A stretch of 64,000 bases of DNA. Origin: Opitutus sp. ER46 (GTDB lineage Bacteria > Verrucomicrobiota > Verrucomicrobiia > Opitutales > Opitutaceae). Where the stretch lies: contig NZ_QAYX01000025.1 in assembly GCF_003054705.1 (NCBI RefSeq), positions 310,001 to 374,000 on the forward strand, given 5' to 3'. The position numbers and the translations under genes were made by a program. Below are positions 1 through 64,000 of this stretch, piece by piece; position 1 is the first letter of the stretch, and every line of letters begins with the position of its first letter. Under the pieces are notes generated by a model that ran no database searches, had not been told where the DNA came from, and was given only the letters and a program-made list of their open reading frames with translations.

Positions 1-282
1 GCGGACGGCCGTTTCCTGGGCGCCAAGAGCTATGCTCTCCTTAACGTGGAGTTGGAACAGGCGCTCACCCAGACTTGGTCGGTAGTGGCGTTTGCCGATG
101 CGCTGGGCAATGCCACGCAGTTGCGTGACTATCCATTCCGCGAGCGGCTCTACAGCGTCGGGCTGGGGCTACGGTACCAGACGATCGTGGGTCCGGTTCG
201 CCTCGAATACGGCCGCAACGTCAATCCCCGGCACGACGATCCGCCGGGCACGTGGCAGGTATCCATTGGCTTCCCCTTCTAG
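1..282 (+). CDS. Omp85-family outer-membrane protein (BamA/TamA-like), 3' end only
   Basis: The reading frame is open from base 1, so the 5' part lies outside the window; 93 codons remain. The visible piece looks like the last beta-strands of an Omp85 barrel. A Gly-rich strand is followed by VVAFADALGNA, then GLGLRYQTIVGPVRLEYG, and the protein ends in Phe (SIGFPF), as is usual for outer-membrane barrels recognised by BAM. The family includes BamA, which inserts barrels, and TamA, which helps autotransporter assembly; the tail alone cannot separate them. No obvious link to the downstream peptidase gene, which is 178 bases away beyond an inverted repeat. Confidence 0.8.
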   Translation, partial: ADGRFLGAKSYALLNVELEQALTQTWSVVAFADALGNATQLRDYPFRERLYSVGLGLRYQTIVGPVRLEYGRNVNPRHDDPPGTWQVSIGFPF

Positions 283-361
283 CGGGGGCGGGTACTGGCG
301 CGAAACCCGGGGCCCAAAGGGCGGGGAACACTTCGTGGGCGCCCGGGTAGAAAACGTTTAG

Positions 362-395
362 GCTTTTCCATTGCAGCCGTTTTCGCTGGAAAAGC
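362..395. repeat. Perfect 9-bp inverted repeat after the Omp85 gene
   Basis: GCTTTTCCA (362-370) and TGGAAAAGC (387-395) can form a stem with a 16-base loop. No U-run follows, so it is a weak terminator candidate for the Omp85 gene. A second small palindrome, CCCGGG-CT-CCCGGG, lies just downstream at about 423-436. Confidence 0.35.
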
Positions 396-460
396 GGAGG
401 CTCTGGCTAAGGTAAGGGCCTCCCGGGCTCCCGGGAATTCAGTCAACCAACTTCAGAAAC

Positions 461-1177
461 ATGATCACCACAATCGCAGCAGCACTCATCCCTGGATGGC
501 TGTTCTTCGTTCTCTTCATCGCGGTCTTTATCTTTGCGATGTACGCGCAGATGCGCGTTTCGAGCACGTACGCGAAGAATGCCCAGATTCCCTCGCGCGG
601 TGGCATCCGCGGTCGTGAGGCCGCCGAGGCGGTCATGGCTCACGCCGGCATCACCGATGTGACGATCGAAGAGACCGAAGGACATCTGACCGATCACTAC
701 GATCCGATCAACAAGCGGCTGGTGCTGTCCTCGGAGAACTATCATGGCTCAAGCCTGGCCGCGCTCGGCGTAGCCGCGCACGAAGCAGGCCACGCGATCC
801 AGCACAAGGTCGGTTACTCGATGCTGAATCTGCGCATGGCGCTGGTGCCGGCGACGAGCATTGTCTCGAAGGTTCTCCCGATCGTGATGATCGCGATGTT
901 CATTCTCCCGATGTTCGCCCATCTGCGCGGCGTCGTTCTGGATATCGCCATCATCTGTTACGCGGTCCTGACCTTCTTCCAGTTGGTCACGTTGCCGGTC
1001 GAGTACGACGCGAGCCGCCGCGCCAAGGTGCAGCTCGTGCAGCTCGGAATCGTCGACCGCGATGAGATGGAGGGCGTGGACCAGACACTCAATGCTGCGG
1101 CCTTGACCTATCTCGCCGCATTCATCGGTTCCCTGCTGAACCTGATCTATCTGCTCTCCGCGCGCCGCGACGACTAA
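461..1177 (+). CDS. Zinc membrane metallopeptidase, YugP type
   Basis: 238 residues. A hydrophobic segment (about 12-30) anchors the N-terminus, HEAGH at 107-111 supplies two zinc ligands and the catalytic Glu, and two long hydrophobic stretches (about 138-175) precede LPVEYDASRRA. Glu181 there is the likely third zinc ligand. This layout is that of the YugP-like neutral zinc metallopeptidases (Zn_peptidase_2). The family is thought to act on membrane or misfolded proteins, but substrates are not known. It starts at the first ATG in frame, with no clear Shine-Dalgarno, and is followed by a terminator. It appears monocistronic. Confidence 0.9.
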   Translation: MITTIAAALIPGWLFFVLFIAVFIFAMYAQMRVSSTYAKNAQIPSRGGIRGREAAEAVMAHAGITDVTIEETEGHLTDHYDPINKRLVLSSENYHGSSLAALGVAAHEAGHAIQHKVGYSMLNLRMALVPATSIVSKVLPIVMIAMFILPMFAHLRGVVLDIAIICYAVLTFFQLVTLPVEYDASRRAKVQLVQLGIVDRDEMEGVDQTLNAAALTYLAAFIGSLLNLIYLLSARRDD

Positions 1178-1196
1178 GGAGCTGGTACGAATCTCT

Positions 1197-1246
1197 GGCG
1201 CCCGGCAGGCATGCGGTCAGAGCCGCAGCGGCCGGGCGTCTCTTTT
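1197..1246 (+). terminator. Rho-independent terminator of the peptidase gene
   Basis: GGCGCCCGGC (1197-1206) pairs with GCCGGGCGTC (1231-1240) over ten base pairs including one G-U. A small inner hairpin sits in the loop, and TCTTTTA follows. It lies 20 bases after the peptidase stop and just before the convergent end of the receiver gene at 1257. Confidence 0.7.
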
Positions 1247-1256
1247 AGCTTCGTCA

Positions 1257-1637
1257 TTACTGCTGCGGCGGCGACCGCCCTACGACCCGGTTGACCGCCT
1301 CGAGCAGTTCCTGCGGCGAGAACGGTTTCGAGAGCACGTAGTCGGCGCCGATGCGCCCGGCGATATTCAGGTAGAGCTTCGAATTGGCGACGCCTCCCGA
1401 CATCGCGATGATCGGCACTTTGGGCTGCTCGCGACGCAACTGAAGAATGGTTTCAACGCCCTCCTGTACCGGCATGACGATATCGGTGATGACGACATCG
1501 GCGGGCGCGGCCCGGAAACGATCCAGCCCGGCCTGGCCGTTGTCCGCTTGATCGACGATGTGGCCTGAAATCGCCAGAGTCCGGGCGAGCACGTCGCGAA
1601 GCAGGTCGTCGTCGTCAATGATCAGGATACGGGCCAT
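1257..1637 (-). CDS. Single-domain response regulator (CheY-like)
   Basis: 126 residues, a complete receiver domain and nothing else. The acidic pocket is IIDDDD (6-11), the phosphoacceptor is Asp52 (ITDIVMP), the switch residue is Ser80 in IIAMSGG, and the conserved Lys is Lys104 (SKPF). It starts 12 bases after the stop of the LuxR-type regulator, on the same strand, so the two are probably co-transcribed. With no output domain it likely acts by protein contact, or as a phosphate relay for the upstream hybrid kinase; the partner is not visible. Confidence 0.92.
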   Translation of the reverse strand: MARILIIDDDDLLRDVLARTLAISGHIVDQADNGQAGLDRFRAAPADVVITDIVMPVQEGVETILQLRREQPKVPIIAMSGGVANSKLYLNIAGRIGADYVLSKPFSPQELLEAVNRVVGRSPPQQ

Positions 1638-1649
1638 GGGTTGGGCTGG

Positions 1650-2291
1650 TTACGGGCTGATGAGGCCCTTGCGAATGGCAAACCGGACCAGGTCGGTCTG
1701 GGTCTGCAGTCCCAGCTTCCGCAGCAAGTTGGTGCGGTGCGTTTCCGCGGTGCGCGGACTGATGAAGAGCTTTTCGGCCACCTCGGTGTTGCTGAGGCCT
1801 TCGGCGGCAAGCTGGAGGACCATGCGTTCACGTTGGGTCAGGTGGTGCAGCGGATCGTTGTCGTCCGCGGGTTTTGCGGCCAGCGCGTTGATGGCCCACT
1901 CGGAAAGCGTGGCGCTGAGATAGCGGCGGCCGGCGAGCACTTCCTTCAGGGCGCGGGTGATGTCCTGGGACTCGGATCCCTTGAGCAGGTAGGCCATCGC
2001 ACCGGCCCGCAGCGCCTCGATCACGTAGGGCTCGTCGTTGTGCATCGAGAGCACGATCACGCGGGTGTGGGGACTGCCGGCCCGCACCTGGCGCAGAACC
2101 TCGAGGCCGTGCACGCGCGGCATGTTGAGGTCGAGGATGAGGATGGCGGGCTTGAACTTGTCGACGAGCTGCGTGGCCGTCAGTCCGTCCGCCGCTTCCC
2201 CCACCACGCGACAGGTGCCGTCCTGCTCGAGGATGCTGCGCAGGCCGTGGCGAACGATCTCGTGGTCGTCGGCGATGATGGCGGAAATCAT
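1650..2291 (-). CDS. NarL/LuxR-family DNA-binding response regulator
   Basis: 213 residues. Receiver domain 1-120 with acidic Asp8-Asp9, phosphoacceptor Asp54 (LILDLNMP) and Lys104. A LuxR-type helix-turn-helix follows at about 150-205 (LTQRERMVLQLAAEG, then EVAEKLFISPRTAETH). The start used is the ATG at 2291, which overlaps the stop of the upstream histidine kinase by ATGA. A longer open frame reaching 2675 is only the out-of-frame shadow of that kinase. The overlap and the HisKA_3-type kinase next door are the classic arrangement of a NarL-type two-component pair. Target genes are unknown. Confidence 0.93.
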   Translation of the reverse strand: MISAIIADDHEIVRHGLRSILEQDGTCRVVGEAADGLTATQLVDKFKPAILILDLNMPRVHGLEVLRQVRAGSPHTRVIVLSMHNDEPYVIEALRAGAMAYLLKGSESQDITRALKEVLAGRRYLSATLSEWAINALAAKPADDNDPLHHLTQRERMVLQLAAEGLSNTEVAEKLFISPRTAETHRTNLLRKLGLQTQTDLVRFAIRKGLISP

Positions 2292-3862
2292 GACGCGTAG
2301 GAGTGGGGGCCGAGGTCGAACTCGGCGTGGAGACGGGTGCCCTGTCCGGCCTGGGAAAATATCTCGAAGCGGCCGCCGGTGAGCCGGACCCGCTCGGCGA
2401 GCCCGGCCAGCCCGAGCGAATCGCGCCGGGCGAGGGCGGCCGCGGCATCGAACCCCCGGCCGCGATCGGCCACCTCCACGTGGAGGATCGACTCGTCGGC
2501 GGTGACGGTGACCACCGCCGCGTTGGCGCCGGAATGCCTGGCCACATTGGTCAGCGCCTCCTGGACCATGCGGAAAACGGCGATCTCGATCTGCGGACTG
2601 AAGCGCCGCTCCGGCAGGGACAGCTCCAGTTCGATCGCCGTGCCGGTCTGCTGGTGGACGGTCTTCGCGTGCCACTCGAGCGCCGGGCGGAGCCCCAGGT
2701 CATCGAGCAGCCGGGGGCGCAACTGGAGGGTGAGCGCGCGCACGCTGCGCAGCAGTTCGTCGGTCACGGCCAGCGCGCCGCGCAGCCCCTCGGCAGAGCC
2801 GTTATCCCGGGCCGCCTCGAGTTGGAACCGCAAGCCCGTGAGCAGTTGCCCGATCTGGTCATGCAGTTCCTGGGCGAGGCGGTGGCGCTCCTCCTCCTGG
2901 ACGCTCAGGAGCCGGGTCGAGAGTGCCTGCAGGCGTGCCGCGTTCTCCTCGGCGCGGTGCTCCGCTTCGCGCCGTACGACGATCTCGTTCTCCAGGTCGC
3001 GGGTTCTCGCGGCGACCTGATCGGCCAGCGATTGGTTCAGGGCCTCGAGCTGGCGTGTGAGCTCGGCATTGAGTCGCTCGGCGTCCGCCTGACGCAGCGC
3101 GTGGTGGAGCGAGAAGACGAGCTCGGTGTAGCAGTCGGGGCCGCGCAGGAGAAAGTCGTGCGCGCCAAGCTTGAAGGCGGCGATGGAAGTCTCCGCGTCC
3201 TGGCGGCCGGAGATGACAATGACCGGCAGGCCTTCGTCGTGGGCGCGCAACTGGCGCAGCGCCGCGAGCATCTCGCCCGACTCGACATTGGGACCGACGA
3301 CGACTGCGCCAGGCGCAGCGCCCGACCGCAGGATCGATTCGAGTGCGGCTGGAGCGTCCGTGGTGATCTGCAACGCCGGCACGCTGGTCGCGAGAAACAC
3401 GGCGAACTGGTCGCGCTCTTCGGGGAGGGGATCGAGGAAAAGCAGGCGGCGTGGCAGCGCGCCGTCGGACAGGGCGCCCGTGCGTCGCCGGGGGTGTCGG
3501 GCCTGCACCCGGCGCACAATCTCGGGAATGCGGCGGAACTCCGGCGAGCTCTTGTCGATGCAGTCGATCGCGCCGGCCCGCAACGCGCGCACGGCAAGCT
3601 CATGCTGCCCATGGCCGCTGACCATGATGACCGGGGTGGTGTCGCGGCGTGCGGCAAGCTCGCTGAGTACGCGCAGGCCGTCGAGGTCGGGCAGCATCAG
3701 GTCGAGCAGCAGGACGTCGTATTCGCGCTCCTGCATCGTGGCGAGGCATCCGCGGCCGGTCGTCGTAACATCGAGCTCGATGTCCGCGCCGGCGTGCGAG
3801 AACGCGAACCGGACCACTTCCGCGACATGCGGATCGTCTTCGGCGTAGAGCACATGCATCAT
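2288..3862 (-). CDS. Hybrid histidine kinase: REC, degenerate REC, HisKA_3, HATPase
   Basis: 524 residues, cytosolic, with no membrane segment. The first receiver (1-120) is intact: Asp9-Asp10, LLLDLMLPDLDG with phosphoacceptor Asp, and Lys in CIDKSSP. The second (about 140-255) has lost its phosphoacceptor (VVVGPN replaces the usual hydrophobic-Asp motif) and its Lys (LLRGP). A coiled coil (about 255-310) leads to a HisKA_3 dimerisation region with the phosphorylatable His in LAQELHDQIGQLLTG, then an HATPase domain (ATP-lid DRGRGFD). N-terminal receivers mean it is itself controlled by an upstream kinase. It overlaps its LuxR-type partner by four bases. The start at 3862 encodes two successive Met codons. 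Confidence 0.92.
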   Translation of the reverse strand: MMHVLYAEDDPHVAEVVRFAFSHAGADIELDVTTTGRGCLATMQEREYDVLLLDLMLPDLDGLRVLSELAARRDTTPVIMVSGHGQHELAVRALRAGAIDCIDKSSPEFRRIPEIVRRVQARHPRRRTGALSDGALPRRLLFLDPLPEERDQFAVFLATSVPALQITTDAPAALESILRSGAAPGAVVVGPNVESGEMLAALRQLRAHDEGLPVIVISGRQDAETSIAAFKLGAHDFLLRGPDCYTELVFSLHHALRQADAERLNAELTRQLEALNQSLADQVAARTRDLENEIVVRREAEHRAEENAARLQALSTRLLSVQEEERHRLAQELHDQIGQLLTGLRFQLEAARDNGSAEGLRGALAVTDELLRSVRALTLQLRPRLLDDLGLRPALEWHAKTVHQQTGTAIELELSLPERRFSPQIEIAVFRMVQEALTNVARHSGANAAVVTVTADESILHVEVADRGRGFDAAAALARRDSLGLAGLAERVRLTGGRFEIFSQAGQGTRLHAEFDLGPHSYAS

Positions 3863-3984
3863 GGCACGAGGGAAGGCATCGACTGAAAGGGAACGACCTG
3901 AAGGAAATTACCCAGCGACAAACGCGACGAAAAAGTACGGGAGGGCCCGGATGGGCAACTGGGGTGAAGCAGCCTATTTTCCTC

Positions 3985-4190
3985 ACCGTGGACTCGTCCA
4001 GCGCGCTTTTCGCGCCGCTTGGTTTCATCGGGCAGGACAGCGCGCGGCACCTCCGTCCACCGCGGCTGCGCTGGGGCAGCCAGAGGATCACTTTGCTGCA
4101 CTGACATGGTTCCACGGACTCTGCCGTGGCCACGACATCCAGCGCGCCCGGAACGAATAACAGTCCGGGTGCGCTGGATTTTTCGTTTTC
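3985..4190 (+). ncRNA. Candidate small RNA or leader ending at a strong terminator
   Basis: The 387-base gap between the minus-strand genes at 3862 and 4250 has no convincing gene, yet contains plus-strand RNA structure. There is an AGCGCG/CGCGCCGCT hairpin (about 4000-4018), a perfect CCACGG/CCGTGG hairpin (4112-4117 with 4124-4129), and a long terminator hairpin at 4137-4179. The segment TCCAGCGC at 3997-4004 repeats the 5' arm of the terminator and could compete for its 3' arm. No plus-strand gene lies upstream to need this terminator, hence the small-RNA idea. The 5' end given is arbitrary and no family was recognised. Confidence 0.35.
4137..4184 (+). terminator. Strong rho-independent terminator, plus strand
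   Basis: ATCCAGCGCGCCCGG (4137-4151) pairs with CCGGGTGCGCTGGAT (4165-4179) with one G-U, and TTTTCGTTTTC follows. The U-run is on the plus strand, although all flanking genes are on the minus strand. Confidence 0.7.
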
Positions 4191-4249
4191 AGCGAGCCCG
4201 ACGGGCAACGGCCCCCCCTTGAACCAAGGCCGTGCGTGAGCGCAACCGG

Positions 4250-4627
4250 TCAGGAACAGCGGGAGTAGATCTTCTGCAGCATCGCCACCGACGCGGTGGG
4301 TGCGGTGCTGGCGGATGCGGGGCGGGCGCCCCCGAGGCTGAGGCGCAGCAGCAACTGTTCGTTCTCCTTGTCGAGCTGGAGAACCTGGAGAATGCGTGCA
4401 CGGGTCTTTTCGAGCAGGTCGCGTCTTTCCGGATCGCGGATCGAGGCGGCAGGAATCGAGCGGAGCGCGCCGAGCGACACGTCGAGCCGCTCCAGCAGTT
4501 GGCGCTTGCGGGTCAGAAACTCGGCGTCCGGGGCGCGCTGGTGCTGGCGGAGAAAGCGGTTCTCATCCAGCACGCACTGGTGAATCTCATCGCAGAGCTG
4601 CTGGTGGTCTCGAATCGGATCGTTCAT
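4250..4627 (-). CDS. Small coiled-coil protein, FlgN-like
   Basis: 125 residues, nearly all helical: a repeated Leu/Glu/Arg pattern such as LTRKRQLLERLDVSL and LLEKTRARILQVLQLDKENEQLLL. The spacing of a Glu-rich helix, then K-R-x-LLERLD, recalls the FlgN family of flagellar export chaperones, which hold hook-filament junction proteins. The C-terminal 25 residues are Ala/Ser/Pro-rich. The start at 4627 overlaps the stop of the TPR gene (ATGA), so it is translationally coupled and third in a three-gene operon. The resemblance is weak, and a generic helical protein cannot be excluded. Confidence 0.6.
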   Translation of the reverse strand: MNDPIRDHQQLCDEIHQCVLDENRFLRQHQRAPDAEFLTRKRQLLERLDVSLGALRSIPAASIRDPERRDLLEKTRARILQVLQLDKENEQLLLRLSLGGARPASASTAPTASVAMLQKIYSRCS

Positions 4628-6024
4628 GGCGTGGCGGCATTCGGGGGTGGTGTCGGAGGATTGGCCACCTGCTTGCCGGTCGTCGAGTCGAAGAATGAGC
4701 TGACTTCGCGGGTCACGCGGTCGCGCCACGCGAGATGTTCGATTCGCCACGCCGCCATCTCCGCGAGTTCAGCATATTGCGGGGCGGGTTTGGCGCCGGC
4801 CAGATCGATCACGCTTTGAAAAGAGTCCCGGGCGCGCTCCACCGAGCCGAGCCGCTCGAAGCAGAGTCCCAACTGGTAGGTGATCGGCAGGCGCCACGAG
4901 AGGTCGGGCGAGAGCTCGAGCAGCGCGGAGTAAATCTTGTGGGCGTCGACGATCGCGCCCTGGTCGAAGAACTCGTTGGCGAGCTGATTGCCGGTGACGA
5001 GTTGCCAGTACAGCCAGCGCTTGGGCGCCGTGGCGACGCGGGCCTTCTCGGCGCGGAGCAGGTCGAGCGCGACGGCGAACGCTTCCTGGGGGCGTTTCAG
5101 ATCCCGCAGGGTCATCGCCAGCAGGTACCGTGCTTCCGGCATGTTCTCGTCGTCCGGCCACTGCTCGATGTAGGCACGAAAGGCCGTGACGGCGGCGTCG
5201 AGCTTGCCTTCACGTCGGAGCGCGTCGGCGGCCTTGAAGTGGGCCCGGGCGCGGTCGACCGGGGCAACATCCAGCAGCCGAAACTTCGTGTAGTACTTGT
5301 TCGCCTCCTCGTATTCGCCGGCGGCGAAGTGGGTCTCGGCGATCTCGAACTGCGCGGTCTTGGCGAGCACCTGGTAACGCTCGAAGTCTTCTCCCGCCAC
5401 CTTGAGCGTCGAATTGATCACACTGTAGAAACGCGCGATCGCGAGCTTGTAGGCGCCCATGTCCCGCAGGGTGCGACCGAGTTCCAGCAGCGCGTCGGGC
5501 ATGCGCTCGTCCCCGGGATAGTCGGCCAGGAAGCGTTCGTAGATGGCGGCGGCCTTGGTGAACTCGCCCTTCTTCCGATGCATGTGACCGAGCCCGAGCA
5601 GGGCGGACTTGGTGGCGCGCACATCGGCGTCGCTCGAGTTCAGCACCTGTCGGTAGGCGATCTCGGCGGCTTCGTAATCCGGGGCGGCCCGGTCGGTGAG
5701 GCTGGCCCCGAGGTTCAGCAGCCCCTGGATTTCGTCCCGAATATTGCGTTTTTCCGACTGCGCTGCCCTTACCGCCGGGGAGGCCTGGGTCTCCTTGCCG
5801 CCGGTCACATTTCCGGCGAGAGGCGCGAGCAGCGTGCTCGGCGTGGAGGAGACGGCAGGCGCGGCGGTTTCACGCGCGGCGCTGAGTCCCTGCAGGGGAG
5901 CTGGCGCCGGAGCCGCGGGCGCGGGCGCTTCACTCGCCCGGGCGCGCGCGTTCAGCACCAGCACGAGCGCCAGGCAGGCGACCGCGCGTGCGAACGAGAA
6001 CGGCGCAGGGCGAAAACGAATCAT
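4624..6024 (-). CDS. Secreted TPR protein (YbgF/BamD-like repeat type)
   Basis: 466 residues. A signal peptide (Arg-rich start, hydrophobic FARAVACLALVLVLNARARA) is followed by an Ala/Pro-rich stretch and then tetratricopeptide repeats from about residue 105 to 430. Examples include YEAAEIAYRQVLN, TKAAAIYERFLADYP, YEEANKYYTKF and ARDSFQSVIDLA. Repeats of this type in exported proteins usually build periplasmic scaffolds for envelope complexes. It overlaps both neighbours by four bases. A GCCGATAC box (minus strand, 6652-6659) 50 bases before the first operon gene may be a sigma28 -10 element, but its -35 is poor. Confidence 0.82.
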   Translation of the reverse strand: MIRFRPAPFSFARAVACLALVLVLNARARASEAPAPAAPAPAPLQGLSAARETAAPAVSSTPSTLLAPLAGNVTGGKETQASPAVRAAQSEKRNIRDEIQGLLNLGASLTDRAAPDYEAAEIAYRQVLNSSDADVRATKSALLGLGHMHRKKGEFTKAAAIYERFLADYPGDERMPDALLELGRTLRDMGAYKLAIARFYSVINSTLKVAGEDFERYQVLAKTAQFEIAETHFAAGEYEEANKYYTKFRLLDVAPVDRARAHFKAADALRREGKLDAAVTAFRAYIEQWPDDENMPEARYLLAMTLRDLKRPQEAFAVALDLLRAEKARVATAPKRWLYWQLVTGNQLANEFFDQGAIVDAHKIYSALLELSPDLSWRLPITYQLGLCFERLGSVERARDSFQSVIDLAGAKPAPQYAELAEMAAWRIEHLAWRDRVTREVSSFFDSTTGKQVANPPTPPPNAATP

Positions 6025-6599
6025 CTGGGCGATTGCGTGTAGGTGGCAGAGCTAGGCGGAATCGGCGCCGGAGCCGGAGCGGACGGGACCCCAGGAACCA
6101 AGACGGTCACGTCACTCGGGTTGCGGGCCGCACCGGGAATCTGGAAGTACGGCAGAAAATCTTCGGGATGGATAACAGGGCGGGTGTTGTCCGGCAAGAT
6201 GGCAGGAGGCGGTTTGGCGACGGGAGTCGCTTCGCGCACATTCGTGTTCTCTGGTCCGGCCGTTTTTGTCGTGGCGTCCGTCGCGTCAGTTCCGGGCAGA
6301 ACAGCGCCCGTGTTGGCTGCACCGACCGCCGATTCCGCATCCGTGGAGGCGGGAACCGGGGGCGCGGCAGGAGCCGGGCGAGTCACCAGGTCGGGAGGAG
6401 GAGGCGCTTCCTGAATCCGCAAGGTAGGCGAACCGAGTACGGGCAGATAGGGGGTATCTGCCACGGGCCCATTGACGGTTCGCAGGCGGGTGCCAGCGTG
6501 GCCCTCGTCGAGGGTCAGCGCCGGTACCAGTAGCAGCGAAAGGCAATGCAAAGCCCTGCGCACACCGGCCGGTAGGTGCGGTGGTTGGCGGTGATTCAT
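6021..6599 (-). CDS. Exported Pro/Ala-rich protein of unknown function
   Basis: 192 residues. The N-terminus has a positively charged start and a hydrophobic run (ALHCLSLLLVPALTL) that reads as a signal peptide or anchor. The rest is low-complexity Pro/Ala/Thr, with one more ordered patch, HPEDFLPYFQIPG, near residue 145. No family is recognised. The ATG at 6599 was chosen because the residues upstream of it are Arg/Pro-rich and unlike a protein start; GGAAACGAA precedes it as a weak ribosome-binding site. It is the first gene of the three-gene operon and overlaps the TPR gene, so a shared envelope complex is a reasonable guess. Confidence 0.6.
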   Translation of the reverse strand: MNHRQPPHLPAGVRRALHCLSLLLVPALTLDEGHAGTRLRTVNGPVADTPYLPVLGSPTLRIQEAPPPPDLVTRPAPAAPPVPASTDAESAVGAANTGAVLPGTDATDATTKTAGPENTNVREATPVAKPPPAILPDNTRPVIHPEDFLPYFQIPGAARNPSDVTVLVPGVPSAPAPAPIPPSSATYTQSPR

Positions 6600-6754
6600 T
6601 TCGTTTCCGACATTCCATGGTGGTGGATAGTCCCGATAATTGCCCGCTGGTGTATCGGCACGGTCGTGCCCTTTCTGAACCGGAATTCCTGCCCGCGGCG
6701 CCGGTATTCTGCGGTCGGCGCCGGATTGAAATCCGCGCACCGAGGCCTTGCCGC

Positions 6755-8668
<1,914 letters not shown>

Positions 8669-8687
8669 GGCCGACTTCGGCAGGCGG

Positions 8688-9614
8688 CTACAGCAGCCCC
8701 TCAATCATGGAGGGCAGTCGGCGCAGCGAGTTGCCGATCGCGGCCCGGGCCAGTTCGTTCTCATGGTCTTCGTTGCCGTAGAGGATGCTCCAGCCGGGGA
8801 GACTCATCCACGCATCGGTAGGGATGGAATCGACCTGCTCAAAGCCGCTGTGAATCGCGTGATGGCGGACGACGTAATCCGCGACCTGGATGGCCGCGGC
8901 GAAAAACTGATGTTCGGGCGCCTTCTCCGGGGCGTCGTGGTGTTCAACCGCCATCACGATCTCGTCGGGGAGGTTGTGCCGGCCAAGGTAGTAGGCGCCA
9001 ATCTGGCCGTGGTCCCAGCCGATGATCTCGCGCTCCCGCGCCGCCACATCTGCCGGCGTGTGCACCCGGGTGGCGATGATGGCCTGCAACTCGTCGGGGA
9101 AGGCATAGGCCATGATGATCTTGCCCACGTTGTGCAGGAGGCCGACGAGATAGTCGGTGTCGTCGTCGATGTGCAGCGCGGTGGAGCTCAGGATCTCCCG
9201 CGTCATGATCGCGGTGCCGATGCTGTGCGTCCACAGGTCGCGCCACGGGAGGGGACGCCCGCTCTGCAGACGTCCCAGCTCCTCCAATACGGGGGTGGCC
9301 ATCGCCAGCTCGCGCACCTGACGCAGGCCGAGGAAGAACACGGCCTCCTCGATGTTGTTCACGTGGGTCGACAGCCCGAAATAGACCGAATTGACCATGC
9401 GCAGCAGCCGCGCCGCGAGGGACGGGTCGCGGCGGATGACCTCGGCAATCTGAGAGAGGACGCTGCGCTCCGACCGCACGAGCGCGTTGAGCTCCCGGTT
9501 GACGCTCTGCAGCGAAGCGAGCTTGGGGCAGGCAACAATTCGGCGCTTGATCTCGTCCTCCGAGTAGGGCGCGGCGCAGGCGCAAGGGACGGGAACGGAG
9601 GCGGCAGGAGACAT
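8688..9614 (-). CDS. HDOD-domain signalling protein
   Basis: 308 residues. The HDOD domain covers about 30-235 (RIVACPKLASL, DPSLAARLLRMVNSVYFG, AVFFLGLRQVRELA, YLVGLLHNVGKIIMAYAFP). HDOD proteins resemble HD hydrolases but usually lack a full metal site; they act as adaptors in two-component and c-di-GMP signalling. Here the HD pair reads HN (LLHNVGK). The ATG at 9614 is chosen over a TTG at 9704 that adds 30 non-conserved residues. It precedes the PAS hybrid kinase on the same strand, so the two probably work together. A sigma28-like promoter lies at 9664-9690. Confidence 0.9.
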   Translation of the reverse strand: MSPAASVPVPCACAAPYSEDEIKRRIVACPKLASLQSVNRELNALVRSERSVLSQIAEVIRRDPSLAARLLRMVNSVYFGLSTHVNNIEEAVFFLGLRQVRELAMATPVLEELGRLQSGRPLPWRDLWTHSIGTAIMTREILSSTALHIDDDTDYLVGLLHNVGKIIMAYAFPDELQAIIATRVHTPADVAAREREIIGWDHGQIGAYYLGRHNLPDEIVMAVEHHDAPEKAPEHQFFAAAIQVADYVVRHHAIHSGFEQVDSIPTDAWMSLPGWSILYGNEDHENELARAAIGNSLRRLPSMIEGLL

Positions 9615-9663
9615 GCGAAAGGGAGGTGACGCGACGACGGAATGCGGCACGTGCTGCCGGTGT

Positions 9664-9690
9664 TTATCGGCGTTTTCGGGCGGCGCTTGA
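9664..9690 (-). promoter_or_regulatory. Sigma28-type promoter candidate for the HDOD/kinase operon
   Basis: On the minus strand the -10 box GCCGATAA (9671-9664) matches the flagellar sigma28 consensus 8/8. A -35 of TCAA (9690-9687) lies 15 bases upstream, matching 3/4. The predicted start is near 9657, about 43 bases before the ATG. Confidence 0.5.
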
Positions 9691-9847
9691 GGGAAACTGC
9701 TCAAGCGCGGGGCGATCGGGCCGAAACAAAACCAACCCAGGCTTTCGCGCCCGAAATCGTCCGGTATTGTCTGGCGAGCCCGCCGGCATTTGCCCCGTCG
9801 CAGCCGGCTGGGGCGGCCGTCCTGATGACGGTCGCTACGCCATTTAC

Positions 9848-9874
9848 TTAAATTACGCGCCCCGCAGCCGATAA
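9848..9874 (+). promoter_or_regulatory. Sigma28-type promoter candidate before HDOD gene 9883
   Basis: GCCGATAA at 9867-9874 is a perfect sigma28 -10 box. TTAA (9848-9851, 15-base spacer) or TAAA (9849-9852, 14-base spacer) can serve as -35. The predicted transcript start, about 9881, is only two or so bases before the ATG. Confidence 0.55.
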
Positions 9875-9882
9875 TCTATCTG

Positions 9883-10728
9883 ATGATCGCTCCGACCGTC
9901 TCTCGCGAAGCGCTGCTGCACGTGGTGAAGAACCTGCCGGCGGCGCCGCGCATATTGGCGCAACTTGGGACGTTGCTGCTGGATCCGAACTCCGACCTTA
10001 CCGACGTGGTTGACCTGCTCCGCCATGACTCAGCGCTGACGGCGCGCGTGATCCGCGTGAGCAACAGCGCGGCGTACGGCGCGGGCTCGCGCGCGGGCTC
10101 GATCGAGGAGGCGCTGATGCGCGTGGGCTTCAACGAGGTGTATCGGTTGATCGGTCTCGCGGCGGTTGCGCAGGTGGCGGAGGACAGCTTGCGCAACTAC
10201 GGCGTCAGTGGCACCCGCCTCCGGGAGAACTCCCTATTCTGCGCCTTCATCATGGAGATCCTGGCCCCGGCCATCGATCTCGATGCCCGGGCGGCCTACA
10301 CCGCGGGGCTGTTGCGATCGACCGGCAAGATCGCGGTGGACCGTCTGGCTCCCGGTCCACTGCACATTCGCAACTACGCGGCGTCGGGTCAGGGCCGTCC
10401 GCTCGACACCTGGGAAATGGAGACGGTGGGCATCGACAACTGCGCTGCCGCCGCGATGGTGCTCGGCGAGTGGCGTTTCCCGCAGCCGACGATCGATGCG
10501 ATTCGTGAGCATTACCGGCCGCATCCGACCGCCACGCCGATGGCGGCGCTCCTGAATATCGCGTGCGGCGCGGCGGAGAAGGCGGGGTATCCGTTGCCGG
10601 GAGAGATCACCTACTGGGACGTCACTCCGGCCAAGCTGGAACTCGCCCACGTGGATTCCGACATGATCGAGCGGGCCATCGAGCGGGCCGGCTACCAGTT
10701 TGAACGGGCTCGCGAAGCCATCAGTTAA
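9883..10728 (+). CDS. HDOD-domain signalling protein
   Basis: 281 residues, HDOD domain over most of the length: LPAAPRILAQL, LLRHDSALTARVIRVSNSA, IEEALMRVGFNEVYRLIG, YTAGLLRSTGKIAVD. The catalytic-type HD pair is absent (LLRSTGK), so it is most likely a protein-interaction module rather than an enzyme. It is a close paralogue of the next gene: both share the IEEALMRVGF motif, the YTAGLLRSTGKIA motif and overall length. It begins right after a sigma28-like promoter, which suggests it is made with late flagellar genes. The two HDOD paralogues are separated by 232 bases. Confidence 0.9.
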   Translation: MIAPTVSREALLHVVKNLPAAPRILAQLGTLLLDPNSDLTDVVDLLRHDSALTARVIRVSNSAAYGAGSRAGSIEEALMRVGFNEVYRLIGLAAVAQVAEDSLRNYGVSGTRLRENSLFCAFIMEILAPAIDLDARAAYTAGLLRSTGKIAVDRLAPGPLHIRNYAASGQGRPLDTWEMETVGIDNCAAAAMVLGEWRFPQPTIDAIREHYRPHPTATPMAALLNIACGAAEKAGYPLPGEITYWDVTPAKLELAHVDSDMIERAIERAGYQFERAREAIS

Positions 10729-10883
10729 CGCCAACGCCATCGACGTGAATCAGGCATTGTACGCCGTCTCCGCGGGCAGATTTTTCTCCGGCATCACGGC
10801 TGGATCGTGCCGTGTTTCGGCAGAGATATTTTCCGCTACCGAACTCGGAATGGCTTACGGACTTACGTCGGGGGGCAGGGCGA

Positions 10884-10899
10884 TGGCGCGGGAATTGCG
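10884..10899 (+). promoter_or_regulatory. Sigma54-type promoter candidate before HDOD gene 10961
   Basis: TGGCGC-N5-TTGCG, with GG (10885-10886) and GC (10897-10898) separated by ten bases as in -24/-12 promoters. The predicted start is near 10910, about 51 bases before the ATG. Confidence 0.45.
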
Positions 10900-10960
10900 A
10901 ACCACGACTTGCAGCGTGCGCCCGCCTGATCATCCCAGCGCCCGCCGCTCCTGACCGCCC

Positions 10961-11845
10961 ATGACATCTTCGACCTCGAACGCACCCACCCAACTCGCGG
11001 ACCGCGCGGCCCTGCCGCCCTCGCGCGAAGCGTTGTTGCTGGCGGTCAACATGCTCCCGGCGAGTCCGCAGGTGCTGGCGCGCCTCGATCCGATGCTGGC
11101 CAACGTGAACTCGAGCATCGAGGGGATCACCGAGCTGCTGCGCCGCGACGCGGCGCTGACGGCGCGCATCATTCGCATCGCGAACAGCGTCGCGTACAAC
11201 CCCGGCGAGCCGATTGCCTCCATCGAGGAGGCGCTGATGCGCGTGGGTTTTGCGGAGGTCTACCGCGTCGCCGGCTTCGCCGTGCTCGCGCAGGTTTCGA
11301 ACCAGCACCTCCCGCTTTACGACATCACCGGCGTGCAGTTCCGCGAAAACTCGCTGCTGACGGCGCTGACGATGGAGCAACTCGCGCGTCATGCGGGTAT
11401 CGATACGCGCGTGGCCTACACCGCGGGCCTGCTGCGTTCGACCGGAAAAATCGCGCTCGATCGCTCGATGCGCAGCCAGGGCCGGCATCTCGAGGTGGAG
11501 CCGTATGCGCGGGGATCTTTGCCGGAATGGGAGCAGGCAACCTTTGGCTGCACCAGCACCGAAGCCTCCGCCCTCGTCCTTGAGGGCTGGCGGTTCCCGG
11601 CCGCGATCATCGAGGCGGTCCGCGATCACACCACGTGCGGTGAAAGCGCATCGTTCCTGGCCCGGTTGCTGAACCTCGCGGCCGGGGCGACCGATCGTTT
11701 TGGGCATGGGCTCGCGGGCGAGTATCTCCTGTGGAATCTGGCGCCAGAGAAACTGGCGGCCGTTGGGTTTGAGGAGGCCACCTTTGAAGAAGCGACCCGC
11801 TCGGCGCTCGAGGCCTTTGGCCCGGTGCGCAGCGCGATCGCTTAG
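10961..11845 (+). CDS. HDOD-domain signalling protein, paralogue of the preceding gene
   Basis: 294 residues. The HDOD domain starts near residue 20 (SREALLLAVNMLPASPQVLARLD) and repeats the landmarks of the previous gene: LLRRDAALTARIIRIANSVAY, IEEALMRVGFAEVYRVAG and YTAGLLRSTGKIALD. The HD metal pair is missing here too. It probably arose by tandem duplication, but it has its own upstream region with a sigma54-like element rather than sigma28. The two copies may therefore act at different stages of flagellar assembly or signalling; that is inference. There is a short GCGGAC/GTCCGC hairpin (11853-11867) after the stop, without a U-run. Confidence 0.9.
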   Translation: MTSSTSNAPTQLADRAALPPSREALLLAVNMLPASPQVLARLDPMLANVNSSIEGITELLRRDAALTARIIRIANSVAYNPGEPIASIEEALMRVGFAEVYRVAGFAVLAQVSNQHLPLYDITGVQFRENSLLTALTMEQLARHAGIDTRVAYTAGLLRSTGKIALDRSMRSQGRHLEVEPYARGSLPEWEQATFGCTSTEASALVLEGWRFPAAIIEAVRDHTTCGESASFLARLLNLAAGATDRFGHGLAGEYLLWNLAPEKLAAVGFEEATFEEATRSALEAFGPVRSAIA

Positions 11846-11971
11846 CCGCCGGGCGGACGTCGTCCGCAGGCTGCCAAACAGACTGGCTGCGCACGTTTGA
11901 GACGGGGGAAGTTTTTGCCGCCCGGTCGCGATGCGGCGGAAATGGGTTGGAAATGTTGTACAATCTATCGG

Positions 11972-11987
11972 TGGCGAGCGGTTTGCG
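11972..11987 (+). promoter_or_regulatory. Sigma54-type promoter candidate before the OGT-like cluster
   Basis: TGGCGA-N5-TTGCG with GG at 11973-11974 and GC at 11985-11986, exactly ten bases apart. The predicted transcript start near 11998 gives a leader of about 35 bases to the ATG at 12033. Confidence 0.5.
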
Positions 11988-12032
11988 CAGCTGTGAGTCA
12001 CGCTGGCGTGACGGTTGCATAGTGTTCGGCGT

Positions 12033-14396
12033 ATGTCGCCCGCCGTCCACTTCGCGCTCGCTGAAAAGCGTTCGGCGCAAGCTGATCCAGACCTGATGAC
12101 CAGCGCGACTGCGCTGCGCACCGCCGTCCAGGAGTTGGGAACTGCCCCGCAGCTCGAAGTCGTGCTTGCATTGCGCGGGGTGCGGGAGGCGGTCGCCGCG
12201 GAGTTCGCCAAACTTGATCGGCGCGACGTGAATTCGCCGGCGATCCCGATCGTGCTGGAAGCGATCCACGGCTTGGCCGCGTGTGGCGCCCTCGATCTGC
12301 CGCTGCGCGCGAAGGACGAGCGTCAGCTGGCGCATTGGCAACCCCTCGGCTGGCCGGGGCTGGTTGCCTCCATGCTGGTGAGCGCCGCGTGGCGCTGGGA
12401 TGCTGCGCCGGTGTTCTCGCATGTTCCGGACTGGCTCTGGGGCGCGTACGCAGAGTGGCTGTTCGCCGCGCCGAACACGCTGGCGTCGGATCGGGAATGC
12501 GCGCTCTACGCGAGCCATCTGAGCCGGCACGCCGACGAACTGGCGCGCTGGGTGCAACGGCACCTTGGCGCGCCCGCGGTGCGCGCGGCAGTCGAGGCGT
12601 TCGCGCGCCAGGCTCCGCTGCATCCCTTGCGGTTCGCGCGGTCGCACGTGCTGCTGCCCGCCGAGTTGCAGGGCAAGATTCTCGCCCGGTTGCACGGCAG
12701 CTTCATTGGGCCGTTTGAACCGTGCGTCCGCCCGCGGGCCGGGCGTCGGTTGCGCGTCGGCTTTGTGGCGCGACAATGGGAGGCGAACGCGGACACCACG
12801 GCGGCGCTGGCCCAGTTCGAGCACCTGCCGGGCGATCGGTTCGAGCGTCGCCTTTTTGCGCTGCAGGAGGCGACGACGGCGTTCGGCTGGCGTTGCCGCG
12901 AATCGGCCGACGTGTTTCGCGTCCTGCCGGCCGATTGTGCCGGCCAGGCGGAGATGCTGCGCGACGCCGGGCTCGACGTCGCCGTGTTCGTGGGGGACAC
13001 CACGCTGGCGGATAGTTTCAGCCGGCTCGCGAGCATCCGGGTTGCCCCCCTGCAGGCGGTGGAGAATCCGGCGGGGATCACGAGCGGCTTGCCGGAGTCC
13101 GACCTATGCCTTGTCCCGGCCGAACTGGCGCCCCCACGGACGCCGTCGCGCCATTCGGAGCGGCTTGGGGCGCTGCCGACGACGGCTTTCGCGTTGCGTC
13201 GCGGCGGAGACGCCGAGCGGGTCTGCTCCCGCTCCGACCTGGGCTTCCCGGAGCGGACGGTGCTGCTGGTGGCGGTGCTGGGCACGACCCATGGCACGCT
13301 GGAGACGCTGGTGAATTTCGGGCGCATTCTCGCGCAGGTCCCGGAAGCGGCCCTCGTGCTGCAGGTGGTGCCGGACAACGAACTCACCCCGGTCGGATTC
13401 GAACGCTTCTGTACGATCGTCTGCGCCACCCTCGATGAACTCCACGTGGCCAACGATCGGGTGAGCGTGCTGGCGCCGCGGGAAGCGCAGCACGAGGAAA
13501 CGCGTGGGATCGTGCGGCTGGCCGACCTCTTCCTGACGACATCGGGCAGCGCGGTCTGGGCCGCGGAAGCGCTGGCGGCCGGCGTCCCGGTGGTCTCGGC
13601 CGATCCCGTGGTGTCGGATTGGCTCAAGGAGGCGAGGCTCGGCGAGCTGACGGCCCACGATGGCCCGGCCTTCGTCGAGCTGGCGGCGAGTCTCGCGGCC
13701 GATCCCGGCTGGCGGGAGAGCGTTGGCCGGCAACTGCAACGCGCGTTGCACGTCGGGCTCGCATGCCACGACACCCTGGCGGCCTCCGATGGATTTGCCG
13801 GCGTGCTGGAGACGGCGTTCGACCAGCTTGAGGCCCTCGGGCGCAGTCGTTTTCGCCGACAGCCCGATGCGGTGCGGGCGGGAGCGGCGGAGGATATCGC
13901 GAGCGCGGTGACGGCGGCGCAGGCGGTGCTCGAGAATGGCGGACTGCAGGGAGCGGCCGAGGCCGCGATGCGCGCGGTGATGATCCGGCCGCGGGATCCG
14001 AAGCTGCGCGCGCTTTGCGGCCGCGCCTTGCTGGCCGAGGGAGATGCGAGCCGGGGCGTGGAATACCTCCTCGCCGCGGTGCAGCAGCGGCGGCACGATG
14101 CGAATCTCTGGATGACGCTGGCGAACGGGCTGCAGGAGGCGGACCGGGTGGTGGAGGCCCTGCATGCGCTGCATGCCTCCTTGCGGCTTGATCCCGGCCG
14201 GCCCGACGCATGGAGCGCGCTGGTGGAACTGGCGACGAAGCTGGGCGAGAAGGATCTCGCACGCGAGGCATGTGGCGCCCTGGCCGAGACGGCCCCCGAC
14301 CATCCCCAACTTGCCGCCCTGTGCCAATGCCTGGGCCGTGGGCGAGAACCGGTAAACTGCGGCAGTGACGTCGGCGCCAACCGCCTTGAGGCTTGA
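12033..14396 (+). CDS. OGT-like (GT41-type) glycosyltransferase with C-terminal TPRs, divergent
   Basis: 787 residues. The N-terminal 200 residues are helical. A GT-B-like fold follows at about 235-600 (RRLRVGFVARQWEA, ITSGLPESDLCLVP, ADLFLTTSGSAVWAAEALAAGVPVVSAD), then TPR-like repeats to the end (GAAEAAMRAVMIRPRDPKLRALCG, VVEALHALHASLRLDP). It is collinear with the protein at 16413-18764, including the helical N-terminus. The GT41 motif that reads LDTFPYNGTTTTCEALW in the neighbour at 14403 is here LFLTTSGSAVWAAEAL, and the SPDLRTHS histidine is replaced, so catalysis is doubtful. ATG 12033 is chosen over TTG 12015. A role in flagellin glycosylation is inferred from the neighbourhood. Confidence 0.78.
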   Translation: MSPAVHFALAEKRSAQADPDLMTSATALRTAVQELGTAPQLEVVLALRGVREAVAAEFAKLDRRDVNSPAIPIVLEAIHGLAACGALDLPLRAKDERQLAHWQPLGWPGLVASMLVSAAWRWDAAPVFSHVPDWLWGAYAEWLFAAPNTLASDRECALYASHLSRHADELARWVQRHLGAPAVRAAVEAFARQAPLHPLRFARSHVLLPAELQGKILARLHGSFIGPFEPCVRPRAGRRLRVGFVARQWEANADTTAALAQFEHLPGDRFERRLFALQEATTAFGWRCRESADVFRVLPADCAGQAEMLRDAGLDVAVFVGDTTLADSFSRLASIRVAPLQAVENPAGITSGLPESDLCLVPAELAPPRTPSRHSERLGALPTTAFALRRGGDAERVCSRSDLGFPERTVLLVAVLGTTHGTLETLVNFGRILAQVPEAALVLQVVPDNELTPVGFERFCTIVCATLDELHVANDRVSVLAPREAQHEETRGIVRLADLFLTTSGSAVWAAEALAAGVPVVSADPVVSDWLKEARLGELTAHDGPAFVELAASLAADPGWRESVGRQLQRALHVGLACHDTLAASDGFAGVLETAFDQLEALGRSRFRRQPDAVRAGAAEDIASAVTAAQAVLENGGLQGAAEAAMRAVMIRPRDPKLRALCGRALLAEGDASRGVEYLLAAVQQRRHDANLWMTLANGLQEADRVVEALHALHASLRLDPGRPDAWSALVELATKLGEKDLAREACGALAETAPDHPQLAALCQCLGRGREPVNCGSDVGANRLEA

Positions 14397-14402
14397 GCCG
14401 AC

Positions 14403-16286
14403 ATGGCAGCAAATCCGCAGCTCACGCACCGGCTGAACGAAGCCATCGCGCACCACAAGGCAGGCCGCCTGGAGCGGGCCGAGTCGATCTACCGGCAGGT
14501 GGCCGCGCAGGCGCCCGGCGCGGCCTTGGTTTACGACCTGTGGGGGCAGCTCGCGGAGCAGCAGGGACGCAGTGAAGACGCCATGCGCCTCTATCAGCAG
14601 GCATTCCGCCTCGACGGGCGTTCGGCGGGGGCGGCGACGCGCATCGCCGCCGTGTACATCGCGCAGGGACGTCTGCCGGATGCGGAGAAGATCCTCCGCC
14701 GTTTGCTCCAGGCTGCGCCGGACAGCGCCGACGGCTGGAACGTGCTTGGGTTCGCGCTGAAGTTGCAGGGTCGCTTTCCCGACGCGATTGCGTGTCACCA
14801 GAAAGCGGTGACGCTGAACCCGAAGTTCGTCGAAGGCTGGACGCACTTCGGCCTGACCTGCGGATTGATGGGCCGGAACCACGAGGCGCTCGTGCGCTTT
14901 GATCGCGCGCTCGCCCTGCGCCCCGACTATGCGCCGGCGCGCTACGGCCGGGCGCAGTCGCTGCACAAGACGTACCGGATGGAAGCGGCCATCGCGGAGT
15001 ACGACGCATACCTCAAAGTGGAACCCCGGAACGCGGAGGCGTACAGCTATCGCCTGTTCGCGCTGCAGAACCTGGAAGGCATCACCCGGCAGCAGCTGTT
15101 CGAGGAACACCGGCGCTACGGCCGGCTGGTGGGCACGGGACCGCGGTCGCTTCCGGGCTATGATGTTTCTCCGGACCGCCGGTTGCGGCTCGCGATTCTC
15201 TCGCCGGACCTGCGCACGCACTCCTGCGCGTACTTTCTCGAGCCGCTGCTGCAGCAGCTCGATCCGGCGCAGTTCGAGCTGTACCTGTACCACGACCATT
15301 TTTCCGAGGACGACATGTCGGCGCGGCTGAAGAAGCACGCGACGGTGTGGCGCAATTTCATGGGGCAGCCGCATGCGGCGGTGGAGAAGGTGATCCGGGC
15401 CGACCGCCCCGACGTGCTGGTCGATCTCGCGGGGCACATCGGCAACATGATCCGGCTGCCGATCTTCGCGAAACGCCTGGCGCCGGTGCAGATCACCTAT
15501 CTGGGCTATCCCGATTCGACCGGCGTGCCGGCGATGGACTACAGGTTCACCGATCCGGTCGCGGACCCGGAAGGGGAGGCGGATGCGTTTGCGACGGAGA
15601 AACTCGTGCGGTTCGCGCCGACGGCGTGGACGTACCAGCCGCCGGTTGAGGCCGGGCCCGTGGCACCGTTGCCGATGACCGTGGGCGCCCCAGTGACCTT
15701 TGGGTGTTTCAACAGTCCGACGAAATTCACCAGTGGGCTGTTCCGCGCCTGGGCGCGGATCCTGGAGCGCGTGCCCGGTTCGCGGCTCCTCTTGAAGGGG
15801 CGCGACCTGGAGGAACCGCAGGTGAAGGAGCACATGAACGCGTGGATGACCGAGTGCGGTCTGCCGCTCGACCGGATTGAACTCCTGCCGCGCACGGCAG
15901 GGGCCGCGGAGCATTTGGCGCTCTACAGCCGCATGGACATTGCGCTGGACACGTTCCCCTACAACGGAACGACGACGACCTGTGAAGCGCTGTGGATGGG
16001 GCGGCCGGTGGTGGCGGTGCAGGGTTCGCGCCACGCGGCGCGGGTGAGCGCCTCGCTGTTGAGCGCCGTGGGACACCCGGATTGGGTGGCGCCCGATGTG
16101 GAAGGGTATGTCGACCTGGCGGTCCGTTTGGCGGCGCAGCCGGCGGAAGCCGTCGCGGCGTCTGCGGGGCTGCGCGCTGACCTGCAGCGCTCGCCGTTGC
16201 TTGACCACGTGGGGCAGGGGAAGCGCTTCGCCGCCGCCCTCCGTGCCTGTTGGATCGAGCGGGGGAAAAGTCAGCGTGCTTCGTAG
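14403..16286 (+). CDS. TPR-GT41 protein, O-GlcNAc-transferase-like (SPINDLY type)
   Basis: 627 residues. N-terminal TPRs (about 1-220: LERAESIYRQVAAQAP, PDAIACHQKAVTLNPKFVEGW) are followed by a full GT41 domain (about 255-620). Landmarks are LRLAILSPDLRTHSCAYFLE (His273), APVQITYLGYPDSTG, TFGCFNSPTKFT, and LDTFPYNGTTTTCEALWMG near the end. This is the arrangement of bacterial OGT/SPINDLY-like enzymes that move a sugar from a nucleotide sugar onto Ser/Thr of proteins; the TPRs bind the acceptor. It starts six bases after the previous gene. Of the three related genes in a row this one keeps the canonical motifs. Flagellin is the likely acceptor, judged from context. Confidence 0.9.
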   Translation: MAANPQLTHRLNEAIAHHKAGRLERAESIYRQVAAQAPGAALVYDLWGQLAEQQGRSEDAMRLYQQAFRLDGRSAGAATRIAAVYIAQGRLPDAEKILRRLLQAAPDSADGWNVLGFALKLQGRFPDAIACHQKAVTLNPKFVEGWTHFGLTCGLMGRNHEALVRFDRALALRPDYAPARYGRAQSLHKTYRMEAAIAEYDAYLKVEPRNAEAYSYRLFALQNLEGITRQQLFEEHRRYGRLVGTGPRSLPGYDVSPDRRLRLAILSPDLRTHSCAYFLEPLLQQLDPAQFELYLYHDHFSEDDMSARLKKHATVWRNFMGQPHAAVEKVIRADRPDVLVDLAGHIGNMIRLPIFAKRLAPVQITYLGYPDSTGVPAMDYRFTDPVADPEGEADAFATEKLVRFAPTAWTYQPPVEAGPVAPLPMTVGAPVTFGCFNSPTKFTSGLFRAWARILERVPGSRLLLKGRDLEEPQVKEHMNAWMTECGLPLDRIELLPRTAGAAEHLALYSRMDIALDTFPYNGTTTTCEALWMGRPVVAVQGSRHAARVSASLLSAVGHPDWVAPDVEGYVDLAVRLAAQPAEAVAASAGLRADLQRSPLLDHVGQGKRFAAALRACWIERGKSQRAS

Positions 16287-16412
16287 GCAGTTTTTTCCGC
16301 CATGGGGCCCTTACCTTAGGGCGTGTCGGGGAAAAGAGTCAAAAATATCTGGTAATAAACGTATTGCAATGTTTGTATCCCGATAGGCCCGAGACCTGCA
16401 AACTGGCATCTC

Positions 16413-18764
16413 ATGGCCACCCCTGTGTCTCTCGTTTCTGAGCACCCAACCCAAGCGGACGACGCGTCCTCGCCGCTGAATCTCGTCAAGACAGCGCAGG
16501 ACGCGTTGGACTGCTACGAGTTGGATCCAGGCTCAGCGGAGAAACGCGAGGTGGTGCAGAGCGCCACGCGAGCGGTAGCCGCACGGGCGGCCGCACTCGC
16601 CAAGCGTGAGAACGCGCATCCGCTCGTGGCGGCGACGCTGCCGTTGATTGCGAGCCTCAACCGCAGTGGGCTGCACGATTACGCGCTGTCCGATGCAGAC
16701 CGGGCGATGGTCAGTGACGGCCGGAAGGCCTCTTGGCCGGCGACGCTTGCGATGATGACTCTGGGCTCCGCCTGGCAGTGGGGAGAGGTGCCGGGGATTG
16801 AGGCGACACCGCAATGGATGTGGGCCGAATACACGGCGTGGCTGTTTGCTGCGCCCCGAGGCTTTACGAAGGTCGGCGATGCCAACCGCTATGCCGGTTT
16901 CGTGGTGAGGCATCTCGAAGATCTGGCCCGGTTGGTGGAGCGGAATCTTGGATCGGCCGCGGTGCGCGCGGCCGGCACTGCCTACCTGAAGAGCGCCTCC
17001 GGCATCCCGCTGTACTTCTCGGAGGGTTGCCTGCGACGGCACGCGGAGCTGCGCGGGAAGATTCTGAAGCGGCTGCTCGGCCGTGAAGTCACGCCGTTTC
17101 AGCCCCTGGCCTTCAGCCGGGATGGCCGACGGCTGCGCGTGGGTTTCCTCAACCGCCATTTCGATTCGCAGACCGAGACGTACACCACGCTACCAACGTT
17201 CGAGCAGCTCGATTCCGAGCGCTTCGAAGTGATCTTGTTCGCGCTGCGCGAGGCCGACACTCCGCTCGCGACCTACTGCAAGAGCAAGGTGCAGGAGTAC
17301 CGGGTCCTGCCGGGTGATCTCGAGGGTCAGTTGTCGGTGCTGCGCGACGCGAATCTCGACGTGTTGGTGTTTGGCGCCAACGTCACGGCGTCGGTGCATG
17401 AGGTCACGCAGTTGGCGCTCTATCGGATCGCGCCGCTCCAAGTCGCGAACAACTCGTCCTGCATCACGACCGGCTTCCCAGAGATCGACCTCTATGTGTC
17501 CGGCAGCCTCACGGAAGTTGCCGATGCTGCGGAGCAGTTCTCGGAACGGCTGGGCCTGCTGCCCGGCCCGGCGCACGCCTTCAACTATTCGGCGGACAAG
17601 GAAGAGCCTCGGGCGACGTGGACGCGGGCAACCCTCGGCGTGCCGGACGACGTGGTGCTGTTCGCGACCGCGGCCAACTACTTCAAGATCATCCCGGAGA
17701 TGCAGCACGCCTGGGCGCGCTTGCTCGCGGCGGTGCCGAACTCCCGCCTGCTGGTGCACCCGTTCAACCCGAACTGGTCGTCCACGTATCCGATCCAGCG
17801 GTTCTGTGCCGAGTTCGACCGCGTGCTGGCCGAGCACGGCGTCGCGACCGACCGCCTCATGATCTCGACGGAGAAGTTCCCGTCGCGGTCGGAGGTGGGC
17901 CAGTTGTTGCGGATCGCTGACGTGTACCTGGATACCTACCCCTTCGGCGGCGCTCACTCGCTCGCCGACCCGCTCGAGGCGGGGATTCCGGTTGTTGCTT
18001 GGGAAGGAACCACGTTCCGCTCGCGCATGGGCGGATCGCTGCTGCGATCGCTGGATCTCCCGGAGCTTATCGTGACCAACGAGGCTGACTATCTCCGCCT
18101 GGCCGGGGAACTTGCGACCGACGCCGGGCGCCGGACGGCGCTCAGCGGGCGCATCCGCGAGAAGATGGAGGCCTCGCCCATCTTCCTCGATACGCTCGCG
18201 GCCAGTGATGCCTTCGGCGCCTTGATCACCGCGGCCTTCGACGAGTTGCTCGCCACGTCGCCGGAAGGCTTCCGCAAGGAGAAGAGCATCATTTCGGTGT
18301 CGGTTGAATCCGACGTCGCGGCGGCTACCGCATCGGCGGCCCACCTTTTGGAGGTCGGCCTGGGCAACGAAGCTGAAGACCAAGTGCGGCGCTTGCTCGG
18401 AGCACATCCGGCGAACCCGGAACTCCGCCGCCTGATGGGGCGGATCCTCACGAACTCGAATCGTTATGCTCGCGCGGCCGAGTACCTGCTCGAGGCCGTT
18501 CAGAATGCCACGCCCTCGGCTGCCATGTGGCAGGAGCTGGCGCGCGCGCTTGAGGCGAGCGGGAATATCGACGGCGCGCTCACGGCGCTGCAGACCGCGA
18601 TCAAGATCGATCCGAAGAATGCGGAAGGTTGGTTCTATCTCGGCGACATCGCGCACCGCTGCGGGCACGCCGAAATGCTAACGGATATCGTGAAAATCCT
18701 GGAGCAACTCGCGCCGGACGATCCGCGACTGCCGGCCCTGCGCGTCTACGACCCCGTCGCGTAA
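16413..18764 (+). CDS. OGT-like (GT41-type) glycosyltransferase with C-terminal TPRs
   Basis: 783 residues, collinear with the protein at 12033: helical N-terminus (1-210), GT-B region (about 235-610) and C-terminal TPRs (about 630-780; GNIDGALTALQTAIKIDPKNAEGWFYLG). Landmarks are RRLRVGFLNRHFDSQTETY, ITTGFPEIDLYVSG and ADVYLDTYPFGGAHSLADPL. The LDTYPFGGAHS motif resembles the nucleotide-sugar-binding motif of GT41, so it may be active, but the SPDLRTHS histidine region reads NRHFDSQTE. TPRs lie at the C-terminus, opposite to the gene at 14403. The 126-base gap upstream has a GCCCT/AGGGC hairpin but no promoter I can defend. Confidence 0.8.
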   Translation: MATPVSLVSEHPTQADDASSPLNLVKTAQDALDCYELDPGSAEKREVVQSATRAVAARAAALAKRENAHPLVAATLPLIASLNRSGLHDYALSDADRAMVSDGRKASWPATLAMMTLGSAWQWGEVPGIEATPQWMWAEYTAWLFAAPRGFTKVGDANRYAGFVVRHLEDLARLVERNLGSAAVRAAGTAYLKSASGIPLYFSEGCLRRHAELRGKILKRLLGREVTPFQPLAFSRDGRRLRVGFLNRHFDSQTETYTTLPTFEQLDSERFEVILFALREADTPLATYCKSKVQEYRVLPGDLEGQLSVLRDANLDVLVFGANVTASVHEVTQLALYRIAPLQVANNSSCITTGFPEIDLYVSGSLTEVADAAEQFSERLGLLPGPAHAFNYSADKEEPRATWTRATLGVPDDVVLFATAANYFKIIPEMQHAWARLLAAVPNSRLLVHPFNPNWSSTYPIQRFCAEFDRVLAEHGVATDRLMISTEKFPSRSEVGQLLRIADVYLDTYPFGGAHSLADPLEAGIPVVAWEGTTFRSRMGGSLLRSLDLPELIVTNEADYLRLAGELATDAGRRTALSGRIREKMEASPIFLDTLAASDAFGALITAAFDELLATSPEGFRKEKSIISVSVESDVAAATASAAHLLEVGLGNEAEDQVRRLLGAHPANPELRRLMGRILTNSNRYARAAEYLLEAVQNATPSAAMWQELARALEASGNIDGALTALQTAIKIDPKNAEGWFYLGDIAHRCGHAEMLTDIVKILEQLAPDDPRLPALRVYDPVA

Positions 18765-18880
18765 CGTCTCGGAATCGAGCCACCGTTCTTGGCCTTGACC
18801 GTTTGCCGTGCCCGCGTGCAGGCGCGACGCGGACTTGGTTGGCGCCGCTCCCGCAATCGAGCCTGTTTTTGCTGTCAGAA

Positions 18881-19063
18881 GTGACGGAGCTTAATGGCGC
18901 GATCGCTGAGATCCACGTGGACAAACGCAGCGTGTTGCCACTCCGGTGCTGGCGCTGCGGCGGTGAAAAATTCAATTGCGCGTCGCTCACGTGCGCGTGC
19001 GGAGAACCACTTTATCTCGCTGAGGACAGCATGAGCGTGGTGCTGCGAAAAGTGGCGAACTAG
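18881..19063 (+). CDS. Small zinc-ribbon-like protein
   Basis: 60 residues from a GTG at 18881; a TTG at 18869 is the other option. Four or five Cys residues are arranged as CWRCGGEKFNCASLTCACGE, that is CxxC then CxC, which suggests one bound zinc. No ribosome-binding site is visible. It follows the OGT-like gene by 116 bases and is the last plus-strand gene before the repeat element at 19127. Function is unknown. Similar tiny Cys-rich proteins often tune larger enzymes, but nothing here shows that. It could also be non-coding. Confidence 0.4.
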   Translation: MTELNGAIAEIHVDKRSVLPLRCWRCGGEKFNCASLTCACGEPLYLAEDSMSVVLRKVAN

Positions 19064-19126
19064 CCCCGAGGGTTTGTTCAGTTTTCCGACGGTCCGCTTC
19101 AAATCTCCGCATGATTTCCGTACGGA

Positions 19127-19219
19127 GTATCCGGACATTATGAAAAAGTATCCGGACATTATGATGGCGTATCTGGACATTATTATGCAACCGATTGCCA
19201 GTAAGTAGGTAATAATTGC
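19127..19219. repeat. Iteron element, copy A: three tandem 14-bp repeats plus shared flank
   Basis: GTATCCGGACATTATGA starts at 19127 and again, identical, at 19148; a variant with CTGG starts at 19169. The period is exactly 21 bp. TAATTGC follows at 19213, 44 bases after the start of the third repeat. The same repeat and the same 44-base offset recur at 61121-61213. The tandem TGTCCGGATAC-like ends recall the multiple terminal repeats of IS21-family elements, but no transposase is present. It sits in the convergent gap between 19063 and 19528. Confidence 0.75.
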
Positions 19220-19527
19220 AGCCCTCCTTGCCTGCGTATCGCCGTTCCGTGCCGCCGTTGAAACGAAGTCCAAGGTGGGAGGGGTAAAACTGGGGCACAA
19301 GAAGGGCGGAAAAGAGGCGCGAGACGCACCGGTGCTGGCACGGGAGGACGGCGTAAGGCAGAGATCGCGCGCCCAAAAGGGGCGCTACGGGGCGCCGCTT
19401 GGGTGAGATCGCGAGAAGATCGCGGGCGCAACCGGCGCTTTTCGACCCGCCCCTGCCGTAACGGCGCCGGCTGGACTCGAATGTTGAAGTCGTCGGTCGT
19501 ATGCCCGCAGGGCGTACCCTTCGGGTT
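19220..19527. other. Non-coding remainder of the gap before the double glycosyltransferase gene
   Basis: Purine-rich, G+C-rich sequence with no credible gene. Open frames on either strand read as Arg/Pro-rich low-complexity peptides. One small inverted repeat, GCGCCC-AAAA-GGGGCGC, lies near 19370. It may be the decayed remainder of the element whose iterons are at 19127. Confidence 0.4.
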
Positions 19528-22179
19528 TCACCGCGGCGTAGCGGCAACCGGCCCGCGTCGTCCTTGTGTCTCGGCGCGGGCGATGCGCGTCAGGAGCGCG
19601 GTCGCCGCCGCGTCATTGGGGCTCGTGCTGAGGATGAGCCGTTGGAGCGTGTCGCGGGCGGCCGCGTATTGACCCAAGGTGAGTGAGAGTTCCGCGATGC
19701 GCAGCGCGAGCTGGACGCGAAACAGTTCGTTATAGGTGGCTTGGCGCTTCATTGCCCGCAGGTATCGCTGCATCGCCGCCGGGAATCGCTGCTGGGTCTG
19801 AAGCGCGATCCCCAACAGCAGCGAAAGCGCGCCATCGCATTCGTCGGCGCCAGCAAGTTGCGGGGTGACTTGGGCCATCAACGGCGGAAGTTGGGCTCCG
19901 ACTGTTGCGATGAGTGCAGCGGTGGAACGCCTATCCTGAAGGCGCCGCTCGCGGAATGAGTCGTTGAGAACGAGAATCGCGCGGAGGAGATCTTCGGACG
20001 CCTTGGTGTGATGCTGGAGAAAGCTGCGGAGACGAGTGGCGGTGCTGATGGGGTCTCCGGGGGCGGCGGGCTGCTTTCCGGCGAGGACGAGTAGTTCCTC
20101 GAGGGCGGCGCCCATGACCTCGCCCGTCTTTGACCATGAGAATCGCTGTGTATTCTCCTGTCCGGAGGCGATGAGGCGGCGCCGGGCATCAGGGGCCTGC
20201 ACCGCAACCAGCGCGGCTTTCATCGCAGCGACGTCGCTTTCGCCGACAAAGATCGCGGCTTCGCCGGCAACTTCTGGAATCGATGAATTGCGGCACGTGA
20301 TAACCGGACAGCCCGAGCGTTGCGCCTCCAGAATAGGAAGTCCGAAACCTTCGTACTGTGAGGGGTAGACGAGTGCGATGGCTCCGGACAGGGCGGTCGA
20401 CAACTCCTGATCATCGAGGCTCAGGCTGTGGACTTCGGCGCCGGCGACAAACGGGCGAAAGTACGATTCCAGCTCGCGGCCCGTACACACGACCGCGTAT
20501 TTGGTCCGGTCTTCGAGCAACTGAAACGCCCGAAAGAACAGCATGGCGTTCTTGTAGGTGGTGCGGCTGCCCGTGAGCATGAAGTACGGCCTCTGGATAC
20601 CGTGCTTCTTGCGGAACTGATCGATTTCGGAGCCAGTTCGCAGCCGGAACTCGTCGGCGACCGCATTGCGGGTCAGGTAGCTGGGCCGGTTGGCGTGTTG
20701 TGGATAAAGGAGATTGAAGTCACGCCGCGTGGATTCGGAGACGAAGAAGTGGGCGAATGCGTGATCGATCGCTTTTAGCTTTGCCTGCCACTGCACGTCG
20801 TTCAGGTCGAGGCCCCGCACCTCGGGAATCATGTCATGGAGCATGAGCGCGGATGGCGTCGTTTCGGGCCAGGTCAGATAGGTCGAGATAAACAGCGCGG
20901 CATTCTCCTCGTCACAGATCTGCTGCAAGTGCAGCGGATCGTCTGCGTAGGTGTTGAAATCAAATTGCCGCGCGGGACGCGTGCGCAGGCCGGGGATACG
21001 GGGTGCCGTGTTGTCGCGATCGAGCAGGAGAATGCGATCGGCCAGGGAAGACTTTGCGAGCTCGGCCAAAAGACACTGCCAGACCCGGGCGATCCCAAAA
21101 GGGCGGGACCGATGAAGCTGGAACATGACGCCATCGACGACGATAGGGCGCTTGACGTTGTGGGACGCTGCCCGGCGCCTGGCTTGCGCGGTGGTCTGGA
21201 TTGATGGTGTACACCAGCCGAGAATCTCACGAAGTCGATGGGCGAGCGTCATTCCGCCGAGAACGAAATCGCGACCGCTCGCCGCCATCGCGGCCGATTT
21301 GCCGGGGTCGCGCAGCAGCCGTTGTACGCCGTCGGCTAATTCCGCCGCGTCGCTATAATAGAGCAGATGTTTGCCGGATTCGAACAGGGCATCCTGCTCC
21401 GGCCGACCGGTCCGGCAGGAGACAACCGCACACCCGCAGGCCATGGCCTCGAAGACTCGCGTGGAGTGAACAATCGACAGCGACGGGAACGCGACGGCGA
21501 TCTGGTGCGCGTTGTAATCCTCAACAAATCGGTCGACCCCGGGCTGCGCGTGGTCGAACGGGAGTAGATCGAGCAGCCGAAGGTTGGAAAGATGTTCGAT
21601 GAGAGTTCGCCGTTCTGAGTAGGTCGCTTGAGAGTTGTACGGCGTGGTGTTCCCTCGGAAGAAGGGGCGCGGCTTGCGCTGATTGAACGGCACTCGATCC
21701 GAGAAGACGCCTTCGTCGACGCCATAGGGCTGAATGAAGACAGGTTTCGTTGTTCTTGTTCGCAGCCAGACGGCGTCCACCGGATCCGGGCAGACGATCA
21801 CGTCGGCACACTCGACTGCCGACAGCGCGGCATTCTTCATTCCGTCGTTGCCGAAGAGTCGGCAGTTGTTGTCCAGCGACTCGTGGATGTAGAGGACCTT
21901 CGTGGTTGTCGCGGCCGCCCAACGTTCCTTCCAGCGCGACGACGTGTGCAACGCCTGCGAATGCCAATCGAAGCCGAGCAAGATCATGACGTCACTGCTC
22001 GGGGCGGCGAGGTATGCGTACAGCCCGTCGTCGTCGGCTGTGTCTGAGTCGCCCCAGTTGGCGCGCGGCTCAAAAACGCGGTTGAGGCAGCCGAGCCGTT
22101 GTGCGGTTGCAGTCCAACCGTCACGAATGCACCAGGCGTGCTTTCCGGTGGCTTGATAGACGATGTCGACGGTGGGCAT
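19528..22179 (-). CDS. Double glycosyltransferase (CgeB-like GT plus GT4) with C-terminal TPRs
   Basis: 883 residues. The first GT-B unit (about 1-335) resembles CgeB-type transferases (STRVFEAMACGCAVVSCRTG). The second (about 350-720) is GT4-like: SYLTRNAVADEF, PYFMLTGSRTTYKNAML and YPSQYEGFGLPILEAQRSG, the nucleotide-sugar motif. Helical repeats (about 790-870; PAAMQRYLRAMKRQATYNELF) end the protein. Two sugar-transfer sites in one chain suggest sequential addition. The ATG at 22179 is preferred to 22272 because residues in between are unlike a GT start, and because a sigma54-like promoter at 22197-22212 would exclude the longer form. It is divergent from the radical SAM fusion gene. Confidence 0.88.
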   Translation of the reverse strand: MPTVDIVYQATGKHAWCIRDGWTATAQRLGCLNRVFEPRANWGDSDTADDDGLYAYLAAPSSDVMILLGFDWHSQALHTSSRWKERWAAATTTKVLYIHESLDNNCRLFGNDGMKNAALSAVECADVIVCPDPVDAVWLRTRTTKPVFIQPYGVDEGVFSDRVPFNQRKPRPFFRGNTTPYNSQATYSERRTLIEHLSNLRLLDLLPFDHAQPGVDRFVEDYNAHQIAVAFPSLSIVHSTRVFEAMACGCAVVSCRTGRPEQDALFESGKHLLYYSDAAELADGVQRLLRDPGKSAAMAASGRDFVLGGMTLAHRLREILGWCTPSIQTTAQARRRAASHNVKRPIVVDGVMFQLHRSRPFGIARVWQCLLAELAKSSLADRILLLDRDNTAPRIPGLRTRPARQFDFNTYADDPLHLQQICDEENAALFISTYLTWPETTPSALMLHDMIPEVRGLDLNDVQWQAKLKAIDHAFAHFFVSESTRRDFNLLYPQHANRPSYLTRNAVADEFRLRTGSEIDQFRKKHGIQRPYFMLTGSRTTYKNAMLFFRAFQLLEDRTKYAVVCTGRELESYFRPFVAGAEVHSLSLDDQELSTALSGAIALVYPSQYEGFGLPILEAQRSGCPVITCRNSSIPEVAGEAAIFVGESDVAAMKAALVAVQAPDARRRLIASGQENTQRFSWSKTGEVMGAALEELLVLAGKQPAAPGDPISTATRLRSFLQHHTKASEDLLRAILVLNDSFRERRLQDRRSTAALIATVGAQLPPLMAQVTPQLAGADECDGALSLLLGIALQTQQRFPAAMQRYLRAMKRQATYNELFRVQLALRIAELSLTLGQYAAARDTLQRLILSTSPNDAAATALLTRIARAETQGRRGPVAATPR

Positions 22180-22196
22180 GTGGGAGGTTCCACGAT

Positions 22197-22212
22197 TGCA
22201 CACGCCACGCCA
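22197..22212 (-). promoter_or_regulatory. Sigma54-type promoter candidate for the double glycosyltransferase
   Basis: Minus strand TGGCGT-N5-GTGCA, with GG and GC ten bases apart (22211-22210 and 22199-22198). The predicted start is near 22186, seven bases before the ATG at 22179. Confidence 0.5.
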
Positions 22213-22406
22213 GGTTTGCCGTACGCTTTGCAAGCAGCGGCTGGACTGAGGTTTGTTCCTCAGTTCGCTCATCGCCGATGCTCAGCTCGCGCTGCGCAGT
22301 TACCCCCGGCAATTATTGCCGAGGATCGTGCCTGCGATCCACTCAGGCAAGAGGCTCCCTACGTAAACTCCTGCATGAAAGTCGGAAGCGCGCGGATGAA
22401 CTCGAT

Positions 22407-22422
22407 TGGCGTATGCCGTGCT
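22407..22422 (+). promoter_or_regulatory. Sigma54-type promoter candidate for the radical SAM fusion gene
   Basis: TGGCGT-N5-GTGCT, GG (22408-22409) and GC (22420-22421) ten bases apart. The predicted start near 22433 leaves a 45-base leader before the ATG at 22478. It is paired with the opposite-facing candidate at 22197-22212. Confidence 0.45.
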
Positions 22423-22477
22423 TTTATCTCGGCTCCATGTCGTCACCGCATTGGGCCCTGCATCCAGAATTCACCGT

Positions 22478-25400
22478 ATGACCAACCATGGAGAGTGTGC
22501 GACGTCACCATCGCAGACTGACCGGCCCGTGCTGCCGCAGGTCATTAATCTGCAGGCGATCGACGTGTGCAATAGCCGCTGCGTGATGTGTGAAGTGTGG
22601 AAATCGGGTCGTCGGGAGGTGCTGGGGTTGTCTGAGCTGCATGGTTTTCTCGCCCAGCCGTATTTCGCCGAGGTCGTGCATGTAGGGGTCACCGGTGGCG
22701 AGCCGACGCTCCGCAAGGATCTCGTCCAGTTGTATCACATGCTCCCGGGCGCTCTGCCCCGGATGCGTGGCGCCTCGTTTATCACCCACGGCCTGCAAAC
22801 CAAACGGGCGGTCGAGGTATATGGTTCTGTCCATCGCGACTACGCGGCGCGGGGGCTGACGCTCGACGGCATGGTCTCGATTGATGGAGTCGGAGCGCTC
22901 CACGACGCGGTGCGAGGGCGCCAAGGCGCGTTCATCGCGGCGACTGAGACGCTCATGGCGCTTAGGGCGGCAGCGGTGCCGACCATAGCGGCGTGCACGA
23001 TCGTTCGTCGCAACGTGTACGGGCTGCACGAACTCCTCGACTGGGCGAAGGAGCACCAGATCTACGTTCGGTTCCGTGTGGGGGAGTTCATCAACCGGCT
23101 GTACAACGAATCTTGTCGCGAGGAGATTCGGAACTTCGACGACGCTCAGTTGAGGCACTTGGTGTCCTTCTTTCATCTTTTGCTTGGCACCTACGAAACG
23201 GCCGCGGAGGTCCAGAAGACGTATCGTTCGATTCTGGCCCTGCTGACCGGCGATGAACGTCTGGTTGGGTGTCCTTATCGTCGCGGCAACGCAATCAACG
23301 TGGACTGTTTGGGAAGTGTTGCCGCGTGCGCGCCCAAAGACAGGCCGGTGCGCCTTCCCGCCTCCGTAGAAGACGCCCACGCGCTTCTGGAGGCGAGGCG
23401 AGCGGACATCGGGCGTCGCTTCTGTTCCGGGTGCATCCATGATTACCATGACGATTGGCTGCCTGAGGTGGCAAATCGACTGGCGGAGGACCGGCGCCGT
23501 GCGGAAGCCTTGTATGCCGCGCCTGACGCGTCGCTCACGGCGCCCGAGGCCTTGGCAAGTGACGTGGACTTTTCGGCCATGCGGCAGGTCGTGTTGGTTG
23601 GCTGGTACGGCACGGAAACTGCCGGCGACATCGCCATCCTGCGTGGCATCTTGAGCGAGTATTTGGCGCTCAATGCGGATCTCCGCTTTCACCTGCTGAG
23701 CCTGCACCCGTACTACACGCGGGCTAACATCGCCGCGTGGCCCCTGGAGTTGCAGAACCGAATCACGGTGAGCGACTACGCCAGTGCGGCCGCGGCCGCG
23801 GCGGTCTCGGATTGTGACGCGGTGGTCATGGCCGGCGGACCGCTGATGGATATTCCCGAGACAGGTCTCGTGCTTCGGCTGTTCAAGCACTTTGCCGATC
23901 AGGGGAAACCGCGCGTGATTGAAGGCTGTGGGGTCGGCCCCCTCAACCAGGCTGATTGTCGCTGGAACGTTTGCCGACTCGCGCGCCTGGCGAGTCGGAT
24001 CAGCGTTCGCGATGGCGCTTCGCGCGACCTGCTTCGTGCTCTCGGGATTACGAAGCACATCGAAGTCAGGCGTGATCCGGCGTCCGCCTTTATTCGCGCC
24101 CTCGGGGTGCAGCACCGGGGGCAGGGCAGCGGCATCATCCGTTGCTTTCTGCGGGAACTAACCGCCGAGTATCCGCAGGAGCTTGGTTCGGAGGCCGTGC
24201 GACAGAACCTCGTGCAGCTGCTTCGAAACCTGCTCGACTGGTATCCCAACCACCGGGTTGAGCTCTGGGCCATGCACTATTTTTCGGTCGGGAATGACGA
24301 CCGGTTGTTTGCACGGGAACTTGCGCGGGCCGTGGGCTCGCCTCGCCTCGTTGTCGACTGGCAACCCCGCACTCCTGAGGAAATCGCCGGGGCCATGGCC
24401 GAAGCCGAGTTCTGCGTCTGCATGCGCTTTCATTCGTGTGTGTTCGCGGCGGACGTCGGCGTTCCCTTTGTCGCCATTGACTACACGGCCGGGGGGAAAA
24501 TTCGCGCGTTTCTCGAAGAGTCAGGACAAGCGCACCGGCTGACGTCGCCCGCCGAACTGGGAACGCTGACGCAACTGGGGTTGGCGGCAAAAATTGGCTC
24601 CGCCGTGCCTCGGCCGGCGCCGCGAGACCGGACCGCGTCGGGCGACGTGGTTGTGCTGCATGTGCTCGAGTGCCTTGGTGGCGGTGGCGCGGCCCGGGCC
24701 GCAATCGCCATGGCGACGGAATTGGGCCATCTCGGCTCCTTTGAGCACCGCATCGTGTCTTTGCGTCCGGCGGAACGTGACGGCCGCCGCCTCGCTGCGG
24801 CCGCTGCATTCGAGGTGCTCGACGTTCCCGGAACGACCGAGCTGCTTCACGCCCTGGCTGCAGCGGACATCGTGCTCGTGCACTGGTGGAATTCGCCCGA
24901 AATTGCCCAGCTGTTCTCCCGTGAGTTGCCGCCCATGCGACTCGCGCTTTGGCTGCATGTGGGCGGCTACCATGCTCCTCATGTCATCTCGCCGGCGCTG
25001 CTGGAATATGCCGACCTGACGGTTGCTTGCAGTCCGCATACGTACGCGCATCCGGCCTTTTCGACCGTCGACGCAAGCCGGAAGGCAATGGTGTTGGCCG
25101 GGGCCGATTTCAGTCGGTTGAGCGGTTTTGCGCGCCGCGCGCACACGGGGTTCCGAGTGGGATATATCGGGACGGTGGATCCGGTGAAAATGCACCCGGA
25201 TTATGTGGCGCTGAGTTGCGGCGTTCGCGTCGAAGACGCGCGATTCGTGGTCTGCGGGCACGGTGACACGGGGTGGCTGGAGCGGGCGGCGGAGCAGGCG
25301 GGGCAAAGGGCGCGTTTTGAGTTCCGTGGACCAGTTGAGGATATCCGCTCGGTGCTGGAGGAACTTGATGTCTATGGATATCCGCTCGCGCCGGATACTT

Positions 25401-26494
25401 ACGCTGCGGCGGAGTTGAATCTGCAGGAGGCGATGTTCGCTGGGCTTCCGGTGGTCGCATTCCCCTATGGCGGGATTGGAAGGCTGATCCGGAATGGGGA
25501 GACCGGTGTCTTGGTGACGTCGCCGGAAGAGTACGCGCGGGCCATCGAGCGGCTCCATGCCGACCCGGCGGAACGGGAACGGCTGGGGCGGAATGCCGCT
25601 GCGTTCGCACGCGAAAACTGGGGCGCGAAGAACGCGGCGCGGGGCTTTGGGGAGCAGATCAGCCGCCTTCTGAAGGGGCCCAAGACAATGCGTCCGAACT
25701 GCAGTGTCCTTGGCGTCCCCGCGGGAATCACGCTGGGGCGGGATGCAGCGATCAACCCCGGCGCCAGGACATTTGTCGCCATGTTGGGTGAGGCTGGTAC
25801 CGCCTACTCGATCAGCATGAACGCGGAGGATGTAACGATGCTGCTGTCGGCGGAAGAAGAGATTGGGAGAATGCCCCGCATCATGCAGCAATCCTGCGGG
25901 GGGTATTTCAGGCATGTGTTTCCTCGGGATGCCTTTCTCAATCTCTGGTCCGGATTGGTGGCGCTTCGGATGGGAAACGGCGCCGCTGCTGGGGCAGCAT
26001 TCGGCGCAGCGCAGCGCAATGGTCTGCAGCACTGGCGCGTGCTGTGGTACGCCGCGCGCGCGGCCGAGAGCTGTAATCAGTGGCGTGAAGCCAAAAAGGC
26101 GCTCGATGAGGTGCTGCGAGTCGTCCCCGAATTTGGACCCGCACTTGAAATGAAACGCCGGTTGGAGGAGCGCGGCGTTACCGATCCCCGGGCGGCGGCG
26201 TCTGTCGCCATGCAATATGTCCAACAATCGCAGCAGTGTGTGCGGGAAGGTAAGCTCGCCGAGGCCCGTGACCTTCTCGCGCGAGCGGTCGAGATCCTGC
26301 CGGCACCGCAGTTGACGATCCTGGAGCTCATCGCGGATCTCGACTGTCGTCGTGGCGACATGCCAGCGGCGGAGCGAGTCCTCGACCTAATTATGCGAGC
26401 CGAGCCGAATCGGACTACCCCGCGTTTGGTTTCGATACGTGCCACAGTGAAACAGTGGTCTGCCGCGCGGCCGTCGACGACCGCCCGAAAATGA
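22478..26494 (+). CDS. Fusion protein: radical SAM, pyruvyltransferase-like, GT4-like and TPR domains
   Basis: 1338 residues in four parts. Radical SAM (about 15-360): CNSRCVMC (31-38) binds the SAM [4Fe-4S] cluster, GVTGGEPTL follows, and later Cys residues (CPYRRG, CSGCIHDYH) could hold an extra cluster as in SPASM proteins. A polysaccharide-pyruvyltransferase-like part (about 385-710): VLVGWYGTETAGDIAILRG and CMRFHSCVFAADVGVPFVAID. A GT4-like part (about 735-1065): HVLECLGGGGAARAAIAMA and LQEAMFAGLPVVAFPYGG. Helical repeats follow (about 1130-1330). ATG 22478 is chosen because the upstream 24 residues are not conserved-looking. It is probably involved in building or attaching a modified sugar to flagellin; the substrate is unknown. 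Confidence 0.9.
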   Translation: MTNHGECATSPSQTDRPVLPQVINLQAIDVCNSRCVMCEVWKSGRREVLGLSELHGFLAQPYFAEVVHVGVTGGEPTLRKDLVQLYHMLPGALPRMRGASFITHGLQTKRAVEVYGSVHRDYAARGLTLDGMVSIDGVGALHDAVRGRQGAFIAATETLMALRAAAVPTIAACTIVRRNVYGLHELLDWAKEHQIYVRFRVGEFINRLYNESCREEIRNFDDAQLRHLVSFFHLLLGTYETAAEVQKTYRSILALLTGDERLVGCPYRRGNAINVDCLGSVAACAPKDRPVRLPASVEDAHALLEARRADIGRRFCSGCIHDYHDDWLPEVANRLAEDRRRAEALYAAPDASLTAPEALASDVDFSAMRQVVLVGWYGTETAGDIAILRGILSEYLALNADLRFHLLSLHPYYTRANIAAWPLELQNRITVSDYASAAAAAAVSDCDAVVMAGGPLMDIPETGLVLRLFKHFADQGKPRVIEGCGVGPLNQADCRWNVCRLARLASRISVRDGASRDLLRALGITKHIEVRRDPASAFIRALGVQHRGQGSGIIRCFLRELTAEYPQELGSEAVRQNLVQLLRNLLDWYPNHRVELWAMHYFSVGNDDRLFARELARAVGSPRLVVDWQPRTPEEIAGAMAEAEFCVCMRFHSCVFAADVGVPFVAIDYTAGGKIRAFLEESGQAHRLTSPAELGTLTQLGLAAKIGSAVPRPAPRDRTASGDVVVLHVLECLGGGGAARAAIAMATELGHLGSFEHRIVSLRPAERDGRRLAAAAAFEVLDVPGTTELLHALAAADIVLVHWWNSPEIAQLFSRELPPMRLALWLHVGGYHAPHVISPALLEYADLTVACSPHTYAHPAFSTVDASRKAMVLAGADFSRLSGFARRAHTGFRVGYIGTVDPVKMHPDYVALSCGVRVEDARFVVCGHGDTGWLERAAEQAGQRARFEFRGPVEDIRSVLEELDVYGYPLAPDTYAAAELNLQEAMFAGLPVVAFPYGGIGRLIRNGETGVLVTSPEEYARAIERLHADPAERERLGRNAAAFARENWGAKNAARGFGEQISRLLKGPKTMRPNCSVLGVPAGITLGRDAAINPGARTFVAMLGEAGTAYSISMNAEDVTMLLSAEEEIGRMPRIMQQSCGGYFRHVFPRDAFLNLWSGLVALRMGNGAAAGAAFGAAQRNGLQHWRVLWYAARAAESCNQWREAKKALDEVLRVVPEFGPALEMKRRLEERGVTDPRAAASVAMQYVQQSQQCVREGKLAEARDLLARAVEILPAPQLTILELIADLDCRRGDMPAAERVLDLIMRAEPNRTTPRLVSIRATVKQWSAARPSTTARK

Positions 26495-26597
26495 ACCCAA
26501 CGGACTCTGGCTCGGCGGCAGGGCGCTTGGGCGTCCCTCGCGACGGCGGCGTGCCAACCGCGTTGGCTCGTGGCCGCTCAAGCTGGCATTCAGCGTG

Positions 26598-27677
26598 ATG
26601 ACCATGTCCACCTCAACGCCGCTTCGCCGCATTCGGGTCTGCTATTTTGACCAGTGGACGGATGCGCTGGAGCCGGCGGGTGATTTCTTGGCGCGCGCGG
26701 TGGGGATGGATGTTCGGCGACGTTTGGCAAACCCCGGGGATGGGGAGCTGCTTCGGAAGGCGCGGCTCGACTGCGACTGGTACACCGAAAACGCGCGGTG
26801 CTTTGCCGCCCTGTCGCATCCTGAACTCGAGTTCCTGCCCGCCTATGTCGGCGGGGCCGCCGGCCTGCTCGAGTTTGCCAAGCTGCCCCGCCAGCCCGGC
26901 GAGGAGCGGTGGTTGATCACGATGGGTCACCAGCCGCAGTTGCTCGGCGCGATGGCTGGAAGGATCTTCGGTCTGCTCTCCAAGGTGGGTGTGCGGCATC
27001 TGCTTTATGCCTTCGACGAGGCGAGCCGGTACATGCCGGGTTTCGGCGACGTGGCGCCGTATCTCGACGTCCTGATCCATGACGAGGCCCCGCTGGATTT
27101 CCGCGGCGCCGCGTTGTTGCGCGCGGGATGCCGACGCATCCACCGGAGTTGGGTGGCCAATGTGCTGCCGTTTGCGGCTCCGTTTCAGGAGGAGCCGGAG
27201 AAGAAGGTGTTGTTCCTGGGATCCAAGCTCGGGCTGACCGACAATCGGCTGAGGCAGTTCGAGTTTCTGTCGGAGCATCTGAAGGACCGGTTCGTACCGA
27301 GCCACGATCACTCCGTGAGCGTGGCGGACCGCCTGAGGCTTAATCGCTACAAGGTGGGCCTGGCGCCGGAGGGACGGAAGTTTGGCACGCCGGCAATGAG
27401 CCGGACGCACACGGACCGGCCGTTCTGGCTCGGATGCCTGGGCGCGGTGCCGGTGTCGGAAAACTCTGCCGCCGGTGACCGACTCAATGAGTTGGCCGAC
27501 GCAGGGCTGATCGTTCGCTACCCACACCAGGACCTCAAGGGACTGCTCCGGGCCTGCGAGCAGGCCTTGGAGGTGAGCGAGGCTGACCGACGCCGGATCT
27601 ACCTGCACTTTAACGAGCACGAGACGGTGGGTGCGGTCGTGGCACAGGCGATTGCGGGTTTTCTCGGCGTACGTTGA
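26598..27677 (+). CDS. Glycosyltransferase-like protein (GT-B fold, putative)
   Basis: 359 residues. Features that suggest a GT-B transferase are an early RRIRVCYFDQWTD strand, a central LFLGSKLGLTDNRLRQFEFL segment, and the C-terminal pattern YKVGLAPEGRKF, then LGAVPVSENSAAGDRLNELADAGLIVRYP, as in transferases that list suspect nodes followed by a degrading loop. I do not recognise a specific family. Possible starts are GTG 26595, ATG 26598 and ATG 26604. It is the last gene of the glycosyltransferase island, 103 bases after the fusion gene, and is convergent with the flagellin genes. Confidence 0.6.
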   Translation: MTMSTSTPLRRIRVCYFDQWTDALEPAGDFLARAVGMDVRRRLANPGDGELLRKARLDCDWYTENARCFAALSHPELEFLPAYVGGAAGLLEFAKLPRQPGEERWLITMGHQPQLLGAMAGRIFGLLSKVGVRHLLYAFDEASRYMPGFGDVAPYLDVLIHDEAPLDFRGAALLRAGCRRIHRSWVANVLPFAAPFQEEPEKKVLFLGSKLGLTDNRLRQFEFLSEHLKDRFVPSHDHSVSVADRLRLNRYKVGLAPEGRKFGTPAMSRTHTDRPFWLGCLGAVPVSENSAAGDRLNELADAGLIVRYPHQDLKGLLRACEQALEVSEADRRRIYLHFNEHETVGAVVAQAIAGFLGVR

Positions 27678-27760
27678 TTCGGCCGCAGGACTCTATGTGA
27701 GGCGGGCGCACCGCACAGTCGCGCGGCCACGACGCTGGGAGGGGGTGTTGAGGTTTGACC

Positions 27761-27799
27761 TCCAAAAATGCGAAGGCCCCGGGGGTGAGCCGGGGCCTT
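27761..27799 (-). terminator. Terminator of the flagellin genes
   Basis: AAGGCCCCGG (27773-27782) and CCGGGGCCTT (27790-27799) form a ten-base stem with a seven-base loop. On the minus strand it is followed by CGCATTTTTGG, a U-run. It lies 139 bases beyond the flagellin stop and may also stop the convergent transferase gene. Confidence 0.7.
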
Positions 27800-27937
27800 G
27801 TTGCACTGTCATCAACACAAGCGGCGGGCGAAGGCCCGCGCCGGGGCCTCCGCAGGGGGACCGGGTCCGCTTTTGCCTGGCCGCCGTGTTACCGGCGGCC
27901 AGGTTGGGCGAATCAGGACTATCCCTGAACGGAGGGC

Positions 27938-28768
27938 TTAGCGGATGAGGCTAAGCGCGGACTGGGCGCTCTGGTTGGCCTGCGAGAGCATCGCGGTGCC
28001 GGACTGGACGAGGATGTTCCAGCGTGCGAGCTGGGTACTTTCCGCGGCCACGTCGACGTCGACGATGCGACTGTTGGCGGACTCCAGGTTGGCCTTGTTG
28101 GTCGTCAGGACCTCGGCGGCGAAACCCAGGCGGCTCTGCTCAGCGCCGTTCTTGGCGCGGAACGTCGCAACGTTCTGGATGCCCGTCTTGATGCTGTCGA
28201 TCGAGCTGATGGACGACAGCGAGCCGCCGCCAGCGGCATCGGAGAAGGCGCCGACGCCATCCGTGCTGCTGGCTAGGGCCTTCGCGGTGATGGCGACCGT
28301 CTGGACGCCGTCCTCGGAGACCTTGACCGACTCGACCACTCCGGTACCTGCCGAACCGAACAGCGAGACGCCGTTGAACTTCTCCTGCGTGAGAGAATCG
28401 AGCTCCTTCTGCAGCTGCTGATACTCCGCATCGTAGTTGGCCTTGTCCGAGCTGTTCTTCGTCGGGTCCTGGTACATCGTCCAGAGTTCCGAGATGCGGT
28501 CCATGACCTTGGAGGAGGTCTGGAGCACGCCATCCTGAGTCTGCAGGTAGGACGTGACGTTGCCGATGTTGCTGTTCGCCGCGGCGGAACGCTTGGCGGC
28601 CGCAGACAACTTCATCGACACCGCCAAGCCACCGGCATCATCCGACGGATTGACGATCTTCGAGCCGCTCGACAACCGGTTAAGGCTGCGCTGCAAGCTG
28701 GCACTCGAGGAGGCGAGGTTGTTCGAGGCAATCGTCGCCGCTGTGTTGGTATTAATCACGACTGACAT
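27938..28768 (-). CDS. fliC: Flagellin (short form), copy 1
   Basis: 276 residues, a compact flagellin with the conserved D0/D1 ends and a small central part. The N-terminus MSVVINTNTAATIASNNL and LNRLSSGSKIVNPSDDAGGLAVS, and the C-terminus ARWNILVQSGTAMLSQANQSAQSALSLIR, are typical. The short middle (about 175-200) leaves few exposed Ser/Thr, which are the usual glycosylation sites. The start is set by AAGGA nine bases before the ATG, one of the few clear Shine-Dalgarno sequences here. It is 358 bases after the second flagellin, and its own promoter was not found. Confidence 0.95.
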   Translation of the reverse strand: MSVVINTNTAATIASNNLASSSASLQRSLNRLSSGSKIVNPSDDAGGLAVSMKLSAAAKRSAAANSNIGNVTSYLQTQDGVLQTSSKVMDRISELWTMYQDPTKNSSDKANYDAEYQQLQKELDSLTQEKFNGVSLFGSAGTGVVESVKVSEDGVQTVAITAKALASSTDGVGAFSDAAGGGSLSSISSIDSIKTGIQNVATFRAKNGAEQSRLGFAAEVLTTNKANLESANSRIVDVDVAAESTQLARWNILVQSGTAMLSQANQSAQSALSLIR

Positions 28769-29126
28769 GGTTCTATCCTTGATCTTAAAGCGACTATCCG
28801 TCGTCGCCACGGGCCCTGGGAATCAGCGCGGGCCCCGCTGTCTGGAGCGGAAGCTCCAGTTTTCCCGGCGCTGCAACCGCGCAGCGCCGAGGAAAAGGGG
28901 GAAAGGAGGGAAGAACCTCGTCGTGTTTGGACTTTCAAAGATCAGGGGCTGCGTCGGAAACCCGGTGGACCCCGTACGGCACCTCACGCCGGTGCGCGGC
29001 GGAGGATCGGAGCTGTCGCTGCTACTGGCCCTGGCCCCACCCCGAGACAGACAACCGTGATACGATCGGGGATGGGCGCCGCTCCGGCCGGCAATCACTC
29101 CGGGGGAGCGGCGGGGACGAGGGGGA
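28769..29126 (-). other. Flagellin intergenic region with two leader hairpins
   Basis: Gap of 358 bases between the two flagellins. It holds CTGGAGC-GGAA-GCTCCAG (28842-28859), CGGCGCTGC/GCAGCGCCG (28866-28889) and GCCGCTCC/GGAGCGGC (29078-29112) after the upstream flagellin. No U-run follows them on the minus strand. I found no sigma28 or sigma54 match for the downstream flagellin, so it may depend on read-through, with hairpins shaping stability or translation. Confidence 0.5.
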
Positions 29127-29951
29127 TTACTGGAGCAGCTTGAGCGCGGTCTGAGCGCTCTGGTTGGCCTGGCTGAGCATGGCGGTGCCGGACTGGACCA
29201 GGACGTTCCAGCGGGCGAGTTGGGTGGATTCCTCGGCGACGTCGACGTCGATAATCCGACTATTGGCGGCTTCGAGGTTGGCCTTGTTGGTCGTCAGCAC
29301 GTCGCCGGCAAAACCGAGGCGGCTCTGCTCGGCGCCGTTGTTGGCGCGCATGGTGGCGACGTTCTGGAGGGCCTGGGTGATCGCATCGACGGTGCCGATG
29401 CTCGAGAGCGAGCCGGCGCCGGCGGAGTCGGCGAGGGCGCCGAGACCGACCGTGGCATCGGTGCTGGAAAGGTTCTTCGCGGTGAGGGTGACCGTGCCCT
29501 TGCCGTCTTCGGAGACGGGCACGACGATCTCGGTGCTGCCGAAGAGGGCGGTGCCGTTGAACTTCTCGGTCGAGAGCGAGGCGAGCTGCTTCTGCAGCTG
29601 CACGAACTCGGCGTCGTAGTTCGACTTGTCGGTGCTGTTCTTCGTCGGGTCCTGATAGAGGGTCGACAACTCGCTCATGCGTTGGAGCACGTCGCCGGTG
29701 ACCTTGAGCACGCCGTCCTGCGTCTGGAGCATCGACACGGTGTTGCCGATGTTGATCGCGGCGGCGCCGGACCGCTTCGCGGCCGCGGACAGCTTCATGG
29801 ACACGGCGAGACCGCCGGCATCATCGGCCGGGGTAACGATCTTCGAGCCGCTTGAGAGCCGATTCAGGCTCTTCTGCAAACTGTCGTTTGACGCGGCGAG
29901 GTTGTTTGCAGCCGTCGTGGCCGCAAAGTTGGTGTTAATGACAACTGGCAT
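29127..29951 (-). CDS. fliC: Flagellin (short form), copy 2
   Basis: 274 residues, paralogous to the copy at 27938 along its whole length: MPVVINTNFAATTAANNLAA, NRLSSGSKIVTPADDAGGLA, and the C-terminal LARWNVLVQSGTAMLSQANQ. The differences are concentrated in the short middle. Leaders are also related (GATCAAGGA before both ATGs), indicating tandem duplication. A good sigma28-like promoter lies at 30054-30080, which would give a leader of about 95 bases. As the promoter-proximal copy it may be the main filament subunit. Confidence 0.95.
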   Translation of the reverse strand: MPVVINTNFAATTAANNLAASNDSLQKSLNRLSSGSKIVTPADDAGGLAVSMKLSAAAKRSGAAAINIGNTVSMLQTQDGVLKVTGDVLQRMSELSTLYQDPTKNSTDKSNYDAEFVQLQKQLASLSTEKFNGTALFGSTEIVVPVSEDGKGTVTLTAKNLSSTDATVGLGALADSAGAGSLSSIGTVDAITQALQNVATMRANNGAEQSRLGFAGDVLTTNKANLEAANSRIIDVDVAEESTQLARWNVLVQSGTAMLSQANQSAQTALKLLQ

Positions 29952-30053
29952 GGTGATCTTCCTTGATCCTAAATGCAGCTCCGTGCTGCGGACGTATCCG
30001 GTGGAGGCGGCTCCGGATCGCGCCGGTCAGAACATTTGTCCCAACGAAGAGAG

Positions 30054-30080
30054 CTATCGTCGCGGCGTCGCGGGACCTTA
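30054..30080 (-). promoter_or_regulatory. Sigma28-type promoter candidate for flagellin
   Basis: Minus strand: -35 TAAGGTCC (30080-30073), 11-base spacer, -10 GACGATAG (30061-30054). It matches the TAAAGTTT/GCCGATAA consensus at 5/8 and 6/8. Predicted start near 30045. Confidence 0.6.
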
Positions 30081-30471
30081 ATTTCGGAATGCAAGTTTAT
30101 TTTCGTTGCTCGCGCAGTTTTGGCTAAAGCCCTGGGGGCTTGCGTCGATTCGCGCGCGCCGCGGGTACTGATCCACCCCGCCGCCACGATCCGTGTAACA
30201 TAGAGCCGGATACGAACCGGCGGCGCCTCGCGCGCCCGACGGAAACTCGCGGGGCGCGACGGAGCGGGTGGCGCCCGAGTGGCGGTTGCGTTCGCGGAAG
30301 ACCTGGTTCGCGCCTGGAAACCCGGATCGCGGACCCGGCGTGGCGGTGACGCTGATCTGCCGGTCTCATTCCGCGGCCTTGGGGCGATAGAGGCCGTCGG
30401 CGGCGGGCGGCAGAAAATGCCGGGGCGGAAGTGAGCGGATCGTAAATGTGTAAAAGGTGCTGATAATCAGA
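30081..30471. other. Gap between flagellin and fliD promoters
   Basis: About 390 bases with no gene I can support. The sequence is G+C-rich with Arg-rich frames in all directions. The first part is A/T-richer (30081-30125) and could be an upstream activating region for the flagellin promoter. Confidence 0.4.
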
Positions 30472-30490
30472 AGCCTATGATTAATAGGCT
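30472..30490. repeat. Perfect inverted repeat at the fliD promoter
   Basis: AGCCTAT-GATTA-ATAGGCT, a perfect 7-bp palindrome with a 5-base spacer, ends three bases before the sigma28 -35 box of fliD. The position suits an operator or an upstream terminator stem; no U-run follows. Confidence 0.45.
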
Positions 30491-30492
30491 GC

Positions 30493-30520
30493 TAAAGGCG
30501 CGAATCTTGCGTGCCGATAC
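30493..30520 (+). promoter_or_regulatory. Sigma28-type promoter candidate for fliD
   Basis: TAAA at 30493-30496, 16-base spacer, GCCGATAC at 30513-30520 (7/8). Predicted start near 30527, giving a 30-base leader to the fliD ATG at 30557. Confidence 0.7.
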
Positions 30521-30556
30521 ACCTTACGGCGCAGTGCGCCCGAATCCTTCAACACC

Positions 30557-32290
30557 ATGGGTATCCAAATCTCCGGACTGCTTTCTGATTCTGCCTTCGA
30601 CTGGAAGGACGTGGTGGACAAGTTGATCGCGGTAGAGCGCGTCCCAGTAACCAACCTGGAGACGACCCAGGCCAACAATCTGTCTGAGATCACGGCGCTC
30701 GGCGACATCACGACCGCTCTGCAGGAGCTTCAGGATTCGGTGCAGGCGATGCGGTCGAGCAACGTGTATGACATGCGGACGGTAAGCAGCGACAGCTCCA
30801 CGAGCACTTGGAAGGCGACTTCATCCAACGGCACCAGCCTCGGTTCCTACAAATTCGAGATCCAAACGCTTGCGAGCACCGCGGCTTTGCAGGGCGGCGC
30901 GGATATCGGGGCTTCGCTCGCCTCAAGCGCCTCCGACCTGGGCTCGTTGACCATCAGCAATCTTCCGATCGCCACGGCTGTCACCGCGGGGACCTTTACG
31001 GTGGACGGCAAGCAGATCAGCGTGGCGGCGACGGATTCGCTGAAGGACGTGCTGGATCGCATCACGACAGCCACCGGTGCCACCTGGTCATACGACAGTA
31101 CCTCGGACGCGATCACCCTCGCGAAGGGGAGCGGCTCGCTTGTGCTCGGGGCGGCGAATGACACGAGCAATTTTCTCGCCGCAATGAAGCTGGCGAACAA
31201 CCAGACGGGTACGATCACGAGTTCCGGGGGCCTTGGTACGCTGAAGACCACCGCGACGCTCGTGCAGTCCGGTCTGAGGGGGGCAATCGCCGAGAGCGCG
31301 TTGGACGCGGAAGGAAACGGATCCTTCACCGTGAACGGCGTGCCCATCAGCTATAACGTCAATACCGACACCCTTAAGTCGGTGCTGGACCGGATTACGG
31401 CCTCTGCCGCCAACGTGAGCGCGAGCTATGACAGCGCGAATGACCGGGTGGTCCTCACCAACAAGACGACGGGTGACATGGGCCTGAGCGTGAGCGAAGC
31501 GAGCGGTGGCTTGCTCGGTGTGCTGAACCTCACGGCAGACGGAGCCAAAGTGCCCACGCTAAAGAGCGGGACCAATGCCGTGTTCCGGGTGAACGATGGC
31601 GACTGGCTCACCAGCAGCACCAACACCCTGGCCTCATCGGCTCACGGGATCGCCGGCCTCAGTGTGACGGTCAACTCAACGGGCGCCCAGACCCTCACGA
31701 TCGAGAGTGATGCCTCCTCTATGGGCAGCTACGTCGAGGACTTCATTTCGAAGTTCAATGCCGTGCAGGACATGATCGACACGTACACCAAGACCTCTGT
31801 CAGCGGCAGCAAGGTGACGACGTCGCTCCTCTCGGGGAATCGTGAGGTGCAGGAGTGGGGACGGAAGCTGCGTACCATGGCGTTCCAAACGCTTACTGGC
31901 CTGACCGGCTCAATCGACCACATCGACGACCTGGGCATCGATTTCGACGGCACTACGAGTCACCTGAAGATCAAGGATACCGCCAAGTTGACCGACGCCT
32001 TGACCAACTCGCCTGACGACGTGAAGGCGTTCTTCCTGTCCGGCTCCAGCGGCATGGTGCCCAAGATGTACGAGCTCATTACCAACCTGAAGAGTTCGGG
32101 GAACAAGGAGCAGGAGAGCCTGCGGTCCGACAACAAGGCGATCGATGACCAGATCGACCGGCTCGAGACCCGAATCGCCACGGAACAAGCACGATTGACC
32201 AAGGCGTTCATCGCCATGTTGGATGCGCAGTCGACGGCCCAGTCCCAATCGGACGCCCTGACCAACGCCTTCTCGAGCAAGAGCTCATGA
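30557..32290 (+). CDS. fliD: Flagellar filament cap protein FliD
   Basis: 577 residues. FliD_N at the start (GIQISGLLSDSAFDWKDVVDKLI, a variant of the usual start), Ser/Thr-rich repeats in the centre with VNGVPISYN-type and FTVDGKQISVAATDSL hairpins, and the helical FliD_C tail (KMYELITNLKSSGNKEQESL, coiled coil to the end). FliD caps the filament and guides flagellin folding. It overlaps the following lipoprotein gene by ATGA. The sigma28-like promoter fits its late class. Length is usual for the family. Confidence 0.93.
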   Translation: MGIQISGLLSDSAFDWKDVVDKLIAVERVPVTNLETTQANNLSEITALGDITTALQELQDSVQAMRSSNVYDMRTVSSDSSTSTWKATSSNGTSLGSYKFEIQTLASTAALQGGADIGASLASSASDLGSLTISNLPIATAVTAGTFTVDGKQISVAATDSLKDVLDRITTATGATWSYDSTSDAITLAKGSGSLVLGAANDTSNFLAAMKLANNQTGTITSSGGLGTLKTTATLVQSGLRGAIAESALDAEGNGSFTVNGVPISYNVNTDTLKSVLDRITASAANVSASYDSANDRVVLTNKTTGDMGLSVSEASGGLLGVLNLTADGAKVPTLKSGTNAVFRVNDGDWLTSSTNTLASSAHGIAGLSVTVNSTGAQTLTIESDASSMGSYVEDFISKFNAVQDMIDTYTKTSVSGSKVTTSLLSGNREVQEWGRKLRTMAFQTLTGLTGSIDHIDDLGIDFDGTTSHLKIKDTAKLTDALTNSPDDVKAFFLSGSSGMVPKMYELITNLKSSGNKEQESLRSDNKAIDDQIDRLETRIATEQARLTKAFIAMLDAQSTAQSQSDALTNAFSSKSS

Positions 32291-32994
32291 TTCATCTTCG
32301 CCTTCTTGCACCCGTTTCGCTGCTGAGCGCGGCCGTGCTTGCGTTGCTCGCCGGCTGTACGTCGCCCGGCCTGACCGATCCCGCGCGGGTGGGGCCGTTC
32401 CACACGCCGACGAACGTCGCCCGCGACGCGACGCTCGGTGGTATCCGTCGGGTCGTCATGCTGCCGGTTTGGACGGGGACGAGCGCGCCGGAGGAGACGG
32501 GGGCGGACCTGGATCCGGTGTTTCGGCAGGCGCTGCAGGATCAGAATCGGTTCGAGGTCGTCGTGCTGCCGAGGGCGGAGTGCCTGCGTCGTTTTGGCGC
32601 GGTGGCTTTGTCCTCGTCGTCCGCGTTGCCGCACGACTTCCTGCCGGCGATGCAACGGATTTTCGGGGCCGACGCGGTGGTGTTTGTCGATATCACCGTC
32701 TATCGGCCCTACCACCCATTGGCGATAGGTGTGCGGAGTCGCCTGGCCACCGTGAAAAGCACGCGGCTGGTGTGGACCTTTGACAACTTGTTCTCCGCTG
32801 ACGATGCGCGCGTGGCGGCGAGTGCACGTAATTTCTTCCTGCAGAGTGAGCATGGCGGCGTGCCGGGGGACCTGACGCCGTCGGTGCTCCAGTCACCCTC
32901 CCGTTTTGCCGCGTATGCGGCGGCGGCGACCTTTGCAACTTTGCCTCCGGTAACTGTGGAGAGTGGGGAAGAGGCTCCGCCCGGACGCCGCTAA
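32287..32994 (+). CDS. Lipoprotein of unknown function, coupled to fliD
   Basis: 235 residues. A lipobox is clear: VLALLAGC, with Cys at about residue 23. After a short linker come alternating strands and helices (IRRVVMLPVWTG, DPVFRQALQDQNRFEVVVLP, FGADAVVFVDITVYRPYHP). These recall the small alpha/beta domains found in TolB-N/CsgG-like or FlgO-like envelope proteins, but I do not assign a family. The four-base overlap with fliD argues for joint expression and a flagellar role at the outer membrane; that role is inference. The tail is Pro/Glu/Arg-rich. Confidence 0.75.
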   Translation: MIHLRLLAPVSLLSAAVLALLAGCTSPGLTDPARVGPFHTPTNVARDATLGGIRRVVMLPVWTGTSAPEETGADLDPVFRQALQDQNRFEVVVLPRAECLRRFGAVALSSSSALPHDFLPAMQRIFGADAVVFVDITVYRPYHPLAIGVRSRLATVKSTRLVWTFDNLFSADDARVAASARNFFLQSEHGGVPGDLTPSVLQSPSRFAAYAAAATFATLPPVTVESGEEAPPGRR

Positions 32995-33018
32995 AGTCCC
33001 GTCCTTACCGGTCGATTA
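32992..33018 (+). promoter_or_regulatory. Sigma28-type promoter candidate for the flgM-like/fliS group
   Basis: TAAAGTCC (32992-32999), 11-base spacer, GTCGATTA (33011-33018): 6/8 at both boxes and perfect spacing. It overlaps the stop of the lipoprotein gene. Predicted start near 33025, with a 62-base leader. Confidence 0.6.
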
Positions 33019-33086
33019 ATGATGCAACCAACGGCGTTCCCTGTGACGAAAGCAGCGGCTGACCGTTTCGAAACTCGAAATAGTCA

Positions 33087-33371
33087 ATGATCTCATCTGC
33101 GTCATCTCCCGACCGTACACCGCGCACGCCACTCGTGTCGTCCGCGGGGCAGGCAGCGCCGCGGGCGTCCGCGGCTCGAACCGATCGCATTTCCACGGAA
33201 AGCGCGGAATTTCTGCGGGCTGAGCTCCAGCGCCAGCCTGAGGTTCGCACCGAAGTGGTGACCCGGGCCCAGGGCCTGGCGGCTGATCCGGGCTATCCTC
33301 CGCCGGAGGTGATCCGTGAGGTTGCCACGAAGATCCTCGCGTCTCCCGATTTGAGCGAAGATCAGTCCTGA
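33087..33371 (+). CDS. Small protein resembling anti-sigma28 factor FlgM
   Basis: 94 residues. The first 30 residues are disordered Ser/Pro/Ala-rich. The rest reads RISTESAEFLRAELQ, PEVRTEVVTRAQGLAADPG, then YPPPEVIREVATKILAS. FlgM proteins have this order: a disordered N-terminus, an LS-x-A helix, a P-x-V-R-x-x-V helix, G-x-Y, and a final A-x-K-I/L-L helix that wraps sigma28. It follows a sigma28-like promoter and sits beside fliS, both usual for flgM. Similarity is by eye and the basic IxxGxY signature is incomplete (ADPGY), so the call is tentative. Confidence 0.5.
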   Translation: MISSASSPDRTPRTPLVSSAGQAAPRASAARTDRISTESAEFLRAELQRQPEVRTEVVTRAQGLAADPGYPPPEVIREVATKILASPDLSEDQS

Positions 33372-33378
33372 TTTCTCG

Positions 33379-33807
33379 ATGCTCGCCCAAAGCTACGCGC
33401 GGACTTACCGCGCCAATGCCGTCCTTACGGCTTCGCCGGGGCAGCTCGTGCTGATGCTTTATGACGGGATTCTCACCTCCCTGGCCTTGGCCCAGGAAGG
33501 TTTCAAGCAGCCGACGACTGATCCACGGCGGATCGAGAACATCAATCATCACCTGCTCAAGGCGCAGGCGATCATCACCGAGTTGCAGGCCGGCCTGAAC
33601 ATGGACGCCGGCGGCGACTTCGCGAAGACGATGCACCGGCTGTACGACTATCACAATCGCCGCCTCCTCGAGGCCAATCTGCGCAAGCAGGTGGAACCGG
33701 TGGTGGAGGTGGAAAGACTCGTGCGCGAGCTGCGGGATGCGTGGGCCCAGATGCTAACCCAGCAGGAAAGTGGCACGTCGGGCGATCGCGTGCGCGGCGT
33801 CGCCTGA
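33379..33807 (+). CDS. fliS: Flagellin export chaperone FliS
   Basis: 142 residues. The start LAQSYARTYRANAVLTASPGQLVLMLYDGIL is diagnostic for FliS (Y-x-x-x-x-V-x-T-A-s-P-x-x-L-v-x-M-L-Y-D-G). The helical bundle continues through INHHLLKAQAIITELQAGLN and LYDYHNRRLLEANLRK. FliS binds the C-terminus of newly made flagellin and keeps it unfolded for export. It starts seven bases after the FlgM-like gene and is followed 27 bases later by a second chaperone-like gene. Confidence 0.95.
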   Translation: MLAQSYARTYRANAVLTASPGQLVLMLYDGILTSLALAQEGFKQPTTDPRRIENINHHLLKAQAIITELQAGLNMDAGGDFAKTMHRLYDYHNRRLLEANLRKQVEPVVEVERLVRELRDAWAQMLTQQESGTSGDRVRGVA

Positions 33808-33834
33808 GCCGCCGGCGCGGTTTCGATCATTCTC

Positions 33835-34200
33835 ATGGAGACTCCGGCTCAAACCTGCGCCCGCCTCGTGTCTGATCTCGAGGCACTTGTAACGGAGGAG
33901 GCCAACTGCTTTCGCGCAGACGACCTTGAGTCCGTGAAGGACGTTCAACGGCGCGCGGCGCCGATGATCGAATTTCTGGTCGGCCATGCGGACGAGGTGG
34001 CCGATCCGGGATTGCGGCAGCGGATCGCGGCGTTGAGCCAGCGGCGGAGCGACACCGTAGCCGCCATGCAAGCCCGAGCCGATGCGCTCCAGGACGAGTT
34101 GCAGGCCTTGAAGGTCAAGGAGCGCCGGGTGGCCCAGATTGCCCCCGTCTATGGGTCGAGTGCGGTGGCCTCGCGCAGCAAGGTCACTCTTCGCGGTTAG
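33835..34200 (+). CDS. FliT/FlgN-like helical protein
   Basis: 121 residues, all predicted helix: LVSDLEALVTEEANCFRADDLESV, MIEFLVGHADEVADP, and a long coiled coil AMQARADALQDELQALKVKERRVA. Size, position after fliS and the Leu/Glu helix pattern match FliT- or FlgN-type export chaperones; which one cannot be told. It ends just before a GCGCGGT-TTCG-ACCGCGC stem-loop (34225-34242), a very stable UUCG hairpin that may mark the 3' end of the transcript although no U-run follows. Confidence 0.65.
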   Translation: METPAQTCARLVSDLEALVTEEANCFRADDLESVKDVQRRAAPMIEFLVGHADEVADPGLRQRIAALSQRRSDTVAAMQARADALQDELQALKVKERRVAQIAPVYGSSAVASRSKVTLRG

Positions 34201-34280
34201 GCCCGGATTGGGGCGACAAACGTGGCGCGGTTTCGACCGCGCATCGATGCGGGAAGCCGGAAATACTCCGGATGAATCGA

Positions 34281-34709
34281 TCAGCCCGTGGCGCTGAGCG
34301 GGGTGAGGCCTTCCGTCGGAAGCGAATTTGGAGCCTGCGCATTCGCCGGCGGCCCTTCCATCCAGGCCGTGGCGATCTTGGAGGCCTCGAGTTTCCAGTT
34401 TAGCTGGGGCGTCGAGTAAACGGCCATTGCCGTGGTGACGGGAGAATCCTTCCAACTCAGGGTGGCCTTCAAGCACTGCGAGCCATCGGCCAGGGAAAAC
34501 GCCTGGAGAAAGATCGTGCCGCTGGGAAAAGGGAGATCCGCTGCGGGACGGGGCGCCAGCGTCAGCCGGCAGAGACCTTGTTGAAAGTTGACGGTCCGGG
34601 CAAAGTCCCAAGCGCCGCCATCAACGACAGGAGATTCCGCAGTGATCGAATGTTCGATGTCCGAGACGAAGGAGAGGAGGCGCATTCCAAAGGAGAATAT
34701 TCGACACAT
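34281..34709 (-). CDS. Hypothetical protein
   Basis: 142 residues from ATG 34709 (134 from ATG 34685, which may be the real start, MRLLSFVSDIEHSI). Composition is that of a globular protein, with alternating polar and hydrophobic residues (FQQGLCRLTLAP, SGTIFLQAFSLADGSQCLKATLSW), possibly a beta-sandwich, and a Pro/Ala-rich tail. No family recognised, no signal peptide. It is the only minus-strand gene between fliT-like and the NtrC-type regulator, and divergent from the latter, which makes co-regulation possible but unproven. Confidence 0.55.
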   Translation of the reverse strand: MCRIFSFGMRLLSFVSDIEHSITAESPVVDGGAWDFARTVNFQQGLCRLTLAPRPAADLPFPSGTIFLQAFSLADGSQCLKATLSWKDSPVTTAMAVYSTPQLNWKLEASKIATAWMEGPPANAQAPNSLPTEGLTPLSATG

Positions 34710-34920
34710 TGACGCGCGTACTTGAGGGGAAAACCCCTGGCTGCAGCGTCGCTCCGCCGGGCGGGGGGGGCGGGGAAGCGCTCCATTTCATCTGCTTGAG
34801 GGGCATGGGTTTTTGAGGCACCTCGCCGCGATGAGGGCTCGACGCAACATTTGTTTGAACTGCGACGCCCCGTCACATTTAGTCGCGTTCCTTTTCCGCG
34901 CCCTCGCGTCGCGTCCGCTC

Positions 34921-36423
34921 ATGTCCTTCGAGAAAATCCTCATCGTCGAGGACGACCTGGTTGTCCGAAATCTGCTCCAGAGCATCTTTCTCCGGCACAA
35001 GCTCGCCGTGACTTGCGCCGACACCCTCGCCAACGCGGCGGCGGCATTGGGGCGTGAACCATTCGATCTGATGGTGCTTGATCTGCGGCTGCCCGACGGC
35101 GACGGACTCCGATTGCTCGAGCAGGTATCCACGATGCCGGAACGGCCGCTCGCCATCATGATCACCGGCTACGGCTCGATCGAGTCGGCGGTGGCCTGCA
35201 TGCGGGCGGGAGCATTCGACTACGTGCTGAAGCCCTTCTCGCCGTCGCAGATCGATGTCATCTTAAGAAAGGCGCAGACGTACCGGCAGTTGGTGAAGGT
35301 CAACAGCCTGTTGAGCGACGACCCGGATGACGCGGATGGACTGCTGGTCGGGCGAAGCGCGGCGATGAGCCGCCTGCGGCAGTTGATCGAGCGCGTGGCG
35401 CCCACGGACGCGACGGTGCTGATCACCGGCGAGAGCGGAACGGGCAAGGAGATGATCTCGCGTGAGTTTTACCGCCGCAGCCCCCGGCGCGGGCAGCCGT
35501 TTATCAAGGTCAACTGCGCGGCGATCTCGCAGAACTTGATTGAGAGTGAGTTCTTCGGCCACGAACGCGGCGCGTTCACCGGCGCCACGGAGCGACGCGA
35601 GGGGCGCTTTGAGCTGGCGAACAACGGCACGCTTCTGCTCGACGAGGTCAGCGAGATCCCGGCGAGTCTCCAGGCAAAGCTGCTGCGCGTGCTGCAAGAG
35701 CGCGAGTTTGAGCGCGTCGGCGGCTCGCGCACGATCAAGGTGAACGTGCGCATCATCGCCACGTCGAACCGCGACCTTCTCAGCTACGTCCAGGCCGGTG
35801 AGTTTCGTCAGGACCTGTATTACCGGCTAAACGTCTTTCCGGTGCATGTCCCCTCGCTGCGTGAACGCACCGACGACATCCCGCTCCTGGCGGAGCACTT
35901 TTTGCGGCGCTTCACGCGCAAGCACGGGGTGAAAGTCACGGGATTCTCCGATTCAGCCCGGGGAGCGATGATGGCGTACCGCTGGCCGGGCAATGTGCGC
36001 GAACTGCAGAACACGATCGAGCGCGCCGTGATCCTCTCCGAATCGGGCCGTCCCGTGAACGCCTCGGCGCTCGGCCTGCCGGTCGAAATTGATGCGGCAG
36101 CCATCGCTGCGGCGGCCCAGGTTTGGGATGCCCCGTCTGTCGTCGAGCCCACCGCCGCCATTGTTGAAGCTGCCCCAACCGGGCAGGAGGCTGCGGCCGG
36201 CGCGGTGGCTTCTCCCGGCGTGACTGATCCGGCGGGACAGGTCCTCAAGCTTGATGAACTCGAGAAGCAGGCCATTCGGGCGGCCTTGAAGCAGATGGGC
36301 GGGAATCGCACCCAGGCCGCCGCGGCCCTCGGCATCAGCATTCGCACGTTGCGCAACAAATTGCAGGAGTACCGCGAGGCGGGCGACCCGATCGACGTGG
36401 GCATGGATTCTACCGACGCCTGA
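34921..36423 (+). CDS. NtrC-family sigma54 activator (REC-AAA+-HTH), flagellar regulator candidate
   Basis: 500 residues. Receiver with Asp11-Asp12, phosphoacceptor Asp54 ([12 protein letters not shown]) and Lys104. AAA+ domain with Walker A GESGTGKE (170-177), the sigma54-contact loop GAFTGA (217-222), [10 protein letters not shown] and the arginine-finger region [12 protein letters not shown] Fis-type HTH ends it ([21 protein letters not shown]). A 60-residue Ala/Pro linker precedes the HTH. The start at 34921 ([12 protein letters not shown]) is chosen over an in-frame ATG at 34813. Comparable to FlrC/FlgR. No partner kinase is adjacent. The sigma54-like promoters in the window are its likely targets, by inference. 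Confidence 0.93.
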
Positions 36424-36668
36424 GCGGGGCGGCCGTCAATCGGTTGCGTTATCGGCGCCGCCAAGCGGAACGGGCGGGCGTGAGGCCCTGGCTGAGGGAT
36501 TCGCGCAACCGGCTAGCGGGGGAGCCTCCGGACGCGGCTCTGGGCGGCATGCCCGGTGCCTGTGACCGGCGAGCGCCTCAGAATTCGCCGCTTCCTCGGC
36601 CATTCTGCGTTAAACCGCATCCGGTTCGCGCCGATAACGAGTCAATCCCCGTCAATCCCGCCCTAGCT
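36424..36668 (+). other. Intergenic region before cheX
   Basis: 245 bases. It contains the sigma28-type promoter listed separately; otherwise G+C-rich sequence with no gene visible. Confidence 0.5.
36611..36637 (+). promoter_or_regulatory. Sigma28-type promoter candidate for cheX
   Basis: TAAA (36611-36614), a 15-base spacer and a perfect GCCGATAA (36630-36637). It is the best sigma28 match in the window. Predicted start near 36644, 25 bases before the ATG at 36669. Confidence 0.75.
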
Positions 36669-37184
36669 ATGGCTGCTACTGCTGAAATCACCGAGGCGCT
36701 CATCCGCGATAATATCAATCGTGCCGTCTCGGACGTGTTTAAGACAATGCTTGGGCGCACGCCCACATTTTGTTCCCAAGGAGAATCCCTCCAGGGAAAG
36801 GCGCTGGCGCCGTCCGACCGTCCGCAGGTGGTTGGCACCGTCGGCTTTATCGGTGACTGCAATGGCCTGATCTATCTTCACCTCGATCTTGCATTTGCCA
36901 AAGCGTGCACGTGCCACCTCCTCGGGATGACGGACAAGGAGCTGGAGCTTGCCGGCGACGAGGTGATCAACGACGCGATCGGCGAACTCACCAACATGAC
37001 GGTGGGCAGCTTCAAGAACGCGCTCTGTGATGCCGGTTACCCCTGCAAGCTGACGATTCCGTCCATCCTCCGGGGCACCAATTTCTCGATCGAACCGATC
37101 AGCTCGGCGGTTCGTCACATCTACTACTTCGATTGTGCTGAGCACCGGGTTATCGCCGACATCCTGATGAAGTCGGACGAGTGA
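36669..37184 (+). CDS. cheX: CheX-family chemotaxis protein (CheY-phosphatase type)
   Basis: 171 residues. The CheX/CheC fold shows GTVGFIGDCNGLIYLHLD, then DEVINDAIGELTNMTVGSFKN, where Glu and Asn of E-L-T-N are the catalytic pair in this family, and a final strand (RHIYYFDCAE). CheX dephosphorylates CheY-P and shortens the signal. The start at 36669 (MAATAEITEALI) follows the sigma28 promoter; upstream in-frame residues are Arg/Pro-rich and unlikely to be translated. It lies 19 bases before the REC-REC-STAS gene, so the two are probably one operon and may interact. Confidence 0.88.
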   Translation: MAATAEITEALIRDNINRAVSDVFKTMLGRTPTFCSQGESLQGKALAPSDRPQVVGTVGFIGDCNGLIYLHLDLAFAKACTCHLLGMTDKELELAGDEVINDAIGELTNMTVGSFKNALCDAGYPCKLTIPSILRGTNFSIEPISSAVRHIYYFDCAEHRVIADILMKSDE

Positions 37185-37203
37185 GCCGAGATTCCACACC
37201 ACC

Positions 37204-38361
37204 ATGCGCTACAAAGTTCTGACTGTGGACGACTCGAAAACCGTCCGCATCATCGTCAAAAAGGCCTTCAAGCCTTTCGATTGTGAAATCTTCGAGGCCG
37301 CGAACGGCGTCGAAGGTCTCGCGGTCGCCGCGAAAGAATCGCCCGACCTTATTCTCCTCGATGTCACGATGCCGGTCATGGACGGCGTGGAGATGCTGAC
37401 GAAGCTGAAGTCGGACCCCGCGCTCAAGGGCATTCCCGTCGTGATGCTTACCGCCGAAGGCGGCCGCGACAATGTGCTCAAGATCGCCAAGATCGGGGTG
37501 CGTGACTACCTGGTGAAGCCGTTCAAAGAGGATGTGCTCATCGAGAAGTGCAGCCGCGTCATCGACCTCAAGCCGATGAACGAGGGGCCGGCGAAGGCGA
37601 AATCGATTCTCGATCCGGCCGAACTGCTCATCGTTGAGGACAAACCGGCGATCGTGCAGCAGATCCAGGAGGGGTTGAAACATACGCCGTGGAAGATCAA
37701 GGGTGTGTCCACCCAGGCCGAGGCCGCCGACCAGATGTCGAAGGCCACGCCCGACCTGATCATGGTCAGTCTCTCGTTGCCCGAAGAGGCGGCGTTCACG
37801 CTCTTCCGCCTGATCCGGACCAACGTGAAGACCAAGTACACCCCGGTGTTTGCGCTCGTCGTGAAGACGGAAACGCAGCAGCAGCAGCAGGCGCAGACCG
37901 TCGGTTTCACGGCGATCATCACCAAGCCGATCGACACCCTCGACCTCGAGTCGAAGATCGCGAAGGCAATGAATCTCGACACGTCGCAACGCTATTACGC
38001 CATCGAGGGCGACATGATGGTGATGCGACTCCCCGAGCACTGCTCGCCCGCTGTGATCGCGGAGGCTGGGGCCTACCTGAAGCCGAAGTTCGCCGAAGCG
38101 GTCGATGCCGGCTTCAACAAGGTCGTGATCGACGTGCACCAGATCAAGTCGCTCCACATGGGCATCATCAAGCTGCTCTTTCAGGCGATGCAGACCTGTC
38201 GCGAACTCGCCATGCAGTTCGTGCTCGTCGGCAACGCCCAGATCATCTCGGAGTGCAAGGGCTTTGAGGATACGCGCGGCTGGACGTTCTACGACTCGCT
38301 CGAGGAGGCCAAAACCAACTTGAGCAAGGCCGTCGGCAGCCCAGCGCTCGCGTCCACCTGA
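37204..38361 (+). CDS. REC-REC-STAS response regulator
   Basis: 385 residues. Receiver 1 (1-122) is complete: VDDSK, phosphoacceptor Asp in LLDVTMPVMDG, VKPF Lys. Receiver 2 (about 135-260) retains the acidic pair (VEDKP) and TKP Lys but has Ser in place of the phosphoacceptor Asp (MVSLSLP). The C-terminal 110 residues read as a STAS domain (FNKVVIDVHQIKSLHMGIIKLLFQA, QFVLVGN). STAS domains mediate switching between partners. The combination beside cheX suggests a signal-integrating protein downstream of CheA rather than a motor CheY. Ends at a strong terminator. Confidence 0.85.
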   Translation: MRYKVLTVDDSKTVRIIVKKAFKPFDCEIFEAANGVEGLAVAAKESPDLILLDVTMPVMDGVEMLTKLKSDPALKGIPVVMLTAEGGRDNVLKIAKIGVRDYLVKPFKEDVLIEKCSRVIDLKPMNEGPAKAKSILDPAELLIVEDKPAIVQQIQEGLKHTPWKIKGVSTQAEAADQMSKATPDLIMVSLSLPEEAAFTLFRLIRTNVKTKYTPVFALVVKTETQQQQQAQTVGFTAIITKPIDTLDLESKIAKAMNLDTSQRYYAIEGDMMVMRLPEHCSPAVIAEAGAYLKPKFAEAVDAGFNKVVIDVHQIKSLHMGIIKLLFQAMQTCRELAMQFVLVGNAQIISECKGFEDTRGWTFYDSLEEAKTNLSKAVGSPALAST

Positions 38362-38384
38362 ATTTAGCCAGGGTGTGATGGATG

Positions 38385-38421
38385 AGGAACCTGTCGGGCT
38401 CGGCCCGCAGGTTCCTTTTTT
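38385..38421 (+). terminator. Terminator of the cheX/REC-REC-STAS operon
   Basis: AGGAACCTG (38385-38393) pairs with CAGGTTCCT (38408-38416), extended by CGGGC/GCCCG inside, and six T residues run from the stem end to 38421. Confidence 0.85.
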
Positions 38422-38515
38422 GTGTCCACGCGTGGCGAACGCCGCTCGATGGGACTGAGCCGGCCTCGAGCCACGACCGCCGTGCGGTCGCGCCCGCCAC
38501 GATGGCACGGGCAAT

Positions 38516-38546
38516 AAAAAAGCCCGGTCCGCGGGGCGGACCGGGC
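38516..38546 (-). terminator. Terminator of cheW
   Basis: GCCCGGTCC (38522-38530) and GGACCGGGC (38538-38546) form a nine-base stem with a seven-base loop. The A-run at 38516-38521 gives U residues on the minus strand, 15 bases after the cheW stop. Confidence 0.85.
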
Positions 38547-38561
38547 GAGTGGGAAGGGGAA

Positions 38562-39071
38562 TCAGGCGACGGCCTGGGCGATGGCCTGCACGGTCTCGGC
38601 GGCGACCACGCGGTCGATGTCGAGCAGGGTCTTCACGGCACCTTTCACCTTCGCCATGCCGAGGATGTACTCGGTGTTGACGCGGGTGCCGAACTCGGGC
38701 GTCGGCTCGATCTCGGTGGCCGAAAGGGTGACGACTTCCTCGACGCTGTCCACGATGAGACCCATCTGAACCGCCGCATCGTTGGGCAGGCGGACCTGGA
38801 CGACGACGATGCAGGTGCGTTCGGCGAACTCGGCCTTGAGGCCGAACTTGACGCGCATGTCGACGATCGGAATCACCCGGCCGCGAAGATTGATCACGCC
38901 CTTAACGTAGTGCGGCATCTGCGGCACCGGGGTGATCTTCTGCATGCGGATGATCTCGCGGACCTTGAGCACCCCGATGCCATACGCCTCGTTCTCGAGG
39001 ACGACGGTGAGGTACTTGCCGGAAAGGGACGAATTCGCGCTGGTGGCGGCGGGAGCAGTTGCAGTGGACAT
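38562..39071 (-). CDS. cheW: Chemotaxis coupling protein CheW
   Basis: 169 residues. CheW domain from about residue 22: YLTVVLENEAYGIGVLKVREII, VPQMPHYVKGVINLRGRVIPIVD (the classic NLRG-x-x-x-P-x-x-D core) and MGLIVDSVEEVVTLS. CheW links CheA to receptors. The first 20 residues are Ala/Ser/Thr-rich. The start at 39071 is preferred; the upstream frame is Ser/Gln-rich and not CheW-like. Transcribed alone, divergent from cheA, with its own terminator. Confidence 0.95.
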   Translation of the reverse strand: MSTATAPAATSANSSLSGKYLTVVLENEAYGIGVLKVREIIRMQKITPVPQMPHYVKGVINLRGRVIPIVDMRVKFGLKAEFAERTCIVVVQVRLPNDAAVQMGLIVDSVEEVVTLSATEIEPTPEFGTRVNTEYILGMAKVKGAVKTLLDIDRVVAAETVQAIAQAVA

Positions 39072-39249
39072 ACGATGTATTTCGGAATTTCGGGCCGAAC
39101 GTTGAGAAGATTCGCGCTGGCGAAGCCTGACTTCGTGGGCGGCAGCGGCCTGGTTGTGGGAGTGCCTAGAGTCAGCGCTGGCAGCTTGGTTACTTGCGTA
39201 TGGAATCGGACAACGGAGGGCTGACTTTAGTCCCATGCCAGAAATCGGT

Positions 39250-39276
39250 TAACTTTAGGTGCTGCGCACCGATGAG
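39250..39276 (+). promoter_or_regulatory. Sigma28-type promoter candidate for cheA (weak)
   Basis: TTAACTTT (39250-39257), 11-base spacer, ACCGATGA (39269-39276); 6/8 at each box. Predicted start near 39283, 23 bases before the cheA ATG. Confidence 0.4.
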
Positions 39277-39305
39277 GTGATGTCTCCCAGACCACCGGGA
39301 CTACA

Positions 39306-41531
39306 ATGGCCATTTCCTCCTCTCAATTCACCGCCATCGACGATGCGGTCAACCGGCTCGCGGCGGAGTCGATTCTTGCCCAGGTGGGCCGTGACGAAGG
39401 CTTGGTGCCTGCTTACAGCCTTTTGGGCGATCTGCGCGATTTCTGTGCGCCCGAGCCCGCGCTCCGCGACGCGATCGCCGCGGTGCAAAATGATCTCGAG
39501 AAGCTGTTGGACAAGGCGCAGCCGTTCGATGCCGCGAGCCTGGCGAAGGTCCGTGGCCTCGTGGAATGGCTTCCGGGCGCCTTGGCTGCAGTTCGGGGTG
39601 GGGAAGCCGTGCCGGCCCAGGGCCAAGCGGCCGCGCCGGCTGCTGCGGCGACTGCCTCTGCGCCGGTCGCGGCGGGCGACGGTGAGGGCGACGTCCTGCT
39701 CGACCTGCACCTGGACGAAAACCGGGAGCTGTTGGGCGAGTTCTACGCCGAGGCCGTCGATCACCTGCAGCAGATTGAAGCGGCACTGCTCGCCCTCGAC
39801 CAGGAGCCGGACAATCAGGAGGCGCTGAATTCGATCTTCCGTTCGTTCCACACGATCAAGGGCAACGCCGGCTTTCTCGGATTGGTCCCGATGCAGCGTC
39901 TGGCCCACGAAGTGGAGTCTCTGCTCGACCTCGCGCGCAACCACCAGATCCAGCTCAACGCTGCGATCATCACGGAGATCCTCCGCAGTCGCGACGCGCT
40001 CCAGGCCCTTACCCAGCAGGTGGCAATCGCCCTCGAAAAGGGCCAGCTGCCTTCGCAGATCATTCCGGTCAGTCACTTGATTTCCGCCGTCAAACGTCTC
40101 GCGGCTTCGCCGCACGCGCCGGCGGCTCCCGCCCATGCGCCAGTGACTCCTCCCGCTGCTGCCTCGGCCGCGCCCGTTGCGACCGCTCCGGCGAGCGAGG
40201 TCGCTCCCGCGGCGGTGCCCGAAGCTTCGCCGGCGACATCTGCGGCCGAGGCCGCGGCGCCGGCCGCAGAGCTTGCTCCCGTGGTGCCAATGCCGGCCGG
40301 TGCGGCAACTGCGGAAAAGACCGTGGCCGCGGCACCGGACAAGAAGGCGACTGCTGGACCCGTGAAGATGGCGGCAAGCGCGACGGTGCGCGTGAACACC
40401 GAGAAGCTCGATTCGCTGATGGATGTCGTCGGTGAGCTGGTGATCGTGCAGAGCCAGCTGATTGAGTCCGCCCGACAGGAGGGGCAGATCAACACGACCT
40501 TGCAGCGCAACGTCGCGCAGCTTGGCCGCATCACGAAGGAGCTGCAGTCGACGGCGATGTCGCTGCGGATGATTCCGATCAAGCCGACGTTCCAGAAGAT
40601 GGAGCGACTCGCGCGCGATCTCGCCCGCGATTTCGGCAAGAAGGTCGCGTTCGAGACGAGCGGTGAAGACACCGAGCTCGATCGCACGGTGGTCGAGGAG
40701 ATCGGCGATCCGCTCGTCCACATGGTCCGCAACGCCCTCGATCATGGCCTGGAGACGTCCGCCGCCCGTATCGATGCCGGCAAACCCGAGGTGGGAACGG
40801 TCCGCCTGCGCGCCTACCATCAGGGTAGCAACATTGTCGTGGAATTGCAGGATGACGGACGCGGCATCGATCCGGCCAAGATCTACCGCAAGGCGGTCGA
40901 ACGCGGCATGTTCCCCGACGGCACGGTGCTGAGCCGCGAGGAAACCCTGGCCCTCATCTTCGCCCCTGGTTTCTCGACGGCGGAAAAGGTGACGTCCGTC
41001 TCCGGCCGCGGCGTGGGCATGGACGTGGTGAAGCGCAACATCGAGCGCCTCCGCGGCAAGATCGAGATCGATTCCGAAGTCGGCAAGGGTTCGACCTTCA
41101 AGGTCAAGCTGCCGCTGACGATGGCGATCATTGACGGCCTGGTGGTTCGCGTTGGCGAGGATCGCTTCATCCTGCCCAGCACTTCGGTGCAGATGGCCCT
41201 CAGGCCCACGCGCGAGAGCATCACCTCCGTCCACGGCAAGGGAGAGGTCCTGGATCTGCGCGGCCGCTTCATCCCGGTGCACCGGCTCAACCGGCAGTTT
41301 GGAATTCCGGGCGACGCTGCCAACCCGTGGGAAGGTATCGTCGTCATCGTGGAAACGTCCGGCAAGGTCACCGCCCTGCTGGTCGACGAGATGGTCAGCA
41401 AGCAGGAGGTCGTCATCAAGAACCTCGGTGCTTACATGCAGAACTTGCCTGGCGTCGCCGGCGGAGCCATTCTCGGCGATGGCAACATCGCGTTGATTCT
41501 CGATCCAGGTTCCCTGCTCAACGCGGCGTAA
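39306..41531 (+). CDS. cheA: Chemotaxis histidine kinase CheA
   Basis: 741 residues. An unusual helical N-terminal extension (1-125) comes before the Hpt domain (about 130-240), whose phosphorylated His182 lies in FHTIKGNAGFLG. A long Ala/Pro linker (about 260-355) replaces a clear CheY-binding P2 domain. Then dimerisation (KLDSLMDVVGELVIVQSQL), ATPase (MVRNALDHGLE, DDGRGID, GRGVGMDVV) and the CheW-like P5 domain (about 600-741). CheA passes phosphate to CheY and CheB in response to receptors. It is followed 11 bases later by an HDOD gene. Confidence 0.95.
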   Translation: MAISSSQFTAIDDAVNRLAAESILAQVGRDEGLVPAYSLLGDLRDFCAPEPALRDAIAAVQNDLEKLLDKAQPFDAASLAKVRGLVEWLPGALAAVRGGEAVPAQGQAAAPAAAATASAPVAAGDGEGDVLLDLHLDENRELLGEFYAEAVDHLQQIEAALLALDQEPDNQEALNSIFRSFHTIKGNAGFLGLVPMQRLAHEVESLLDLARNHQIQLNAAIITEILRSRDALQALTQQVAIALEKGQLPSQIIPVSHLISAVKRLAASPHAPAAPAHAPVTPPAAASAAPVATAPASEVAPAAVPEASPATSAAEAAAPAAELAPVVPMPAGAATAEKTVAAAPDKKATAGPVKMAASATVRVNTEKLDSLMDVVGELVIVQSQLIESARQEGQINTTLQRNVAQLGRITKELQSTAMSLRMIPIKPTFQKMERLARDLARDFGKKVAFETSGEDTELDRTVVEEIGDPLVHMVRNALDHGLETSAARIDAGKPEVGTVRLRAYHQGSNIVVELQDDGRGIDPAKIYRKAVERGMFPDGTVLSREETLALIFAPGFSTAEKVTSVSGRGVGMDVVKRNIERLRGKIEIDSEVGKGSTFKVKLPLTMAIIDGLVVRVGEDRFILPSTSVQMALRPTRESITSVHGKGEVLDLRGRFIPVHRLNRQFGIPGDAANPWEGIVVIVETSGKVTALLVDEMVSKQEVVIKNLGAYMQNLPGVAGGAILGDGNIALILDPGSLLNAA

Positions 41532-41542
41532 CCCGCCCGCCC

Positions 41543-42412
41543 GTGGCCAACACTGTTCCCCCAACCATCGACCAAGTCTGCGATCAGGCGCTTCGGCTGC
41601 CGTGTTCGCCGGCCCTCTTGCCGCGTCTCACCGCGGTGCTGATGTCCCCCGACAGCAGCGCCGACGAGATTGCTGACATCATCAAGCTCGATGCCGCGCT
41701 GGCGGCCTCGACGTTGCGCTTCGCCAATTCGGCGTTCTTCGCGAGCGTTCCGGTGGAGACGATCTCCGACGCCGTCGTCCGCCTCGGCATGCGGGAGCTC
41801 TACCGCTTGGCTGCGCTCGCGTTGGTGAGCCGTTGGGAAGCGGTGTCGTCGAGTGGCGAACCGGGAGATTTTTCGCGTCATGCGCTGTGCACGGCGCTCG
41901 CTTCGGAGGTGCTCGCGGAGACGAGCGAGCGGGTGGACCCGCAGTCCGCCTACACCGCCGGCCTGGTCTGCGATCTCGGGAAGCTGGCGGTGGCGCATGC
42001 GTGCGCCACGTTCTTCCCGGCCATCCGCAACCACTGCACCGCGCGTGGTGGCACGTGGGCGCAGGCGGAGAAGGAAGTGCTCGGCTACACCCATGCCGAC
42101 GTCGCGGCGCGTTTGCTCGCGGCCTGGAAGTTCCCCCCGCTGCTGACCCAGGTGGTGGAGTGGTGCGAGCGGCCCCGCGAGGGTCCGGCCGACGCGCTGC
42201 CGCTGCTTGCCCATCTGCATGCTGGCAAGTACATCGCGACCTCGTTTGGGCCAGGCGTGGCCGAGGAGGGATTCCTCTTTGAACTCGATTCGGCGTTCCT
42301 GCTGGAGTGGGGCTTCACGCCCGAGCTTCTCCAGGAGACGATGGCGATCGTGCACGACCGCGCGAAGCAGCGGCTGCAGCACCGTCTGACGCACGGCGCG
42401 ATGGCGATGTAG
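41543..42412 (+). CDS. HDOD-domain signalling protein downstream of cheA
   Basis: 289 residues from a GTG at 41543. HDOD landmarks: LPCSPALLPRLTAVLMSP, IIKLDAALAASTLRFANSAFF, AVVRLGMRELYRLAALAL and YTAGLVCDLGKLAVAHA. Here Cys-Asp stands where HD enzymes have His-Asp, so hydrolase activity is unlikely. The GTG is 11 bases after the cheA stop, so it is probably co-transcribed. This is the fourth HDOD protein in the window and the only one directly beside cheA. An output or adaptor role in the chemosensory pathway is inferred. Confidence 0.88.
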   Translation: MANTVPPTIDQVCDQALRLPCSPALLPRLTAVLMSPDSSADEIADIIKLDAALAASTLRFANSAFFASVPVETISDAVVRLGMRELYRLAALALVSRWEAVSSSGEPGDFSRHALCTALASEVLAETSERVDPQSAYTAGLVCDLGKLAVAHACATFFPAIRNHCTARGGTWAQAEKEVLGYTHADVAARLLAAWKFPPLLTQVVEWCERPREGPADALPLLAHLHAGKYIATSFGPGVAEEGFLFELDSAFLLEWGFTPELLQETMAIVHDRAKQRLQHRLTHGAMAM

Positions 42413-42527
42413 CCCGCCCTGCCGCGCCGCGCCTTTGTGCGCAGGCGCGGGCGTGCGATCCGTACTCGTGACACAACGCGCAGCGCGATCCTTGATCGCG
42501 TAGTGCGGGCCCAATCGAGTGCGCGGC

Positions 42528-43049
42528 TCAGGCCGCGAGTGAGACCGAGCTGTTCCCCGTCGGCATCTTCATGCTCACCTCACCGGTTCCTACGTTCAGG
42601 TGCACGGTGCGGTTCACCGTGCCACCGACGGCGGTGCAGCGAATGCTGAAACCGTTCTTCGCCAGGAAGGCGCGGGCCGCGGCAATGTTGCGCTCGCCGA
42701 TCTTGAAGGTGTCAGTGTCGCACAGGACGTTGGCGCCGCCGGCGAGAAAGATGCGCAAGCGGGAGAGGTCACAGCGCACGCCGACCAGGGAGCGAAAGAG
42801 CAGGGGCAGGCCGGTATCCGCGAACATCGCCGGCTGGGCCGCCGCCTTCTCCGGAGAGATCTTGGATTCCGGAAGCATCAGATGCAGCAGGCCCCCTGCC
42901 ACGGCGACCGGATCATATGCCACCACGGCCACGCAAGAGCCGAGGGCGTACGTGCTGAGGGTGATTTGGGAGTTGTTCGAAACGCCCATGTCGCCGACAC
43001 CCACGACAACCCGTTGGGCGAACAGAGCGGAAATGCTGGGTGATCCCAT
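42528..43049 (-). CDS. cheD: Receptor deamidase CheD
   Basis: 173 residues. CheD landmarks are VVGVGDMGVS, the catalytic Cys in TYALGSCVAVVAYDP, the His in GGLLHLMLP, and RIFLAGGANVL with KIGERNIAAARAFLAKNG. CheD deamidates Gln residues of chemoreceptors and in many bacteria binds CheC/CheX-type phosphatases; here cheX is 6 kb away. It is the last gene of the cheR-cheB-REC/HD-GYP-cheD operon, 105 bases after the previous stop. Confidence 0.93.
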   Translation of the reverse strand: MGSPSISALFAQRVVVGVGDMGVSNNSQITLSTYALGSCVAVVAYDPVAVAGGLLHLMLPESKISPEKAAAQPAMFADTGLPLLFRSLVGVRCDLSRLRIFLAGGANVLCDTDTFKIGERNIAAARAFLAKNGFSIRCTAVGGTVNRTVHLNVGTGEVSMKMPTGNSSVSLAA

Positions 43050-43154
43050 GGTGCAGGTACGTGGTGGGAGGACGGTGTGGGTTGCGCCGAGGGAGGGTGG
43101 GGTGGCCGACGGAGTGGGGACCCGGTCGGTCGTCGCCTGGGCGGGAACGGGAGA

Positions 43155-44471
43155 TCAGGTGTAGACGAGGAGGCGTTGGCTGATGGGCGTCGTCTTGTCG
43201 TGGCTGCGAATCTTGGCGATGGTTGCGCTGCTCAGCGGCTGCCCCTCCCCGATGAGGAGGAGGCCATGCGGACTGTAGATCCCGTTGGCGAGAATCATGC
43301 CGGGCTCGAGTTCATCGAGCATGATCTCGCGCACCTGCTTGGGCAACTGGACGAGATTGGCGACCTTGAGGAAGAGCCGCACCGCCTCCGGGTCGTAATC
43401 GGTGCCGGACTTCGCGAGCAGGGCGTCGATTGAGGCAGTCTTCGACAGGCCGGATTCCACAAAGCCAACCGCCACGGCGAGACACCGGGCGGGCCAGGGG
43501 ATGCCATCGCCGGCCAGGCCATCCGGATACCCCCGGCCGTCGTAGCGCTCGTGGTGCGCGCGGATGACCTCGCCGACCTCGACGTTGGAGTCGACGAGGG
43601 AGGCGAGCGTCTGACTGTAGATGGGGTGATTGTGGAGCATCCCGCGCTCGCGGTCGGTCAACTGGTCGGACTTCGTGCGGAAGGCACGCAGCATCTCGCG
43701 CGGGACACCGATCAAGCCGAGGTCGCAAAGCCAGGCGGCGGCGCGAAGGGCGTGCCTCTCCTTGGCGGTAAATTTGTCCGTCGCCGCCATCTGGGTGGCA
43801 AACTCCACGAGTGCCTTAGCCTGGCCGCCGAGGATGGGATCGTAAGTGGTCAGGATGCGACGGCAGAGCTCGAGCGAGTTCTCGTAATTGGCCGCGAGTT
43901 CGTGGTTCGCCGCGTCGAGATGCTGGCGCTGCTTCTCTAGATCCTGGACCTTCACCTCGAGGGCGGCGTTGGCCTCGCGCAGGCGTTCATTCAGCCGCTG
44001 GGTTTCGGCCTGCAGCGCCTCGTTGTGCGTCACGAGCTCGTGCCGCTGCACGGCGTTGCGCACCGTCGCGATGAGTTCCTCGCGCAGCCATGGCTTCGCG
44101 ATGAACCGGAAGATTTCGCCCTTGTTGATCGCGTCGACGATCGTCGGCAAAGCGAGCACCGCGGTGATCAGGATGCGGGACGCGTATGGCCGGATCTGGC
44201 GGCTCTCCACGAGAAATTCCAGTCCCATCATCTCCGGCATGCGCTGGTCGGAGATGATCACCGAAAAGTCCCGCTCGGCCAGGATCTCCAGCGCCTTGCG
44301 CGGGCTGGTGCACGCGACGACGGGAAATCCTTCGCGCTCGAGCGTCACTTTGAGCGCCGTCAGCACGACAGGCTCATCGTCGACGACCAGAATCTGCGAG
44401 GTGCTCGCGGGCGCCTTGGCGGGCTGGCTGGGAACGGGGCCGCTGCCGGTGGGCTGGGAAGGGACGATCAT
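43155..44471 (-). CDS. REC protein with degenerate HD-GYP-like domain
   Basis: 438 residues. Receiver (about 25-150): LVVDDEP, IISDQRMPEMMG, AKPW Lys. A coiled coil (about 150-215) leads to an HD-GYP-like domain (about 230-400). The second half is conserved (HNHPIYSQTLASL, AHHERYDGRGYPDGLAGD), but the first metal motif is WLCDLGLIG where active c-di-GMP phosphodiesterases have HDxGKIG: His is lost, Asp kept. Enzymatic activity is therefore doubtful. It overlaps cheB by four bases, so it belongs to the chemotaxis operon; it may report CheA signals as a binding protein. Confidence 0.9.
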   Translation of the reverse strand: MIVPSQPTGSGPVPSQPAKAPASTSQILVVDDEPVVLTALKVTLEREGFPVVACTSPRKALEILAERDFSVIISDQRMPEMMGLEFLVESRQIRPYASRILITAVLALPTIVDAINKGEIFRFIAKPWLREELIATVRNAVQRHELVTHNEALQAETQRLNERLREANAALEVKVQDLEKQRQHLDAANHELAANYENSLELCRRILTTYDPILGGQAKALVEFATQMAATDKFTAKERHALRAAAWLCDLGLIGVPREMLRAFRTKSDQLTDRERGMLHNHPIYSQTLASLVDSNVEVGEVIRAHHERYDGRGYPDGLAGDGIPWPARCLAVAVGFVESGLSKTASIDALLAKSGTDYDPEAVRLFLKVANLVQLPKQVREIMLDELEPGMILANGIYSPHGLLLIGEGQPLSSATIAKIRSHDKTTPISQRLLVYT

Positions 44472-45544
44472 GGCGTGGGGGCGTGGTCGAAGGGCGGGCG
44501 GGAGCCCGACTCGTGATGGCGGATAATGAAATCAGCCACGCGATCAATGGCCAGCTGTCGTTGCGCCCCGCCATTTTCCCAAGCTGCACGCGGCATGCCG
44601 TAAACCACACTGCTGGCCTCGTCCTGGGCAAACGTGACCGCGCCCTTTTCCCGGAGCTTGAGCAAGCCCTCGGCGCCGTCGCGTCCCATGCCGGTCAGCA
44701 GGCCGGCCAGGGCATGCGTGCCCGCGCCGGTGTCGGCGGCCGACTTGAAGAGAATGTCCACCGCCGGTCGCTGATGCCACACCGGCGGACCACCGGTGAC
44801 GCGCACCTGATAGTGATCGTGCACCCATTGGACGATCATGTGGAAGTTTCCGGGCGCGACCAGCGCCAGTCCGGGACGCAGGATGTCGCCATCGACGGCT
44901 TCGCGGACCTCGAATTGGCAGAGTTCGTTGAGCCGGTCGGCGAACGTCTTTGAGAACACCGGCGGGATGTGCTGCACGATCGCGATGCCCGGCAGCCCGC
45001 CGGGGAGGCGCGTCAGGACCGTGCGCAATGCCTCGGTGCCACCGGTGGAGGCGCCGAGCAGAATGATGTCGCGCGTGGTGGACACCCGGGGCGAACTGCG
45101 TCGCAAGGGCGCATCGGCGACCGGGACGGTGCCGCGCCGGACGCGCGCGCCGCGGGTGGCCTTGATGCGCTCGATCAACTGTGGGCCCAGATCGCCAAAG
45201 GAGTAGGGGCCGCCGGGCTTGGAGAGGACGTCGAACGCTCCGAGGCGCAAGGCATCCAAAGCGTGCTGCGATCCCTGGGCGGTGACCGAACTCATCACGA
45301 TCACCGGCATCGGACGCTGTTCCATCAGGATCTTGAGGAACGTGAGGCCATCCATCCGCGGCATTTCGATGTCGAGGGTGATGACGTCCGGATTGAGCTG
45401 CGTGATCTTGTCGCGGGCGACGTAGGGGTCGATGGCGGTGCCGACCACCTCGATCTCGGGATCGTTCTTGAGGGCGTCGGTCACGAGTTTCCGCACCATG
45501 GCGGAATCGTCGACCACGAGCACACGTATGGGAGGGAGAGGCAT
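44468..45544 (-). CDS. cheB: Chemoreceptor methylesterase CheB
   Basis: 358 residues. Receiver domain (1-125): VVDDSAMVRKL, phosphoacceptor Asp in ITLDIEMPRMDG, SKPGG Lys. After a basic linker comes the methylesterase domain (about 165-350) with the catalytic Ser in LLGASTGGTEALR, His in IVQHIPPVFSKTFA and Asp in LTGMGRDGAEGL. CheB removes methyl groups from receptors and opposes CheR. It starts two bases before the cheR stop region on the same strand and overlaps the REC/HD-GYP gene. Confidence 0.96.
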   Translation of the reverse strand: MPLPPIRVLVVDDSAMVRKLVTDALKNDPEIEVVGTAIDPYVARDKITQLNPDVITLDIEMPRMDGLTFLKILMEQRPMPVIVMSSVTAQGSQHALDALRLGAFDVLSKPGGPYSFGDLGPQLIERIKATRGARVRRGTVPVADAPLRRSSPRVSTTRDIILLGASTGGTEALRTVLTRLPGGLPGIAIVQHIPPVFSKTFADRLNELCQFEVREAVDGDILRPGLALVAPGNFHMIVQWVHDHYQVRVTGGPPVWHQRPAVDILFKSAADTGAGTHALAGLLTGMGRDGAEGLLKLREKGAVTFAQDEASSVVYGMPRAAWENGGAQRQLAIDRVADFIIRHHESGSRPPFDHAPTP

Positions 45545-45546
45545 GA

Positions 45547-46362
45547 TCAGAGGGGTTTCCGATACACGGCTGGCTTGATCGGCTGCAGCGTGTGACGCAT
45601 CTGCGTGAGGCTTTCGGAGTGCCCAACGAAAAGGTAGCCGCCGGGAACGAGGCGCTTTGAGAGTCGGGAGACCAATTCGTTTTGGGTGTCCCGATCGAAA
45701 TAGATCATCACGTTCCGGCAGAAGATGACCTGGAACGGTTCGCGGAACGGTGGCTCGCCCTCGAGCAGGTTGAGGTGATGGAACGACACGCGGTCGCGGA
45801 GTGAGGACTTGACCCGGTAGTAGCCTTCCTGCGGCCCGAAGCCGCGCTGAAAGTAGGTCCGGATCACCTGGCTGGGCATCCGGGAAACCGTCTCGCCGGT
45901 GTAGATCGCCGCCTCCGCCTTGGCCAGGACCCGGTGGGAGATGTCGGTCGCCTCAATCTGCCAGGGAAAGTCGGGCATGCACTCGGCCAGCGTGATCGCG
46001 AGGGTGTACGGCTCCTCACCGGACGAACACGCGGCGCTCCAGATCCTAAATTGCGACCAACGCTCCTCCCGTGCCCGACCGAGCATCTCCGGCACGACGG
46101 TGTCGCGCAGGAAGTCGAAATGGGCGGCTTCGCGGAAGAAGAACGTGTGGTTCGTCGAGATCGCGTCGATCAGGTGCTCCAACTCCTCGCCGGCGGCTCC
46201 GCTCTGGAGGAGTTCACAATACGCTGTGACGGTGGGAATCTTCGTTGCCCGCAGGCGCTTCCCCAGCCGAGCGGACACCAACTGGCGTTTGTCCTGGCTG
46301 AGATTGATGCGACTGCGCGCGTAAACGAGCTGGCGGATGAATTCAAACTCACTGTCCCTCAT
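45547..46362 (-). CDS. cheR: Chemoreceptor methyltransferase CheR
   Basis: 271 residues. CheR_N helices (EFEFIRQLVYARSRINLSQDK) precede the SAM-binding domain: STNHTFFFREAAHF, IWSAACSSGEEPYTLAI, EATDISHRVLAKAE, DRVSFHHLNLLE, FCRNVMIYFD and PGGYLFVGHSESL. It methylates receptor Glu residues to set adaptation. The start at 46362 (MRDSEF) is preferred over upstream codons in a Cys/Phe-rich stretch. It is first in the cheRB operon and divergent from flgB, 222 bases apart. GCCGATTA on the minus strand (46387-46380) may be its -10 box. Confidence 0.95.
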   Translation of the reverse strand: MRDSEFEFIRQLVYARSRINLSQDKRQLVSARLGKRLRATKIPTVTAYCELLQSGAAGEELEHLIDAISTNHTFFFREAAHFDFLRDTVVPEMLGRAREERWSQFRIWSAACSSGEEPYTLAITLAECMPDFPWQIEATDISHRVLAKAEAAIYTGETVSRMPSQVIRTYFQRGFGPQEGYYRVKSSLRDRVSFHHLNLLEGEPPFREPFQVIFCRNVMIYFDRDTQNELVSRLSKRLVPGGYLFVGHSESLTQMRHTLQPIKPAVYRKPL

Positions 46363-46389
46363 GAGGAATATCCCTGGAGTAATCGGCAC

Positions 46390-46416
46390 GAAAGACAGGC
46401 AATGAAACGCCGATAA
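46390..46416 (+). promoter_or_regulatory. Sigma28-type promoter candidate facing flgB
   Basis: GAAA (46390-46393), 15-base spacer, perfect GCCGATAA (46409-46416). Predicted start near 46423, about 160 bases upstream of flgB and upstream of the sigma54-type site at 46557. Confidence 0.5.
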
Positions 46417-46556
46417 CATGATTCTGCCGTGGGTTTGGAATCGAGGCGGCAGAATTTTCCGCCTCGTCGCCACCTAAGTCCGAAAGGGTCACGCCGTGGT
46501 GGCGCATGATCTGTATCACACGTTCCAATAGATTGTTGTGGGCGACGTCCGCCCGC

Positions 46557-46572
46557 TGGCACCGGCTCTGCT
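46557..46572 (+). promoter_or_regulatory. Sigma54-type promoter of the flgB-fliR operon
   Basis: TGGCAC-N5-CTGCT; GG (46558-46559) and GC (46570-46571) are ten bases apart. The -24 box is a perfect TGGCAC. With C46571 as -12, transcription would begin near 46583, two bases before the flgB ATG. Confidence 0.7.
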
Positions 46573-46584
46573 CAAACGCGGGCC

Positions 46585-46971
46585 ATGATCGATCCCATCT
46601 TCCAATCCGACAACTACCAGTTGGCGCGGAAGCTCCTGGACGCATCGGTCCTTCGCCATGAGGCCATCGCCACCAATATCGCCAACGCGGAGACGCCTGG
46701 TTTCCGTCGGCTTGATGTTGCTCCGGACTTTGCCGCCCAGCTGAAGGCCCGGGTGGCGGCGGGCGATCTCGCGGCCACGGCCGACACCATCAACCCTCGC
46801 CTCGCCGAGGACCATACTGCCCGCAGCGTGCGACCGGATGGCAATACGGTCGAGCTGGAGCGCGAACTCGTGGCGATGGATCGGAATTCGGTGGAGTACG
46901 AGTTCCTGACCGAGCTGGTCTCGAACAACCTCAAGCAACTCAAAGTCGCGATCACCGGTCGCTCGGTCTGA
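46585..46971 (+). CDS. flgB: Flagellar proximal rod protein FlgB
   Basis: 128 residues. The rod signature is clear: LARKLLDASVLRHEAIATNIANAETPGFRRLDV (start of the Flg_bb_rod domain). The C-terminus is the matching helix ELERELVAMDRNSVEYEFLTELVSNNL. FlgB forms the rod nearest the MS ring and is exported by the type III apparatus. First gene of a 19-gene flagellar operon running to fliR; flgC follows after 22 bases. The ATG lies almost on the predicted transcript start, and no Shine-Dalgarno is present. Confidence 0.96.
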   Translation: MIDPIFQSDNYQLARKLLDASVLRHEAIATNIANAETPGFRRLDVAPDFAAQLKARVAAGDLAATADTINPRLAEDHTARSVRPDGNTVELERELVAMDRNSVEYEFLTELVSNNLKQLKVAITGRSV

Positions 46972-46993
46972 TCCCCCTAAGCCCTGACGCCGC

Positions 46994-47413
46994 ATGAACC
47001 TGATCGCTGCCGTCGACATCACTTCGGGTGCGCTGAACGCCCAGAAGACCCGCCTCGATATCGTTGCCCAGAACATCGCCAATGCGCAGACCACACGGAC
47101 CCTCGCCGGCGGCCCCTATCAGCGGCAGGTCGTTTCCTTTGAGTCCGAACTGGTTCGTCAAACCGGCAGCGGCGGGGCTGGACTCCAATCGGTGCGCGTC
47201 TCGGGCATCACGCCGGACCGCACGCCGGGGCAACAAGTCTACAACCCGCAGCATCCGGACGCTGGCCCCGACGGCATGGTCACGATGCCCAACGTGAACC
47301 TGTCCTACGAAATGGTGGACCTCATCACCGCCTCCCGGGCCTACGAGGCCAACCTCGCGGTGGTGAAGAACGCCCGCCAGATGGCGGTGAAGGCACTCCA
47401 GATCGGCAAGTAA
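46994..47413 (+). CDS. flgC: Flagellar proximal rod protein FlgC
   Basis: 139 residues. MNLIAAVDITSGALNAQKTRLDIVAQNIANAQT is the rod-protein N-terminus, DRTPGQQVYNPQHPDAGPDGMV the FlgC-specific middle, and YEMVDLITASRAYEANLAVVKNARQMAVKAL the C-terminal helix. Part of the proximal rod with FlgB. Normal family length. No Shine-Dalgarno before the ATG. Confidence 0.96.
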   Translation: MNLIAAVDITSGALNAQKTRLDIVAQNIANAQTTRTLAGGPYQRQVVSFESELVRQTGSGGAGLQSVRVSGITPDRTPGQQVYNPQHPDAGPDGMVTMPNVNLSYEMVDLITASRAYEANLAVVKNARQMAVKALQIGK

Positions 47414-47453
47414 GCCCGGCCGCCCCGCCTCAACCGCCCAACCCGCTCCTCTT

Positions 47454-47786
47454 ATGTCCCTGATCGGCTCCATCAACCCGCTTTCCGCCTCGCCGCTCAC
47501 CCGGATCGAAACCACCCAGCCGAAGATCGCCGTCGGGTTGTCCGGCGCGGGCAAGACTGCTCCCACCGAGAGTTTCGGGCAGGTCCTCGACGAGGTGGTC
47601 TCCACGGTTCAGACCAAGCAGGACGCGGCGCAGGATATCACCCGCAAGGTGCTGCTCGGCGAGACCGACCAACTGCACCAGGGGATGATCGCGATGCAGG
47701 AGGCGTCCGTGGCCTTTTCCATGATGGTCGAGGTGCGCAACAAGCTCGTCGAATCCTACCAGGAGCTGATGCGCATGCAGGTGTGA
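47454..47786 (+). CDS. fliE: Flagellar hook-basal body protein FliE
   Basis: 110 residues. FliE joins the MS ring to the rod and is the first exported substrate. Seen here: SFGQVLDEVVSTVQTKQDAAQDITRKVLLGE, HQGMIAMQEASVAFSMMVEVRNKLVESYQELMRMQV at the C-terminus, which is the conserved FliE end. The N-terminal 35 residues are Pro/Ser-rich and variable. It lies between flgC (40-base gap) and fliF (51-base gap) as in most flagellar operons. Confidence 0.95.
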   Translation: MSLIGSINPLSASPLTRIETTQPKIAVGLSGAGKTAPTESFGQVLDEVVSTVQTKQDAAQDITRKVLLGETDQLHQGMIAMQEASVAFSMMVEVRNKLVESYQELMRMQV

Positions 47787-47837
47787 GTTCTACCCCACGA
47801 TTCCCTCCACCTCCTGATCATTTTGGTCTCCCTCTAG

Positions 47838-49472
47838 ATGAAGAATTTCGCGCAATCGCTCCTCGAACTCTGGAAACACCTGGGCGTCAACCAGCGTGTC
47901 TCCCTGATTGTCGCAGCCGTTGCCGTCATCGGCGGCCTCATCGGCGTCACGCTGTGGTCCCAGCGCCCCGACTACCAGCTGCTCTATGCCCGCATGGGCG
48001 ACAAGGACGCCGCCGCCGTCATCAGCTATCTGCAATCGCAGAACATCCCGCACAAGGTGACCGCCGGCGGCAGCGCGGTGCAGGTGCCGTCGAGCGCGGT
48101 CTACAAGCTGCGCATGGAACTCGCCGGCAAGGGGCTTCCGAGTGGCGAAGGCGTGGGCTTTGAGATTTTCGACAAGGGACAGTTCGGCCTCTCCGATTTC
48201 GTCCAGCGTACCAATTATCTCCGCGCGGTGCAGGGCGAACTCGGCCGCACCATCATGCAACTGCAGGGCGTGCGCAGCGCGCGCGTCATGATCGTGCAGC
48301 CTGAAAACCGCCTGCTGCTTACCGAGCAGGGCGTCAAATCGACCGCCTCGGTCTTCGTCGACGTCGGTGGCGGCAAGCTCGAGATCGACCAGGTCAACGC
48401 GATCCGGCATCTCGTCGCCAATGCGGTGCAGGGGCTCGCGCCCGACCAGGTTGCGGTCATCGACAACCGCGGCCGCACCCTCTCCGAGGAGTTGAAGCAG
48501 GACCCGACCCTCGGCACCGCGTCCTCGCAGATCCGCTATCGCGAACAGGTCGAAGCCTATTTTGCGAAGAAGGTGGAATCGATGCTCTCCGCCGTGATCG
48601 GGCCCGGCAACGCGGTCGTACGTGTGTCGGCCGACATCGACACCGAGGCCACCACGATGAACTCCGAACGGTGGAACCCCGACGGTCAGGTGGTCCGCTC
48701 GCAGACGCAGACCGACGACACGACCAACACCACCGAGACGCGCTCGGGTGGTGGCGCCGCCGGCGTCAGCGCGAATGTGCCGGAGAAGCAGGCCGGAGCG
48801 ACCGAGACCGCGCGCCCGATTTCCCAGTCCGAGCAGACCCGGAAGAACAAGACGATCACGTACGAGATCGACCGCACCACCACGAGCACCACGCGCAACC
48901 CCGGAACCGTGCGCAGCCTCACCGCTTCGGTGATCATTTCGCGCCGTCCCCCGACGCTGGTGCCGCCGGCGGACCCGACGGCCAAGGACGCGCGTCCGAC
49001 GTCGCAGCCCGCGGCTCCGCGGACAGCGCAGGAGCTCGATCAGCTTCGCCAGGTGGTCATCAACGCCCTCGGTCTGAAGCCCCAGCCAGGGCAGACGCTG
49101 GACTCGCTGGTCACGCTGCAGGAGCAGGAATTCACGGCCGTCGATCCACTGGCCGCCCTGCCGCCGGTTCCGCTCGAAGCGCGGGTGGGGGGCTGGTTTG
49201 AGGTCGCGAGCCGCTGGGCGGCCGTCGTGGGCGCCGGCGTGGTGCTGCTCGTCTTCTGGCGCATGTTCAAGCGGCAGAAGCCCGAAGCCGTTCCGATCGA
49301 GGTCCTCTCGATGTCGCCGGAGCAGACCACCCGCACCCTGCCGAACGCGAGCAACGTCACGCCGGAACTCCTGAACGAGCTCATCCGCCAGAAGCCGGCG
49401 AACATCGGCGTCGCGCTGCGCGAGTGGGTGAGTGCGGGTTCCCCCGGTGGGGCTCCGGCCAGCAAGAACTGA
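47838..49472 (+). CDS. fliF: Flagellar MS-ring protein FliF
   Basis: 544 residues. First membrane segment (about 20-43), then two ring-building motifs (YQLLYARMGDKDAAAVISYLQ; GVGFEIFDKGQFGLSDFVQ), a variable Ser/Thr/Pro-rich periplasmic part, FliF_C, and a second membrane segment (about 455-475; WAAVVGAGVVLLVFW) followed by a cytoplasmic tail that binds FliG. Length is usual. Assembles the membrane ring that holds the C-ring and export gate. fliG starts 12 bases after its stop. Confidence 0.96.
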   Translation: MKNFAQSLLELWKHLGVNQRVSLIVAAVAVIGGLIGVTLWSQRPDYQLLYARMGDKDAAAVISYLQSQNIPHKVTAGGSAVQVPSSAVYKLRMELAGKGLPSGEGVGFEIFDKGQFGLSDFVQRTNYLRAVQGELGRTIMQLQGVRSARVMIVQPENRLLLTEQGVKSTASVFVDVGGGKLEIDQVNAIRHLVANAVQGLAPDQVAVIDNRGRTLSEELKQDPTLGTASSQIRYREQVEAYFAKKVESMLSAVIGPGNAVVRVSADIDTEATTMNSERWNPDGQVVRSQTQTDDTTNTTETRSGGGAAGVSANVPEKQAGATETARPISQSEQTRKNKTITYEIDRTTTSTTRNPGTVRSLTASVIISRRPPTLVPPADPTAKDARPTSQPAAPRTAQELDQLRQVVINALGLKPQPGQTLDSLVTLQEQEFTAVDPLAALPPVPLEARVGGWFEVASRWAAVVGAGVVLLVFWRMFKRQKPEAVPIEVLSMSPEQTTRTLPNASNVTPELLNELIRQKPANIGVALREWVSAGSPGGAPASKN

Positions 49473-49483
49473 TTTTTCCCGCC

Positions 49484-50503
49484 ATGGCTCTCAACGACCT
49501 CGATTACGGGAAGCTCTCGCGGCACCAGAAGCTCGCGATCTTCCTCATTATCATCGGTCCCGAAGCGGCGGCCGAGGTGCTGCGGCAGTTCGACGACGCC
49601 GAGATCGAGCTGGTCTGCCGCGAGATGTCGACGTACTCGATCATCCCGACCGAGGTGCAGCGGCTGTCGTTGGAGGAGTTCTCCGGTCTCATCGCCAAGA
49701 GCGTTTCCTCCGCCCTCGGTGGTCTGGCCTACGCCCAACGCACGCTCGAAATTGCCAAGGGCGACTACAAGGCCTCCTCGATCATCGGTCGCGTCGGTCC
49801 CACCGGCACGTCGGTCGAGGTCATCCAGGAAATCTCCGAGATGGAGGGGCGGCAGATCTTCAACCTCGTGAAGCACGAGCAGCCGCAGACGATCTCCTTC
49901 CTGCTCTCGTATCTCGACAGCGCGAAGGCCGCCGAGGTGTTCGCTCTCCTCGGGCCTGATCTGCGCGAGGAAGTCATCGAGCGGCTCGGCACGATCGAGA
50001 GCACGTCGCTCGACCTCGTGAGCAAGATCGCGCGGAGCCTGGGCAAGCATTACGACAGCAAGGTTCGCCCGGCTTTCCACCGCAGCGGTGGCGTCCGCTC
50101 GGTCGCCGATCTGCTGAACGAACTCGACAAGGAGATGAGCAAGAATCTCCTGGCCCGCCTCGAGGAGCGCAACGCCGGCCTCAGCGCCGCGATCCGCAAG
50201 AAGCTCTTCAGCTTCGAGGACCTCCTGCGCCTCCAGCCGGCCGATCTGCAGCGCGTGCTGCGCGAGGTCGATTCTTCGAACCTGGCGACCGCCATGAAGT
50301 CGGCGAGCGAGACCCTGCGCGAAAAGATATATGGTTCCATTTCCAAGCGCGCCGCCGAAAGCCTGAAGGAAGAGCTCGAGATGCTTGGGCCGGTTCGCCT
50401 GAAGGACGTCGAGACCGCCCAGGACGCGATCATCCAGGTGGTCCGCCGGCTCGAGGAAGAGGGGCAGATCACGCTCGAGACGGAGGAGCAGACCGTCGCC
50501 TGA
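49484..50503 (+). CDS. fliG: Flagellar motor switch protein FliG
   Basis: 339 residues. FliG_N (RHQKLAIFLIIIGPEAAAEVLRQF), FliG_M with the EHPQ-equivalent KHEQPQTISFLLSYL (the FliM-binding site) and FliG_C (about 235-335; LEERNAGLSAAIRKKLFSFEDL, LLRLQPADLQRVLREVDSSNLATAMK), whose charged residues meet the stator. FliG sits on FliF and makes torque. The ATG at 49484 is chosen; 20 codons of open frame upstream overlap the fliF end. Confidence 0.96.
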   Translation: MALNDLDYGKLSRHQKLAIFLIIIGPEAAAEVLRQFDDAEIELVCREMSTYSIIPTEVQRLSLEEFSGLIAKSVSSALGGLAYAQRTLEIAKGDYKASSIIGRVGPTGTSVEVIQEISEMEGRQIFNLVKHEQPQTISFLLSYLDSAKAAEVFALLGPDLREEVIERLGTIESTSLDLVSKIARSLGKHYDSKVRPAFHRSGGVRSVADLLNELDKEMSKNLLARLEERNAGLSAAIRKKLFSFEDLLRLQPADLQRVLREVDSSNLATAMKSASETLREKIYGSISKRAAESLKEELEMLGPVRLKDVETAQDAIIQVVRRLEEEGQITLETEEQTVA

Positions 50504-50516
50504 CGCGCCGCCCACC

Positions 50517-51101
50517 ATGGCCTTCGCCCGTCTCATCGCCTTCGATCGTCCGCTCGCCGGAGTTGCCGTCCCCGGCAAGAATGGTCGCTTCCTCACGGAG
50601 CAGGAGATCGCCGCGCTCGAGGAAGCGGCGTACCGCCGCGGCGTCGACGAAACCCGGGCGCTGGCCGACCAGCAGCTCGTCGACTTTCGCGCGGACATCC
50701 AGCGCGTGGGTGACGGCATCTTTCACCAACTCGCCAATTTCGAACCGACGCTGGTCGCCCAGTTGCGCGAGGCGCTGCCCGAACTGGCGCTCGATATCGC
50801 CCGCCGTCTGCTCGCCGGCTGCGAGCCTTCGGCCGAGATGGTGTCCCGCATTTGCGAAGAGGCGCTCAAGGAGATCTTCCCGGAACGCGAGAATCTGGAA
50901 CTCCTCGTCTCCGCGCGCGACGCCGAGCTCCTGCAGAAGCTCAATCCCGACTGGCTCCAGCGGTATCCCGGTCTGCGGCTCCGCGCCGACCCCACGCTTT
51001 CGCCTGGCGATTGCCAGGTGCGCAGTCGCTTTGGGCTCACCGACGCCCGCATCGAATCCAAACTCGACGCACTGAAGGCGACCCTGTCGCCAGCTTTCTG
51101 A
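50517..51101 (+). CDS. fliH: Flagellar export ATPase regulator FliH
   Basis: 194 residues. A Glu/Ala/Arg-rich helix (about 20-85) and a C-terminal alpha/beta part (LREALPELALDIARRLLAGCEPSAEMV, LSPGDCQVRSRFGLTDARIESKLDAL) match the FliH/YscL family, where G-G-C-x-x-x-x-x-G-x-x-D-A-R-I-E is the usual end. FliH holds the ATPase FliI at the export gate. Position between fliG and fliI supports the call; divergence is normal for this family. Confidence 0.88.
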   Translation: MAFARLIAFDRPLAGVAVPGKNGRFLTEQEIAALEEAAYRRGVDETRALADQQLVDFRADIQRVGDGIFHQLANFEPTLVAQLREALPELALDIARRLLAGCEPSAEMVSRICEEALKEIFPERENLELLVSARDAELLQKLNPDWLQRYPGLRLRADPTLSPGDCQVRSRFGLTDARIESKLDALKATLSPAF

Positions 51102-51107
51102 TCCGCC

Positions 51108-52427
51108 ATGGCTCACGTCACGCCGATGATCGACATCCTGCGGTCGCAGATCCGCCATCTGCCACCGGTGCAGCGCGTCGGCACGGTTTCGGGCGTCGCG
51201 GGCCTGATCATCGAATCGGACGGCCCCAATGTCGGCCTTGGCGACCTCTGTCTGGTGCGCTCATCCCGCGACGGTTTCAGCGTGCAGGCCGAAGTGGTCG
51301 GTTTTCGTGAGCACAAGGTGCTGCTCATGCCGCTCGGCGACACGACGGGTCTGCACGTGGGCTGCGAGGTCGCAGCCTGCGATCGGCCGCCGCTGCCACG
51401 GACGGGCCCGGAGATGCTCGGCCGCGTGCTGGATGCCTTGGGCCGGCCATTTGACGGCCTCGGCATGCTTCCGGTGGAGCGCAAGGAGAGCCAGAGCGCC
51501 GAGCCGCCGCATCCGCTGCGCCGCCAGCGCATCAAGACTCCCTTTGTCACGGGGGTGCGCGCCATCGATGCCTTCATTCCGTTCGGTCGCGGTCAACGTC
51601 TCGGCCTTTTCGCCGGCTCCGGTGTCGGCAAGTCGACCCTCATGGGCATGATCGCGCGGGCGTCCGAGGCGGACGTCGTCGTCATCGCGCTCGTTGGTGA
51701 ACGTGGCCGCGAGGTGCGTGAGTTCATCGAAAAGGATCTCGGTCCCGAGGGGCTGAAGCGGGCGGTCGTCGTCGTTACGACGTCCGACAAGCCCGCGCCG
51801 CTCCGGATTCGCGCCGCCTTCACGGCCACCGCGATCGCCGAGGGCTGGCGCGACGCCGGGAAGAACGTGCTGCTGATGATGGATTCGGTCACGCGCTTCG
51901 CCATGGCCCAGCGCGAGATTGGCCTCGCCATTGGCGAGCCGCCCGCGACGCGTGGCTACACGCCTTCGGTCTTCGCCATGCTGCCGCGGCTTCTCGAGCG
52001 CGCCGGCGCCGGCGAGAGCGGGGCCATCACCGCACTCTATACCGTGCTGGTGGAAGGTGACGACATGAACGAGCCGGTGGCGGATGCCGTCCGCGGTATT
52101 CTCGACGGTCACGTCGTGCTCTCCCGGCACCTGGCGCATTTCAATCATTACCCGGCGATCGACGTGCTCGAGAGTGTGAGCCGTCTGACGCGCGACGTCT
52201 GTTCGACCGAGGAGGTCGCCTCCAGCGCGCGGGCCCGGGAGGTCCTGGCGCTCTATCGGAAGAATGAAGACCTGATTTCGATCGGCGCGTATCAGAAGGG
52301 CGCCAACGCCGCGCTCGATCACGCCATCTCGCTGTATGAGCCGCTCCGGCAGTTCCTGCGGCAGCCCACGCAGGAGCACACCCCGCGGGCGCAGACGTTC
52401 ACCAAGCTGAAGCAGATCGTCGGATGA
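51108..52427 (+). CDS. fliI: Flagellum-specific ATPase FliI
   Basis: 439 residues. Walker A in GLFAGSGVGKSTLMGMIAR, GERGREVREFIEKDLG, Walker B in NVLLMMDSVTRFAMAQREIGLAIGEPP, and the conserved RGYTPSVFAMLPRLLERAG. This is the type III ATPase family, related to F1 beta; it drives unfolding and entry of export substrates with FliH and FliJ. It overlaps fliJ by four bases (ATGA at 52424). Confidence 0.97.
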   Translation: MAHVTPMIDILRSQIRHLPPVQRVGTVSGVAGLIIESDGPNVGLGDLCLVRSSRDGFSVQAEVVGFREHKVLLMPLGDTTGLHVGCEVAACDRPPLPRTGPEMLGRVLDALGRPFDGLGMLPVERKESQSAEPPHPLRRQRIKTPFVTGVRAIDAFIPFGRGQRLGLFAGSGVGKSTLMGMIARASEADVVVIALVGERGREVREFIEKDLGPEGLKRAVVVVTTSDKPAPLRIRAAFTATAIAEGWRDAGKNVLLMMDSVTRFAMAQREIGLAIGEPPATRGYTPSVFAMLPRLLERAGAGESGAITALYTVLVEGDDMNEPVADAVRGILDGHVVLSRHLAHFNHYPAIDVLESVSRLTRDVCSTEEVASSARAREVLALYRKNEDLISIGAYQKGANAALDHAISLYEPLRQFLRQPTQEHTPRAQTFTKLKQIVG

Positions 52428-52882
52428 AACGCTTTCGCTTTACGCTCCAGCCAGTCGCGATTCTTCGCACGCACCAGGACGCGCGCGCCCAGGAGGCCTT
52501 TGCCTTTGCGGTGCAGGCGCTGACCAAGGCGGAGCAGGAAGTCGCGGCCGCGCAGGCCCGGGTGCGCCAGTTCGCCGCCGATCTCGTGGCCGGCCGGGCG
52601 CACAACTTCTCCGCCAGCGAGCAAATACGTGCGCTCGAGGCCTACCGGCAGGAGTGTGACGCTGAGGTCGCGGCCAAGCAGGCCCGCGCGAAGGCGCAGC
52701 AGACGATGGAACAGCGCCGCGCCGAGTACATCGAGGCGCACCGCCGGCTCGAGGTGGTCAAGCGGCTCGAGCAGAAGGCGAGAGCCCAGCACCGCTACGA
52801 GACCATGCGCGAGGAGCAGGCGGAGTTCGACGACTATGCCAACCGTCGCGCCGGTCGCGCGGCCGCGGCGGCCAACCCTTAA
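52424..52882 (+). CDS. fliJ: Flagellar export protein FliJ
   Basis: 152 residues, almost wholly coiled coil. Start FRFTLQPVAILRTHQDARAQEAFAFAV is the typical FliJ beginning (F-x-x-x-L-x-x-v-L-x-x-R), followed by long Ala/Glu/Arg helices (LTKAEQEVAAAQARVRQFA). FliJ is the rotor-like stalk within the FliI hexamer. Sequence conservation in the family is low, so position directly after fliI is an important part of the evidence. Confidence 0.88.
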   Translation: MKRFRFTLQPVAILRTHQDARAQEAFAFAVQALTKAEQEVAAAQARVRQFAADLVAGRAHNFSASEQIRALEAYRQECDAEVAAKQARAKAQQTMEQRRAEYIEAHRRLEVVKRLEQKARAQHRYETMREEQAEFDDYANRRAGRAAAAANP

Positions 52883-52894
52883 TCTCTCGGCATC

Positions 52895-53503
52895 ATGACT
52901 CGCATTCTCAATCCCGTCGTCACCAGCGTCCTTGGCGTACTGCTCAGTATCGCCGTGGGGCTGGGGGTGAGCTGGCGCACCCTCAACGCGGTGGTCGACC
53001 AGGCGATCTACCAGCGCGACCACAAGCCGCCGAGCGAGATGAAGAAGAAGGGCTGGGACTTCTGGACCATCGAGATCGAGAACCTCGCCAGCGAGCTGAA
53101 GGAGGATCGCGAGGTGATGCTGAAGCGCCGGTCGGAGCTCGACCAGCGGGAGGCCCGCATTGCGGCCGCCGAGAAGGAACTCGCCAAGGCGCGGACCGAC
53201 CTGAATGCGCTGCGCAAGGAGATCAACGACCGCGTCATCGAGATGGGGAGCGAAGAGGCGGTGAACCTGAAGAAGCTCTCCCAGACCTATACGAATCTCT
53301 CGCCCCGTGCGGTCGTCGCGATCATCCGCGAGATGGACGACAACACCGCCGTCAAGATCCTCGCGCTGATGAAGCCCGACGTCGTCGGTCCCATCTTCGA
53401 GGAAATGAGCAAGACGGCCGGCACTGACGGTCCGCTGGCCCGCCGCGCCGCGATTCTTTCCGAGAAACTTCGCCTGGTGAAAGCCGCGAAATCCAACCCT
53501 TAA
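52895..53503 (+). CDS. MotE-like protein (membrane anchor, coiled coil, MgtE_N domain)
   Basis: 202 residues. One membrane segment (about 8-28; PVVTSVLGVLLSIAVGLGVSW), a periplasmic or cytosolic coiled coil (about 55-120; REARIAAAEKELAKARTDLNALRKEI) and a C-terminal MgtE-N-like helical domain (NLSPRAVVAIIREMDDNTAVKILALMKPDVVGPIFEEM). This is the layout of MotE/FlbB-type proteins, which in other bacteria chaperone stator or periplasmic flagellar parts. It lies between fliJ and fliK, the usual place in operons that have it. Confidence 0.85.
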   Translation: MTRILNPVVTSVLGVLLSIAVGLGVSWRTLNAVVDQAIYQRDHKPPSEMKKKGWDFWTIEIENLASELKEDREVMLKRRSELDQREARIAAAEKELAKARTDLNALRKEINDRVIEMGSEEAVNLKKLSQTYTNLSPRAVVAIIREMDDNTAVKILALMKPDVVGPIFEEMSKTAGTDGPLARRAAILSEKLRLVKAAKSNP

Positions 53504-53563
53504 CGACAGCTATCACCGCGCCAAGGACGGTCGCGGTTTTTCGCCACGGAGGGTGTCCGCTTC

Positions 53564-55351
53564 ATGCAACTCTCCCTTCTCACCGTCCCTTCCGACCCCC
53601 TGGCGCTTCCCGGCGCGGCGGCTTCCTCCAGCACCGAGCCGGCGACTGAAAGCTCGGCCGGCTTCGCCCAGCTCCTGGCTGGGGCGGGCGCTTCTCCGGC
53701 CGCCGGGGCGACGCCTGCCGCGAGCGATGGTACTCCGGTTCCAAAGCCCCCGATCGCCGCGGACCCGACGAACACGCCCGTTGTCGCCGGGATCGTCGCC
53801 TCCTTGCTGGCGCCCACCATGACGCCGGCGATGGCGCTTAGTCCCGCCACCGACGTCGCTATTGCCATCGGGGGCGAGGATGCCGTCCCGGCCGATGCGA
53901 GCGGGACCGAAGACGACACGCCCACGGTGGAGACGAAGGACACACCGGCAGACCTCCTCCAGGCGGGCGACCGGCAGGCCGCCGCCATGGCGGCGCTTCT
54001 CCTTGCCCCCATCCCGCTTCCGCAGCCGGTGACTCAAGCGGACGCCGACCTTGAGACCGGCACGTCCGAAACCGCCGAGGCCAGCGATGGCGGATCCAGC
54101 TCCGGCGGCGATGCGACGACGAATGAGTTCGGCCAGACTGATCTTTCAGGGTGGGGCAGGACCGTCACCCGCGCGACGACGTTCGTCACGGCGTCGGAGC
54201 TCCGCCAGCCGGCGGTCACTTCGGCCACGGCGGACACGGCTGTCACCGACGCCGCGCCGGCCGCGCCGAATGAGGCGGCGCGAGATTACGCCGACGTCGC
54301 TGCAACGGTGCAGCGCCAGATCGGCGGAGGAGCGGCTTACGCCAAGCTGACTCCGAACGCCGTGCCGACCACCGCCGTCTCGAGCCCGGCACCGGCCCAG
54401 CCGCAGGCGACGCCCAGCTCGTCTCCCTCTCCGGTGGTTGCGTCGACCCCGGCGGCCCCGGTCGTGACCGCCGTCTCGACCCCGCCCGTGGGCGCGAACG
54501 CAAACGCGATGCCAACGATGACGGGCGCCGCGACTGAAGCCTCTGCCGCGAGCGCTCCGACGCCCAAGTCGGAGACGAACGCCAAAGACTCGGTGGCAAA
54601 TTTTGCCGCTGGCACCCGTCGCTCGGCGAGCGGCTTGTCGACGACGGGAAAGGCGTCAGTAAGAACTTCTTTAGCCGCTAATGTTGAGGATGTTGAGAAG
54701 CGTGGATCCGGCATTGGCATCGCCAGTGCTAAATCAGCGCCCACGATGTCCGCCGGCTCCCCCCTTTCTGAGTTCAAGCTCTCCGACACCCCGGTGGTGA
54801 CGGCGACGGATTCAGCTGCGGCGGTGCGCGTTCAGACCTCTAGTTTGCCGACGGCGGTGGAAGTCACGAGCTCGGCTCATCGGGCGGTTGAGGCGGTGCT
54901 CGATGTGACGGCCCGGTTCGCCGCTCGCGATCAACACAGCGTCAATCTGCAGTTCACGGTGGGCGACGCCGACCTGAAGGTTCGCGTGCAAATGCGTGCG
55001 GGTGAGGTCCAGACGACTTTTCAGACCGATTCCGCCGAGCTCCGGGCCGCGCTCTCGACCGAATGGCAGCACGTGACCGCCGCGGGGCACGGTGAACGCA
55101 CGGTGCGTCTCGCCGATCCGGTGTTCGCCAGCAGCGGTGAGCAGGGCGAGTTCTCCTCGTCGGGCGACGGTGCCTCCCGCCAGCGCGAGCAGCAGCAGCA
55201 GTCCCGCCAGACGGGCGATAACGTCAGTTTCCCCTTTGCCTCCGGCCGTGAGCCTACGACCGGGAGCAGCTCTTCCACGACCGCAGCGGCGAGCGTGGCT
55301 GGTCCCCGGACCTATTCCGGCAACTCCGTTCACCTCCACACGCTCGCTTAA
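53564..55351 (+). CDS. fliK: Flagellar hook-length control protein FliK
   Basis: 595 residues. Residues 1-430 are low-complexity Ala/Pro/Thr/Ser, the extended ruler part. The C-terminal Flg_hook domain is at about 440-540 (DQHSVNLQFTVGDADLKVRVQMRAGEVQTTF, ELRAALSTEW), which flips the export gate from hook to filament substrates. The tail is Gln/Ser-rich. fliK and flgD follow each other as usual: flgD begins five bases after its stop. The 60-base gap upstream shows no promoter. Confidence 0.88.
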   Translation: MQLSLLTVPSDPLALPGAAASSSTEPATESSAGFAQLLAGAGASPAAGATPAASDGTPVPKPPIAADPTNTPVVAGIVASLLAPTMTPAMALSPATDVAIAIGGEDAVPADASGTEDDTPTVETKDTPADLLQAGDRQAAAMAALLLAPIPLPQPVTQADADLETGTSETAEASDGGSSSGGDATTNEFGQTDLSGWGRTVTRATTFVTASELRQPAVTSATADTAVTDAAPAAPNEAARDYADVAATVQRQIGGGAAYAKLTPNAVPTTAVSSPAPAQPQATPSSSPSPVVASTPAAPVVTAVSTPPVGANANAMPTMTGAATEASAASAPTPKSETNAKDSVANFAAGTRRSASGLSTTGKASVRTSLAANVEDVEKRGSGIGIASAKSAPTMSAGSPLSEFKLSDTPVVTATDSAAAVRVQTSSLPTAVEVTSSAHRAVEAVLDVTARFAARDQHSVNLQFTVGDADLKVRVQMRAGEVQTTFQTDSAELRAALSTEWQHVTAAGHGERTVRLADPVFASSGEQGEFSSSGDGASRQREQQQQSRQTGDNVSFPFASGREPTTGSSSSTTAAASVAGPRTYSGNSVHLHTLA

Positions 55352-55355
55352 CACC

Positions 55356-55820
55356 ATGTCGACCGTCTCACCCGTCTCGAATTCGTACGCTGCCACCGAG
55401 GCCGCAAACACGACGTCCAGCGCGACTGGCGCCAAGAAAGTTCTCGGGCAGGAGGATTTTCTCAAACTGCTCGCCCAGCAGTTTCAGAGCCAGGACCCGA
55501 TGAAGCCGATGGACGACACGACGTTCATTGCGAGCATGGCCCAGTTCACGTCGCTCCAGCAGACCACGGATATTTCGAAGACCCTCGCGACGATGCAGGA
55601 GCAGCAATCGCTCGTGACCGCCAATTCGTATCTCGGCCACAACGTGACCGTGGATATCGGCGACGGGCAGACCATTTCTGGTCCGGTCAGCGGCATTAAA
55701 GTTTCTGACGGCACCCCCAAACTGATCGTTGGCCAAAGCCTCTACGACATCTCCTCCGTGCTTCTGGTCGAGCCGGCCGCCGTCACGGCCTCGAGCTCCA
55801 AGACCACCACCGGCGAATAA
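55356..55820 (+). CDS. flgD: Hook assembly scaffold FlgD, short form
   Basis: 154 residues. The conserved FlgD motif QEDFLKLLAQQFQSQDPMKPMD is followed by FIASMAQFTSLQQT and the barrel strands (SLVTANSYLGHNVTVDIGDGQTI, VSGIKVSDGTPKLIVGQ). The usual tandem Ig/FlgD_ig region of longer FlgD proteins seems absent, so this is a minimal form. FlgD caps the growing hook. The ATG at 55356 is chosen; the open frame upstream is the fliK shadow. flgE follows after 21 bases. Confidence 0.92.
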   Translation: MSTVSPVSNSYAATEAANTTSSATGAKKVLGQEDFLKLLAQQFQSQDPMKPMDDTTFIASMAQFTSLQQTTDISKTLATMQEQQSLVTANSYLGHNVTVDIGDGQTISGPVSGIKVSDGTPKLIVGQSLYDISSVLLVEPAAVTASSSKTTTGE

Positions 55821-55841
55821 CCCTTAACCAGCAGCCCTAAC

Positions 55842-56660
55842 ATGTCCCTCCTCGGCACCCTCACTTCCGGCGTCAGCGCGTTGAAGACCTTCGGCAAGAG
55901 CCTCGAAGTCATCGGCACGAATATCTCGAACGTAAACACGACGGCGTACAAGGGGTCGTCGGCCAATTTTGCCGACACGTTCAGCAACACGCTCCGCGCC
56001 GCGAGCACGACGGATTCGGCGGTCCAGATCGGCACCGGCGTCCAACTCGCCGGCATCAACACGAATTTCACCCAAGGCTCGATGACGAGCACCGGGAGCA
56101 CGACGGATCTCGCGGTCTCCGGCAACGGCTACTTCGTGGTGCAGGACGGCTCGGGAGTTAATTACGCGACGCGCGATGGCTCCTTCCACTTCGACAACAA
56201 TGGCTTCCTGGTGAACGCGCAGGGCTACAACGTCCTCGATTCCGCGGGCGCGAAAGTCCAGGCGATCGGCGCGGACGCCGGTGGTACCGCCGTCTCCTAC
56301 GCCGATCTGAAGTCGGTCAGCATTGGCAGCGATGGCACGCTCACCGCCTTTGCATCGGATGGCACCGCGACGGCCTCCGGCAAGGTTGGCCTGCTCAACA
56401 TCACCGATCAGCCGAAGCTGATGAAAGTGGGCAACAATCTCTTCGATTTCGGCTCCACCGGCGCGGTCGTTGCCGACATCGGCGTCCCCACGTCCAATGG
56501 CCTCGGCAAGATTCAGTCCGGTCAGCTCGAACTCTCGAACGTCGATCTCACTGAGCAGTTCGCGAACCTGATCACGTCACAGCGCAGCTTTCAGGCCGCG
56601 TCCCGCCTGATCACCGTTTCCGACACCGTGCTCGAGGACATCGTCAATCTGAAGCGCTGA
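55842..56660 (+). CDS. flgE: Flagellar hook protein FlgE (short form)
   Basis: 272 residues. N-terminal TSGVSALKTFGKSLEVIGTNISNVNTTAYKG, middle GVQLAGINTNFTQGSMTSTGSTTDLAVSGNGYFVV, C-terminal GQLELSNVDLTEQFANLITSQRSFQAASRLI: the hook/rod family. The length is closer to FlgF/FlgG than to a full FlgE, but the tract GSTTDLAVSGNGYFVV and the place after flgD and before fliL argue for FlgE without the extra outer domain. flgG-type genes are not in the window. Confidence 0.85.
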   Translation: MSLLGTLTSGVSALKTFGKSLEVIGTNISNVNTTAYKGSSANFADTFSNTLRAASTTDSAVQIGTGVQLAGINTNFTQGSMTSTGSTTDLAVSGNGYFVVQDGSGVNYATRDGSFHFDNNGFLVNAQGYNVLDSAGAKVQAIGADAGGTAVSYADLKSVSIGSDGTLTAFASDGTATASGKVGLLNITDQPKLMKVGNNLFDFGSTGAVVADIGVPTSNGLGKIQSGQLELSNVDLTEQFANLITSQRSFQAASRLITVSDTVLEDIVNLKR

Positions 56661-56706
56661 TCATCCGCGCTGACGCGGATATCCCTTCGCTTCCTCCTCA
56701 TCGCCC

Positions 56707-57327
56707 ATGCCGCCCCCTCCCAAGTCCGACGCTTCGGCCACCCCGCCGCCCGCGGCGGCCAAACCCGAGAAGGCTCCGCCTCCCGCCGCCGAGGCCGCCG
56801 CTCCGGCGGCTCCGGCCGCCGCGGCCGGAGGTGGGATCAAGGCGTGGATTCCCGCGATCGTCTCGATCGTGATCGCTCCCGCCCTGACCTGGGTCACGGC
56901 GGAGTACGTCCTGGTGCCGCGACTGCAGAAGAAGCTCGCCCTGCCGCCGCCAACCGTCGAGGCGCCGGCCGCCGAGGCGGGCGAGGCCGAGGGCGGCAAG
57001 CACGGGAAGCCGAAGGAGGCTTCCACTTATGAATTTACCAACGTGGTCGTGAACCTCGCTGGCACGATGGGCACCCGGTACCTCAAGACCAGCTTCCACG
57101 TCGTCGGCGACGCCAAGGGCACCGTCGATATCAAGAAGGTCTTCGAGGAGAACCGCACCAAGCTCTACGACACCACGCTCAACGTGCTGTCGTCGCTGAC
57201 GCTCGCCGACCTCGAGGAGGCCGGGGCCAAGAACGTCATCCGCGAGAAACTCGTTTCCGCCTACAATCAGGCGATGGGCAAGCGCGTGGCGGAGCAGGTG
57301 TACTTCTCCGACTTCGTCGTCCAGTAA
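56707..57327 (+). CDS. fliL: Flagellar basal body protein FliL
   Basis: 206 residues. An Ala/Pro-rich cytoplasmic start (1-42), one membrane segment (about 46-66; IKAWIPAIVSIVIAPALTWV), then the FliL periplasmic domain (TYEFTNVVVNLAGTMGTRYLKTSFHVVG, LYDTTLNVLSSLTLADLEEAGAK). FliL lies around the stator and raises torque. The N-terminal tract is longer than usual. It precedes fliM by 21 bases. Confidence 0.92.
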   Translation: MPPPPKSDASATPPPAAAKPEKAPPPAAEAAAPAAPAAAAGGGIKAWIPAIVSIVIAPALTWVTAEYVLVPRLQKKLALPPPTVEAPAAEAGEAEGGKHGKPKEASTYEFTNVVVNLAGTMGTRYLKTSFHVVGDAKGTVDIKKVFEENRTKLYDTTLNVLSSLTLADLEEAGAKNVIREKLVSAYNQAMGKRVAEQVYFSDFVVQ

Positions 57328-57348
57328 GCGCCGTCCCAAGTCCTTGCC

Positions 57349-58404
57349 ATGGCTGACGACCCTAAACCCGCGAGCGACTTTCTCGATCAGTCCGAGATCG
57401 ACAAGCTGCTGGCCCAGCAGGCGGCCGAGGCGGCCGCCCAGGCGCCGAAGGGTGGGGCGTTTGCCGCCAGCACGGACGGGTCCGGACCGAAGGTCGAACC
57501 TTACGATTTCCGCAATCCCGCGTTTCTTTCCGAGGCAGAGCTGCGGCGGCTGCGCCTGCTGCACGAGGATTTCATCCGTTACCTGAGCGCGCGCCTGTCG
57601 CTGTACCTGCGCATGGAGTTCGGCCTCAAGATGGCCAAGCTCACCACGGTCACGTATTCAAAGTTCACGGACTCGCTGCCGAACCCGACCCACCTGAGCC
57701 TCTTCAAGGTCGATCCGATGGTCGGCGTCGGCATTCTCGACATCAACCCGCGCCTGGCGCTCACCGTGGCTGATCGCCTTCTCGGCGGTCGTGGCCACTC
57801 CGTCAAGGCCGAGCGCTACCTGACCGAGATCGAGATCGCCCTCATCGAGGACGTGATCCTGATCATGCTCGAGGAGTGGTGTGCCCAGTGGAAGTCGGAG
57901 CAGGAACTGCATCCGTCCATCATCGGGCACGAGAACAACGGCCGCTTCCTGCAGACCTCGCCGCGTGATGCCATCATGCTCGCCCTGACGCTGGAGTGTA
58001 ATTTCGGCGACTGCTCGGAGCAGATCCAGATTGGCGTCCCGTACTACACGATCGAGCCGGTGGTGAAGCAGATGCAGGCGCGCCGGCAGAAAGACACCGC
58101 GGTGACCCAGACCGTGAAGCGGGCCGAGTGGCACCCCGCGTACGAGCGCGTGATGATCCCCGTCCGCGCCGAGTGGCACGCGTTTGACCTCACGCTGCGC
58201 GAAGTGGCGAGTTTCCGGGTCGGCGACGTCATCGAGATGCGGCCGGAAGTCTGCGGCGAGACGCACATCGTCCTGAACGACACCTCCAAGTTTATCGGCA
58301 CCGTCGGCCTGGATACAGACCGTGTTGCCGTCCAGATCACCAGCAAGGTCCACGTGTCGGACCCTCTCTTCCATGCCAAACCTGACGGACGAAAAGTCTC
58401 TTGA
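57349..58404 (+). CDS. fliM: Flagellar motor switch protein FliM
   Basis: 351 residues. An N-terminal segment DFLDQSEIDKLLAQQ is the CheY-P-binding peptide. The CheC-like middle (about 55-240) contains DPMVGVGILDINPRLALTVADRLLGGRGH, and the C-terminal SpoA domain (about 265-340) ends FIGTVGLDTDRVAVQI. FliM is the main C-ring subunit that responds to chemotaxis signals. It overlaps fliN by 32 bases. Confidence 0.96.
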   Translation: MADDPKPASDFLDQSEIDKLLAQQAAEAAAQAPKGGAFAASTDGSGPKVEPYDFRNPAFLSEAELRRLRLLHEDFIRYLSARLSLYLRMEFGLKMAKLTTVTYSKFTDSLPNPTHLSLFKVDPMVGVGILDINPRLALTVADRLLGGRGHSVKAERYLTEIEIALIEDVILIMLEEWCAQWKSEQELHPSIIGHENNGRFLQTSPRDAIMLALTLECNFGDCSEQIQIGVPYYTIEPVVKQMQARRQKDTAVTQTVKRAEWHPAYERVMIPVRAEWHAFDLTLREVASFRVGDVIEMRPEVCGETHIVLNDTSKFIGTVGLDTDRVAVQITSKVHVSDPLFHAKPDGRKVS

Positions 58405-58636
58405 TATCGTGCTCGACGTGAAGGTGAAGGTGACCGTGCAGCTTGGCTCGGTCCTCCTTCCCATGCGTGAAGTGCTCGAGCTCGCTCCCGGCTCCATCGT
58501 GCAGCTGATGCAGCACGCGAGCGATCCGGTCGGCCTTTTCGTCAACGACAAGCTCGTCGCCTACGGCGAGGTGGTGGTGGTCGAGGACAACTTCGGCATC
58601 AAGATCACCGAATTGGTGGGCAGCAAACGGACATGA
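58373..58636 (+). CDS. fliN: Flagellar motor switch protein FliN, minimal form
   Basis: 87 residues, only the SpoA domain: LDIVLDVKVKVTVQLGSVLLPMREVLELAPGSIVQL and VNDKLVAYGEVVVVEDNFGIKITEL. The N-terminal extension of many FliN proteins is missing. The start ATG 58373 lies within fliM in another frame; the frame further upstream is fliM shadow. Fits the C-ring role with FliM. It overlaps fliO by four bases. Confidence 0.95.
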   Translation: MPNLTDEKSLDIVLDVKVKVTVQLGSVLLPMREVLELAPGSIVQLMQHASDPVGLFVNDKLVAYGEVVVVEDNFGIKITELVGSKRT

Positions 58637-59097
58637 ACGCAGCCTCACGCGTCCAACGGACTGGTCGCGGCGCAACGGCGGAACTGGGCCTGATGCTGCG
58701 GCGGTTTGCCCGCGGCCTCGTTTTCCTGGCGCTGTTCTCCACGGCGGCCCTGGCGGCCGACGACAACAGGGTGATCTATCCCGGCGGCACCGCGCGCCCC
58801 GAAGCGCCGGCGGCCTCTGCCGGGGGCATGGCCAACAATCTGACCCTCGCCGTGGCGGTCCTGCTGGCCGCCGGCGGCCTCTGGCTTTTCCTGCGTAATC
58901 GCCGGGCCCAGGGCCTTGGTGGCCGGCCTGGCAGCGCGCTCGCGGTCGAGGAGACTCGCTCGCTCGGCAACCGCCAGTTCCTCGTCGTCGCTTCCTACGG
59001 CGAGAAGAAGTTCCTGCTCGGGGTGTGCCCCGGTCGGATAGAGATGCTCTCGACGCTCAACGACGGGCCCGTGCGGCCGACGGAGGAGACCAAGTGA
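58633..59097 (+). CDS. fliO: Flagellar export component FliO
   Basis: 154 residues. Signal-like hydrophobic start (about 22-42; ARGLVFLALFSTAALAADD), a membrane segment (about 66-86; NLTLAVAVLLAAGGLWLFL), and a FliO domain (ALAVEETRSLGNRQFLVVASYGEKKFLLGV). FliO helps FliP assemble into the export gate. It overlaps fliN and, by GTGA, fliP. Confidence 0.88.
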   Translation: MNAASRVQRTGRGATAELGLMLRRFARGLVFLALFSTAALAADDNRVIYPGGTARPEAPAASAGGMANNLTLAVAVLLAAGGLWLFLRNRRAQGLGGRPGSALAVEETRSLGNRQFLVVASYGEKKFLLGVCPGRIEMLSTLNDGPVRPTEETK

Positions 59098-59981
59098 CGT
59101 TCCGCCTTTTCCCCCTGCCGAGTATCCGGCCCCTGCGGTCACTGCTGGCCGCGGTCGTGCTCGGCACGGGCGCTTTCCTCGCTGTTCCCGCAGCCCACGC
59201 TCAGACGACGCCGAATACCGTGGTCAATCCGCTGGGCACTCCGGCCCAGGCGCAACCCGGGCAGCCGGCTGCCACGCCGCCCCCGGCGGCCGCGCCGACG
59301 ACCGGTACGCCTTTCCGGCTGAACATCGGGCTCGAGGGCAATGGCACCAACACCGACGTGAGCGTCGCCGTGCAGATCGTCATCATCATGACGCTGCTTT
59401 CGGTGGCGCCTTCGATCGTGCTGCTGATGACCAGCTTCACGCGCATCGTGATTGTCCTCGGCTTCCTGCGCACCGCGCTCGGCACGACGAATGCCCCGTC
59501 GAACCAGATCGTGGTGGGACTCTCACTCTTCCTGACGTTCTTCCTGATGGGGCCCGTCTTTGACCGGGTGAACTCCGACGCCTTGCAGCCTTACCTGAAC
59601 AAGCAGATCACGTCGGTCGAGGCGCTCGATCGTGCGTCTGTGCCGCTGAAGCAGTTTATGCTGAAGCAGACGCGCACGCGTGACATCGAGTACTTCCTGC
59701 AGTTGGGCGGCTTCGGGCCGACCGCGGTGAAGGACCTCCCGATGCGCGTGGTCATCCCGGCGTTCGTGGTCAGCGAACTGCAGACCGCCTTTCAGATGGG
59801 CTTCCTGCTGTTCCTGCCGTTCCTAGTGATCGATTTCCTGGTGTCGTCCGTCCTCATGGCGCTCGGCATGATGATGATGCCACCGGTGGCGATCTCATTG
59901 CCCCTCAAACTGCTGCTCTTCGTCCTCGTCGACGGCTGGCATCTGGTCGTACGTTCGCTCGTCCAGAGCTTCTCCGCCTGA
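59094..59981 (+). CDS. fliP: Flagellar type III export protein FliP
   Basis: 295 residues from GTG 59094, which overlaps the fliO stop; GGAGGAG eight bases before it is one of the rare Shine-Dalgarno sequences of the operon. Signal peptide (LRSLLAAVVLGTGAFLAVPAAHA), then membrane helices: LSVAPSIVLLMTSFTRIVIVLGFLRTALGT and LPFLVIDFLVSSVLMALGMMMMPPVAISLPLKLLLFVLVDGW are the family signatures. FliP forms the export gate core with FliQ and FliR. Confidence 0.97.
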   Translation: MTFRLFPLPSIRPLRSLLAAVVLGTGAFLAVPAAHAQTTPNTVVNPLGTPAQAQPGQPAATPPPAAAPTTGTPFRLNIGLEGNGTNTDVSVAVQIVIIMTLLSVAPSIVLLMTSFTRIVIVLGFLRTALGTTNAPSNQIVVGLSLFLTFFLMGPVFDRVNSDALQPYLNKQITSVEALDRASVPLKQFMLKQTRTRDIEYFLQLGGFGPTAVKDLPMRVVIPAFVVSELQTAFQMGFLLFLPFLVIDFLVSSVLMALGMMMMPPVAISLPLKLLLFVLVDGWHLVVRSLVQSFSA

Positions 59982-60035
59982 GGGCCCCGTCCCCGCGTCC
60001 GCCCTCCCTTTCCCGCGCTCGTAACCCGTCATCTC

Positions 60036-60305
60036 ATGAATCCCGACCTCGCGATCGATATCTTCAAATCGACGGTGATGTTCGCCCTGTATCTGGTTGC
60101 GCCGTTCCTCGGCGTGATGCTCGTCGTTGGCCTGGCGGCTTCGCTTTTCCAGTCGGTCACGAGCATGCAGGAACAGACGCTCACCTTTGTGCCGAAACTG
60201 ATCGCCATGGCGGGGCTGCTGCTCCTCCTCACGCCGTGGCTGCTGCGCTCCCTCTCCGAATACGCGATCACCACGATCTCGCGGATAGGGACCATGGCGC
60301 ATTGA
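60036..60305 (+). CDS. fliQ: Flagellar type III export protein FliQ
   Basis: 89 residues, two membrane helices: VMFALYLVAPFLGVMLVVGLAASLFQSVTSMQEQTLTFVPKLIAM, then LLLLTPWLLRSLSEYAI. The Q-S-x-T-x-x-Q-E-x-T-L-x-F-x-P-K motif between them identifies FliQ. It follows fliP by 54 bases and precedes fliR by 58. Confidence 0.96.
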   Translation: MNPDLAIDIFKSTVMFALYLVAPFLGVMLVVGLAASLFQSVTSMQEQTLTFVPKLIAMAGLLLLLTPWLLRSLSEYAITTISRIGTMAH

Positions 60306-60363
60306 CGACGAGCCGCCGGGCGGCGCCGTGACGGCCGCCTCCCTGGGTTGAGCAAGCGCGACC

Positions 60364-61116
60364 GTGACCATCGACTACATCATCGTCTGGCTGATGGTGT
60401 TTCTCCGCTCGATCGGAGTCATCCTGCAGCTACCCGTGATTGCGGGGCATGCCATTCCGGTGACGGTGCGGCTGGGACTGAGCGTGGGGCTGGCGACGCT
60501 GCTCGCCCATCTGGTCCCTTCGGTGCCCGTGCCGCTGGCGATGTGGCCCCTGATCGTGGCGGCCGGGCTTGAGGTCATTGTCGGGCTCGCGCTTGGCTTT
60601 GTGGTCCGGATTACCTTTGCCGCGATCGACATGGCCGGGCGGCTGATCTCGACCGAAGTCGGCATGACCGCGATGCCCGGAATCGGCGTGCCGACGCCGG
60701 CCAGTGAGCCGGTGGCGGGGATGCTGTCGGCCATGGCCATCGTGCTGTTCTTCCTGCTCGGCGGTCACTACGCGGTGCTGCTGGCCTTCGCCAAGAGCTT
60801 CCAACTCGCACCCGCGGGTCGGGCGATGCTCGATCCGGCCTCGAGCATGGTCTTGATCCGGAGCACCGGGCACATGATCGAGCTGGCGGTGCGCATTGCG
60901 GCGCCCTTCATTGCGATGAACTTCCTGGTGAACCTGGCGTTCTCGGTCCTCGGTCGCTCGGTGCCCAAGATGAACGTTTTCATCGTGAGCTTCTCGGCGC
61001 GCGCGCTGTTCGGACTCGCCCTGCTCAGTACGGCCGGTGCCCTCGTGGCGCGCTACCTGTACGTGGAGTTCGGCGACCTGCCTTATCGCATGCTGCAGAT
61101 GCTCCGGGCGGGCTGA
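60364..61116 (+). CDS. fliR: Flagellar type III export protein FliR
   Basis: 250 residues from a GTG at 60364. Six membrane helices, with the family features FLRSIGVILQLPVIAGHAIPVTVRLGLS, GLALGFVVRITFAAIDMAGRLISTEVGMTAM and IAAPFIAMNFLVNLAFSVLGRSVPKMNVFIVSF. It completes the FliPQR gate. In most genomes fliR is followed directly by flhB; here 395 bases with a repeat element intervene, so the operon is broken after fliR. Confidence 0.96.
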   Translation: MTIDYIIVWLMVFLRSIGVILQLPVIAGHAIPVTVRLGLSVGLATLLAHLVPSVPVPLAMWPLIVAAGLEVIVGLALGFVVRITFAAIDMAGRLISTEVGMTAMPGIGVPTPASEPVAGMLSAMAIVLFFLLGGHYAVLLAFAKSFQLAPAGRAMLDPASSMVLIRSTGHMIELAVRIAAPFIAMNFLVNLAFSVLGRSVPKMNVFIVSFSARALFGLALLSTAGALVARYLYVEFGDLPYRMLQMLRAG

Positions 61117-61120
61117 GAGG

Positions 61121-61213
61121 GGATCCGGACACTCTTTGGCGAGTATCTGGACATTATCCCAAGTATCTGGACATTATTGCGCAAAAGGCTCGGGAACAAC
61201 CGGATATAATTGC
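61121..61213. repeat. Iteron element, copy B
   Basis: GTATCTGGACATTAT starts at 61143 and 61163 (20 bp apart); a weaker copy, GGATCCGGACACT, starts at 61121. TAATTGC follows at 61207, 44 bases after the last repeat start, exactly as in copy A at 19127-19219, and in the same orientation. Confidence 0.75.
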
Positions 61214-61358
61214 GTTCCTCGTGCTCTCGTCCTCGAGGGGAGGAGGGCATAGGCAGGCGGAAGCGCTCCTGGTTTGAGTCGGAGCGGGGTGGGGCGAACG
61301 CCAAGGCGGCGCAGCCGTCGTCGATGGCGCGGCTAGGGGAGAGTCCTGCGGCGATCAC

Positions 61359-61380
61359 AGGCAAAAATTGCCTCTTTTTT
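61359..61380 (+). terminator. Rho-independent terminator after fliR
   Basis: AGGCAA (61359-61364), loop AAA, TTGCCT (61368-61373), then C and six T residues. It could end the flgB-fliR transcript, 243 bases after the fliR stop. Confidence 0.7.
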
Positions 61381-61477
61381 ACCCGGGGCCTGAAGTAGGA
61401 AACTTCCCTAGGGAGGGCGTCGATTATAAAGTATTAAAGCATTATCAATCAGAAAGATATGGCGTACAGTGACCCGT

Positions 61478-61493
61478 TGGCACCGCCGTTGCT
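61478..61493 (+). promoter_or_regulatory. Sigma54-type promoter of flhB
   Basis: TGGCAC-N5-TTGCT, a full match to the -24/-12 consensus; GG (61479-61480) and GC (61491-61492) are ten bases apart. Predicted start near 61504, so the leader before the flhB ATG (61512) is about eight bases. Confidence 0.8.
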
Positions 61494-61511
61494 CAAGAGC
61501 ACGCGCTACCA

Positions 61512-62615
61512 ATGGCCGATCACGACCAGGACTCCAAAACTGAGGAACCGACCGAGAAGCGTCTGAACGAGGCGCACGATCGGGGTCAGTTCGCGCGTTC
61601 GGCTGAGTTGGCGGTGCTCTTCCCGATCGGCGCTCTCCTGGGGGTGTTCACGATGCTCATCCCGACGATGTCGCGGGAGGTGGCGGAGTACTCGGTCGCG
61701 ATTTTCACGCGGTTCACCAGCACCCCCATTTCGATCGACACCGTCTCCGGCATGCTGGCCGAGATGCTGTTGCTGTCGGCGCGCGTGCTCGGGCCGGTGC
61801 TGCTGGCCATCCTTGGTGCCATCTTCCTCGCGTGCGGCGTCCAGAGCGGCTTCCGGCTCACCCCCGAGGCCGTCACGTTCAAGATCGAGCAGTTGAACGT
61901 TATCGCGAACTTCAACCGCATCTTCTCGAAGGCGGCGTTCGTGCGCACGGGCATCGATATCCTGAAGCTCACCGCGATCGGCACCGCGCTCTGGCTGGGC
62001 ACCCGCGGGTTGATCTACGACCCGCTCTTCACGGCTCCGGTTGAGGCGGCCTATCTCGGCGAGTTCCTCAATCGCGCCACCGTGCTGTTCCTCACCCGGT
62101 TGCTCCTCGCCCTGGGCGTCGTCGCCGCGATCAGCTACGCGTACGAAAAGTTCAAGACGCACCGCGACATGATGATGACGCGGGAAGAGGTGAAGGAGGA
62201 GCACAAGCAGTCTGAAGGCGACGGCCGCGTCAAAGGCGCCATGCGCCGCATGGCCCGCCGGCTGATGCAGAAGCAGATGCTCGCGGACGTCGCGACTGCC
62301 GACGTGGTGGTCACGAATCCGACCCACTTTGCCGTCGCGCTGAAGTACGAGCGCGGCAAGGACAAGGCCCCCGTCATCCTCGCCAAGGGCGAGAACGGTT
62401 TTGCCAAACGCATCAAGGCGATCGCCGCCGAAAACGGCGTGCCCATGGTCGAGAACAAGCCGGTTGCCCGGCTGCTGTTCGCGATGGGCACCGTGGGCGA
62501 GGCGATCCCCTCCGAGCTCTACCAGGCCGTGGCCGAGATCCTGGCCGTCGTCTACCGGACGCACCGGTACTACTTCCATCGCCTGAAGGCGCGTCGGATG
62601 GAGGCGGGAGCCTAA
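61512..62615 (+). CDS. flhB: Flagellar export gate protein FlhB
   Basis: 367 residues. Cytoplasmic start typical of FlhB (DSKTEEPTEKRLNEAHDRGQFARS), four membrane helices (about 35-215), and the self-cleaving NPTH motif in VVTNPTHFAVALKY at about 262. FlhB cleaves itself between Asn and Pro to switch substrates from rod/hook to filament. It is driven by its own sigma54-type promoter after the gap following fliR. flhA begins three bases after its stop. Confidence 0.97.
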   Translation: MADHDQDSKTEEPTEKRLNEAHDRGQFARSAELAVLFPIGALLGVFTMLIPTMSREVAEYSVAIFTRFTSTPISIDTVSGMLAEMLLLSARVLGPVLLAILGAIFLACGVQSGFRLTPEAVTFKIEQLNVIANFNRIFSKAAFVRTGIDILKLTAIGTALWLGTRGLIYDPLFTAPVEAAYLGEFLNRATVLFLTRLLLALGVVAAISYAYEKFKTHRDMMMTREEVKEEHKQSEGDGRVKGAMRRMARRLMQKQMLADVATADVVVTNPTHFAVALKYERGKDKAPVILAKGENGFAKRIKAIAAENGVPMVENKPVARLLFAMGTVGEAIPSELYQAVAEILAVVYRTHRYYFHRLKARRMEAGA

Positions 62616-62618
62616 CCC

Positions 62619-64000
62619 ATGGCGACCGACAACAGCACCTTTTCCGCGCTGATGAAGCGCGCCGACCTGGTCTTTACGGGGGGCCTGTTCCTCACCGTCC
62701 TCCTGCTGATCATCCCGGTGCCGCCGGCGATCCTGGACGTCTTCCTGGCGCTGAACATCGGCCTGTCGCTGTTGGTGCTGCTCGCGATCATCTACATCAA
62801 GGATCCGCCGGAGTTCTCCAGCTTCCCGACGTTACTCCTGGCCCTGACGCTCTTCCGGCTGGCCCTGAACATCAGTTCCACCCGTCAGATCCTGGTGAGC
62901 GGCTACGCCGGTCACATCATCGACTCGTTCGGCCACTTCGTCATCCAGGGCAACTTCGTGGTCGGCGCGGTGGTGTTCCTGATCCTGGTGGTCATCAACT
63001 TCGTGGTCATCACCAAGGGCGCCGGTCGTATCGCCGAGGTGAGCGCCCGGTTCACCCTCGATGCGTTGCCCGGCAAGCAGATGGCCATCGATGCCGAGCT
63101 GAACGCCGGCATCATCGACGAGGCCGCCGCCACCGCCCGCCGCATCAAGGTCCAGAAGGAAGCCGACTTCTACGGCGCGATGGACGGTGCCTCGAAGTTC
63201 GTCCGCGGCGACGCGATCGCGGGCATCATGATCACCCTCATCAATGTCGTTGGCGGCTTCGCCATCGGCGTGATGCAGATGGGCCTCTCGCTGGTGGAGT
63301 CGCTGCAGAAGTTCACCCTGCTGTCGATCGGTGACGGCCTCGTCTCGCAGATTCCCTCCCTGATCCTCTCGGTCGGCGCCGGCATCCTCGTCACTCGCGC
63401 CTCCGAGAATTCCAATCTCGGCGTCCAGCTCGCCGGCCAGCTCTTCCGCTATCCGCGGGCGATGAAGATCGCCGCCGGCATGATGGCCTGCTTCGGCCTG
63501 ATGCCCGGCATGCCGCTCATCCCGTTCTTCGGCCTCTCCGGTCTCGCGTACTACATCGCCCGCGTGCTCGAGAACCAGGAACTGCAGCGCGGTCCCGAAG
63601 TGGCCGCCGGCAAGACCGCCCCGGGCGCCAAGGGCGCCAAGCCCGGCACGCCCGGCGCCGCGGGTGCCCCCGCCCCGGCGGCGGGTGGCTCGGGTGGACC
63701 GGAAGACGTCCGGAAGCTCATCGAGGTCGACGTTTTTGCCATCGAGATCGGTTACGGCCTGCTTTCCCTCGCGGAGGTCCGCACCGGTGGCGAACTGCTC
63801 GCCCGCGTCACCGGCGTCCGCAAGGCGCTCGCCCGCGAGAAGGGCATCGTCGTTCCGCCCATCTCGGTCCGCGACAATCTCGAGCTCGCGCCCAACGACT
63901 ACCGCTTCCTCCTCCGCGGCAAGCCTGTCGCCCGTGGCCAGCTCATGTCCGACCGCTGGCTCGCCATGAACGTTTCCGGTTCGAAGGTTCGCCTCAAGGG
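62619..64000 (+). CDS. flhA: Flagellar export protein FlhA, 5' part
   Basis: The frame is open to the window end; 460 complete codons are visible. Membrane helices cover about 20-310. The FHIPEP-type signatures are seen: SSFPTLLLALTLFRLALNISSTR and FVVITKGAGRIAEVSARFTLDALPGKQMAIDAEL. The cytoplasmic domain starts after about residue 340 and opens with a low-complexity Gly/Ala/Pro/Lys stretch of about 35 residues that is longer than usual for this linker. FlhA is the main substrate-docking ring of the export gate. Start ATG 62619. Confidence 0.97.
   Translation, partial: MATDNSTFSALMKRADLVFTGGLFLTVLLLIIPVPPAILDVFLALNIGLSLLVLLAIIYIKDPPEFSSFPTLLLALTLFRLALNISSTRQILVSGYAGHIIDSFGHFVIQGNFVVGAVVFLILVVINFVVITKGAGRIAEVSARFTLDALPGKQMAIDAELNAGIIDEAAATARRIKVQKEADFYGAMDGASKFVRGDAIAGIMITLINVVGGFAIGVMQMGLSLVESLQKFTLLSIGDGLVSQIPSLILSVGAGILVTRASENSNLGVQLAGQLFRYPRAMKIAAGMMACFGLMPGMPLIPFFGLSGLAYYIARVLENQELQRGPEVAAGKTAPGAKGAKPGTPGAAGAPAPAAGGSGGPEDVRKLIEVDVFAIEIGYGLLSLAEVRTGGELLARVTGVRKALAREKGIVVPPISVRDNLELAPNDYRFLLRGKPVARGQLMSDRWLAMNVSGSKVRLK

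Follow-up and report, generated by a model that had tools for sequence, protein, structure and literature searches.

The window analysed here, a stretch of 64,000 nucleotides from Opitutus sp. ER46, carries on its plus strand one open reading frame (22478–26494) that encodes 1338 residues without an internal stop and that stays open further 5′ as far as a TTG at 22406. Translation, Pfam and NCBIfam searches and GC content by codon position divide the product into a radical SAM part, a polysaccharide pyruvyl transferase (PPT) part, a GT4 glycosyltransferase part and a C-terminal TPR part; the individual domains are of known kinds, and it is their joining that is new. The next gene on the same strand (26595–27677, 100 bases downstream) encodes a 360-residue protein for which neither Pfam nor NCBIfam returned a match at E 1, and it is followed on the minus strand by two flagellin genes, one recognised by its Pfam match (27938–28810) and the other by a Flagellin_N search (29127–29951). 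FliD and FliS were also found in the window. The divergent neighbour (19528–22272, minus strand) encodes, according to Pfam, a GT4-GT4 protein whose end shows weak TPR similarity. Further upstream on the plus strand lie a gene for a GT41 match with C-terminal TPR (16413–18764), one for a protein with N-terminal TPR and a C-terminal GT41 domain of the SPINDLY type, which is the layout of FlmG (14403–16286), and a paralogue of the first, 34% identical by blastp and likewise with C-terminal TPR (12015–14396). Between 18700 and 30700, no promoter-like site was detected (1.9 expected), and terminator-like sites numbered 15 (10.6 expected).

The radical SAM part spans about residues 18–330 (22529–23467). 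Its Pfam Radical_SAM score (residues 28–119) is 23.2 bits, below the cut-off of 29.5; it is nevertheless accepted as such because it has matches among the NCBIfam radical SAM models (E 2.8e-16 for the best, TIGR03961), because two homologues described below pass the same Pfam cut-off (L097 with 60.1 and L058 with 54.7 bits), and because it contains the motifs CNSRCVMC (residues 31–38, 22568–22591) and GGEPT (residues 73–77, 22694–22708), whose CxxxCxxC and GGEP signatures are invariant in all four aligned homologues. None of the NCBIfam models attains its own curated cut-off on the protein, and no curated subfamily is assigned. Four further cysteines, C265, C284, C316 and C319 (23267–23440), are also invariant in the four homologues and are taken, from the alignment, as the putative site of a twitch/SPASM-like auxiliary Fe-S cluster; among the four C-terminal fragments scanned with Pfam SPASM, only that of genome G135 matched (26.9 bits, cut-off 21.5), those of the window protein, L024 and L097 giving no match. 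Compared with solved structures, the radical SAM profile finds SkfB (9.8e-15), a peptide enzyme (sactisynthase), BlsE (4.1e-8), a sugar-nucleoside enzyme, and MoaA (2.6e-5), mostly through the common core. With these and with BtrN, whose auxiliary cluster is described as having four cysteine ligands and whose substrate is an aminocyclitol (PMC9012708), the part shares CxxxCxxC, GGEP and four C-terminal cysteines; it differs from such SPASM/twitch enzymes in being fused to sugar enzymes and in falling outside the curated subfamilies.

The PPT part (residues 370–690, 23585–24547) matches Pfam PS_pyruv_trans (PF04230) over residues 383–669 with 83.9 bits against a cut-off of 25.3 and contains the motifs MRFH (24422–24433) and GGKI (24491–24502). 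Residues R650, H652 and K674 are invariant in the four homologues and align, in a weak match (E 0.35), to positions 284, 286 and 308 of the 5ax7 chain, the spacing of which equals that of R337, H339 and K361 of Pvg1p; R511 would be the counterpart of R217, by motif only. Judged by alignment and motif, the PEP-site residues of CsaB and Pvg1p are thus kept. The CsaB equivalog model TIGR03609 gives 95.7 bits, less than its curated cut-off of 213.1. The two enzymes, described as single-purpose ketal pyruvyltransferases, have PF04230 and the aligned R/H/K trio in common with the window protein, in which the PPT is instead one part of a four-part chain (PMC10435577).

The GT4 part (residues 725–1070, 24650–25687) is best defined in its C-terminal half, where Pfam Glyco_trans_1_4 scores 77.6 bits over residues 893–1029 (cut-off 27), PF13692 and PF00534, representing the GT4 C-terminal domain, also exceed their cut-offs, and phmmer finds solved chains. 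The N-terminal half (residues 724–901) has no Pfam match and is placed by gene order, a GGGG motif and conservation with L024 only. What we take to be the EX7E motif of GT4 enzymes is incomplete, with Ala976 in place of the first Glu and Glu984 as the second. Behind it, TPR helices extend over about residues 1150–1331 (25925–26470), with confidence from about residue 1245: TPR_19 scores 27.7 bits over residues 1256–1312 (cut-off 25), TPR_19 and TPR_14 both exceed their cut-offs when residues 1075–1338 are scanned alone, and a predicted model of residues 1035–1338 consists of helical repeats with a TPR-like fold by structure match. A predicted structure of residues 1–1080 from a two-sequence input was discarded (mean pLDDT 36.8). 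The domains named in the original prediction were therefore recovered by family search, PPT, GT4 and TPR above Pfam cut-offs and radical SAM through NCBIfam, homologues and motifs; chance motifs are ruled out by the family matches and the conserved positions.

A scan of genome contigs with six exact peptides as query, which reaches close relatives only, yielded four loci, of which L024 matched residues 1–706 at 59% identity and the other three the radical SAM part only, at 24–32%. L024 lies on a contig of a Verrucomicrobia bacterium MAG, a second species, and encodes radical SAM, PPT and GT4 in one frame, which starts at 4761 and runs off the contig; the match extends up to residue 789 of the window protein, within GT4, and the rest of the L024 protein was not found in its MAG. 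In G685 (L097), a fused radical SAM-PPT protein of 746 residues (12902–15142) overlaps a separate GT4 gene (15108–16400) and is preceded by an export/nonulosonate locus encoding a PseF-like plus KdsC-like protein, NeuB and a sulfotransferase. In G135 (L058, minus strand), the same order is found as separate genes for radical SAM (12946–11843), PPT (11846–10710) and GT4 (10738–9473), each overlapping the next; the gene before them, without a Pfam match, is presumably a flippase gene, and those after GT4 are read as polysaccharide genes, so that the trio is read as lying within a polysaccharide locus. By blastp, identity to the window protein is 56% over 795 positions for L024, 35% over 697 for G685, and 25% over 316 (radical SAM) and 30% over 325 (PPT) for G135; similarity among the trio's GT4 parts is no more than distant (22% and 18%). 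The four homologues sharing the invariant radical SAM, auxiliary-cluster and PEP-site residues are 24–61% identical to the window sequence. The simplest reading of this series, as judged from the sequences, is that the fusion grew stepwise from separate genes, although splitting of a long fusion into separate genes may be the alternative direction.

Overlapping whole-genome samples of 57, 387, 27, 14, 1, 196, 372 and 10 genomes were also searched. Partial matches to one part are common (46 of 57 genomes, mostly GT4; at least 156 of 387, mostly radical SAM, with up to two candidates per genome scored in the latter sample), and among the matches listed for the samples of 57, 387, 27, 14, 196, 372 and 10 genomes there was no further radical SAM-PPT fusion or adjacent pair. 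At E 1e-12, the PPT profile matches three of the 387 genomes of the phylum, namely the organism's own, G135 and G319, the last of which was set aside (its PPT is distant and no radical SAM gene was seen in the 15 kb read); the only phylum selected for searching was the organism's own.

The 1338-residue four-part protein is real and no artefact. GC is lowest at the second codon position in all 13 blocks of 100 codons (the final 38 residues lie outside the blocks), so no frame shift is visible, and L024 carries the same radical SAM-PPT-GT4 frame, which excludes a frame error at the first two junctions. These have been seen twice; the GT4-TPR junction has been seen once, because the L024 contig ends within GT4, and is supported by uninterrupted frame and composition alone. 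The single frame that had been predicted thus stands, and the suspicion that a sequencing error had joined separate genes was not borne out. As to origin, third-position GC of the gene is low (0.72; median 0.83 in a set of 39 predicted genes, three of which are lower) and its codon-usage distance of 0.30 is ordinary among the compared genes of the window, which leaves a foreign origin undecided by composition; the set excludes the antisense frame 13104–16208 and includes the genes at 12015 and 14403. A viral or mobile origin was rejected: neither the PPT profile nor the whole protein detected a relative in viral_contigs, where the radical SAM profile found one weak locus (L099), and one phage and two plasmid records gave partial matches below 30% identity.

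In both genomes that carry the long fusion, it lies beside flagellin: in L024 a flagellin gene identified by family match occupies 3532–4338 and the fused gene starts 422 bases beyond it, the gene at 2781–3239 being, as we assume, fliW. The original prediction knew of no such four-part protein next to flagellins; L024 is a second case for at least the first three parts. Among the genomes searched, the first three parts occur fused again in L024 and half-fused in G685, and the TPR end was seen in the window protein only. The Flagellin_N search found four places in the genome of the window and three in G440, and none in G135, G685 and G319 (search control positive in 4 of 14). A contig of a congener with a SPINDLY-type gene beside GT4 (L113) proved not to be a flagellin locus.

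Modular proteins of TPR and glycosyltransferase parts acting on flagellin are represented by FlmG of Caulobacter, the TPR domain of which binds flagellins and the other domain of which is a transferase (PMC7591256). The window protein does not have the layout of this class, that is, N-terminal TPR and a C-terminal transferase of the FlmG kind: as described there, FlmG has its TPR at the N-terminus and requires pseudaminic acid, whereas the window protein combines GT4 and C-terminal TPR with radical SAM and PPT, and the known FlmG-type TPR transferases are of the GT41 type with TPR at the opposite end (PMC7591256). Nor did a search for NeuB (PF03102), which bears on the pseudaminic acid donor of that class, find a match in the genome of the window (control positive in 9 of 14). 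In flagellin glycosylation islands of Enterobacteriaceae, SPINDLY GT41 genes also lie near flagellin, many of them joined to methyltransferase domains; in the main text of that paper, no word begins with “radical” or “pyruv” (PMC4875605).

Taken together, the protein is probably a multifunctional glycan-tailoring enzyme, a polysaccharide trio fused stepwise and provided with a TPR tail, that was recruited to flagellin glycosylation; we hold this reading at about even odds. The GT4 part would attach a sugar to flagellin or to a glycan that flagellin carries, the PPT part would use PEP to give this sugar a pyruvate ketal, the radical SAM part would modify one carbon within that glycan, in the simplest case through an oxidation in which the auxiliary cluster accepts the electron, and the TPR part would hold the flagellin, the last being a guess by analogy. 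Substrate, product, order of steps and direction of fusion are all inferred. That the parts serve one glycan has more support than the original prediction could offer, because radical SAM, PPT and GT4 overlap in the same order in G135 and as two fused plus one in G685; the radical, ketal, transfer and docking steps of the single-chain sugar device that it proposed are putative. The link to flagellin derives from the position in both long-fusion genomes and from the TPR part, present in one of them, and gains from the TPR-GT41 neighbours and the binding of flagellins by the TPR of FlmG. The reading is weakened by the small number of cases (flagellin nearby in two, the TPR tail in one), by the SkfB match, the sub-cut-off Radical_SAM score and the unmatched SPASM in the window, by the GT41 type and opposite TPR end of the described TPR transferases, and by the distant GT4 parts, owing to which the third partner may have another role.

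Somewhat unlikely, though the strongest of the other readings, is a capsule or LPS tailoring enzyme, the nearness of flagellin being incidental and the TPR docking some other assembly protein. The trio does occur in polysaccharide loci of G135 and G685 where flagellin was not found, but both long fusions lie beside a flagellin gene, the neighbours at 12015–18764 and 19528–22272 are transferases with TPR, and no flippase or polymerase family was found in the part of the window genes scanned. A radical SAM part acting on a peptide side chain, for example of flagellin, with sugar left to the remaining parts, is improbable: the best solved match is a sactisynthase and several of the NCBIfam matches are peptide maturases, but BlsE matches as well, most matches reflect the common core, and G135 and G685 keep the same radical SAM beside PPT and GT4 in polysaccharide loci lacking flagellin. 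A sugar is favoured as the radical substrate because PPT and GT4 constantly accompany the radical SAM part. Inactive structural remnants among the parts, which the low Radical_SAM score and Ala976 in the presumed EX7E motif might indicate, are very improbable, since all four homologues keep unchanged the radical SAM cysteines, GGEPT, the four cysteines of the presumed auxiliary site and the PEP-site residues.

Pyruvylation confers a negative charge and is described as seemingly similar in function to sialylation (PMC4872226); given this and the lack of a NeuB match, a pyruvate ketal could here replace a nonulosonic acid. A one-chain flagellin glycan enzyme working without nonulosonic acid, by sugar transfer, a PEP-derived ketal and radical alteration on flagellin held by TPR, appears doubtful at present; G685 has NeuB and a PseF-like gene alongside the trio, which therefore does not generally take the place of nonulosonate. 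Both occurrences of “flagell” found in a review on pyruvylated glycoconjugates belong to the name of an alga (PMC6801904). By titles and the beginnings of abstracts, no enzyme joining radical SAM to PPT or to flagellin was found in the open-licence literature, nor any open-licence paper combining “radical SAM” with “polysaccharide pyruvyl transferase”. We know of no flagellin with a pyruvylated or radical SAM-modified sugar, and an open-literature search found none.

Irrespective of flagella, the order radical SAM-PPT-GT4 recurs with the genes separate, with two of them fused and with all three joined in a single chain, which suggests a common product for these enzymes, and the radical reaction becomes testable because the partners of the radical SAM part point to a class of substrate. 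Should the preferred reading, recruitment to flagellin glycosylation, be correct, the known modifications of flagellin would be extended by pyruvylation and radical SAM chemistry, and one could test whether the pyruvate ketal stands in for sialic-acid-like sugars; the four-part protein has the appearance of polysaccharide genes that became fused and may then have been put to use in decorating flagella.

Upstream of the main gene, three consecutive transferase genes, each with a TPR part, occupy positions 12015–18764 (+). In Pfam, the products of 14403–16286 (+) and 16413–18764 (+) are assigned to GT41, the SPINDLY-type transferase family, with the TPR part at the N-terminus in the former and at the C-terminus in the latter; the product of 12015–14396 (+) itself gave no GT41 match in the Pfam scan, and sequence comparison identified it as a paralogue (34%) of the 16413–18764 product. 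Two of the transferase genes are overlain on the opposite strand by a 1034-residue open frame (13104–16208, −), which is probably an effect of high GC because the genes opposite to it are supported by Pfam. Three HDOD-domain genes are clustered near sensor kinases (9883–11845, +, and 8688–9704, −).

The main gene (22478–26494, +) is flanked by a divergent gene (19528–22272, −), in whose 914-residue product Pfam places two GT4 parts and, weakly, a terminal TPR part; the third-position GC of this gene is 0.74, low as in the main gene. Directly 3′ of the latter, an open frame (26595–27677, +) encodes a 360-residue protein for which neither Pfam nor NCBIfam gave a match at E 1, and no relatives of it were found among the loci retrieved for comparison.

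Two additional flagellin genes are located on the same contig (386139–388308), approximately 12 kb past the end of the window. In the relative genome G685, the locus carrying the fused radical SAM-pyruvyl transferase gene also encodes, adjoining NeuB, a PseF-like cytidylyltransferase and a KdsC-like phosphatase as a single protein (L097, 9020–10222).
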